From positions 1 to 38,680 of IMG/VR virus record IMGVR_UViG_3300048837_000628: DNA of 38,680 nucleotides; one strand, 5' to 3'. The position numbers were made by a program, and so were the translations under genes. This DNA comes from a virus. The notes under the pieces are model-generated. The model saw nothing but the letters and a program-made list of their open reading frames with translations, ran no database searches and was not told the origin of the DNA. Of the stretch, positions 1 through 38,680 are shown piece after piece. Within the stretch, counting starts at the first letter, position 1; each line of letters opens with the position of its first letter.

Positions 1-15
1 CGAGGAGGCCGCATC

Positions 16-1359
16 GTGAACGCCCGCGACAACACTCCCTTGCGCGCCAAGATCGCCGATCGACTCGCCGCCGGTGAAGACACGGCCGCCGGCATCGCCA
101 ACGCCATCGGCAAAGGCGATACCCCGTCGGTCGTCGTCAAGGAGCTCAACGCCATGCGCACCGACGGCCAAGTCGAGTGCGAGCAGCGCGGCAAGAAAAA
201 GGAGCTCGTCTACTGGCTTGCCGTCCCGCTCGATGTAGCCGCCGGCAGCGCCGAGCCCAAGCTGGCGACCGATCTTATCCCGGCCGCCATCAGCGAGGTC
301 ATGCTCCCGCCGGGCGTCCGCCATGGCACGCGCGCCGCGCAGATCTACCGCGTCCTGCCGCTCTATGGCGCCAAGCCAATGACCGCGCGCCAGATCGCCA
401 CGGCCACGGGCGCCGCGCTCGGCCTGATCTCCCCCACCCTTTCCGGGATGGTCAAGGCTGGCCAGGTGTCGCGCGTATCTTCTGGTGTGACCGAGGCCTA
501 CGGCTACACACGCCTGCCGCCGGCCGGTAGCGACAGCGAAGGGGGCGAGACGGATGTGAAGGCGCAATCTGCAGAATTCCCGCCGCAGATCCAGCCACAG
601 ATCACGCCGGCACAGGCCGCATCGGACGAGGTTGAGCGCGACGACGCGATGCCGCCCGCCGACGCCTCGCTGCTGGCGCTCGCAAACCGCGAGCTTGCCG
701 ACCGCCTCGCCCGGGTGGCGCATGTGCTGCGCGGGTCCGGCCTGGAGGGCCTTAAGGATCTGGACGATGGCGCAGATCTGCAATCAGCCGCGGCCGCACT
801 GACCGGCGCGTATCAGATGGCGCTCGCCGAGCCCGCCATGCTACGTCGCGAGCTGGCGAAGGCCGACGCTGACCTGCAACAAATCCACACGCTGCTTGCT
901 CCTCGCGTGGCAGGCCCCATCGACCCGAGCGACCTCGGCGAAGTGGAGTGCGCCGAGAAAGCCGCCGCGATGATCGACGAAGCGACGGGCGATATCAGCC
1001 GTGCGATCACGGCCGAGCGAGAGAAAGACGATGCTCTGCTCGAGCAGGCCCGCTCGGTCGTGGAGCTGCGCAGCCTGCTCGACGAAGAGCGCACTGCACG
1101 CCAAGCGCTGCAAGAGCAGATCGCCGAACTGCAGCGCGAAGCGATGCGCGGCGCCTCGCTCTTGTCGGGCGACGATCGCTACACCGCCGCCGGCTACCTC
1201 GTGCGCGCCAGCAAGCGCAAGCCGCGCACCCTGCTGGACAAGGACAAGGCGCGTGATGCGGCACTGAGTTCGATCCGCGCCGGTGCACAGCGGGCGGAAG
1301 TCTTCGCGCTGGTGCCCATCGGCCACGCCCGCCGCGGCGCGGAGTGGATGCCGTCATGA
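16..1359 (+). CDS. Two-winged-helix early phage protein (hypothetical)
   Basis: 447 residues from a GTG start preceded by a strong GAGGAGG Shine-Dalgarno seven bases upstream. The start sits in a GTGA context, as if overlapping the stop of a gene left of the window. Residues about 5-70 and 105-165 each read like a winged-helix DNA-binding domain; the second has an ARQIATATGAALGLISPTL helix-turn-helix. Residues about 220-400 are Ala/Glu/Arg-rich and probably coiled coil. The C-terminus (about 390-440) is a compact basic domain with GDDRYTAAGYLV. It opens the early operon that also encodes SSB and AlpA, so a regulatory or replication role is likely, but I do not recognise a named family. The next gene starts in an ATGA overlap with its stop. 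Confidence 0.8.
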   Translation: MNARDNTPLRAKIADRLAAGEDTAAGIANAIGKGDTPSVVVKELNAMRTDGQVECEQRGKKKELVYWLAVPLDVAAGSAEPKLATDLIPAAISEVMLPPGVRHGTRAAQIYRVLPLYGAKPMTARQIATATGAALGLISPTLSGMVKAGQVSRVSSGVTEAYGYTRLPPAGSDSEGGETDVKAQSAEFPPQIQPQITPAQAASDEVERDDAMPPADASLLALANRELADRLARVAHVLRGSGLEGLKDLDDGADLQSAAAALTGAYQMALAEPAMLRRELAKADADLQQIHTLLAPRVAGPIDPSDLGEVECAEKAAAMIDEATGDISRAITAEREKDDALLEQARSVVELRSLLDEERTARQALQEQIAELQREAMRGASLLSGDDRYTAAGYLVRASKRKPRTLLDKDKARDAALSSIRAGAQRAEVFALVPIGHARRGAEWMPS

Positions 1360-1805
1360 TCCGCCCCGATCTCAAGCGCATCAGCGCCCAGGTGCGCGCC
1401 CGCCTGCAATCCGGCGAGGCGCTCACATGGCGCGACGTGTGGGCCATGGCCCCCGACGCATCGCGCACCTGGGCACACGACACGCTGCGCAAGCTGCACC
1501 GGCAAGGGCAGATCCACGTCGCCAACTGGACCCGCGGCCAGCAAGGGCCGCCCATGCCGACCTATGGCTGGGGTCCCGGCATGGACGCGCCGCGCCCGGC
1601 CAACATGACCAATGCCGAGAAGTGCGAGCGCTGGCGCACCGCCCACCCCGAAAAGGCCGCCATCGCCCGCAAGCGCGATGTGTTCAAGCGCCGTCGCAGC
1701 CCCATCCTCGATCCCATCACCGCCGCCATGCTCTGCTATACCCGGCGCGGCACTGGATGGGTCAAGAAGAACGCCGTATCAACCTCTCAGGACGCAATGA
1801 AATGA
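1356..1805 (+). CDS. Hypothetical early phage protein with winged-helix-like N-terminus
   Basis: 149 residues. I chose the ATG at 1356 over the one at 1344 because it overlaps the preceding stop as ATGA, the junction style of this operon. Residues about 1-60 (LTWRDVWAMAPDASRTWAHD, then LRKLHRQGQIHV) look like a small helix-turn-helix with a wing. The middle is Pro/Gly-rich, and the C-terminal half is strongly basic (KAAIARKRDVFKRRRSP), compatible with nucleic-acid binding. It sits between the two-winged-helix protein and SSB. The function is not recognised; a regulatory or replication-accessory role is inference from context only. Confidence 0.7.
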   Translation: MIRPDLKRISAQVRARLQSGEALTWRDVWAMAPDASRTWAHDTLRKLHRQGQIHVANWTRGQQGPPMPTYGWGPGMDAPRPANMTNAEKCERWRTAHPEKAAIARKRDVFKRRRSPILDPITAAMLCYTRRGTGWVKKNAVSTSQDAMK

Positions 1806-2263
1806 ACTCGTGGAACTTCACCGGCAATCTCGGCGCCGATGCCGAGCAGCGCGTCACCCCGAGCGGCGAGCCCGTCGTGTCCTTCAGCGTCGGCGTGAAG
1901 GCCGGATTCGGTGATCGCGCCACAACCACATGGGCTCGGTGCCAGATGTGGGGCAAGCGCGGCGAGTCGGTCGCGCCGTACCTCAAGAAGGGGCAGCTCG
2001 TCGGCGTGTGCGGCGAGACGAGCCTGCGCGAGTACGACAAAAAGGATGGCAGCAAGGGCGCGAGCCTGGAGGTGCGCGTCAATGACTTGACCTTGCTCGG
2101 CAAGCGCGACAGCGACACGCAGTACAGCGCCCAAGCCGAACCGCCTCGCCAAGCCGCGCCCACGCGCCCGCAGCAGTCCGGCGGCGCACAGGGCGGGTTC
2201 GGCGACTTCGATGACATCCCGTTCAGCAGCCACGGCCACGGCAGCGCCTGGAGGGCCATGTAA
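1802..2263 (+). CDS. ssb: Single-stranded DNA-binding protein
   Basis: 153 residues with an OB fold at the N-terminus (about 1-100: MNSWNFTGNLGADAEQR, then YLKKGQLVGVCGE). SSB coats single-stranded DNA during phage replication and recombination, and its acidic tip recruits host replication enzymes. The linker (about 105-135) is Gln/Pro/Gly-rich, as is usual. The canonical tip is present as DFDDIPF, but about twelve more residues follow it (SSHGHGSAWRAM), so it is not at the extreme C-terminus as in chromosomal SSBs. The start overlaps the upstream stop (ATGA), and the stop overlaps the next start (TAATG). Confidence 0.93.
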   Translation: MNSWNFTGNLGADAEQRVTPSGEPVVSFSVGVKAGFGDRATTTWARCQMWGKRGESVAPYLKKGQLVGVCGETSLREYDKKDGSKGASLEVRVNDLTLLGKRDSDTQYSAQAEPPRQAAPTRPQQSGGAQGGFGDFDDIPFSSHGHGSAWRAM

Positions 2264-2526
2264 TGCCTGCCCCGAACATCCGCATCGACTGGCAGCGCGT
2301 CGCCCTCAACCTGAGATCGCACGGAATCCAGTTGCAGGCCGCATCGCGCAAGCTCGACAAGCATGCCAACTGGCTTGGTCAGATGGCGCGCGACGAGATC
2401 GGCCGCAGCGTCGAGTTCCACGACGGCCTGCGCCTGCTCGACTACCACCTATCCGTCTGCGGCGAGGCCGCGCACCTCGCGCTGCTGTCCGGCCAGAAGA
2501 CGCTGCCGATCAAGGAGGCCGCATGA
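2263..2526 (+). CDS. Small Cro/XRE-like helix-turn-helix protein
   Basis: 87 residues starting in a TAATG overlap with the ssb stop, hence translationally coupled to it. The protein is helical throughout; residues about 8-55 (WQRVALNLRSHGIQLQAASR onward) have the layout of short phage Cro/XRE-like regulators, followed by a LLDYHLSVCGEAAHLALL segment. There is no other domain. It most likely binds DNA as a phage regulator; the family assignment is from pattern resemblance and is moderate at best. Confidence 0.65.
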   Translation: MPAPNIRIDWQRVALNLRSHGIQLQAASRKLDKHANWLGQMARDEIGRSVEFHDGLRLLDYHLSVCGEAAHLALLSGQKTLPIKEAA

Positions 2527-3053
2527 GCGATCAACCCCTGTCCCTCTCGCGCGCCGATCGTCGCAAGTTCGAGAAGGCGATGCGCCGCGCGCCGCGCGCG
2601 TCCCGCCAGAGGCCCACCCGCGCCGATCTGCCGCTGCGCCTGATCCCGTGGAACATCCACGCCGTCTGGGCGCCGCTCGACCGCATCCTCGCCAAGCTCG
2701 AGCTCGACGGCACCGCCGAGTATTCCGGCGGCGAGCCGGTGCTTTACGATCCCGGGACGAACGACTGGCACAACAGCGCCCATGCCATCCGCGGCATTGC
2801 CGAGTTCTACCAGGTCGCCGCCCGCCGCAAGGGCTGGAAGGGCGTCCAGACCGAGCCCGTCACCCGCATCGCGCGTTTGCTCGAGCTCGACGAGGAGATC
2901 ACCCAGCAGGACATCGACGACGTGCGCGCCTGCTCGATCGTGCTCCGCAAGCTCGCCGGCTCGCTCACGCTGCGCGAGGCCAAGGCCGTCCTGGCGGATA
3001 CGTGCATCAAGATCGAAGCGGAGAAGGCGGGGTTGACGGAGCGTGCAGCATGA
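2523..3053 (+). CDS. Hypothetical early phage protein
   Basis: 176 residues, start chosen at the ATGA overlap with the preceding stop. The first 35 residues are very basic (RRKFEKAMRRAPRASRQRP). The body has a conserved-looking LIPWNIHAVWAPLDRIL segment and a helical C-terminal region. No catalytic motif or membrane segment is seen and I cannot name a family. Its place between a Cro-like protein and AlpA suggests a replication or regulation accessory role. Confidence 0.7.
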   Translation: MSDQPLSLSRADRRKFEKAMRRAPRASRQRPTRADLPLRLIPWNIHAVWAPLDRILAKLELDGTAEYSGGEPVLYDPGTNDWHNSAHAIRGIAEFYQVAARRKGWKGVQTEPVTRIARLLELDEEITQQDIDDVRACSIVLRKLAGSLTLREAKAVLADTCIKIEAEKAGLTERAA

Positions 3054-3307
3054 CCGCCAAGAAGATCCCCATCACCCCGGTTTTCCTGGACCTTCCCACC
3101 GTCGCACAGGTTGTCGCCCTCTCCACCGCGACCATCGAGCGCCTGGAGCGCGAGGGGCAATTCCCCAAGCGCCGCCAGTTGTCCGGCCAGCGCGTCGGCT
3201 GGCTGGTGCGCGAGGTGCAGGAATGGGCAGAGTCACGGCCGGTGTCGCAGCTACCGCCGCCGCCGAATACCGGGGCGTCGAAGCCGCGCAGCAGCGTGTC
3301 GGCTTGA
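3050..3307 (+). CDS. AlpA-family phage regulator / excisionase-like protein
   Basis: 85 residues beginning at an ATGA overlap with the preceding stop. Residues about 10-62 form the MerR-like winged helix typical of AlpA proteins: FLDLPTVAQVVALSTATIER, a basic EGQFPKRR wing, then GWLVREVQEW. AlpA-type proteins activate or control integrase expression and excision in P4-like elements. The C-terminal tail is Pro/Ser-rich and probably disordered. It is the last gene of the early operon, about 90 bases before an intrinsic terminator, and a P4-type integrase lies downstream in opposite orientation. A direct excisionase role is possible but not shown. Confidence 0.85.
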   Translation: MTAKKIPITPVFLDLPTVAQVVALSTATIERLEREGQFPKRRQLSGQRVGWLVREVQEWAESRPVSQLPPPPNTGASKPRSSVSA

Positions 3308-3360
3308 CCCGCCTCCGATCCGGGCCTATCCTTCGCCCGTCGCTGCAAACAACAGCGGCA

Positions 3361-3376
3361 CGGGATTGGCGTCCCG
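3361..3376 (+). other. Hairpin with TTGGCG loop (upstream copy)
   Basis: CGGGA-TTGGCG-TCCCG, a perfect 5-bp stem. The loop is identical to that of the hairpin at 3519-3536 while the stem sequence differs, and it is complementary to CGCCAA in the C4-like RNA (3494-3499). Confidence 0.5.
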
Positions 3377-3396
3377 GATCGTAGGCGGACACATCC

Positions 3397-3419
3397 GCCG
3401 CGCATCTTGCGGCTTTTTT
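3397..3419 (+). terminator. Intrinsic terminator after early operon
   Basis: GCCGC (3397-3401), a 7-base loop, GCGGC (3409-3413), then six Ts (3414-3419). It lies 90 bases after the AlpA-like gene and just before the C4-like RNA, so it would separate early-operon transcription from the immunity locus. Confidence 0.7.
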
Positions 3420-3420
3420 G

Positions 3421-3500
3421 TGCCCGCGCGCATGGCCTCCTATTGGGCGGACCGTGCGGGGAGCCGAAAGGCTCGCCAGCCCTACGACTGGTACGCCAAC
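3421..3500 (+). ncRNA. C4-type antisense RNA (P1/P7-like immunity RNA)
   Basis: Three hairpins can be folded directly. The first is GCATGG (3430-3435) with CCGTGC (3452-3457) around a 16-base loop. The second is GAGCC-GAAA-GGCTC (3461-3474), with a GNRA loop. The third is CCAG (3476-3479) with CTGG (3488-3491), followed by single-stranded CGCCAA (3494-3499). The first loop contains CTCCTA (3437-3442), complementary to TAGGAG (3559-3564), the antirepressor Shine-Dalgarno, and GGGCGGA (3445-3451), complementary to TCCGCCC (3511-3517). CGCCAA is complementary to the TTGGCG loop at 3525-3530. In P1/P7, C4 RNA is cut from the leader of the icd-ant transcript and blocks antirepressor synthesis in this way. 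Ends are approximate and no promoter was assigned. Confidence 0.75.
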
Positions 3501-3575
3501 CTGCACGTGTTCCGCCCGCCCCGATTGGCGTCGGGGAGCGGAAAATCAAACCGCTTCGTAGGAGTTCGGCCATGA
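3432..3575 (+). CDS. Short Ash/Icd-like leader ORF overlapping C4 RNA
   Basis: 47 codons in frame from the ATG at 3432. It resembles short Ash/Icd-like phage peptides (GSRKARQPYDWYANLHVF, then SGSGKSNRF). Its TGA (3573-3575) overlaps the antirepressor ATG (3572) as ATGA, the arrangement that couples ant to icd translation in P1. The same bases carry the C4-like RNA, so the apparent protein conservation could be a by-product of RNA constraint. There is no good Shine-Dalgarno for this ATG; a longer upstream start in the same frame is possible. Treat as tentative. Confidence 0.35.
   Translation: MASYWADRAGSRKARQPYDWYANLHVFRPPRLASGSGKSNRFVGVRP
3519..3536 (+). promoter_or_regulatory. Antirepressor leader hairpin, probable C4 target
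   Basis: CCCCGA (3519-3524), loop TTGGCG (3525-3530), TCGGGG (3531-3536): a perfect 6-bp stem about 35 bases before the antirepressor start. The loop pairs fully with CGCCAA of the C4-like RNA, and TAGGAG at 3559-3564 pairs with the other C4 loop. Confidence 0.6.
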
Positions 3576-4522
3576 CCGACATCACCCCGCGCGCATCCGC
3601 GCCTTCCGTCTTTTCCTTCGAGTCCACCAGCGTCCGCACCTTCGCCGACGATCACGGCGAACCGTGGTTCTGCGCTGCCGACGTTTGCGCAGTTCTCGGG
3701 TACGCGAACAGCCGTCAAGCCATTCAGAAGAACTGCCGCGACAAGGGTGTATCCATTAGAGACACCCCCACGGATGGCGGCATCCAGGCGCTTACCTTCA
3801 TCAACGAGGGCAACCTCTACCGGCTCATCATCAAGAGCCGCAAGCCCGAGGCCGAGCGCTTCGAGATCTGGGTGATGGAAGAGGTGCTGCCGGCGATCCG
3901 CAAGACCGGCCAGTACGTCGCCCAGCCCTACACCCACAACCCCGGCGATGCGCTCTCGCTCGACCAGGCCGACACTCTGCGCAAGCTGCTCACCGACGCG
4001 GCCAAGCAGCGCCACCCTGGCGACGGCAAACAGCAGGGCGCGTTCCTCATGCGCGGCTGGTCCAAACTCAAGGCGCACTTCAAGCGCGGCTACCGCGAGA
4101 TCCCGCAGGCCGAGTTCGCCGAAGCCGTCTCGCTCGTCGCCCGCCACATCGCCGAACAGGGCGAGCTGATCGAGGAAGCCCCTCAGCCCACCGCGGACAT
4201 GGTGAGCAAGGCGCACGCGATGCGCTGCTTCGATCTGGCCGGCGCCCTGGCGAGCGCAACGCAGCAGGCCACGGTGCGCCAGCTTCTCGACCTGGACGAG
4301 CGCGACCTACGCAGCGGGCGCTTCGTCTTCGCCTGCAACGGCGACACCCCGTTCGTGAAGCGCCTCGAGGACGACGCTGTCGTTCTGAGCTGGAGCGAGG
4401 CGCCGAAGCTGATTGCCACCAACGACAGCGCGATCGACACGGCGACGCTGCAGGCCATCGCCAACGCGGCCATCAAGCGCCTGACGCAGCGCATTCCATC
4501 GACCAGCAGCGTTTTCCGCTGA
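3572..4522 (+). CDS. ant: BRO-N antirepressor (Ant-like)
   Basis: 316 residues. The ATG at 3572 follows TAGGAG by seven bases and overlaps the leader ORF stop as ATGA. Residues about 10-115 are a BRO-N domain (WFCAADVCAVLGYANSRQAI, then EGNLYRLIIKSRKPEAERFE and WVMEEVLPAIRKTGQY). Residues about 150-200 (WSKLKAHFKRGYREIPQAEF onward) match the P22 antirepressor C-terminal type of domain. Such proteins inactivate a phage repressor and promote lytic growth. The C-terminal 110 residues are unassigned. The C4-like RNA upstream is complementary to its leader and ribosome-binding site, so control at translation is expected. Confidence 0.88.
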   Translation: MTDITPRASAPSVFSFESTSVRTFADDHGEPWFCAADVCAVLGYANSRQAIQKNCRDKGVSIRDTPTDGGIQALTFINEGNLYRLIIKSRKPEAERFEIWVMEEVLPAIRKTGQYVAQPYTHNPGDALSLDQADTLRKLLTDAAKQRHPGDGKQQGAFLMRGWSKLKAHFKRGYREIPQAEFAEAVSLVARHIAEQGELIEEAPQPTADMVSKAHAMRCFDLAGALASATQQATVRQLLDLDERDLRSGRFVFACNGDTPFVKRLEDDAVVLSWSEAPKLIATNDSAIDTATLQAIANAAIKRLTQRIPSTSSVFR

Positions 4523-4537
4523 CCGAGCGCTGCATGA

Positions 4538-5839
4538 CTACCGCTGTGCCAGCTCCTCCAGCCTCTCGGAGAGCCGGCGCAGCCACTCCACCCGCTCGGC
4601 GTCGTACTGGTGGCGGTTATACACCCCGGCGACGCCAGGAATCATGTGCCCGAGCACCGACTCTGCCACGTCGCCCGGGCACCCCATTGCAGCCAGCAGC
4701 GTCCGGGCCGATCGCCGCAGATCATGCGGCGCCCAATGCGTCACCGGCAGCCGCGCGCGTTCGAGCTCGGGCCGCGTCGTGCTGTAGGGCTGATGATAGT
4801 AGACGGCCACCTGAACCGCCTTCTGCTCCGAGTGCGTGAGCTTGCCGTCGCGCCGCTTCGCCGGGAACAGCCACCCATCCCCAAATCGCTCCTTGCGGCG
4901 CAGCACGACATTCAGCGCCCGCCCGAACAGCGGCACGCGCAAGTCCGTTGCGCTCTCGTGCCGCGCGTTCTTGGTCTTGGCCTTCGGGATCGTCCACCAC
5001 CAGACTCCGCCCGCCTCCTGCCGGACCTCTCCCCCTTCCATTGCGACGATCTCCGCGCCACGGGTGCCTGTCCACAGATACAGCGTCAGCGCGTCCTCCA
5101 CCAGTGCTGTGAAGTTCGGCAGCCAGCGGATCAGCGCGCCGAGCTCCTCGGGCGACAGCACCCGCTTGGTCGTGCCGACGCGCTCGCCCGCAATCCGCTT
5201 GCCCTTCGACCGGATCTTGCCCCGCAGGATGAGGCGCCACCAGTTCGGCACGGTGTCGGGCAGCCGGCCGGCGTCAATGGCGTAGTCCCATGCCGCCCCA
5301 AGTTCGGAGCGTAGCTTTTTGGCCTGTACCGGCGTCGCTGCGGCGTAGCTTTGGATGAGGTCGAAGGCGTGCGAGCGCGTCACCTCGGCCGCCGGCTTCG
5401 CGCCAAACGCCCCGAGCATGGTGTCGAACATCCGGCGCACCTCATCGGCGCCCTTTCTGGCGCGCGACAGCCGAACATGGCCCTCATGGTAGTCGGCGCA
5501 CAGGTCGGCCACGGTGTAGCCGGCCTGCGACTGCGCTGCGGCTGCCTGTGACCGGGCCTGTCGCTCACCCGCCCGCGCCTCTTTCGCGTCCACCGCAGGA
5601 TCGGCCCCGGCCTCGCGCGCCGCGCGCAGCTTCTCCCATTCGGCCGCTGCGGCGTGCAGCGACATCGCCGGCCAGCGCCCGATCTTGATCTGCCGCATCC
5701 GTCCGTCGACGGGCGACTTGTAGCGGTAGATCCATGTCCGAAAATTCGCGGTCGCCTCAAGTCGAAGCCCGGGGAAATCCGGGCTGGTAAGATGCTGTCC
5801 CGCCTGCAGCAGCTTCATTGCGCGGGCATCGAAGGTCAC
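4538..5839 (-). CDS. int: P4-type tyrosine integrase
   Basis: 433 residues. I chose the GTG at 5839 because GGAGAAG lies about seven bases upstream and the product then begins MTFDARAMKLLQAG, as expected for this group; the open frame extends upstream to 5947 without a better start. Domains: an N-terminal arm-binding domain (LRLEATANFRTWIYRYKSP, about 20-90), a core-binding helical domain (about 115-220) and a catalytic domain (about 230-430). Catalytic residues visible are R260 (TGTRGAE), H372 and R375 (HDLRRSARTLL), H398 (LGHM) and Tyr407 (GVYNRHQY). It recombines phage and host attachment sites. It converges with the antirepressor, with only 15 bases between the two stops. Confidence 0.94.
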   Translation of the reverse strand: MTFDARAMKLLQAGQHLTSPDFPGLRLEATANFRTWIYRYKSPVDGRMRQIKIGRWPAMSLHAAAAEWEKLRAAREAGADPAVDAKEARAGERQARSQAAAAQSQAGYTVADLCADYHEGHVRLSRARKGADEVRRMFDTMLGAFGAKPAAEVTRSHAFDLIQSYAAATPVQAKKLRSELGAAWDYAIDAGRLPDTVPNWWRLILRGKIRSKGKRIAGERVGTTKRVLSPEELGALIRWLPNFTALVEDALTLYLWTGTRGAEIVAMEGGEVRQEAGGVWWWTIPKAKTKNARHESATDLRVPLFGRALNVVLRRKERFGDGWLFPAKRRDGKLTHSEQKAVQVAVYYHQPYSTTRPELERARLPVTHWAPHDLRRSARTLLAAMGCPGDVAESVLGHMIPGVAGVYNRHQYDAERVEWLRRLSERLEELAQR

Positions 5840-5910
5840 GGCGTAACTTCTCCATTGGCATTTCCTCGGCGTAGGTTTCGATTTTCGCCTCTCGCCGGCA
5901 CAAGCCCGGA

Positions 5911-5940
5911 ATGTTACGCTGACCTCACGCCAAACGGCAA
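5911..5940 (-). promoter_or_regulatory. Promoter-like sequence for integrase
   Basis: On the minus strand TTGCCG (5940-5935), an 18-base spacer, and TAACAT (5916-5911), placed about 70 bases before the chosen GTG start. Fair match to a sigma-70 promoter; not tested. Confidence 0.35.
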
Positions 5941-5944
5941 AGTG

Positions 5945-5964
5945 CAATGATGCGCAATGATGCG
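5945..5964. repeat. Tandem 10-bp repeat upstream of int
   Basis: CAATGATGCG occurs twice head to tail, followed by the diverged CGGTGATAG. It lies just upstream of the putative integrase promoter. Such repeats often serve as binding sites for integrase arms or an AlpA/Xis protein, which is inference here. Confidence 0.5.
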
Positions 5965-6172
5965 CGGTGATAGATGAACGAAAATACAGGCAATGGCGCG
6001 GATGCCGCGCCAGGTCAGGGCTTGAGCGAGAATCGTGAGGCGCAACAAGGGGTTGCGGGCGCAGCCAAAGGCGCCCACACGCCGATGATGCAGCAGCGGA
6101 AACGCCAGTAATTGCAATGGGTTGGCGGCCGGCGATTTTGAAGGTTACGCCACTTCCTGCGCCGGCCGCGCA

Positions 6173-9100
6173 TCAACCAACCTCGGCAAACCTCCCTTCG
6201 TCCACCACATCACGCCGAGTCCGCGGCAGATACACCCCGTCATCCGCCTCGCGTATCCGGCGCTCGCGGTTGCGCACGCTCTGCCACATCTGCGGCGGCG
6301 TGATCCGGCGCCCTGGATTGACCTTGTTGAAATCGGCGATCGCGGCTCTAGCTTCGGCCATTCCCCCCTGGTCCTGATCCATCGCAGCCCGAGCGAACTG
6401 CGTCATCAGATCCTGGCGGCGCTCGTTGAGTCGTCGATCGGCGCTCATCACCGCGCTGCGCCCCTCGAAGGCAAGGCGGATCTCGGACGGCGAGAAGCCG
6501 GACGCCTGCCCGAGCACGCCAGCCAGGCTCACTTCGTCCTTGATGACCACGCCAGTCCGGTCGACTTCGCCATCGCTGTACTGGCGGTATGCCTTGATCG
6601 GGTTGCGGGCGAAGATCGGCAGCATGTCCTCCAGCCCGCGGCCGTAGTCTCCATCTGCCATCTTCTGCGCGCCCTTGGCGGCATTCACCCCCATGCCGAT
6701 AACTGGGCCCAGCATAGCGGTAGCGAACGATTCGGCCCAACGCTGGCCCTCCAGGCTCTCATTCACGTCCGGCAGCAGCAGCTTGTCCAGGCCAACGCGG
6801 CCGGAAATGTCCCACGGCGTCAGGCGAGAGAAGCCCTTGGCGATCACTTCTGAGGCTTTCGGGCCGAATGCGTCAGCCAGCATGTTGCGCATGGCGACTT
6901 CCGCGTCCCACGGCTCATCGTCACTGCCACCCAGCGCTGAGGCAAGTGTCAGCAGTGTTCCAACCAGCGGCAGACCCAGCACACCAGCAGCGGCCGCGTG
7001 CATGGTCATCAGCGCACCGAATACCTTGCGCGCCTCGCGCCGAACCTCGGGCGACTCGCCCTTGACTGACTGGTATGCGTTGCGCGCGAGCGTGTAGATC
7101 ATGTTCTGCGCGTACTGCTTGAACAACAGCACCACCCTGGCGACGTTGCCCTGCATCACGCGCGGCCGGTTGCCGGCGGAGTAGTCGAAGTGCCCGTCGT
7201 AGGTTGCCTTGACCGCCTGAGCATAGGCCGTGTCATGCTTGGCGCCAGCGTCACGCGCAAGCCGGTAGGCAGCGATGAACGTCACCTGACGGTTGAAGCG
7301 CTCGGCGTGATGGAACAGGTAGCTCGCCAGCCGCATCACCGGGCGAATCTTCCACATCACCTTCGCATCCTCACCCTGCGCGATGCCGGCGAGGTCGTGG
7401 GCCATCGTCACGTCGATGGTGCCGGTTCGCACCGCCTCGTCGTAAGCGGCAATCTCGTCCTGGTGCTTGCGCAGCGCCTTCGGGTCTTGCTCGTTCTTCA
7501 GCCGGGCAGCCAAGACGGCACGAAGGTCGTTCTTGCCTTCCACCACTTCAGCCGAAGCCGCCATCAGCGCGGCGCCCGCCTTCCTGAATCCCCACTTTGC
7601 ACCCATCACCGGGTAGGCAACCAGCGGCGTCTGCGACAGGTTCACCACCGCAGCAGCCGGCGAAATGCCCAGGTAGTAGACAAAGCCGAAGCTGGTGAGC
7701 GCAGTCGAAAGCGGGTTGCCCTTGGGGTTCATCGTCGCTTCATGGCGCTTGTTCATCTCATCCACGACGCGCTGCGCCGCCGGCTGATCGAACCCCTCAA
7801 TCGGCGCCATCTCGTCGACGTGCTTCTGCATCCGATCCAGTTCGGACTGCATCTGGTCGCCGTACTTCAGCTTGGCGAGGTAGCGCGCGCCGTGGAACGT
7901 GTTCTGCGCGAACGCTCGACGCGCATCGCTCGAGAAGCCCGGGGTGCCCTTCCGGTGAATGCCATGCTTCGCCCACGAGAGATCGGGGAGCGACGACAGG
8001 TAGAGCTGGCCCAGGGTGTCCTCGAGCTCGGCCTGCACGCGCGGATCCAGCCCCTGCTCGTCCAGCGCCTCGTAGAGCTCGGTCATGAACCCGCGGCCCA
8101 CCATGTCGCGGCCGGCGACAAACTCCTTGCTCAGAATCACCCGCCCAACGTGATACCCATCCCTGGCCGGGAACGCCTTGACCATCTCGGCGCGCATGGT
8201 CTCGGCCTCGGCCATGGTCTCGGCGCGCGAAACGCTCGCCACCTTTCCGGCGTTGTCCTTCGTCACCACAACATATTGACCGAAGCGCGACAGCGGGAAA
8301 TACACGCCCTTGATGGCCTTGAAGAAGTCGGCATCCATGCGCTTCAGCAGCTCGGCGCGGCGATCTTCCCGCAACTCGCTGCGCATGATGCGATCGATGA
8401 TCGCCTGCCGCACCGCAGCGTGATGCTTGCGGTAGTGGTCGCGCGCCTCCCGATAGACGTTCTGCGCTTCGGCCGAGAGCTGGCCGAACTGCGCCTTGAG
8501 CGCTCGGCTCTTAGCGAGGTCGTCCCCTGGCACATACTCGACGGCGGAATCCGCATCGATCTGCGCCAAGGTGGCGTCGTGCATCAAGTCGGCCAGCTTG
8601 CCCTCGTCGGGCAGCTTGCCCCAGCGCCGCGCGAGCTCGTCGGCCGCGGCGCCAACGTCGTTCTTGTCGGCCTCCATCTGCGCGGCGAGCCGATCGTAGT
8701 CGGCCAGCGGCAGCACGTCGCCGTAGACGTCGGTCAGTTGCCGGCGGCCCAGGAATTGCAGTCCGAGCTTGAGCCAGTCGGTCAGCTTGTGCTTGCCGGC
8801 CTTCTTCACATCCTGAACAGTGATCGCCTTCAGGCCGGCGCCGATGTTCCTGGCGGCCTGCTGCATGCCCGACCGACTGAACTGCAAATCATCCCCCCCC
8901 CGCTCTGCCGTCTGCGCAATGCTGCCGCGTACCTGCTGCTGCGCCATCCTGATGTTACGCTTGTGCCAGAACGCCGCACGCCCGGCATTCGGGGCGTCGT
9001 CGGTCAGGATGCGCTCGGCCACGCGCAACACCTCAGACAGCGCGGTGTCGTTGCGCGCGCTCAAGCCCAGCAGGTTGCGCACCGCCTGAACGAAGTTCGA

Positions 9101-12100
9101 CCACATCGAGCCCGCGCGATAGGGGATCGTCTCGAGGTAGGCTTGCGCCTCGCCGCTCGACAGCGCCCAGGCCAGCACCTCGTCATCGCTGCGGAAGGCG
9201 TTGTTCGCGCCCTCGCGCATGTCCTGCTCGAACGCGGTCAGCATTGCCTTGCCGGCGTCTGCTGCGTCGAAGCGCTTGCGAATATGCTCGGCAATGGCGT
9301 CGGTCACGGCCATCAGGTCACGCGCATGCTTGCCGGCCATTGAGTTCGGGGTCTGCGTGCCATAGAAAACCATGCCGGCCGTGGCGGCATGAACCAGCTC
9401 GTGCAGCAAAACCTCTTCTTCCGTGCCGACCTTGCCGGTCACGTCCGCCCCGTTGAGCCAGACCACGATGTCGCGGCCCTTCTCATCGAACCCGGTCTCC
9501 GTGTAGCCGCGCGCATTCACCATGCTGGCGGGGGCCATGTCGCCGCGGTGGACAACCTTCAGGTCGAGCACAACACCGGCTTTCTCAAGCCGCTGCAACT
9601 TCTCCAGCACCTTTTGCGCAACGGCCGCTTTCGCGCCGTCTTTCGAGCGCGTCATGAACTGCGCTGCTTCGATCAGCGTCTTGCCCTCGATGGCAGACTG
9701 CACGCGCTGCGCTTCTTGTGCAGGCGCGTCGCCGACTGAGCGGTGGAAGGCTTCAGTTTGCGGGGCGCGTGCTCCGATGCTGGCCGAAGCCTTCACTGCG
9801 CCCGCGCGGACCTCGCCGGCGGCCGCCCGGTCAAGCCCAGCCATCGCGTAGCCCACGAAGTCGTCCACCGTCATCGTCTTCGCGCCCAGCCCGTTGCGCA
9901 GCATCCAGGTGCGGATCATGCCGGCGAACGAGCGCAGGAAGTCGCCCACGCGCTTGCCGATCTTCGCGTCCACCCACTGCATGAAGGCGTTGTCGGCGAA
10001 GGCGTAGCCGGCGCTGCGGCCTTCGATCACCGCCTGCTCGACGATGTAGGCGGCTGCCTCGGCTGCGTTCCCGGCCTCGCCGGCCACGATCATCCGCAGC
10101 ATCACGCGATCGAGGAAGGAGCGCAGACCCTCGTCCTTCAGGCCGTGCCGGGTGCGGACCATTTCCAGCGCCCGCGCGTCGATCATCTGGCGCTGCTGGC
10201 CGTGCAACATTTCGTGCAGCATCACCGCCGTGGCCGTGACCGGGTTCAGGTTCGGCCCCACCAGGAAGGTCAGGCCGCTCTTGGGATCGTAGAAGCCGTT
10301 GATGCGGCCTGCGCTGGAGAACTTGCGCATGGTCGAATCCAGCTTGCGGCCGGTCCGCTCGGCCACGATGCGGCCGATCTCGGCATTGTCGGCGGTGCCG
10401 ATCACGATCACGCCGCCGCGCTTGCCGGCCCGGCCGCGCTCGAGCAGCTTGCCGGTGATCTCGGCGAGTCCGTCGAACTGGACGCGCATCGCGCGCACGA
10501 GACCCTTTTCGGTGATGCCGATCCGGACGGCGTTGCGATCGCGCGGGGGGGTCGCCGAGAAGGCTACGTCGGCGTCAGAATCTCCCGGCTGCCGAGCCCC
10601 GTCATCAACGGCCCGCATGGCACGGCCTGCGGTCGCCTCGGCCTTCTCCTTGACGATCTCGACCCGGCGAATCCGGCCGTCCTGCATCACCGTGCGATCG
10701 CCGCCGTTGAAGCTCTTGAAGTCGCGGTGGATGCGCTTCCACTCGTCCATCGTCATCTTGACGGGGCCGGCGTATTTCGCAGCATCGGCAGCGTCGGCGG
10801 CCTCGCGGCGCTCGCGGTCTGTCTGCTCTGCGGCAGCCATGCGGGCGCGGTCCTCGGCAACGCCGCGATCAAAGACCGCCTGGCCGCGCTTCGCAAGGTC
10901 GTTCAGCGTGTCATCGTAGCCCTCGAGACCGTACCGCTTGGCGTGCTCGCGCGCATCGCGGATCGGGTATCCGTCGCGCTGGAAGCCGTTTCCGTCGGCG
11001 ATGCGCTTTTCCGCGTTGGCGATCATCTCTTCCAGTTCGCGGCGCGGCGCTGCGAACTCGTCGTACTCGGCCTTATAGGCGTACCCGAACGGCAGCCATG
11101 CGCCGCCAACCTTGAACTCCTGGCGCGCATTGGAAATGCCGTCGATCTGGCCCGTCTCCATCGGGTACTTGCCCGACACCTTGACGGTTTCTCCGCGCTT
11201 GAAGGTGAGCGTCTGGCGCTGATCCTCATCGACGCGCTCGACGGTGAATTGGTCGCGGTCGGAGGCCGGTTGCTCGGCCGCAGGCTGCGCGACTTGCTTC
11301 TCCGCGCCCCAGAAGCTCTCAAGGAACCTGCCAAGGCTCTCGGGCGCGGCGGGGTAGCTGCCCAGCAGATCACCCTTGCTGCTCTCGACGCGCAGCCGTC
11401 CGCCCTTCTCCTTGATGGTGGGGCCGGGGAACTTGCCTTCGCTGCCAATGGCCCCGTCCGCGCGAACCTCGTAACCATAGGTGCGCGCAACGGCCTCGTA
11501 GGCAGCAAACGGCTGCGCCACATAGCCGTCGTTCGCAAGCCGCACCAGCGCCGCCTCTTCTGCCGCGGCCTTTGCCGCTTTCAGCGTCGGGTACGTCGTG
11601 CCGTCGATGTTCCACTTCCCGCCCTGGTAGGACTCGATGGTGCCGTAGTTCATCGCGCCGCGCTTGGCGGCCATGCGCTCGGCGCTCTCGAAGAACGCAA
11701 GCCGCATGCTCTTCACGTTGTCGCGCTGGCCCAGGTCTTCCCAGATCATCAGGGCGCGCGCTTGCTCGGGCGTCATAAGGTCGTCGGCCATCGCTTCGGC
11801 GTCGGCTGGCGCGTCACCCTGCTCGGCAGCAGCATCGGGCTGCGCGGTCGCCGCGCGCTCGATCTCCGCAATCAGTTCGTTCATGCCGCGGATCTTCTGG
11901 ATCGTCGGGTGCATGCCGCGCCAGTTGCCGGTGCTGGTCAGATACCAGCCGCCCATGTCCTGCTGGACCTGCCAGTCCTGGCCGTCGAGGGCCACGATGT
12001 CGCCGGCCGCGTAGGGCGCGAAGGCCGAGACTTGGACGGGATTACGGCGGGGGCCGGTAAGGGCGGGCTGGTTCGCGGCCGGCGGCTGCGCGGGTACTTC

Positions 12101-15100
12101 TACCGCAGCGGGCTCGCCATCGCTTTGCACGTCGTCCAGCGCATCGGATACGGCCTGCGCATCTTCGCTCATCAGCGCCTTGACGCGATCCGCCTGGATC
12201 ATGCGCGCACCGCCAGCAAGGCCAAGTGCATCGAACACCGCCCGCAACTCGGCGCCCGATGCTTCCTCAAGGCGCTTGCGTAGCGGGCTGTCCTGCTCGG
12301 CGCTGCCTGCACGATTGGCGCGGACAAGCGCCACGCTGATCTGGTCGCGCAGCGCGTCAAGGTCGGCCGCATCTTCGATGTTCGCATCCGCCCACGCCTC
12401 CTCGGGGGCGATGGCGCGAAGCTGCGCGTTCATGGCCTTGAGCGTGGCAATGGTGCCGCCGCGATTGGCAAGCTCCATCTGACCATCGCGCGACGACACG
12501 TCGGAAGGGCCGGCGTACCGCTTCGCTGGTTGCTCGGGCTGCTGCGCCGCATCTTCCGGCTGGTCGTACATCGCCATCATCTGCGCAAACGCCTGCGGGT
12601 CGCCTTGGCCGGCTCGCTGGCGGGCCGAGGCCTCGCGCGCCGCAGTTTCCTCGGCAGCCTCTTGCTCCGCACGCCACGCATCGTAATCCTTGCCCTTCGA
12701 TGCCTCCTTGAACCTGTCCAGCAGTTTGCCCTCGTCCTTGCTCTTCTTCAGGCGCGCGATCTCGATGGCGTTGCCGATCTCTTCCAGCACGTCGCCGCCC
12801 TGGTAGCGACGATCGACCGCAGAAAGCCCTTCGATGCGCTTGATCTCGGCATCCAGGTTGACCGCCCCGGCCATGCCGCTGCCGTAGTTCATCGGGCGGT
12901 CCGGGTTCTTCGCAAAGCCGGGGGACTTCTCCACCTTGGCGCGGAAGTCGCGCAGCTTCTCGACGGTGTTGACCACCTTGAATTTGACGTCGCCCGGAAC
13001 GTCGAAGGAAACGAAATCCTTGGCGTCCAGAACGGTCGCGTCGAACTGCCAGCTTCCGGTCTTGCCCTTGACGACGAATTTTCCGGTCTTGACGATGCGC
13101 GCGGCGTCTTCCTTCGCAAGCTCGAGGTTCGGTGCGCGCACGGCTTGATCGGGGTTCTTGCCCCACACGACCGCGAACCCACCGCCAGCGGCTTGCTCGA
13201 TGTTCAGGCTCGGCGTCAGGCCGTCGGTGTCCTTCGGTCCATCTACGCTCCACGTTTTCACGCCGGCATAGGTCGCCGGCTTGTCGGCGATCTTCACGCC
13301 ATCGAAGATTCGGTCGGCAGTCGGGGCGACAGCGATGGCCTTGTCGATCTCGCCCAAGATCCACGCCTTCGCCTCGGCCGGGTTGAAGTCGGTGTTGCGC
13401 GCCGACTTCTGGATGGCTTCGGCGATGACGGGCTGCGTGACCGGCTCTGCGGGCTGGCCGGGGTCTTTGTGGGTAGCGACGGCTGCGGGCGCGTCGGCCT
13501 TCTTGCGAATCAAGTAGCCCTTCATCCCGGCATGCACGTCTCCAGCCGGCACAACATCGTGCGTCTCAGTCAGTCCGCGCGCGTTGAGTTCGCGCGAGGC
13601 TGCGGCCTTGATGGCAAACGCCTTACCGTCCTTTGTGGTGATGACGTTGAAAAGCGGATTGCCCGCCATCTCCTTCGCGCCCTCGGCTTGCTTCTCGCCG
13701 GTCGGATCGAGGTTGTCGCGGTGAATCCAGGTCGTCTTGCGCTTGCCGTCCTTCGTGAACATCGGCATGCGCTCGCGGGCGCCCGACAGGTCGGCGGTGC
13801 GCACGGTGACGGTCTTGCCGTCGCGGTCCTTCAGCGTGGTGAACTCGGGGTTTTCGGCTCTGCCCGTCTTGCCCTCGTCGGGGCGGGCAACATCAGCGGA
13901 GGGCTGTGCCAGCGCCGCGGCCGCCGCCGGTGCCTGTGCCTCGCGAATGACGCGCTCTGCATCGCCGACGCGGATCCCGGTGGCCTGATGCACCTGGAAG
14001 GGCGTCATCTGCACGCCGGCCTGCTCGGCCTCGCGCACGGTTGCAACCGCATCGGCCAGCGGGACGAAGCGCACTTGCGTGCCTGCGGTCACGCCAACAT
14101 CGGATTCTGTGCGCTCGCTGTCGGCGCCCTTCTCCCATAGGTCGCGCTCGGCCTGCGTGCGGGTCGTGCCTGACTGGCTATCGAACCTTGCTGCGGTCGG
14201 CGTTACTGCGGCCCGGCCTTGGGTTTGCGCGCCCTCGCCTTCCTGTCCGCGCGCTTCTTGCGCTTGCGGAGCCATTTGTTCAGTCGGGGGCACATTGGTG
14301 GGCTGGACTCCTTGCGATGCAGTGGGTTGAGCAACGGGGGCTGCTGTATCGGTGGCGCCTTCTACGCCGGCAGGCTGTTGAGCGCCGGCCGTTCCCACAG
14401 GAACACGCGCTCTGCTGCCGGGTGCAGGTGCTCCGGCAGGTCGATCCACTCGTCCGAGGTCGACAGGGCGACCTGGTGCCACTCCTGCGCTTCCTGCGGG
14501 GACAGCACCTGATCCTTGACCGCTCGCTGCATCCACTTGGGCAGACTGGACATCGGGGGCTCCTTGCATCAGGCGCTCGATGGTCGCCCGGGTGGTCGGG
14601 TTGATCTTCGTCCAGTTCTGGCCGGCGAGCTTCTTGCCGATGACGTTGAGGCCGCCCTTTGCGGTCGCCCAGCCGCCCGGCTTGGTCAGGATGGCGGTGC
14701 GCTGCTCGGCGGTCATGCCGTCCCAGCCTTCGGACGTGGCCGGCGGGATGGCCTCGGATGGCTGCGCCGATTCGCTACGCTGGCTCGGCGCGGGCCTCGA
14801 TTGCTCGGGCGCCGTGGGCGCCTGAGTCGGTAGTTCAATGGCGGGCGAGGTCGCGGCCGGCGCTTGCGCGACGTCAGCAGGCGCTTGCTGCTCGACCGCG
14901 GCTTGCGCGGCCGGCTCGACAGCGGGCGCGGGGGTTTCTGCCGGCTGCTGCGCGGCGCGGCGCTGGATCTCGGCCGCAGCAGCTTCGCGCCAGCCGTCAC
15001 GCCCGGACTTCTCCAGCACGCGAAGCTGATCGTCGGTGCGGCCGGAAACGTCGATTGCCGGTGCGGGTTCGACCGTTGCAGCGGCTGCGACAGGCTGCAC

Positions 15101-16870
15101 TGCTGCTACAGGCTGTCCGGCGCCCTTGCGCTTACGATACTGCTCTTGCCACGCCGCAAACTCGGCCTTCCCGTCCTCGTCCATCTGCGATGGGATGCCC
15201 AGCGTTGCCCGAACACCGATGATCCATCCAGACAGCTCTTGATGCGCAACGAACCCGACTTGATCCTTTACTCTGGCTCGGACCTCTTTCACCGTGAGCC
15301 CTTGAGCGAACAAGTCTTCAATCTTGCTCGTAAGTCCTGCCTTGTCTGCTTGGTCGCGGGCCTGTTGCGCGTTTTCGTTGACCCACGATCCGGCATCGGC
15401 CCCAACTTGGACGCGCGGGACTTCGTGTGCGGCTTTGGCAAGCTCGGCCTGCAAGCGGTCTCGCTCTTCGATCGTGCGCCGGTCCCATCCGCCATTCACG
15501 CGCGCCTGCTGCTCGATGAAGCCCAGGCGCTCGCGCATCTGCTCGGGCGTGTCGGTCGCCTGCTTCTGCTCGGGCACGCGCGCGCCAGTCTCCAGGATCT
15601 CGCCGGTCTCGGGATCGACGGCCTGCGCCGCCTGCTGCATTGTCGCCGATGCGCCGGTATCGACCGCGAGTGCCGCGGCGGCCGACATCGGACCAGCGGC
15701 AGGGTCAAGGCCCATCTGCTGCGACGGTAGCGGCGCGGCAGGTTCCAGGGCGCGATCGTTGATGATCGGCGCGGGCGCGGGCGGGAACACGCCGGCACGG
15801 CCCAGCGCGGCCTCGTCAATGACCGGGCGCTCGGCGGTCGGGGTGAAGCCTTGTGGCGGCGCTGCGGGCGGCTCGGCGCCAGTGGGCGGCGGCAGCCCGC
15901 TGCCCTGCGGTTCAGGGCGCGTCATGCCGCTGTAGAGCGATGCGCCGCCGCCCATCGCCATGCCGGCCAGCGTGCCCATCACGGCCGCGTCTTCGACGCC
16001 TTCGCTCCACGGCTTGCCAAGAGCGAGGTTCTGGATGATCTGCTCGGAGATCGACTGCGGCAGCTCTTCGAGGAAGCCCTCGGAGATTGCGCCCTCGACC
16101 ACTTGGCGCGGGATACTCTTGGCCGGCAGCGCAGCAATCTCGCTGGCGACCTGCTGCGGGTTCGCGCCGCGGGCGAGCATGGTGTCGACGTCGCCCAGGC
16201 CAAAGCGCTGCGCTACGCGCCCACCCAGGTAGCCGAAGAGCGTACCGGCAAGGCCGGTCGCCACCGCAGCGCCAGCTTGCGTGGGCGTCAGCAGCCCGTC
16301 GTCAGTTTCCTGGCGGATCGCCGATGCCTGCGAGCCGGCCATCATCGTGCCTTCGCCGATCGCGCCGGCTGCGGCTGCGCCCTTGGCGCCCATCTGGCCC
16401 AGTCGCGTGCCAGCCATCAGCCCGCGCGCCGCAACGCCGCCGGCCAGCATGGGGGCAACCGACTCAGTGACGGCGTTCGCAATCAGGGACGGATTCTGGA
16501 TGGCGACTGCCGTCTTGTCCAGGATGCCGTCGGCCTCCTGGAACTGGCGCTGCTGATCCTTGTACTGGTCCGTGTGGAACTCGCTGACGAGCTCCTTGGC
16601 CTGCTTCGGCCGGAAGCCGACGGCGCCGCCTTCGTTCTCAAGGAACTTGCCGACACGGCCGCCAGTGGGGATGTCGGCAAGGCCGACGACGGTTTCAGGA
16701 ACGGCGATCGCCGACTTGACCGCGGAGAGGCCCAGGTCGCGCGCGTGCCCTAGAAAGCCCTTGGGCTCGGGCTTAGTCTCTCCGCCGAACGCCTCCCAGG
16801 GCTTCTGTTCTGCCGGTGCATCGCTGCTGGTGGTGTTGCTGAACTCTTCCCAGGGCTTGCGATCGGCCAT
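6173..16870 (-). CDS. Giant polyvalent phage protein with two HExxH sites and PLxRFG motif
   Basis: 3565 residues. The ATG at 16870 overlaps the upstream stop as TGATG and follows GGGAGAAAG. The N-terminus has PWEEF/PWEAF motifs (within the first 25 residues), then Gly/Ala-rich hydrophobic stretches (about 130-310). A very long Ala/Gln/Pro-rich middle contains folded islands such as WDGMTAEQRTAILTKPGGWA. Two zincin-type sites follow: HEMLH (H2219, H2223, followed by G) and HELVH (H2490, H2494). PFPLSRFG-like PLSRFG lies at 2859-2864, in the domain known as PLxRFG in phage large polyvalent proteins. A hydrophobic segment at about 3285-3315 and a basic C-terminus close it. Being last in a late virion operon, it is most likely packaged and ejected with DNA, the HExxH parts acting as peptidases. 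That role is inferred; the family is known to be multi-domain and variable. Confidence 0.85.
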   Translation of the reverse strand: MADRKPWEEFSNTTSSDAPAEQKPWEAFGGETKPEPKGFLGHARDLGLSAVKSAIAVPETVVGLADIPTGGRVGKFLENEGGAVGFRPKQAKELVSEFHTDQYKDQQRQFQEADGILDKTAVAIQNPSLIANAVTESVAPMLAGGVAARGLMAGTRLGQMGAKGAAAAGAIGEGTMMAGSQASAIRQETDDGLLTPTQAGAAVATGLAGTLFGYLGGRVAQRFGLGDVDTMLARGANPQQVASEIAALPAKSIPRQVVEGAISEGFLEELPQSISEQIIQNLALGKPWSEGVEDAAVMGTLAGMAMGGGASLYSGMTRPEPQGSGLPPPTGAEPPAAPPQGFTPTAERPVIDEAALGRAGVFPPAPAPIINDRALEPAAPLPSQQMGLDPAAGPMSAAAALAVDTGASATMQQAAQAVDPETGEILETGARVPEQKQATDTPEQMRERLGFIEQQARVNGGWDRRTIEERDRLQAELAKAAHEVPRVQVGADAGSWVNENAQQARDQADKAGLTSKIEDLFAQGLTVKEVRARVKDQVGFVAHQELSGWIIGVRATLGIPSQMDEDGKAEFAAWQEQYRKRKGAGQPVAAVQPVAAAATVEPAPAIDVSGRTDDQLRVLEKSGRDGWREAAAAEIQRRAAQQPAETPAPAVEPAAQAAVEQQAPADVAQAPAATSPAIELPTQAPTAPEQSRPAPSQRSESAQPSEAIPPATSEGWDGMTAEQRTAILTKPGGWATAKGGLNVIGKKLAGQNWTKINPTTRATIERLMQGAPDVQSAQVDAASGQGSGAVPAGSAGVAPGRPVDLGRVDRPAGAPAPGSRARVPVGTAGAQQPAGVEGATDTAAPVAQPTASQGVQPTNVPPTEQMAPQAQEARGQEGEGAQTQGRAAVTPTAARFDSQSGTTRTQAERDLWEKGADSERTESDVGVTAGTQVRFVPLADAVATVREAEQAGVQMTPFQVHQATGIRVGDAERVIREAQAPAAAAALAQPSADVARPDEGKTGRAENPEFTTLKDRDGKTVTVRTADLSGARERMPMFTKDGKRKTTWIHRDNLDPTGEKQAEGAKEMAGNPLFNVITTKDGKAFAIKAAASRELNARGLTETHDVVPAGDVHAGMKGYLIRKKADAPAAVATHKDPGQPAEPVTQPVIAEAIQKSARNTDFNPAEAKAWILGEIDKAIAVAPTADRIFDGVKIADKPATYAGVKTWSVDGPKDTDGLTPSLNIEQAAGGGFAVVWGKNPDQAVRAPNLELAKEDAARIVKTGKFVVKGKTGSWQFDATVLDAKDFVSFDVPGDVKFKVVNTVEKLRDFRAKVEKSPGFAKNPDRPMNYGSGMAGAVNLDAEIKRIEGLSAVDRRYQGGDVLEEIGNAIEIARLKKSKDEGKLLDRFKEASKGKDYDAWRAEQEAAEETAAREASARQRAGQGDPQAFAQMMAMYDQPEDAAQQPEQPAKRYAGPSDVSSRDGQMELANRGGTIATLKAMNAQLRAIAPEEAWADANIEDAADLDALRDQISVALVRANRAGSAEQDSPLRKRLEEASGAELRAVFDALGLAGGARMIQADRVKALMSEDAQAVSDALDDVQSDGEPAAVEVPAQPPAANQPALTGPRRNPVQVSAFAPYAAGDIVALDGQDWQVQQDMGGWYLTSTGNWRGMHPTIQKIRGMNELIAEIERAATAQPDAAAEQGDAPADAEAMADDLMTPEQARALMIWEDLGQRDNVKSMRLAFFESAERMAAKRGAMNYGTIESYQGGKWNIDGTTYPTLKAAKAAAEEAALVRLANDGYVAQPFAAYEAVARTYGYEVRADGAIGSEGKFPGPTIKEKGGRLRVESSKGDLLGSYPAAPESLGRFLESFWGAEKQVAQPAAEQPASDRDQFTVERVDEDQRQTLTFKRGETVKVSGKYPMETGQIDGISNARQEFKVGGAWLPFGYAYKAEYDEFAAPRRELEEMIANAEKRIADGNGFQRDGYPIRDAREHAKRYGLEGYDDTLNDLAKRGQAVFDRGVAEDRARMAAAEQTDRERREAADAADAAKYAGPVKMTMDEWKRIHRDFKSFNGGDRTVMQDGRIRRVEIVKEKAEATAGRAMRAVDDGARQPGDSDADVAFSATPPRDRNAVRIGITEKGLVRAMRVQFDGLAEITGKLLERGRAGKRGGVIVIGTADNAEIGRIVAERTGRKLDSTMRKFSSAGRINGFYDPKSGLTFLVGPNLNPVTATAVMLHEMLHGQQRQMIDARALEMVRTRHGLKDEGLRSFLDRVMLRMIVAGEAGNAAEAAAYIVEQAVIEGRSAGYAFADNAFMQWVDAKIGKRVGDFLRSFAGMIRTWMLRNGLGAKTMTVDDFVGYAMAGLDRAAAGEVRAGAVKASASIGARAPQTEAFHRSVGDAPAQEAQRVQSAIEGKTLIEAAQFMTRSKDGAKAAVAQKVLEKLQRLEKAGVVLDLKVVHRGDMAPASMVNARGYTETGFDEKGRDIVVWLNGADVTGKVGTEEEVLLHELVHAATAGMVFYGTQTPNSMAGKHARDLMAVTDAIAEHIRKRFDAADAGKAMLTAFEQDMREGANNAFRSDDEVLAWALSSGEAQAYLETIPYRAGSMWSNFVQAVRNLLGLSARNDTALSEVLRVAERILTDDAPNAGRAAFWHKRNIRMAQQQVRGSIAQTAERGGDDLQFSRSGMQQAARNIGAGLKAITVQDVKKAGKHKLTDWLKLGLQFLGRRQLTDVYGDVLPLADYDRLAAQMEADKNDVGAAADELARRWGKLPDEGKLADLMHDATLAQIDADSAVEYVPGDDLAKSRALKAQFGQLSAEAQNVYREARDHYRKHHAAVRQAIIDRIMRSELREDRRAELLKRMDADFFKAIKGVYFPLSRFGQYVVVTKDNAGKVASVSRAETMAEAETMRAEMVKAFPARDGYHVGRVILSKEFVAGRDMVGRGFMTELYEALDEQGLDPRVQAELEDTLGQLYLSSLPDLSWAKHGIHRKGTPGFSSDARRAFAQNTFHGARYLAKLKYGDQMQSELDRMQKHVDEMAPIEGFDQPAAQRVVDEMNKRHEATMNPKGNPLSTALTSFGFVYYLGISPAAAVVNLSQTPLVAYPVMGAKWGFRKAGAALMAASAEVVEGKNDLRAVLAARLKNEQDPKALRKHQDEIAAYDEAVRTGTIDVTMAHDLAGIAQGEDAKVMWKIRPVMRLASYLFHHAERFNRQVTFIAAYRLARDAGAKHDTAYAQAVKATYDGHFDYSAGNRPRVMQGNVARVVLLFKQYAQNMIYTLARNAYQSVKGESPEVRREARKVFGALMTMHAAAAGVLGLPLVGTLLTLASALGGSDDEPWDAEVAMRNMLADAFGPKASEVIAKGFSRLTPWDISGRVGLDKLLLPDVNESLEGQRWAESFATAMLGPVIGMGVNAAKGAQKMADGDYGRGLEDMLPIFARNPIKAYRQYSDGEVDRTGVVIKDEVSLAGVLGQASGFSPSEIRLAFEGRSAVMSADRRLNERRQDLMTQFARAAMDQDQGGMAEARAAIADFNKVNPGRRITPPQMWQSVRNRERRIREADDGVYLPRTRRDVVDEGRFAEVG
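8893..8901. repeat. C9/G9 homopolymer in giant gene
   Basis: Nine consecutive C on the plus strand (G on the coding strand) at about codon 2657, in frame here. It lies directly before a DDLQFSR linker and the PLxRFG half of the protein. A one-base slip would remove roughly the last 900 residues. Confidence 0.9.
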
Positions 16871-18918
16871 CAGACTTTCTCCCAACTTGCTTGGTCGGCG
16901 GGGTTCCCACCCTTGAATCGGTATCCGCCACGGACTTCGCCGGATCGCGGCGCGGCGGGGGCGGCCTGCCCTGCCGGCTGATCCACGAACTGCCCGGATT
17001 GGTTGTTGAAGACCATCGACGGGCGGGTGTAGGGCATGCCTTGCGGGCTGATTTCCTGCCCGCCCGGGACAACGGTGAAGCGGTTTGGCGCCTCCTTGCC
17101 GCTCAGTGCGCGGAGTTGTTCGGCCACGGCTGAGCGCTCCTCCGGCGTCTTGGCGTTCTCATAGGCGGCGTACAGCCTTTCCACGCGCTGCAGGCCGCGC
17201 GCCTCGAAGCCACGCACCTCGGCCTCACTATCTGCACGACGGCGATCCACGCCGACTCGCTCGCGGTCGGTTGCGTTGCGCTCGGCGCTGCGCCTCGACT
17301 CGCCCTCTTCCCGCATGGCTGCCGCCCGCTCGTCGGACTCCAGCTTTCGTCCGCCTGTGCGATCGGCCTCGTACATCGCAGCGTTCTGCATCTCCATATT
17401 CCGCTCGCCGGTTCGCCCGAAAAACTGCGCGCGCTGCGCGCGTTCGTTTGCCATGTTCCGGTTCTGCAGCGCGCTCAGTTGGTCGGCATCCCGGCGACTC
17501 TCGGCGGAGTTCGGCGTCCAGTTGTCGGCCCTGCCATCCATGCGGTTCTGCCGGATGCGGTTGTTCTCGGCGATCATGGCCGAGGCTTGCTGGTCGCGAG
17601 CCGCGGCGCCGCCACCTTGTGCGGCGAACCCGGCAGCTTGCGGCTGCCCGCCTGTCGACGCACCGGCCTGCACGCCCGACATGGCCTGACCGGCCGGCAA
17701 GTTGGTGAATAGCGGGCTCTTGAGTCCTGGGGCGTTGTCGATGCGGTTGATTCCCTCGGCAGACGTGGGGCGCACGCTCATGCCGGGGGCCGGGCCTTGT
17801 CCGGGGTCGGGCGTGAAGCCGTAATCCGTGCGCCCCTTCGTGGAGGGTAGTTCCGTGGCGCCGACAGCAGCCGGCGGAATCGGCGCAGCGGCAGGCGTCG
17901 CCGCAATGGGCGAAGGCGCTCCGGCGTTGCCGTAGTCGGCCAGGCGCGCTTGATCGCTTGAGCGAGCGAAGAATCCGCCGACGGCGCTTGCTGCATCTTT
18001 CACCGGGTCGCCGCGGTTCAGGTAGGTGAGCGCGTCGCTCACGCCGGCGCCCGCGCCTGCCATCTGGCCGGTGGCCGCTCGTCCGCCGGCAGCAAAGTCC
18101 TGGCCGGCACCGGCGACAGCGCGCGGCGCGTCGGCGATCTGATTGTCTGCAGTCTGCCCGAATTCGCGAACGCCCTGCGCCACATCACCCGGGCGCACCG
18201 GCGCACCCGGCGGCATCTGGCGCGGCGCGCCGGTGCGCGGCACGTTGGGCTCACGCTGCATGCCAGAAAACCCAAACTGGGGCGCCTGCGGCTGCGCCGG
18301 CGCGGGCGACGCGCCTTGTGTGCTCGGCTGCGGAGGCTGGGCGGACGGCCGCGTGGTGGCCGTGGGGTCGATTCGGCCGGTCGCGGCCGGCGTGCCGGGC
18401 TGGGGGATGCTCGGCGCGCGCTGGAGGTCGCCGTAGGCGATCGGCTGCGGCTGCGGCGCACCCGTGCGCGGCGCGGGCTGCGGGGTTGCGGCCGGCATGC
18501 GCTGCCCGGTCATGTCGCCATAGCTCACACCCAGGGGGCCGCCCTGCATGCGGCGCCGGCGCTCTTCCTCGGCCGGTGAGCCGCCATCAAAAAAGTAGAG
18601 TTCGCCCTCTTGCGGCTTGAACCCCGCAGCGACGGGCGCGTGGGTGGCGTCGCGCATCTGATTGAGCGCCTGGACGCCGACGGCGTGCACCTGCTCAGGC
18701 GGCATCTGATATTCGCCGTTGCTCACGTTGACCGGAACCGGCTCGCCGAGATTGCCTAGCGCCTTCGGCCCGATCTGCTGCGTCGAGTCCGCGGGCATGA
18801 TGTAACTTCCGCGAGGCACTTCAGCCTTGATGCTGTCCGATGTGCCGGTGCCCGGGCCTTTGATCTTCCCGCCCTTCTGTTTGTCTGCGGGCTTGAAGCC
18901 CGGCTTGAACCCTTGCAT
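16870..18918 (-). CDS. GTSDSI-type virion/ejection-associated protein
   Basis: 682 residues from the ATG at 18918; an upstream in-frame start at 19014 would run through a terminator hairpin and is unlikely. The N-terminus reads KIKGPGTGTSDSIKAEV and then RGSYIMPAD, a segment I recognise from structural or internal virion proteins of podovirus-like phages. Residues about 150-450 are Pro/Ala/Gln/Gly-rich and probably disordered. Residues about 480-620 are charged and helical (RREA-type coiled coil with many Arg/Glu). The C-terminal 60 residues carry a FTVVPGGQEISPQGMPY segment. It is immediately followed (TGATG) by the 3565-residue protein, so the two are probably made in fixed ratio and may act together at DNA ejection. 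The biochemical role is unknown. Confidence 0.75.
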   Translation of the reverse strand: MQGFKPGFKPADKQKGGKIKGPGTGTSDSIKAEVPRGSYIMPADSTQQIGPKALGNLGEPVPVNVSNGEYQMPPEQVHAVGVQALNQMRDATHAPVAAGFKPQEGELYFFDGGSPAEEERRRRMQGGPLGVSYGDMTGQRMPAATPQPAPRTGAPQPQPIAYGDLQRAPSIPQPGTPAATGRIDPTATTRPSAQPPQPSTQGASPAPAQPQAPQFGFSGMQREPNVPRTGAPRQMPPGAPVRPGDVAQGVREFGQTADNQIADAPRAVAGAGQDFAAGGRAATGQMAGAGAGVSDALTYLNRGDPVKDAASAVGGFFARSSDQARLADYGNAGAPSPIAATPAAAPIPPAAVGATELPSTKGRTDYGFTPDPGQGPAPGMSVRPTSAEGINRIDNAPGLKSPLFTNLPAGQAMSGVQAGASTGGQPQAAGFAAQGGGAAARDQQASAMIAENNRIRQNRMDGRADNWTPNSAESRRDADQLSALQNRNMANERAQRAQFFGRTGERNMEMQNAAMYEADRTGGRKLESDERAAAMREEGESRRSAERNATDRERVGVDRRRADSEAEVRGFEARGLQRVERLYAAYENAKTPEERSAVAEQLRALSGKEAPNRFTVVPGGQEISPQGMPYTRPSMVFNNQSGQFVDQPAGQAAPAAPRSGEVRGGYRFKGGNPADQASWEKV

Positions 18919-18933
18919 GGTGGCCTCGAATGG

Positions 18934-18973
18934 AAAACGGCTCGAATCGGGCCATGTTCCGATTCGAGCCGTT
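18934..18973 (-). terminator. Strong intrinsic terminator or leader hairpin
   Basis: Perfect 15-bp inverted repeat (18936-18950 with 18959-18973) around an 8-base loop. On the minus strand the second arm runs into TTTT. It ends the transcript of the upstream structural genes and would attenuate any transcript starting at the promoter-like sequence at 18984-19016. An RNase III processing site is the alternative reading. Confidence 0.8.
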
Positions 18974-18983
18974 GGCAGTCTAT

Positions 18984-19016
18984 CCCTACAGGGGAAATCG
19001 CCTGGACTTGTCAAAT
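18984..19016 (-). promoter_or_regulatory. Promoter-like sequence with motif shared by two gaps
   Basis: Minus strand: TTGACA near 19014, CAAGTCCAG (19010-19002), then CCCCTGTAGGG (18994-18984). The pair CAARTCCAG and CCCCTGTAGGG recurs 5-7 bases apart at 38103-38127, the other non-coding gap of the late region. TTGACA is a perfect -35, but no good -10 (TGTAGG at best) is at the normal distance. A phage-specific promoter or regulator site is inferred. Confidence 0.4.
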
Positions 19017-20990
19017 CTTAGAAGAGATGGTGCGACTGTTCGTCCATGTGCGCCGCCCGCTTTCGGTGTAGTCCGACGTTGACGAAGTGCCCGCCGAGCG
19101 TCCGGCATCGACGGTCCCGCGGATAGACACGCTTGCGCTGATCACCCCGAGCGCCGCCTGTGCCAAGCCTCCGCTGATGGTCGCGCTCGTGGCCAGTTCA
19201 TTGGCGCGCAGCCGCGCGTCGAACGCGTCCTCAGAAGCGTCGAGCGCCTGCCGGTTCATGGAGCGCGACGCGTCGCTCATGTTCTTCATGTTGGCCGCGC
19301 CGGCGCGCTCGGCCTCGGCCCGGTTGTACGCCGACACGTAGCCCACGGCGCCGCGCAAGGACCGGCTGTATGCGCTGACGGCCGACGCCTGCGCCTGAAT
19401 CTTGGCGGTGTGCGCCTGGATCCAGCTGCGGTGGGCCCTGGCGTACTCCTTGAACTCCCCCGCCTGTGCGTCCAGCACACGGCCAGCATCTTGCACGTAG
19501 TTCGAGTAGGCGCTGCTGCGGGCTTCCTCCGTCCGCCAGAACGACGCGTAGGCGCTGACGTTGGCCTCCCAGACCCCGGCAACGCTGCCTGATGCCCGCA
19601 CCAGCTCAGCCTGGGTGTCGAACTTCTCGGCGTCGACATCTACTGCCTTGGCGAACGCCCGCGTCGCTTCGCGCATGCCCTCCACATTGGCTCGCACGAT
19701 GTCCACGTTGGCCACGGCCCCGATCAGATAGGCCTCGTACTCCGCCAGCTTCAGCGCCTGCTGCTTGGCGCTCGTGGCCGACACATCCACCAGCGTCTTG
19801 GCGGTCATCCCCTGCGCCTCGTACATGTCCACCTCGACGCCGTACGTGGCGAGCTTCTCGAACTCGGCGCGGACCTGGGCAACTCTGGCCGCATCCTGCG
19901 CCTCTACCGTCTGGACGTACGCCTTGTAGTCGGCGACGACCGCGTTCACCAGCTCCGCCTTGGCGTTGAACAGCCCCACGGTGGCGTCGAACATCTCCCG
20001 CATCGCCTTGGCGTTGAACGCCAGCGTCTGGACGAGCTTTTTGCCGTAGCGCAGGTGCAGCTCGAACCGCTTGGCCTCGTGCGCAATGGCCTTGCTGGTC
20101 GCATCCAGCAGCAGCGCCTTGGCGCGGGCGTAGGTCTCGTCCCTGACTGCGAACGCGGCCTCGGTCTTGGCCTCCCTGAGCTCGCGGGCAAGCTCCGCCA
20201 CCTGTGCGTTGACGGCACCGGTGGGCATGGAGAATCCCTTGGCCGCCGAGGCGCCGAGAATCTTCTGCTCGCCGAACAGCTCGCGCCGCGCGGCGTCCCG
20301 GGTCAGCCACGCGTAGATGGCATCCCGAATCGCCACGTCGAGTACGTCGTCCCCGGCGAGCGTGCGCTTGATGCGCGCTATGAGCGCCTCGTCTGCGGTG
20401 TAGTCGAGCCGGTCCGGGTCACCCAGCGGCGTGACAGATATGGGCTCGTACTCCGGCAGCTCGCCGGCAAACGGAGCCAGCGGTGTCGCGACAAACGCCG
20501 CGAGGGTTGGGTTGATGAGCGCGGGCCGCGCACCGATCGTGATGTCTGGGGCGGCGACACCCGCCAGTCCCGCCGAGCGCTTGACCTCCAGCAGCCCCAC
20601 CTGGGGCACCGCCGGCACGCCAGAGACGGTGGCCGAGGGCATCGTCGGCGGGTTCTCTGGGGTCGCGTAGCTGGGCACGATCGCCGCGGGCGGGTTGGCC
20701 CAGGTCAGCGCTGACGTGACGCCGGTGTACGCCGCCGCCGTGGGGGAGTTTTCGATGGCAGGGGCGCCCGGGGGCGGGGACATGGAGAAACCGAGCGAGT
20801 TTGACCCTCCGTCTGTGGTCGTGCCGGTGTCCGTGCCGGTGTCCGTGCCTGTGCCCGTGCCTGTGCCGATGCCGACGTCGCCCGCCCCTCGGCCACTCCC
20901 GCCCGAGCCCGACGAGCCGGCGAAGTCGCCGCTCCCCGTGGGCAGCTGCACCAGCGTCTTTGCAATCGCGAATACGGTCCCTGCGCTCAT
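19011..20990 (-). CDS. Long helical phage structural protein, copy B
   Basis: 659 residues. The ATG at 20990 overlaps the preceding stop by four bases. The N-terminus has a hydrophobic start and a Gly/Thr repeat (GTGTGTGTDTGTDTGT) coded by a hexamer repeat. Residues about 80-190 are Pro/Ala-rich (IENSPTAAAYTG, NPPAAIVPSY). A short folded segment includes KGFSMPTGAVNAQV (about 250-265). Residues about 265-590 are almost entirely alpha-helical with Ala/Glu/Lys heptads. The C-terminus is Ser/Thr-rich. Its layout matches the neighbour at 20987-23032, suggesting an old duplication. It is probably a tail or internal virion component; the exact role is not recognised. Confidence 0.75.
   Translation of the reverse strand: MSAGTVFAIAKTLVQLPTGSGDFAGSSGSGGSGRGAGDVGIGTGTGTGTDTGTDTGTTTDGGSNSLGFSMSPPPGAPAIENSPTAAAYTGVTSALTWANPPAAIVPSYATPENPPTMPSATVSGVPAVPQVGLLEVKRSAGLAGVAAPDITIGARPALINPTLAAFVATPLAPFAGELPEYEPISVTPLGDPDRLDYTADEALIARIKRTLAGDDVLDVAIRDAIYAWLTRDAARRELFGEQKILGASAAKGFSMPTGAVNAQVAELARELREAKTEAAFAVRDETYARAKALLLDATSKAIAHEAKRFELHLRYGKKLVQTLAFNAKAMREMFDATVGLFNAKAELVNAVVADYKAYVQTVEAQDAARVAQVRAEFEKLATYGVEVDMYEAQGMTAKTLVDVSATSAKQQALKLAEYEAYLIGAVANVDIVRANVEGMREATRAFAKAVDVDAEKFDTQAELVRASGSVAGVWEANVSAYASFWRTEEARSSAYSNYVQDAGRVLDAQAGEFKEYARAHRSWIQAHTAKIQAQASAVSAYSRSLRGAVGYVSAYNRAEAERAGAANMKNMSDASRSMNRQALDASEDAFDARLRANELATSATISGGLAQAALGVISASVSIRGTVDAGRSAGTSSTSDYTESGRRTWTNSRTISSKI
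20821..20874. repeat. GTGYCN hexamer repeat
   Basis: Nine nearly perfect hexamers on the plus strand (GTGCCG, GTGTCC, GTGCCT, GTGCCC and a final ATGCCG). On the coding strand they give a Gly-Thr/Asp-Thr run in the 659-residue protein. Length change in units of six keeps the frame. Confidence 0.85.
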
Positions 20991-23032
20991 GTCTCGGTCC
21001 TGTAGGATTCGGTGTCGCTCTCGGTGACGCTGTTGCTGAACGACTCAGTGTTGGACAAGCTGAAGCGCTCGTTGGCGTTCAGGCCGCCGCTCGCCGCCAG
21101 GGTGGCGCTGGCCCGGTACCCGCTCAGTCGCCCGCTCTCCACGGCCGCCCCGGCCTTCGCTGCGGCATCGGCTGCGGTGCGGTATGCCTCTGCCAGCTGC
21201 TGCTTGTACCCCTGCTCGAGCACTGTGGCGCGCTGGTCGGACTCCGCGGCGGCGACGTAGAACCGCGCTGCGGCCGACTGCTCTGCAGCATGCCCAGCCA
21301 TTACGCCCGCCCTGGCCTCCATCCTGGCGGCCCACGCGGCGAGATCCCCCTCGTACTTGGCGGCGGCGGCGGCAGGCGCGGCTGCGGCGGCTGCGTTCTT
21401 CGCCTCAGCGACCATGTGCCGGCTGGACCGCTCGGTTGCCTGCGCCCGCAACTCTGCAGCTTTGGCCGCGGTCTGGGCCGCGGCGCGGCGCGCCTCTGCA
21501 GCGACGGCCTCGTTCTGCGCGACCGTCAGCTTTACCTTGGCCGCTGCCGCCTGGTTCTTCGCCGCGGCAGCGCGCCCCTTGTTGCTCGCCTGCTTGTACT
21601 GGGCGCGCACCTGCGCAACACCCGCCTCCCACGACAAGACCTGCATCTTGTAGTTTTCGGCGGTCAGCTGGAGCGTCTTGGCCTTGGCCGCAAGACCTCG
21701 CATTTCGCTCTCGAACGCCTTGACGCGGGTCTCGTCGACCCCGACGGCGGCCTCGAACTGCTGGGCGCGCACCTGCTTGGCCCGCTCCGTCGCGCGAAAC
21801 GCGTCGCCCACGACGCGGTTGGCCTTGCCCTGCTCCTGCACCAAGTCGGCCTGCGACCGGTACCGGCGCGCTGCGGCCTCGGCCTGGGCATACTCGCCAG
21901 TCATCGCGGTGAGCTTGGCCCGAAACATCGCCGCGGCTCCGTTGTACGCCAACACCCCTGCGCGGGCCCGCTCGAGCGCCGCCTCCGCCTGGGTCAGCAG
22001 CGCGGAGAATTCGATCTCGTCGAGCGCGACCTCGAGCTGGATCATCATCCCGTGGGCAGCCACGCCCACCTCGTACGCGGCGCGGACCGCATCATCGCTC
22101 CAGCGCGCCCTGGTCGCGACTGCGTTGTTACCTGCGGCCTGCAGCGCTTCGTCCCGCATCGCTCCGTTGTAGAACTCGACGACTGTGTCGGAAGGCGCTG
22201 CCAAGCCGCGCCGCGACCACACGCCGGCCACCAGCTTGTCGTGGGCGTCGCTGGCCACACCGACCCGCTGCGCGGCATCATCGATCAGCATGTCGGCGTC
22301 GATGACCAGCGACCCTGCCAGCAGAGACCCGGCCACCTCGAACACCTGCGGAAAGGCAAGGTCGGGGCGCGGGATCGAGATTGCCCCCGCGCCTGCGCTG
22401 CGAAGCCGGGCGAGCGCCTCGGCGATGTCCGTGTCGTCGAGAAGCGGCGGCACGAGTTCGGCAAGCGCAGGAAAATCCACTGCCGCCACAGAGACCGCAG
22501 GCACCGCACCCAATGCAGGGGCGTCCGGCGTCGCCGCGACGGAAATGCTGAAGCTCGGCGCCGGGGCGATCGTGACACCTACCGCCGCCCCAACGGGCGC
22601 CGCGATGGAAGAGCCGGACGCCTCGCCGACACTCGGCACGCTGCCTACGGCCGGCGGGTTCGCGCTCCCCGCAGAGTGCCCGCTGAGGCTCAGCGCCCCG
22701 GAAAACACGCCCATGTCGCTCTGTGGCGCTGCCGACACCGTGGGGGGCGTGCCAGCGTGATTCTCCGCGTCCTGCAAGTGCGCCGGCACGAACGTGGGCG
22801 GCACAAAGGTGATCCGCGCCACGTTAGCCGAGAAGTTCATGCACTCCGTGATGTTGCCCGTCACCGCGCTGGCGTAGCCCTCTGCCTGGGTGCGCAGCTG
22901 GGCGATCGTGGAGGATATGCCGCTCGCCTCGGACGCCGCCAGGGCTTCTATGTTCTGCACCGCATTGTTGCTGATAGAGGTGCGGCCGGCGATCGACTTC
23001 CACTGGGTGCTCGCCCCGTCAAACGACGCCAT
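20987..23032 (-). CDS. Long helical phage structural protein, copy A
   Basis: 681 residues. The ATG at 23032 overlaps the previous stop (TGATG); the stop overlaps the next start by four bases. Residues about 90-190 are Pro/Ala/Ser-rich, and a segment near 265-280 (VWSRRGLAAPSDTVVEF) aligns in place with the KGFSMPTGAV segment of the 659-residue neighbour. Residues about 280-610 are a long Ala-rich coiled coil. The last 40 residues are Ser/Thr/Glu-rich (FSLSNTESFSNSVTESD). It has no enzyme motif. A fibrous or internal virion role is likely from composition and operon position. Confidence 0.75.
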   Translation of the reverse strand: MASFDGASTQWKSIAGRTSISNNAVQNIEALAASEASGISSTIAQLRTQAEGYASAVTGNITECMNFSANVARITFVPPTFVPAHLQDAENHAGTPPTVSAAPQSDMGVFSGALSLSGHSAGSANPPAVGSVPSVGEASGSSIAAPVGAAVGVTIAPAPSFSISVAATPDAPALGAVPAVSVAAVDFPALAELVPPLLDDTDIAEALARLRSAGAGAISIPRPDLAFPQVFEVAGSLLAGSLVIDADMLIDDAAQRVGVASDAHDKLVAGVWSRRGLAAPSDTVVEFYNGAMRDEALQAAGNNAVATRARWSDDAVRAAYEVGVAAHGMMIQLEVALDEIEFSALLTQAEAALERARAGVLAYNGAAAMFRAKLTAMTGEYAQAEAAARRYRSQADLVQEQGKANRVVGDAFRATERAKQVRAQQFEAAVGVDETRVKAFESEMRGLAAKAKTLQLTAENYKMQVLSWEAGVAQVRAQYKQASNKGRAAAAKNQAAAAKVKLTVAQNEAVAAEARRAAAQTAAKAAELRAQATERSSRHMVAEAKNAAAAAAPAAAAAKYEGDLAAWAARMEARAGVMAGHAAEQSAAARFYVAAAESDQRATVLEQGYKQQLAEAYRTAADAAAKAGAAVESGRLSGYRASATLAASGGLNANERFSLSNTESFSNSVTESDTESYRTET

Positions 23033-24186
23033 CAGATTCTCCTTTCACTGACGTAGACCGCAGCTTCCATGCCCAGCAGCAGGGCCGGTGCCGCACTCGA
23101 TACCGTCAGCTGGTAGTAGTTGCTGCAGAACCCGCGCCCCACCGCGCAGCGCACGGTCCGCACGTCATCCGCTTCGCGGGGCATCTGGGTGTACTCGTGC
23201 GCCGCCAGCCGCCCGTGCAGGTCGCCGGCTACAACAAGGGTCAGCGGGTCATCATGCTCACCAACGCCATAGACGTAGGCCATGCGCTTGCGCTTCGGCG
23301 TCGCGAAGTCCAGCTTGCCTGTGACGATCTGCCACGGCAGCGAAGCCTCGGCGGGGGTGTGCACGCCTGTCGCTGCGGCAGCGAAGCCGCCAGCGAGGCT
23401 CTCGAACGGGAAGTCCGCGTAGTAGCTCATGGCCCAGGTCACCGTGTTCGCCGTCCAGGCGTCGACGCGCACCGTCCCGCCCAGCACTGTGCCGCGCTCT
23501 TCCAGGTCGCCGCTGATAAACGCCCGCTCACGCGCATTGGGGCGGTGTCGCGTCGTCGGTTTGGCTGCCCCGCGGACGCGGGCAGTTTCGCGTACAGCGG
23601 CCCTGTGCCCCGTGCGCACGTGCGCTGCGTCGGCCAGCGCGGCCCCGTCCCTGACAAGCAGGCGGTGTCGCACCCGCGTTGTCGTGCGCTCGGTGACGAT
23701 CGCCGTGCTGCGCAGCATCATCTCCGCGTGCGCAGAAACCCGGCCTTGCACCTGGGCCACCTCACGCACCACCTCACGGCGGGTCGTGTGTGCCGTCGCG
23801 CGGTCGACCAGGATGGCCCGCTCTCGGAGACCTGCGACTGGAAGGGCCGGGTGGGCTGCGTCTCCCACTATGGCCGTCTCGCGCACATCCTCGCCGCTGG
23901 TCACGCTCGTGCTCGCCCGGCTTGCGGCGAACAGCCGCTCGCGCGTATCGCGTCGGGCCGTCGCACTCGGGTAGGGCGTGTCGCCCAGCAGGGCGGCGTC
24001 TCGCAGGTCGTTGCGAACCGCCCCTTCCACGACGTCGCCGGCGATCAGGGACTCGCGCAGGGCTGAGCGCACGCGGGTGATCCTGATGGTCTCTCCGGCC
24101 AGCGCCGACTCGCGCAGCGGGGCAAGCACGAGGCTGCTGCGGGGCTCGCGGGTGACAAACCCGGCCACTTCCCTGATGTTGTTCAT
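23032..24186 (-). CDS. Phage structural protein with about 22-residue tandem repeats
   Basis: 384 residues. Residues about 1-240 consist of roughly ten degenerate repeats of 21-23 residues with the pattern (L/V)RE-x-A-x-(V/L)-x-D/G, for example LRESALAGE, LRESLIAGD, VRETAIVGD, LRERAILVD, VREVAQVQG, VRETARVRG. Residues about 245-384 form a separate, non-repetitive domain (NTVTWAMSYYADFPFESLAG onward). A repetitive shaft followed by a terminal domain is typical of tail-fibre-like proteins; this is inference. The gene abuts the 881-residue gene with no gap. Confidence 0.7.
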   Translation of the reverse strand: MNNIREVAGFVTREPRSSLVLAPLRESALAGETIRITRVRSALRESLIAGDVVEGAVRNDLRDAALLGDTPYPSATARRDTRERLFAASRASTSVTSGEDVRETAIVGDAAHPALPVAGLRERAILVDRATAHTTRREVVREVAQVQGRVSAHAEMMLRSTAIVTERTTTRVRHRLLVRDGAALADAAHVRTGHRAAVRETARVRGAAKPTTRHRPNARERAFISGDLEERGTVLGGTVRVDAWTANTVTWAMSYYADFPFESLAGGFAAAATGVHTPAEASLPWQIVTGKLDFATPKRKRMAYVYGVGEHDDPLTLVVAGDLHGRLAAHEYTQMPREADDVRTVRCAVGRGFCSNYYQLTVSSAAPALLLGMEAAVYVSERRI

Positions 24187-26832
24187 TTACGCCACCCACC
24201 CTACAAAGCACGCCCCCAAATATACGTGCATACTAGCCGGTTCACCAGCGTACTCGGCGTTCAGGGCGTTGAAGTCCGGCTCATAGCCGACCAGGGCTGC
24301 ACCAAAATCATTCACGTTGACTGTCATGGTAGCCAAATTCCCGTTTCCGTCTGGGGAGGGGCGGTGCCACCAATCGCTCACGTATAGCGAATAAAAGTCC
24401 ACCTTGCCACCCTGCCCTAGCGGATCATCCCCCGAGAGCTCTTTTTTTATCGTTGTGGCGCCCGAGTTGTGCGTGTCGCCGTATATCCGGATCTCGCATC
24501 CGACAATGTTGGTGACCGGGGTAGACACAGACCAGCCGTGCGAAGGGGGCAGGTCGCCATAGTACCCCCCTCCGCGTTCTTGTCCGTTACACAGTGAATA
24601 GGGAGTATCGCCAACGCTGATGCTGTCTTGGATGCAGGCGTCAGGGTTGTTCAAGACTTCGTCCGCATACGGGCGCATGACGCAGGTTATCTCTCCTTCA
24701 TCGCTCCATCCGTTCGGGCCGCAAATTGCGGTAAACCCCCGCTGCACAATGCCAAAAGCGATGCTAGACCCTGTACCCAGGCTGACTGAGTTGGAGGTTT
24801 GTCCCGTGTATGTGTCGTGCTCGGTGTCAAATTTTGCGATCAGGTAAATCGACCTGTCGCCGCTCGGCACGACTACCGAGATTTTTCGACTCTTGCCGCC
24901 CGAAACCTTTTGGTCTGTCCCGATACTCCCAAAGTAATTCCATTGCGCATGACCGATCATGTCGCTGAACGTGCAAAAGCCGAGCGATGCAAGCACCTTG
25001 GTTAGGAACTGTGATGCGTTGATTTCGTTGTGGTGGCTGCCGTGCATCATTTCCCGCCAGTCAACGTGCGTCGTGTAAAAGTTGCCGTTCAGTACACCGT
25101 CGCCATCGCTGTACGTGCCAACTGTCCAACCGCCCGTCACTTGGCATGGCTGTTTTGTATTCACGACCTTCGACGTTCCTGGCGGGCGATACTCCCAAAA
25201 GTAGTTAACAGTTTGCAGCCCCCCACTCTCGAAAAACACAAACATGGGGGTGTCACAGCGGGGGGCGTCTTCCGGCGCAACCTCGTCAGCGCCAAAATCA
25301 AAACTCAGAACCGTACCTTGCCCCAAAAGGGGCTCGGGAAACTTGATTTGCGGCTGGCCGCTCCAGCCTGTCGCGGTCCCTTTTGGGATAAGCCCGCCAG
25401 GGTTGTATAGGGGCCCCTTTTTTTGCTGCCGCAAATTGGCGACCGCCCTAAAGTCGGCCTGCACGGTTTCAGACTTGAGTGCTTCCCGCGCCGCCTCGAT
25501 GTCTTCAATTGCAAGAATACCCGCAACTTGGCGCTCTTCCATGCGCAGGGCCTTGCGCTTCTCGACACCTTGCAGCCCCAGGCGCGCAATCATCTCGCCG
25601 GCATTCTTTGCGGGCGTTCTCGGCTCATGCGCGCCAATCTTTATCGTGACCGCGTAGTGATACCCAATTTTTAGACCGTCTTCCCGATAGCCGTAGCAAG
25701 TGTTGTGCGCTTGCGTGCCGTCCGGGCTGAAGCACCACCCCATCGCAGTTGAGTAGGTTTGCTTTTTGTAGACTTCCGCCATCTGCTCTGCAGACAGCGC
25801 CTCAAAAACCTCGCCCGCGCGCTTCCACTCGTCCACCTGATTAGGGCCTCGAGGCATTGGTGTGCCCAGCGGAAATCCGCCGAACAAATCGAAAAAGTGT
25901 TTGCCGTTCTGCGGGAGGGCGCCTGCATCGAACAGCTCGGGGAACAGCTGCTCATATCGTTTTCGCCCCGCCGCAGTTGTCGAAATGGGATCGACCGGAA
26001 GCGGCATCACCAGCACTCCGCGCTGCCCTATTTCCACGATGTAGGCCTTTCCGTCCTCCCCCCACGCTACGCCATGCGTGCGGTTCCAGCGATAGTCGTA
26101 CAGTACCTTGACCTCCTGGATCGGGTTCGTGGCGTGGAAAAGACCGAAGCCGCTTTTTGGCATCAGCTCAGGCTCTTCAAGAAAGTCCTCGTTGGTCAGG
26201 AATCGCTTTTTGTTCTGGTTGATCCAGCGGCTCTCATAGGTGTATGGGTGCGCAAGACCAACGCCCAGCAGCACTTGCACCAGCGGGCGCATCGCCCCGG
26301 AATAAAGCCCTGGTTTGATGCTGGCGTGTTGCGAGTAAATTTTCGGATCATCCCCCCGAGCTGGGGCAAACGCCCCATCCTCCACCACCGCCAGCTTGTG
26401 CCGCGCGAAGTCCGCAGGGATGCGCTCCGCGGTGCGCTCGGTGATGCGCAGGTTGCTGATGAGCGGGCGGGCCGGCGGCGCTTTTTCGGGATCATCTCCC
26501 GGAAGAGATAGCGGCTCCTGCCTAATCACCGGCCCCAGCACCGCACCACTGACGTAGTCAATGACGCCCACTTCGTCTGTGTGCTCATCCTCCGGCAGCG
26601 GCGCCTCGGGTGACTCTGCGGCTTGCCCAGGCGGAACGATGTGGATGCGGGCAATGTGCTCGTAGTCCAGCACGTAAACCTGCGCGCCCGCGGCGTCCTC
26701 GAACGACTTGAGCATCCGCGCCGCGCCGAGCTGCTCCTTGAGCGCGCGCGTGATGTTGCCCGACTGGACCGCGAACTCGATGGTCTCGAGGGTCGGCTCG
26801 GCGTCTTCGTAGGTGATGTCAAACTTGTGCAT
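24187..26832 (-). CDS. Large phage protein of unknown function (881 aa)
   Basis: 881 residues; the ATG at 26832 follows GAGG by seven bases and overlaps the end of the 1308-residue gene by 14 bases. Residues about 1-480 are a mixed alpha/beta region (WNRTHGVAWGEDGKAYIVEI suggests a beta-propeller-like or sensor fold). Residues about 490-881 are rich in Gly, Ser, Tyr and Trp with beta character (GNFYTTHVDWREMMHGSHHN). The 3' half has visibly lower GC and more AT-rich codons than its neighbours, a usual sign of exchange in receptor-binding genes. A tail or baseplate role fits its place between repeat proteins, but I recognise no named family. Confidence 0.7.
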   Translation of the reverse strand: MHKFDITYEDAEPTLETIEFAVQSGNITRALKEQLGAARMLKSFEDAAGAQVYVLDYEHIARIHIVPPGQAAESPEAPLPEDEHTDEVGVIDYVSGAVLGPVIRQEPLSLPGDDPEKAPPARPLISNLRITERTAERIPADFARHKLAVVEDGAFAPARGDDPKIYSQHASIKPGLYSGAMRPLVQVLLGVGLAHPYTYESRWINQNKKRFLTNEDFLEEPELMPKSGFGLFHATNPIQEVKVLYDYRWNRTHGVAWGEDGKAYIVEIGQRGVLVMPLPVDPISTTAAGRKRYEQLFPELFDAGALPQNGKHFFDLFGGFPLGTPMPRGPNQVDEWKRAGEVFEALSAEQMAEVYKKQTYSTAMGWCFSPDGTQAHNTCYGYREDGLKIGYHYAVTIKIGAHEPRTPAKNAGEMIARLGLQGVEKRKALRMEERQVAGILAIEDIEAAREALKSETVQADFRAVANLRQQKKGPLYNPGGLIPKGTATGWSGQPQIKFPEPLLGQGTVLSFDFGADEVAPEDAPRCDTPMFVFFESGGLQTVNYFWEYRPPGTSKVVNTKQPCQVTGGWTVGTYSDGDGVLNGNFYTTHVDWREMMHGSHHNEINASQFLTKVLASLGFCTFSDMIGHAQWNYFGSIGTDQKVSGGKSRKISVVVPSGDRSIYLIAKFDTEHDTYTGQTSNSVSLGTGSSIAFGIVQRGFTAICGPNGWSDEGEITCVMRPYADEVLNNPDACIQDSISVGDTPYSLCNGQERGGGYYGDLPPSHGWSVSTPVTNIVGCEIRIYGDTHNSGATTIKKELSGDDPLGQGGKVDFYSLYVSDWWHRPSPDGNGNLATMTVNVNDFGAALVGYEPDFNALNAEYAGEPASMHVYLGACFVGWVA

Positions 26833-29800
26833 GGCGTACCTCGGCCCGCTGGCACGGGATGCACGGCGGCGGGATCATGTAGGGGGCAACGAACTGCTGC
26901 TTGTTGGCGACGGCGGGGCAGCCCACCTGGGCGGCGTCGAACCCCTGCATCACTGGGCGGCGGCGCAGCCGCACAATCATGCGATCGCGGAAGTTCACCC
27001 AGTCGGCCTGGGTCATGGTCTCGCCTGCCGGCTCGACATAGCGAATCCTGTGCGAAGCCCACGTCGATCCGAACACGGTGGCGTCGTAGTTCCCGATGCT
27101 GAACCGGCGAGGGTAATGCACCATCGGGTTGTTGTCGCCCCACTGCGTCGCCGAGTAGCTGCTCGGGTAGACCTCGCGGTTCCGGCTCTCGGCAACGGGG
27201 GTGCCAAATGCCAACGAGGCCAGGTTGTTTGTCGTGATCATCTCGCGCTCTTGCGCGATGTGTGCATCCCCAAACTCGGCGGAGTTCCTTCCGATCGGCC
27301 AAATTCCCTTGGTGTGGGGCAAAAGGGTCGGGTAGGCAAACAGCAGTGAGAGCTTTCCTTCCGGGCGAATCTCGGCGGTCTTGTTCGCAACTACTGTTTC
27401 GCCAAACTTTGGCGCCCCTTTCAGGTCCTCTGTCGACCCGGTGTGGCTTGGAAAGAGTAGTCGATGCCTATTGGCGACCGTCGTGTAGCCAAACCAGGGG
27501 CGCCGCGACGCTCCACTGCCTTGGGGAATCTCGTTGTCTACGCCTGCAAACGGGTTACCTGGGTGGTTCCTCTGTGCTTGAGCTGGCGTGGTTTCTGTCG
27601 CCCAGATTGTGTGCGGCGACACGCGAGCCTCCCCATAAGTGACGCGATCGCCTTTGCCGCGCACAATGTCTGCTTGGCTCGGGAACATTTCAGCCAGCAC
27701 GCGCTGGCGCCAGTGCGCAATGGCGATGCCGCCCCACTGCGTCATCGGGTAATACATGCGCAGCACGGCCCCTTGCTGAGTTGCATCAGCCTCGCCAAAA
27801 ACCAGGCTGCCAATCCCGTGTGGGTAGGCAAAGATACAGTTGAGCGTAGCAGCGCCGAACCGAGACGAGGGCCCACCGCCCGCCGCGACCACCGTGCGCG
27901 TGCTGGGGGGATCGGGCAGCGCATTGCGCACTGCTGTACCCCAAGGGCTATTCTCAAAGGTCAGTCGACCAAGCGCCTTGACGGTCTTGGTCCGGTACAC
28001 GATCGACATCGCGCCGATATACTGCGAGCTGATTCCGCTTGCGACCACATTGCGGTGTAGCTCACTCGCCCATGCGCGCGCGCCGAACTCCGTGTATGGG
28101 CGCCCCGGCGGGTATAGCTGCGGGGTCTTGTTCCAGATTCTCGCCGTGCCGTGCAAATACGGGGCAGGCCAGCGTGGGGTGATCGTGCGTCGGTAGGGGC
28201 CCAGGACGACCGGAGCGCCGACGGGGGGCGGCGCGACCCCGGAGAATGCGACAAACTGCTCGAACAAGCTGATGCTTGGCGGGCCTACGCGATGCGCCGC
28301 GCTCAGGCGAGGCAGCACAGCAACGCTGCGCACGGCGTCCGCGACAAAAGCTGTGCCGAAGGCTTCCGTGGAGCCGGAGTGCTGTTTGACAGCCTGCAGG
28401 TTGCTTTCAACCCTCTCCGGAACACCAAGCTGCACACCGTCATCGCCCCACTGCTTCAGAACGCGGGCTGCGTTATGCACGAGGTTGCCGAAGTTCGATG
28501 TGCGGAAGCTGTCGTCGCCCTGCACGTGCACTCGCCGCACGCGGTGCGCGATGAACGTGTCGATGCCGAAGGTGAGCTGCGCGACGGGGTGCGTGAGCAG
28601 CGCTCGCGCGGTGTTCTCGATCAGGTGGTACGGCACGATGCGCAGGCTGTTCAGGCCCGGCGGGGTCACCGCGCGGTTGGCGTTGAACACGTGCGAGTAG
28701 CCGCCCCACTTGGTGCCTTCCAGCTCCCACATGTACCCGCCGTGCAGCACGTACTGCCGGCTGCTGAACACCAGCGCGACGCCGAACTCCAGCGACTCGC
28801 TGCGCGACTGCACCGACAGCGGGCGAACCCTGAACGCGATGCGCTGGAAGTCCGACTGCAGCGAGTACAGCCCTGGCGGGGCAGCGAAGAGGCCGTAGTC
28901 GACGTCACTTACGCCGAACTGCGTCGGGTCGAACCCGATCGGGTGGTACTGCTGGAGGTACCGCCGGGCGTTGGACGCCCAGAGCGTGCCCCACTGGGTG
29001 GCGGCGAACCCCTGGATACGGCGGGGCAGCACGACCACGTGCCCGAACTGCGTCGCCACAAACCCGGCCGGCTTGATGAACGGCAGGCGCACGGCACCCA
29101 TCTGGAGGGAAGACCACCCGGACGCCTTTGCGTAGGGCATCGGGATGCTCGCGGACCCCCATCGCTCGGTGAGAAACCCGACGGGCTGCACGTGCCTCAT
29201 CGGCAGATCGCCGAACTGCGTCGAATCGAGCCCGCTAACGAAAGCGTACTGCGTGTAGCGGTTCAGCGTCGGCCGAGGGAGGTACAGGCTGTCGATGCCG
29301 CCCGGCTCCACGTACAGGTCCGGCAGGTACTCAATCCGCGGCTTGCCGTGCTGCGAGAAGTCATTCCACGGCACCCGAACGGTCTGCGTGCGCAGCACGA
29401 TGCGCTGGTTGCCGACGGCCGGCCCCGCGTGCGGTGCGCGTTGTTCCACCCAGCGAATCCAGTGCTCGACGCGCACCGCTCCGTACTGCGTCGGCGGAAT
29501 AGACGTGACCCCAGCGAACTGCGGGGGTGGGATGTACGCCTCGTGCGCCCCGAACTCGGTGTACCGCGCCCCCTCGTTGTCGACGATGAGGTACTGGTCC
29601 GAGTTGTAGGCCATGGGCTGTCCGAACCCCGTCGTAGCCCAGGGCTTCGGGTACACCGGGAACACGCCACTCTGCTGACTGGTCAGGTCGCCCCACTGCG
29701 TCATGCGTGAGCCGAACGGGTAGAGCGTCCGTGGAAAACTGGAGGATCTGGCGATGACAAGCTGGGTGTTGGTGCGCGCGGAGTCGAACCCGGCCGGGCT

Positions 29801-30745
29801 GGCGTATTGGAACCAGTTTGCGATGCGCGAAGCGCCGAACGCAAGGCTGTGCAAGCCCGCAGGGGCAAAACTATCGGCAGTGCTGAAGTACAGCCCGATG
29901 TTCTGGGCGTTGCTGCTTGCCGCTGTCGACAGGAACGAAAATTCGAGTCGCCCCAACCTGAACCCAGGTATATACACCCACGGCACAGGTGTTGGTAGCG
30001 GCGTGAGCCCGAGCGGGAACACGCCTTGGGCGACATTGGCGACCGACTGTGAACCAAACTGTGTGGAGTCACCCAAGCCTGCGCGCGTCACAGGGCGAAG
30101 GTCGCCAAAATCCAGTCGCGTCGTGCCGTCGAGCGGATCGACAAAGTTGAACGCAACGTGCCGCCCGGTGGTCTGTGCTTCAGAAATGCGGGGGGTGCTT
30201 GTACGGAGTGAGTCGATTCCGCTTTGCGCAGTCGACAGTGGTGCTTCTACCTCATGAGAACCCGTCGCCAAGGACGCCAGACCGCAAGCACCAATGACAA
30301 TGACGCCCCCGAAATGAAAGGCGACATTCTGCGCAGGCCACGCAGGAGAAGTCTCGGTAAAGTCGAGTGCGTAGAACTGGTAGCTGCCCGGATACACCAG
30401 CGGAACAGGAACAACGGGCGGCACCAGCGATGGCGGAAAGATACCCTGTGCCGCATTTGTGAGGGTCGTCAAACCATACTGCGTCTGCGCCCCGATCCCC
30501 ACACTACTCTGAAGCTGTGCCCCGCCGAAGGTGAAGCGGACGGAGGTCGCAGGGGTGGCAACATGCGGCTGAGTGAACGCAAAGGACAGCGCTGCCGCAG
30601 CGGCGGGCGGGCCAACAATTGCATTGCCTACGCCGCCAAGCACCTGCCCCGGAGGAAAGATGCCCAGTGCGGTGTTGTAAACTGTCGCGGAGCCTGCGAC
30701 GAACCGGTGGCCTAGGCCAGCCCCGGTGACGAGCATCCCTGACAT
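26819..30745 (-). CDS. 1308-residue repeat protein, probable tail fibre or tail surface protein
   Basis: 1308 residues from the ATG at 30745, with AGAGGA eight bases upstream. The whole chain is built of about 40-55-residue units that end in a short beta motif: (L/T)xFG or TQ(W/F)G followed by x(3)V, for example STQFG, TQWGDL, TQFGVSDV, LAFGTPV. Many units begin with (P)xG(F/L)xS. Units are strongly diverged, so the array is old. There is no signal peptide or enzyme motif. Repeated beta units fit a fibrous virion surface protein. It stands directly after the LamG protein (nine-base gap), in the usual host-recognition part of a late operon. Confidence 0.72.
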   Translation of the reverse strand: MSGMLVTGAGLGHRFVAGSATVYNTALGIFPPGQVLGGVGNAIVGPPAAAAALSFAFTQPHVATPATSVRFTFGGAQLQSSVGIGAQTQYGLTTLTNAAQGIFPPSLVPPVVPVPLVYPGSYQFYALDFTETSPAWPAQNVAFHFGGVIVIGACGLASLATGSHEVEAPLSTAQSGIDSLRTSTPRISEAQTTGRHVAFNFVDPLDGTTRLDFGDLRPVTRAGLGDSTQFGSQSVANVAQGVFPLGLTPLPTPVPWVYIPGFRLGRLEFSFLSTAASSNAQNIGLYFSTADSFAPAGLHSLAFGASRIANWFQYASPAGFDSARTNTQLVIARSSSFPRTLYPFGSRMTQWGDLTSQQSGVFPVYPKPWATTGFGQPMAYNSDQYLIVDNEGARYTEFGAHEAYIPPPQFAGVTSIPPTQYGAVRVEHWIRWVEQRAPHAGPAVGNQRIVLRTQTVRVPWNDFSQHGKPRIEYLPDLYVEPGGIDSLYLPRPTLNRYTQYAFVSGLDSTQFGDLPMRHVQPVGFLTERWGSASIPMPYAKASGWSSLQMGAVRLPFIKPAGFVATQFGHVVVLPRRIQGFAATQWGTLWASNARRYLQQYHPIGFDPTQFGVSDVDYGLFAAPPGLYSLQSDFQRIAFRVRPLSVQSRSESLEFGVALVFSSRQYVLHGGYMWELEGTKWGGYSHVFNANRAVTPPGLNSLRIVPYHLIENTARALLTHPVAQLTFGIDTFIAHRVRRVHVQGDDSFRTSNFGNLVHNAARVLKQWGDDGVQLGVPERVESNLQAVKQHSGSTEAFGTAFVADAVRSVAVLPRLSAAHRVGPPSISLFEQFVAFSGVAPPPVGAPVVLGPYRRTITPRWPAPYLHGTARIWNKTPQLYPPGRPYTEFGARAWASELHRNVVASGISSQYIGAMSIVYRTKTVKALGRLTFENSPWGTAVRNALPDPPSTRTVVAAGGGPSSRFGAATLNCIFAYPHGIGSLVFGEADATQQGAVLRMYYPMTQWGGIAIAHWRQRVLAEMFPSQADIVRGKGDRVTYGEARVSPHTIWATETTPAQAQRNHPGNPFAGVDNEIPQGSGASRRPWFGYTTVANRHRLLFPSHTGSTEDLKGAPKFGETVVANKTAEIRPEGKLSLLFAYPTLLPHTKGIWPIGRNSAEFGDAHIAQEREMITTNNLASLAFGTPVAESRNREVYPSSYSATQWGDNNPMVHYPRRFSIGNYDATVFGSTWASHRIRYVEPAGETMTQADWVNFRDRMIVRLRRRPVMQGFDAAQVGCPAVANKQQFVAPYMIPPPCIPCQRAEVRHAQV

Positions 30746-30754
30746 GGGGTCCTC

Positions 30755-32578
30755 TTAGGCGATCTGCAGGGCTGCGTAGTGTGCGGCGACCCGTGAGCCT
30801 GACAGCGCCTGTGAGTAGAACGCAACATCTGAAAGGTACCCAGTCAGCGCCCCGGTGACGGCCGTGCGTGCGTCATTCACGAGACCTGCAACATGCGTCT
30901 CTCTCACATCGGCAGGCGTTACCGACGCCACGTCAAGAAGCGTTCCGGTTGTCGTCGTCGTTTCAACCAGCGCGCCGTCGATGTAGAGCTTCGCCTGAAG
31001 CTGCGCCTTGTCCAGTGTGATCGCGATGTGTCGGCGCACGCCTGCTGTGATCTCAGTGTTCGGAAACACCACCGTAACATCGGAGGTCGACTCGCGCGTG
31101 CGCAAGTTCAGTCGCCGGTTTGTGTCAATGAACAGGCCGGAATGAACCTCCTCTGCTTCGTTGGTGTTAGCGATGATCCACTGCGTCGCAGCCGGATTGA
31201 CGCTTTGCTCGTGGATGAACTCAAAGCTCAACTCGCTACGCGACGACGAGGTAGATGGGCCAAGATCAGTTCGCGCCGCGCCACCGTTGAACACGCAACC
31301 TGTCTGTCCTGTCACAGGGCTAGGCTGGTTATAGGTGATGGCGCTGCCGTTGAAGATCGTCGCGTTGCGCAACGGTTCGTTGAGCGTCACCCAGTCGGCA
31401 AAGCCATTGGTGTGGTCCGACTCATTCAACCGGTAGTAGTACATCGGCTGATCCAGCAGCACCTCTTTCGCGTACCCTGTTTCAGCAGGAGTCGTGCCCA
31501 CCATCAGATCGTTGTAGCGCGCCAGCACTTCGGCGTCTGTCAGAATCCTGTCAACGTACAGAACGAACGGACCTGTGATCACGGACGTGAGCCGTCCGAG
31601 CACAACGCTAGGGACTGCGTCAGCGTGGCCGACTACCGCCAAACCTAGCGTGCTAGCTTGCACGACCGTGGCGGGCAAGATAAACGCGTTTTGCCCCGCA
31701 AGGCTGAATGTCGCCGCCAGAACGCCGCTGACGTAGAGTTTTGCCGAGCTGGCGTAGGTGACCGTCAGCGCAACATGCAAATTGTCGGCCGCTTCGTCTC
31801 CGATCGTGTGCCGCCCCATCTCGCGAAAATTAGCGTACGGCGCAGCGGTGCCTGTGCCCATATAAGAGTTGTTGTACGCGATAAGCTCTTTCGTTTCGGC
31901 TACGTATCTCAGCGCGATGATAAGTCGCAAACTGTCGTTGTTCGCCGCTGTAAGGCTGTTGTACGACAAGGCGTTGAAGCACGTTGCGTGGGCGACCAGC
32001 ATCGGCTGGCTATCGGCCGGAACGGAGCTTCTGCGGAACACCCATTCCATTGACGCCTTCAGCGGTTGGTTATACGCGCGCCCCATGTCCCGCCGCGCTC
32101 GCACGCCAAACGCCGCGCCCTCTAGTTGTACCGCCCCGAGGTGTGTCGCGCCGGGGGTGAGTCCTGGCTGTGCAAACGACACGGTGCTGCCCAGCGTCGC
32201 CCACTCCAGATCAGCGACGTGAATTGGCTTGCCGCTGGCGTCGAACTGCCCGAGCCACCCCGCGCTCGGGTAGTCAGCCAGCACCCGCTTGGTCCAGTTG
32301 CCGATGTAGGTCGCCCCGCTGTAGGCCGGGATCGGGGTGATGTAGTCGCGGATCAGTGCGTCCTTCGCAGGCGCGCCATCGTCGTCCACGGCAAACACGA
32401 GGTAGTCGTTCGTGTCAGGGTTCAGCCCGGTGAATGCGTAGGCCCCGTCTTCGTCGGCGGTGGTCTTGGCCACGATCTTGAGCGATGAGCGATCCATCAA
32501 CACCACGCGCTTCTGTGCAGCTACGCCATCTTCGGACGTGATGCCGAAGATTGCACCTACTCCCGGCTTATGGGGCAT
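30755..32578 (-). CDS. LamG-domain (concanavalin-like) phage protein, probable receptor-binding
   Basis: 607 residues. I place the start at the ATG at 32578 (TGATG overlap with the upstream stop), preceded by AGGAGG; the GTG one codon earlier is possible. Residues about 10-110 look like a small carboxypeptidase-regulatory/Ig-like beta domain (YAFTGLNPDTNDYLVFAVDD). Two LamG-like jelly-roll domains follow at about 130-360 and 385-600; the second shows the typical AITLDKAQLQAKLYIDGALV strand pair and a final GYLSDVAFYSQALS. Such domains bind carbohydrate, so attachment to host surface glycan is the likely role. GC is lower than in the lysis genes. Confidence 0.8.
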   Translation of the reverse strand: MPHKPGVGAIFGITSEDGVAAQKRVVLMDRSSLKIVAKTTADEDGAYAFTGLNPDTNDYLVFAVDDDGAPAKDALIRDYITPIPAYSGATYIGNWTKRVLADYPSAGWLGQFDASGKPIHVADLEWATLGSTVSFAQPGLTPGATHLGAVQLEGAAFGVRARRDMGRAYNQPLKASMEWVFRRSSVPADSQPMLVAHATCFNALSYNSLTAANNDSLRLIIALRYVAETKELIAYNNSYMGTGTAAPYANFREMGRHTIGDEAADNLHVALTVTYASSAKLYVSGVLAATFSLAGQNAFILPATVVQASTLGLAVVGHADAVPSVVLGRLTSVITGPFVLYVDRILTDAEVLARYNDLMVGTTPAETGYAKEVLLDQPMYYYRLNESDHTNGFADWVTLNEPLRNATIFNGSAITYNQPSPVTGQTGCVFNGGAARTDLGPSTSSSRSELSFEFIHEQSVNPAATQWIIANTNEAEEVHSGLFIDTNRRLNLRTRESTSDVTVVFPNTEITAGVRRHIAITLDKAQLQAKLYIDGALVETTTTTGTLLDVASVTPADVRETHVAGLVNDARTAVTGALTGYLSDVAFYSQALSGSRVAAHYAALQIA

Positions 32579-32961
32579 CACACACCTCCTGGAAGTGCAT
32601 CTTCACCCGGCCAGCGCTCGCTATGCCACTCACGGTAGCGGGCAATCAGCCCCGCCACATCGCCCGCGCTGTTGAGGTACGCCAGGGCGTGCTCGACCGA
32701 GTCGTCGTCCTCGTCCAGTGCAACAGTGCTCTCCACGAAACGCTGGAACGGCGCGTGGTTGGCGAGCACCTTCAGGTTGAGCTCGTCACTGGCTTGCTGC
32801 ATCGGCGCGAAGGCCTCGAAGCCCCCTACCGCCATTGTCTGCGCCGGTGGTTTTTCCGGCACGCGCCCGAGCTGCAAGAACGCCGCCAACTCGTCGGGCT
32901 GCAGGGTGACGGTGCACTGGAACGTGCCGTCTGCTTGTTCTGTGAGTAGCGTTCGTTGCAT
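32578..32961 (-). CDS. Hypothetical phage protein, possibly tail accessory
   Basis: 127 residues, acidic and mostly helical, starting four bases after the HNH gene. The N-terminus (TEQADGTFQCTVTLQPDELA) is a short beta/alpha segment; the C-terminal half is helical. Its stop overlaps the start of the LamG protein, so it may be an assembly partner for that protein. No family recognised. Confidence 0.65.
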   Translation of the reverse strand: MQRTLLTEQADGTFQCTVTLQPDELAAFLQLGRVPEKPPAQTMAVGGFEAFAPMQQASDELNLKVLANHAPFQRFVESTVALDEDDDSVEHALAYLNSAGDVAGLIARYREWHSERWPGEDALPGGV

Positions 32962-32963
32962 GG

Positions 32964-33638
32964 TTAGGAACCTCTTTCGCGTTCGACTATGGCGGCTTTC
33001 AGGCGCTGCAGTTCTTCGCCGGTGAGCAAGCCCAGCATGTCAATGACCTTGTCAATCGCACGAACTCCGTGCGGGTCTTTCTTCCCTGCGCCCACCCACA
33101 GCTCCAGGTTTTCTGGCCTGTTGTCGGCCCTGTCCCCGTTCTTGTGGTGCACGCGCTCTTTCGATGTCAGCGCTCTGCCTAGAACCTGCTCCATCACCAG
33201 CCGGTGCTGCATCACCTTTTTGCCGTCCTTCCGCACCATCAAATAGCCGTTGCTGCTCTTGGTGGTATCCCCGAGCACACGGGCATCAAGCGTAACGACC
33301 GGGGCCTTCATGCCATCCTTGCGGGCGGCGAAAAAGCACTCGCGCGAGCAATATGCGCGGACTTTCCCATGCGGGCGCTCGAAGTCATTTTTGCACCACG
33401 CACAAACACATCGCTTGTCCGCACTGATGCCTTTGTTTTTGCACCCGACCGAACAGTATTGCTGCTGTGCATACTTCCCCTGGAACACGGTGTTGCAAAC
33501 AGGGCAGGTCTTTTCCGACGCTGTGGATCGGGCATACCAGCATTGCTTCGAGCAAAACACCTGCTCGTCCCTGCGCGGCCTAAAAACTTCTCCGCACTGC
33601 TGGCATGCGCGATCTGGGATGCTTCTTAGCGCAGTCAT
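32964..33638 (-). CDS. Free-standing HNH homing endonuclease with three zinc knuckles
   Basis: 224 residues. Three Cys-rich knuckles precede the nuclease: C12/C15/C29/C33, C45/C48/C62/C66 and C79/C82/C97/C101. The HNH site lies at about 143-181: HRLVMEQVLGRAL, then H164-H165 (VHHKNGD), N173 and N177 (DNRPENLELW), as in homing HNH enzymes of phages. The C-terminus is helical (GLLTGEELQRLKAAI). It starts 53 bases after the second exon of the intron-split gene and ends two bases before the next gene. It lies outside the ribozyme, so it is not an intron ORF in the strict sense. It carries its own promoter-like sequence. It would cut an intron-less or HNH-less allele and spread by repair; this target is inferred. 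Confidence 0.87.
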   Translation of the reverse strand: MTALRSIPDRACQQCGEVFRPRRDEQVFCSKQCWYARSTASEKTCPVCNTVFQGKYAQQQYCSVGCKNKGISADKRCVCAWCKNDFERPHGKVRAYCSRECFFAARKDGMKAPVVTLDARVLGDTTKSSNGYLMVRKDGKKVMQHRLVMEQVLGRALTSKERVHHKNGDRADNRPENLELWVGAGKKDPHGVRAIDKVIDMLGLLTGEELQRLKAAIVERERGS

Positions 33639-33668
33639 ATGACGCCCCTGTGGCTGAATGAGTACGTC

Positions 33669-33697
33669 AGTTTACGCGCTATTGACCCACATCACAA
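33669..33697 (-). promoter_or_regulatory. Promoter-like sequence of the HNH gene
   Basis: TTGTGA (33697-33692, made of the last sense codon and stop of exon 2), a 17-base spacer and TAAACT (33674-33669), about 30 bases before the HNH start. Good sigma-70 spacing and fair boxes. Confidence 0.45.
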
Positions 33698-34387
33698 TCT
33701 AAATATCTTGTTGACGCCATTATCCCACGTAACAATGCCAATATGTTCGAGGCGGCTCGCTAATTCCACCCCCGTCCCTTTCGGAACTGCTGCATGTCGC
33801 CATGCAGAGCAGACTATCTCATCAGCCAATTTGCGGCGGCTGTCGCGCACTTCGGGGCGCTTGCCCCTACTCCCTTTCGGGATAGTCGTTACACCTTCCC
33901 CATGACGGGGCTTGGCACGGTATTGTCTCGGAGAGAGTTCCACCGTTTTCACGCGATCCACTTCCAGGCGTTAAGCCGCGACCTGGAAGGCACCATTGTT
34001 TGCAGCCGCGAAGCTGCGCGGGGCGATGTCCCCGCCATTGGGCGTGATCGGCAGGCCGGTCGCGGTGTCGATGTAGGCCATCAGGGGGCTCGTGCCTTCG
34101 ACGCCGGTGTCCTTGTAGATCAGGATGGCGTTGATGGCCGACCCACTGACTGCCGCGAAGGTGGCGTCGTTGGCGTCTGCTGCTCCGCCGTCCGTCGACT
34201 TGCCTGTCAGCGTCACCTCGGGGCCGATGCGGGAAGCCGTGGGGATGTCGGACAGGAACTGGTGCGTGCTGAAGTTGGCCGAATACGAGGCCGTGCTGAT
34301 GAGTCGCACCTTGAGCGTGTCAGTCAGCCAGTTGATGTCGGCTTCCAGGAAGCGCTTGCGCGCCGTGTCGTACAAGGTATTTGCCAT
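33692..34387 (-). CDS. Intron-split phage virion protein (135 aa after splicing)
   Basis: The gene is joined from 34387-34026 (exon 1, 362 nt) and 33737-33692 (exon 2, 46 nt). Spliced, it gives 135 residues ending GGDIIVTWDNGVNKIFRL, a beta-strand ending that looks natural for this phage family. Unspliced, the frame runs 17 codons into the intron and stops at 33971, giving 138 residues. The protein begins MANTLYDTARKRFLEADINW and is a beta-rich virion-type protein resembling small conserved proteins of tail regions; exact role unknown. The start at 34387 follows GGAGAAA. It lies in the late operon, upstream of the LamG and fibre genes. Confidence 0.8.
33738..34025 (-). ncRNA. Group I self-splicing intron (Azoarcus-like core)
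   Basis: 288 nt. The 5' exon ends ACAT (34029-34026), and CAU pairs with GUG (33993-33991) with the U.G wobble at the splice site. AACAATG (34000-33994), just 5' of that GUG, is the perfect complement of the 3' exon start CATTGTT (33737-33731), forming P10. The last intron base is G (33738). P2 is CTTCCAGG (33989-33982) with CCTGGAAG (33968-33961). P7 is GACTA (33887-33883) with TAGTC (33816-33812). P8 is the GGGGCAAGCGCCCC hairpin (33867-33854). P9 is CTGCATG-GCGA-CATGCAG (33807-33790). From memory, the Azoarcus tRNA-Ile intron shares the CAU/GUG P1, GCCAAGC, GAAGGTGTA before GACTA, and ATAGTC. No ORF lies inside. Confidence 0.92.
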
Positions 34388-34437
34388 GGTGGATTTCTCC
34401 GTTCATGGCGCACTCCTGCGCGCCGGGTTTGAAACTG

Positions 34438-34731
34438 TTAGGCGGTGTTGGTCATGACCCGCCCGATCCGCACCAGGGTCGCCGCGAACGGGCTCATCTC
34501 TCGCGGCTGGTCCGGCTGGCTGATCGCCGCCTTCAGGGTTTGCGCCACGTCTTCGCGCTCGTTCAGGCTCAGCGACTCCCACTCGGGCATCTCGGGGGCA
34601 ACCGCGGCCCGGCCGATGCCGTACGCCATGCGCGCGAGGCAGCACCACGTCTCGTCGGGCAGGTGGTGCAGCGTCTCCGGGGTGGACTTGGGGGGTGCCT
34701 CCTGCACCATCTGCTGGTCACAGCACCCCAT
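34438..34731 (-). CDS. Hypothetical phage protein (97 aa)
   Basis: 97 residues, starting one base after the previous stop. It carries a Cys-rich start (MGCCDQQ) and a helical body (LPDETWCCLARMAYGIGR). A second half (SLNEREDVAQTLKAAISQP) looks like a small helical domain. It lies between two virion-type genes; function unknown. Confidence 0.6.
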   Translation of the reverse strand: MGCCDQQMVQEAPPKSTPETLHHLPDETWCCLARMAYGIGRAAVAPEMPEWESLSLNEREDVAQTLKAAISQPDQPREMSPFAATLVRIGRVMTNTA

Positions 34732-34732
34732 G

Positions 34733-35317
34733 TCAGCTGTCCGTCAGCTCGACTTCGTAGCCCAGCTCGAACGAGTCGCCGTTGTTGACGACCCGCACGG
34801 CGCCGTAGCGCGATGCCGAGATGAGGACCCCGCTGACGCCCCCGCGCGTGTTGTCCGACAGCAGGGCTGCCCCGCTGATGTTCAGCGTGCTCGTGCAGGT
34901 GATGTTGAACACCGCGCGGTTGGCGAGGTTGCCGATCACGCCGCTGGCGACTGCCGCCGGCGTCCACTGCGGCCGGGTGGCGTTGCTGTACCCCTCGGTC
35001 TGGCTGACGATCTCCGTGGCGTTGGCCGCGAAGTTGGCCGCCGTCCAGTTGGCCGCCGGCGTGACTGCGCCGCTGAACACGGCCAGATACCAGTTCGACA
35101 GCTTGGCGCCCGCGCCCAGCGTGGTGCTCAGGAAGTGCGCGATCCCCTCCGCCGGCACGAGGTTGTGGTCGACGCGCTCGTCTTCGCCGTTGACCGAATG
35201 CACGTACGTGCCCCGGGCGCGGATCGCCCGGTGGATCAGCAGCCCGCCTTCAGTTTCCTCGAAATCACCGGAATTGATGAATCCGACGATCTCGTCCGCA
35301 TGTTTCTGGATGTTCAT
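34733..35317 (-). CDS. Phage virion-type protein (194 aa)
   Basis: 194 residues. I chose the ATG at 35317 because GAGGAAAGAGAG precedes it and the upstream extension to 35386 runs back into the previous gene. The first 40 residues are helical (MNIQKHADEIVGFINSGDFE); the rest is beta-rich with many Asn, Thr and Ala (SNWYLAVFSGAVTPAANW, FNITCTSTLNISGAALLSD). This pattern is usual for small phage tail or capsid-decorating proteins and resembles that of the intron-split 135-residue protein two genes on. I cannot name the role. Confidence 0.68.
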   Translation of the reverse strand: MNIQKHADEIVGFINSGDFEETEGGLLIHRAIRARGTYVHSVNGEDERVDHNLVPAEGIAHFLSTTLGAGAKLSNWYLAVFSGAVTPAANWTAANFAANATEIVSQTEGYSNATRPQWTPAAVASGVIGNLANRAVFNITCTSTLNISGAALLSDNTRGGVSGVLISASRYGAVRVVNNGDSFELGYEVELTDS

Positions 35318-35327
35318 CTCTCTTTCC

Positions 35328-36200
35328 TCAGTTGTTTGCCATGACCGTGACCCGGTCGCCCTGCACCACGAGGCGACCGGAGCCAAGTGGAATACCCTGC
35401 AGCCGCCCAGCCTGCGGGAGCACTACATTTCCGCTCGGCAGCCCGAGCGCGAACCCCGACGGGGTCATCCAGACCGCCGCTTCCTCGACCTGCAGCTTGG
35501 GGTCCAGGTGGTCCGCCTTCAGTACCGCTGCCGCGCCCCGCCAGGAGGGGCCGCCAACCCGCCGCTGCTCGAGCGCCGCGGGGTCCGTGCCGGCCAGCCA
35601 GCGCACACTGTTGCGCAGCCCCACGTACAGCCCGGTCGGCATGGGCGCCACCCAGAAAACGCGCTCCTCGAACTGCACGAACCCGCGCAGCTGGTCGTAG
35701 ACGCCATACCGCAGGGGCTCGGAGAAGATCAGCGTGTTGCCCCGCGCCAGGACCAGCCGGCCGGACCAGTACTCGATCCAGTTGCCGCCGGGCAACGGCG
35801 CCAGGACAAGCTGCTCTTCTGTCGGCAGCAGCTCGCCATCAAGCTGCGCGACCGCCCCGTCGCGGACCGCCCACACCCCGTCGCTGCTGCAGAACACCGC
35901 CTCCCCGTTCAGCACCGTCCAGTGCAGTGGGCCAGAGGCGCCCCCGATCACTGTGAACGCGCCGGGGTCGAGGTACCCGAGGGCGCCGCCGACAACCCCG
36001 AGGATGCGACCATCGAACTCGAACAGGCTGTGCGCTGGCTGATCGTCTATCGGGGCCCAGGCCCCGCGCCGCGTAACTGCACCGGTACGATCGATGTCGA
36101 CGTTCCGTGCGTCGGCCAGCGCGTCGGCTGGGACGCGCGCCTCCGTGGTGGTGTTCCACATGCCTTGCGGCCACGGGCCGATCGCTGCGGGGGGTGTCAC
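35328..36200 (-). CDS. Beta-propeller-like phage protein (290 aa)
   Basis: 290 residues from a GTG start overlapping the previous stop (GTGA). It contains repeated beta blades: ARNVDIDRTGAVTRRGAW, FEFDGRILGVVGGALGYLD, NGEAVFCSSDGVWAVRDG, WSGRLVLARGNTLIFSEPL. These suggest a propeller-like fold, common in tail proteins of podoviruses that bind or gate the tail. No catalytic motif is seen. Its position after the lysis cassette and before other virion genes supports a structural role; the propeller call is by eye. Confidence 0.65.
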   Translation of the reverse strand: MTPPAAIGPWPQGMWNTTTEARVPADALADARNVDIDRTGAVTRRGAWAPIDDQPAHSLFEFDGRILGVVGGALGYLDPGAFTVIGGASGPLHWTVLNGEAVFCSSDGVWAVRDGAVAQLDGELLPTEEQLVLAPLPGGNWIEYWSGRLVLARGNTLIFSEPLRYGVYDQLRGFVQFEERVFWVAPMPTGLYVGLRNSVRWLAGTDPAALEQRRVGGPSWRGAAAVLKADHLDPKLQVEEAAVWMTPSGFALGLPSGNVVLPQAGRLQGIPLGSGRLVVQGDRVTVMANN

Positions 36201-36412
36201 TTTGCCGCCCGCTTGATGTCAGCCCCGACGGGGCACTGGATGCGCAGCCGCGCCTTGCGGCCGGACTTCTCCAGCAGGCTGATGCGAACGGTCGCGCTCA
36301 GTCGTACAGGCGCGCCCGGCACGAGCGTGGCCTGCACGAACATGCAGTCGGCCGTGGCCCAGCGGAGCACGTCGCGGTAGGTGCTGCCCTTGACGATCGC
36401 GATATCGGTCAC
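36197..36412 (-). CDS. Small phage protein (71 aa)
   Basis: 71 residues from a GTG start one base after the stop of the 59-residue gene. It is basic and beta-rich (APVRLSATVRISLLEKSGRK). Its stop overlaps the start of the 290-residue protein, so it is translated in the same unit. No family recognised. Confidence 0.6.
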   Translation of the reverse strand: MTDIAIVKGSTYRDVLRWATADCMFVQATLVPGAPVRLSATVRISLLEKSGRKARLRIQCPVGADIKRAAK

Positions 36413-36413
36413 G

Positions 36414-36593
36414 TCACACCCCGAAGCAGGTCCGCAGCATCACGCGCGGCCAGATGAAAGTCAGCGTGAAGAAGGCATCGACGTTGGCGCGCATCGTCGC
36501 TTCAATCGCCTGATTCCAGCGGCAGTAGTCGATTACGACCGGGCGCGAATGCGCAGCCTTCCAGCGCGCAAGGTCAGTGACTGGAGCGAGCAT
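36414..36593 (-). CDS. Small phage protein (59 aa) between lysis and virion genes
   Basis: 59 residues, MLAPVTDLARWKAAHSRPVV at the start and FFTLTFIWPRVMLRTCFGV at the end. It fills what would otherwise be a gap of 160 bases. GAGGAAAG lies eight bases before the ATG, and the start overlaps the end of the Rz-like gene by 20 bases. The C-terminal hydrophobic patch could be membrane-associated. Function unknown. Confidence 0.65.
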   Translation of the reverse strand: MLAPVTDLARWKAAHSRPVVIDYCRWNQAIEATMRANVDAFFTLTFIWPRVMLRTCFGV

Positions 36594-37074
36594 CGGCGCT
36601 TTCCTCGTGGGTCAGTTTTTCATACCAGCGCTGCCAGCCGTCGAGCTGGGCGATGTACTCGCGGCATTGCTCGTAGTTCCCGGCAACGATGTCGAGGGCG
36701 GCAGCGTCTGTAACGGGGTCGGCTTTACCAGCAACCACGTCGGCGGTTTCGGCAGGGGTGCCGGTTGCGGCAGCGTCGTGGAGCAAGCGCCAAGCGCCAT
36801 CGAGATCACAGCGGCGCTCAGGAGGGAGTTCGACATAGCGGATAACCTCACGGGTGATCGTCTTGTTCTGCGCGGCCCGGCCTGCCCGCTCGCGCTCCAG
36901 CGCTGCAGCGAAGACGTCGGCCTTGTCCTGCTGCTCGACCAGCGCCTCGGCGTAAGCCAGCGCGTCATCGAGCCGCTGCCCGTCGAGCGAGTTGCGACCG
37001 GCGAGCCATGCCGCGCCGTGGGTGAGCGCCAGCGTGATGAGGCCAACCGCAAGGGCGAGGACGGTCACGTTCAC
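36574..37074 (-). CDS. Rz-like inner-membrane spanin
   Basis: 166 residues from the GTG at 37074, which overlaps the endolysin stop as GTGA; the longer frame from 37134 would run inside the endolysin. One N-terminal membrane segment (about 2-24, VTVLALAVGLITLALTHGAA), then a long charged coiled coil (about 30-95), then CDLDGAWRLLHDAAA, typical of Rz-like lysis proteins. With Rz1 it spans the periplasm and fuses the two membranes at the end of lysis. Its gene contains the Rz1-like gene in another frame. Confidence 0.85.
   Translation of the reverse strand: MNVTVLALAVGLITLALTHGAAWLAGRNSLDGQRLDDALAYAEALVEQQDKADVFAAALERERAGRAAQNKTITREVIRYVELPPERRCDLDGAWRLLHDAAATGTPAETADVVAGKADPVTDAAALDIVAGNYEQCREYIAQLDGWQRWYEKLTHEESADARSSH
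36612..36836 (-). CDS. Nested Rz1-like outer-membrane spanin lipoprotein
   Basis: 74 residues read wholly inside the Rz-like gene in a different frame. The N-terminus is a lipoprotein signal with lipobox L15-G16-A17-C18 (VISMALGACSTTLPQP). The mature part is Pro-rich (PAPLPKPPTWLLVKPTP), then Ser/Thr-rich, as expected for an o-spanin. It would be lipidated at Cys18 and inserted in the outer membrane, partnering Rz. The start ATG (36836) has AGGGAG-like sequence only weakly placed, so expression could depend on Rz translation. Confidence 0.82.
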   Translation of the reverse strand: MSNSLLSAAVISMALGACSTTLPQPAPLPKPPTWLLVKPTPLQTLPPSTSLPGTTSNAASTSPSSTAGSAGMKN

Positions 37075-37571
37075 GTCTGCGCCCCCAGGCAACGCTGGTA
37101 ACGGTCCAGGCTGCGCACCCATACGCCGTAGCACCCGTTGGCCCGGTTCGAGCAGTCACGCCCGGCGGCGCGCTTGTACAGCAGGTAGCTCTTGCACGAC
37201 TCCACGTAGCGACCCGCGTTGGCGTGGCGCACCATCGAGGACTTGCACAGCACGTCCGCGCCGTACTGGTAGGCAAAGTCCACCATCACGTCGTACTCGG
37301 TCTGGCTGATCGGCGCAGTCACGCACCCCTTGATCCCGCGCTCGTCGCGGGCGATGTGCGCGTAGGTCCGGGCAACTGCCTTGGGCGGGATGATCGTGTC
37401 GCCCATCTGCACCGCGGAGCCGTCTTCCCGGAACGTCGAGCCGAACCCCACCGTGGGCCGGTCGCCAGCAATCGGTACGATCGCCCGCTCCGAGTACCCT
37501 TCATGCGCCAGCAGGCCCACCAGCGCAGCGGCAGACAGACTTAGTGCGGCAGCGGGCAGGCGATTAATCAT
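37071..37571 (-). CDS. SAR endolysin (GH24 lysozyme)
   Basis: 166 residues. I chose the ATG at 37571, which overlaps the holin stop by eight bases, over 37616. The N-terminus is a weakly hydrophobic signal-anchor-release segment (about 5-22, LPAAALSLSAAALVGLLA). The catalytic site follows at once: E24 (HEGYSERA), D37 and T40 (GDRPTVGFGST). The remainder matches P21-type lysozymes, with a C-terminal GCYGVWVRSLDRYQRCL. It cleaves peptidoglycan between MurNAc and GlcNAc after membrane depolarisation frees the SAR domain. Several Cys are present. Confidence 0.92.
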   Translation of the reverse strand: MINRLPAAALSLSAAALVGLLAHEGYSERAIVPIAGDRPTVGFGSTFREDGSAVQMGDTIIPPKAVARTYAHIARDERGIKGCVTAPISQTEYDVMVDFAYQYGADVLCKSSMVRHANAGRYVESCKSYLLYKRAAGRDCSNRANGCYGVWVRSLDRYQRCLGAQT

Positions 37572-37857
37572 GTTCGTATGGGCACGCTTGGTACTTGTCG
37601 CAGGCGCGGCGTTCATTGGTCACAGGAATCACAACCTTGCGTCGCTCTTCCATGGCCCCTTGGATGACTGCAATCCTGATGGAGTGGGCTTCGCGCTCGC
37701 GCTTGTCTCGTCGCCAGTGATATACGGCGTTGAGGAGCAGGGTCATCAGCGCCGTGACGATGCCGATCAGGATGCCGACATCGGTGAGCGTGAGCGCGGA
37801 CAGGATCGACGCTCCGCTTCCGACATAGCTGGCGGTGTTGATTGCGCGATCAGGCAT
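37564..37857 (-). CDS. Putative holin
   Basis: 97 residues. A main transmembrane segment lies at about 28-47 (GILIGIVTALMTLLLNAVYH), with a weaker hydrophobic stretch before it (SGASILSALTLTD). A basic cytoplasmic tail follows (RRDKREREAH). Size, position directly before a SAR endolysin and overall layout fit a phage holin or pinholin, which would depolarise the membrane and trigger the endolysin. The 3' end overlaps the endolysin start. Confidence 0.75.
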   Translation of the reverse strand: MPDRAINTASYVGSGASILSALTLTDVGILIGIVTALMTLLLNAVYHWRRDKREREAHSIRIAVIQGAMEERRKVVIPVTNERRACDKYQACPYEHD

Positions 37858-38044
37858 TGCCGCTCCCCTGGAGAGCCTGCTCGGCGCTTTCGTGCGCAGG
37901 GCGAGCCGGCAGAGAGACGCGGGTATTGGCTGGCGCCTCGATCACGAGCCGGGCGAGCTGGCCGGACTTGCGTTCAAGGCGAACTCTGGCCTCGCCAATC
38001 GTCAGGGTTTCGTTGGTGCGCAGATCGACTGTGAGCTTAGGCAT
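37850..38044 (-). CDS. Small CsrA-like protein at head of lysis cassette
   Basis: 64 residues. Residues 4-43 line up by eye with CsrA: ETLTIG matches ETLMIG, then a Val-rich strand, G28, Q29, R32, and IEAP matches VNAP. CsrA is a dimeric RNA-binding regulator of translation. The Arg residues that contact RNA in CsrA (R6 and R44) fall on V6 and L45 here, so it may have the fold without ordinary RNA binding. The C-terminus is a short Ala/Glu-rich tail. The Shine-Dalgarno is poor. It overlaps the holin start by eight bases. Confidence 0.5.
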   Translation of the reverse strand: MPKLTVDLRTNETLTIGEARVRLERKSGQLARLVIEAPANTRVSLPARPAHESAEQALQGSGNA

Positions 38045-38098
38045 GGCGGCAATGGCTTGGAGGTTTGGCCGAAGTCTTGCCGTTCCCCTGCTTTGCCT

Positions 38099-38127
38099 CC
38101 AGCCCTACAGGGGGACGGCTGGATTTG
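38099..38127 (-). promoter_or_regulatory. Hairpin with motif shared with the gap at 18.98-19.02 kb
   Basis: CCAGCC (38099-38104) pairs with GGCTGG (38117-38122). On the minus strand CAAATCCAG (38127-38119) precedes CCCCTGTAGGG (38113-38103), repeating the motif pair seen before the 682-residue gene. It sits about 60 bases upstream of the CsrA-like gene. Possible start or control site of the late transcript. Confidence 0.4.
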
Positions 38128-38195
38128 CGATGCCATGGCCGCCGTTTGTATAGCGGGCGCGAAGTAAAGGGGTTTGGGCCTTTCGGCCGGGGCGA

Positions 38196-38680
38196 CTAGC
38201 CCAGGGACACGACCTTCCAGCGCCCCTGCCGACGATCGAGCCCGCGATCATCCTTGTACAGCTCGGTCATCGACGCGTGGCTATGCCCCAGCAGCGTCTG
38301 CACATCGCGCACGCCCTGCGCGTCGTACATCCGCGCCGCTAGGCTGCGGCACTCGTGCAGGCTCGGCGGATCTGCATCGGCATCGGCCGGCGGCAGCGCA
38401 CCCTCGCGGGCCTGCTCGAATCGCCAGCTCATGCTCGCGCCCACCGGCGGCGCCCCGGTCGTCTTGCGCACCAGCCACCCGTCGCCATCGTCTTCCAGGG
38501 CCGCATAGTCCCGGCACTGCGCCACCGCATCCGCCACTGTCATGCCCAGGGCGTCCAGCCGCAAGCTGGTCGGAATCGCCACCCGCGTGCCCGTCTTCTG
38601 CTGCTCGATGTGCAGGCACGGCACTGCGACGCCGTCCACCTGCTCGGGCCACACATCCGAGAAGCGCATCGCGCGCAGAT
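38196..38680 (-). CDS. Tyrosine recombinase, C-terminal part (runs off window)
   Basis: At least 161 codons are open to the window edge, and the frame continues as LRAMRFSDVWPEQVDG without a start, so the true start is outside. It shows IEQQKTGTRVAIP after the first catalytic box, then HECRSLAARMYDAQGV (box II His and Arg), LLGHSHASMTELY with the second His and the nucleophilic Tyr, and a KDDRG tail. It belongs to the phage integrase family but is a different lineage from the P4-type integrase at 4538-5839. A GGCC-GAAA-GGCC hairpin (38177-38188) follows the stop but lacks a U-run. Confidence 0.9.
   Translation of the reverse strand, partial: LRAMRFSDVWPEQVDGVAVPCLHIEQQKTGTRVAIPTSLRLDALGMTVADAVAQCRDYAALEDDGDGWLVRKTTGAPPVGASMSWRFEQAREGALPPADADADPPSLHECRSLAARMYDAQGVRDVQTLLGHSHASMTELYKDDRGLDRRQGRWKVVSLG

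Follow-up and report, generated by a model that had tools for sequence, protein, structure and literature searches.

The region between an AlpA-like regulator gene and an antirepressor gene (ant) in a prophage-like sequence, a virus record that is linear and 38,680 bases long, taken here in its entirety and hereafter called the window, very probably carries an immunity switch of the C4 antisense RNA class, in which C4 would be excised from its transcript, would pair with the sites a2 and b2 and would keep ant repressed (Table 1). Our confidence in the class comes in part from the Rfam models of C4 (RF01695) and of its upstream target element c4-a1b1 (RF03163), which both score above their cut-offs, and from isrK, which comes near its own. 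The sequence contains all six segments (a1, b1, b', a', a2 and b2) in their order, together with the predicted fold, and the paired segments covary in relatives, in agreement with the initial annotation, which had proposed a C4-type antisense RNA for the antirepressor from the sequence alone. The weight of the evidence lies in the arrangement and the covariation, since single 7-mers are not rare in the window (TTGGCGT occurs 11 times and TCGTAGG 5 times on the + strand). The locus is well preserved but ordinary, of a kind known from phages P1 and P4, and the window adds one more well-preserved C4 immunity switch.

The C4 locus and its neighbours

The Rfam search of the whole window, which the initial annotation had suggested, returned three elements above the curated cut-offs: a group I intron far from the locus, c4-a1b1 (49.3 bits against a gathering score of 46.7, E = 1.1e-9) and C4 (47.2 bits against 45, E = 3.8e-6, a margin of only about 2 bits, with a third hairpin shorter than the consensus). 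In a permissive scan of the 451-nt stretch 3200-3650, the isrK model (RF01394) aligned to 3339-3419 (+) with 44.8 bits (E = 1.4e-8); the layout is the same, but the gathering score of 50 was missed and we do not file the locus as a member of that family. A nucleotide search with the L002 leader found no homolog in annotated phages.

Table 1. Features of the C4 locus and adjoining genes in the window
Feature	Position	Strand	Basis
AlpA-like/excisionase-like regulator, upstream of the RNA locus	3050-3307	+	PF05930, E = 3.9e-12
Predicted sigma-70 promoter, TTGACC-17-TATCCT (transcription predicted to begin near 3339)	3304-3332	+	1 found against a mean of 0.0 in shuffles
c4-a1b1 target element	3326-3380	+	RF03163, 49.3 bits
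Predicted short RNA of the IsrK type, comprising a hairpin, the a1 hairpin, b1 and the terminator	3339-3419	+	isrK alignment
a1, TTGGCGT, loop of hairpin 3361-3376 (stem CGGGA/TCCCG)	3366-3372	+	exact complement of a'
b1, TCGTAGG	3379-3385	+	exact complement of b'
Predicted intrinsic terminator, GCCGCGCATCTTGCGGC-TTTTTT, between b1 and C4	3397-3419	+	predicted
C4 antisense RNA	3439-3523 (model match); 3445-3520 (predicted mature form)	+	RF01695; fold
C4 closing stem, 5' arm, GGGCGGA	3445-3451 (pairs with 3511-3517)	+	fold
b', CCTACGA, third-hairpin loop (hairpin 3475-3492)	3481-3487	+	fold; partner-specific match to b2 and b1 in relatives
a', ACGCCAA, unpaired junction	3493-3499	+	fold; complementarity
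C4 closing stem, 3' arm, TCCGCCC	3511-3517	+	fold
a2, TTGGCGT, in hairpin 3519-3536 (stem CCCCGA/TCGGGG)	3525-3531	+	complement of a'
b2, TCGTAGG, overlapping the ant Shine-Dalgarno	3556-3562	+	complement of b'
Antirepressor gene ant, 316 aa (Bro-N; PHROG Ant)	3572-4522	+	PF02498, E = 4.9e-25; phrog_245 (anti-repressor Ant), E = 2.3e-47
Tyrosine integrase, convergent with ant	4538-5836	-	PF00589, PF13356; phrog_1

The segment map was transferred from the annotation of a1, b1, C4, a2 and b2 in the P1 record. The predicted mature C4 is 76 nt long, starts with GGG and folds into three helices at -45.0 kcal/mol (its ends are also predictions), in line with the three-helix fold, the length of about 77 nt and the GG start of the class and with the three-hairpin RNA described initially. 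In this fold, the 7 bases of a', and exactly these, stay unpaired after the third hairpin and before the closing stem. As expected of a C4 RNA, a' and b' are complementary at 7 of 7 positions to a2 and b2, which lie around the ribosome-binding site of the target, and equally to the upstream copies a1 and b1. The complementarity first noticed between CGCCAA and TTGGCG corresponds to a' and its two sites, and the two TTGGCG loops do sit on different stems. The upstream loop, initially read as a possible second target or decoy, is indeed a target (a1), but it is no unusual extra: it has long been known, being modelled as c4-a1b1 by Weinberg in 2010 (PMC2864571) and annotated in the P1 record. The energies obtained by cofolding C4 with either the a1b1 RNA or the ant leader were uninformative, loop-loop contacts being outside the model of the tool.

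Directly downstream of C4, profile matches identify a gene of the antirepressor family and, next to it, the integrase, both of which had been proposed before. Every match of the antirepressor among the annotated phages searched was below 60% identity, so that it had no close relative there, and a search of GTDB genomes gave 7 distant relatives, which served only to locate genomes carrying C4. We identified no repressor within the window as the target of Ant.

A short IsrK-like RNA is likely to run from about 3339 to 3419, since a predicted promoter and terminator flank a1b1. The first 13 or so positions of the RF03163 match (3326-3338), single-stranded columns at the 5' end of the model, coincide with the -10 element of the promoter, and the conservation of these columns may be at the DNA level rather than at the RNA level.

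Elsewhere in the window, the group I intron (RF00028, 33790-34013, - strand, 52.7 bits) apparently interrupts a gene whose 5' part (ORF 33971-34387) resembles phage minor tail subunits, with up to 69% identity over the first 121 aa. A plausible 3' exon (...WDNGVNKIFRL-stop) follows after 33789, with putative splice sites, and an HNH endonuclease ORF (32964-33638, - strand) lies just downstream. Positions 6173-16885 (- strand) form a single ORF of 3570 aa whose matches are PHROG families made up of very large proteins of phages; one of these families is described as DarB-like antirestriction (E = 7.1e-151).

Complementarity across related loci

We sampled genomes of two bacterial orders and found C4 above the cut-off in 53 of 399 genomes of one and in 50 of 299 of the other; we take the orders to be Burkholderiales and Xanthomonadales because the entry genomes were Macromonas bipunctata and a Lysobacteraceae bacterium. 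The former has 11 C4 copies above the cut-off and several genomes of the order of the latter have 12 to 14; more generally, some genomes (those behind L050, L114 and L111) contain 10 to 14 copies. The set used for covariation comprised 109 loci with distinct C4 sequences, among them 37 distinct a' and 101 distinct b' segments, and came mostly from matches to the Rfam model, which selects for the C4 fold and not for complementarity to the flanking sites.

The covariation check called for by the initial annotation supported the class: all four sites were complementary to their own C4 in 71 of the 109 loci against 0.8% when partners were swapped, a comparison in which related loci are not independent and the swapped C4 sequences are drawn from the same set. 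Six or more Watson-Crick pairs in a row with the own and with a swapped C4 were found, respectively, in 96% and 35% of loci for a1 and in 76% and 3% for b1 (both sites parsed from alignments in the relatives), in 83% and 19% for a2, and in 83% and 17% for b2. The strongest partner-specific match was that of b' to the Shine-Dalgarno region (b2), with a mean run of 7.62 for own partners against 5.05 (highest of 2000 permutation means, 5.39), while a' and a2 gave 6.61 against 4.73 (highest permutation mean, 5.09). Six loci (L092, L095, L103, L111, L135 and L140) have good a1 and b1 sites, with runs of 7 to 9, and no downstream a2/b2 match; they are perhaps C4 RNAs with an exchanged target gene, or forms that act by attenuation only.

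The 3' arm of the C4 closing stem also has an alternative partner just after a2 (TTCCGC/GCGGAA, 3510-3543). This second pairing is partner-specific in the relatives as well (mean run of 5.52 own against 4.60 swapped; highest permutation mean, 4.98), which suggests that the RNA may alternate between the excision of C4 and the formation of a longer hairpin at a2.

Of 105 loci, 67 had a sigma-70-like promoter ahead of a1, where shuffled sequences would give 3.7 and the opposite strand gave 2. The distance from the end of the -10 element to a1 was 31 to 32 nt across the 10th to 90th percentiles of the relatives. A terminator-like hairpin was present between a1 and C4 in 70 of the 109 loci, as called by a loose detector that gave 24 when the whole 230-nt stretch was scanned on the opposite strand.

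Possible modes of action

We infer the transcription of the locus, its processing by RNase P, the block of translation and the role of the short RNA. A single transcript from the predicted promoter would comprise a1b1, a leaky terminator, C4, a2b2 and ant, and the host RNase P would excise C4 (about 3445 to 3520). The junction a' of the free C4 would then bind a2 while its third-hairpin loop b' would bind b2, and since b2 overlaps the Shine-Dalgarno of ant (TAGGAG, 3559-3564), covering it would exclude ribosomes from the gene and the lysogen would remain repressed. The same two segments of C4 would also bind a1 and b1 upstream. Most transcripts probably stop at the terminator, and the resulting IsrK-like short RNA would occupy C4 and tune the switch. 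The translation block through b2 is the best-supported candidate for the main step, given the overlap of b2 with the Shine-Dalgarno and the partner-specific match of b' across loci. However, a translational block is not to be assumed, since P4, which belongs to the same RNA family, reportedly acts by transcription termination.

It is quite possible, if somewhat short of probable, that the window locus works mainly on transcription in the manner of P4, with C4 promoting termination at 3397-3419 by pairing with the nascent a1b1 and with a2b2 in a secondary role. The P4 CI RNA region matches the same Rfam families and has all four sites, both P4 and the window have an AlpA-like or excisionase-like gene ahead of the locus, the terminator between a1b1 and C4 recurs in the relatives as described above, and a Gifsy-1 transcription fusion rose 8-fold when IsrK was supplied in trans (PMC4825925). 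Attenuation alone, however, needs no match between b' and b2, yet that match is retained and is the strongest partner-specific one, and the effect on translation in Gifsy-1 (139-fold) was much above that on transcription (PMC4825925).

More doubtful is a role of the terminated a1b1 RNA (3339-3419) as an anti-antisense decoy that would titrate C4 and switch ant on, in the way that anrP is triggered by IsrK in Gifsy-1, where IsrK in trans raised anrP translation by the same 139-fold and IsrK carrying G28A or G31A, both in a1, could not (PMC4825925). The alignment of the isrK model, terminator included, and the fixed distance of the promoter ahead of a1 in most loci are consistent with such a decoy. 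On the other hand, in the proposal of the authors of the Gifsy-1 study the long mRNA itself is what IsrK acts on, and coexpression of the downstream RNA, STnc1160, strengthened rather than weakened the growth arrest mediated by IsrK (PMC4825925). Both attenuation and decoy action are compatible with the translation block and inseparable from it by sequence, and the probabilities that we assign overlap because the three are not mutually exclusive.

Coupling of ant translation to an upstream ORF similar to orf45 of Gifsy-1 is improbable: an ORF of 47 codons (3432-3575) does exist and shares an ATGA overlap with ant, as orf45 does with anrP (PMC4825925), but it has no visible Shine-Dalgarno, and we rejected a conserved orf45-like leader peptide because such ORFs are not enriched in the relatives (19 of 86, against 19 and 18 in shifted frames). 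The initial pairing map, in which the Shine-Dalgarno is covered by CTCCTA (3436-3441), upstream of C4, while TCCGCCC is the target bound by GGGCGGA, is almost certainly wrong, since CTCCTA, although an exact complement of TAGGAG, lies upstream of the predicted mature RNA in a leader that shows no partner-specific complementarity to the Shine-Dalgarno region over the 109 loci (mean run of 5.61 for own partners against 5.39 for swapped ones, with permutation means of up to 5.76), and GGGCGGA and TCCGCCC are the arms that close the fold of C4 itself. Two of the three pairings named in that map were thus misassigned and the b'/b1/b2 set was missed; the better-supported anti-Shine-Dalgarno segment is the third-hairpin loop CCTACGA, facing TCGTAGG at b2.

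Comparison with P1, P4 and Gifsy-1

The immI region of P1, the member of the P1/P7 pair compared here, has the same order as the window, namely promoter, a1, b1, C4, a2, b2 and target gene. In both, a' is located in the junction, b' in the loop of the third hairpin and b2 where ribosomes would bind to translate the first gene: in P1, a' (CTGTCAA) follows the third hairpin and is the complement of a1 and a2, and the loop carries b' (TCACTAAC), the complement of b2. However, b2 lies directly on the antirepressor gene in the window, whereas in P1 icd comes first and then ant1. The target 7-mers also differ, and a different immunity specificity is therefore to be expected. Processing of the P1/P7 C4 RNA by RNase P is recounted in a passage of PMC5320573.

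In P4 (CI RNA, seqA and seqC), the CI RNA region scores 74.9 bits with C4, 60.8 with isrK and 44.1 with c4-a1b1, and the same six segments are present, with all four sites and with b2 over a Shine-Dalgarno. P4 thus resembles the window in its Rfam families, its four sites and the AlpA-like or excisionase-like gene upstream. The RNA locus of the window adjoins an antirepressor gene, whereas the P4 system reportedly controls replication genes, by transcription termination according to a passage of PMC4825925.

Further parallels are found in the isrK locus of Gifsy-1, which matches isrK with 79.3, C4 with 69.0 and c4-a1b1 with 48.1 bits. Its 16-nt a1 hairpin and its a', a1 and a2 7-mers are the same as in the window, and the two also share a terminated upstream RNA and an antirepressor-like target; b' and b2 differ, the gene upstream is antQ instead of an AlpA-like one, and the window misses the Rfam cut-off for isrK. 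The 12 mutated bases published for Gifsy-1 all fit a single transcription start in the region, and no other (base 10317 of locus L160), which is position 1 of the isrK model. With this numbering, G28 and G31 are inside a1 (26-32) and C159 and C162 inside a' (158-164), so that the published G28A/G31A and C159U/C162U changes fall in 7-mers identical to those of the window, and the compensatory reporter test of a1 and a' proposed in the initial annotation has essentially been done there (PMC4825925). The a' mutations raised anrP-lacZ translation from 4 to 484-926 units and the a1 mutations in cis gave 93-218 units, while 224 and 327 units were measured for the double mutants, far over the wild type (PMC4825925). 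We read the double mutants as regaining the a1-a' but not the a2-a' pairing, with repression partly restored and a2 left unmatched; the authors themselves explained their results by two alternative folds of the mRNA (PMC4825925).

The same study likens IsrK to SeqA of P4, although the term "C4 RNA" is absent from its text (PMC4825925), and in 2023 the Rfam C4 and isrK models were found to detect relatives of P4 CI and seqA (PMC10111431), so that the kinship of C4, isrK and P4 is not new. At most, what could be new is a reading that we consider rather unlikely, in which the C4 loci, including those of P1, P4 and Gifsy-1, would form a single two-RNA switch whose terminated a1b1 RNA, close to the promoter and of the IsrK type, is both the attenuation site and, once released, a decoy for C4. 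If so, what has been described as three separate mechanisms would be different sides of a single system, and the Gifsy-1 point mutations already published would be a1/a' mutations of a C4 RNA. The literatures on P1 C4, P4 CI/seqA and Gifsy-1 IsrK/STnc1160 align on the same six segments, which brings the role of the upstream element within direct reach of experiment and opens the published compensatory mutants to reinterpretation.
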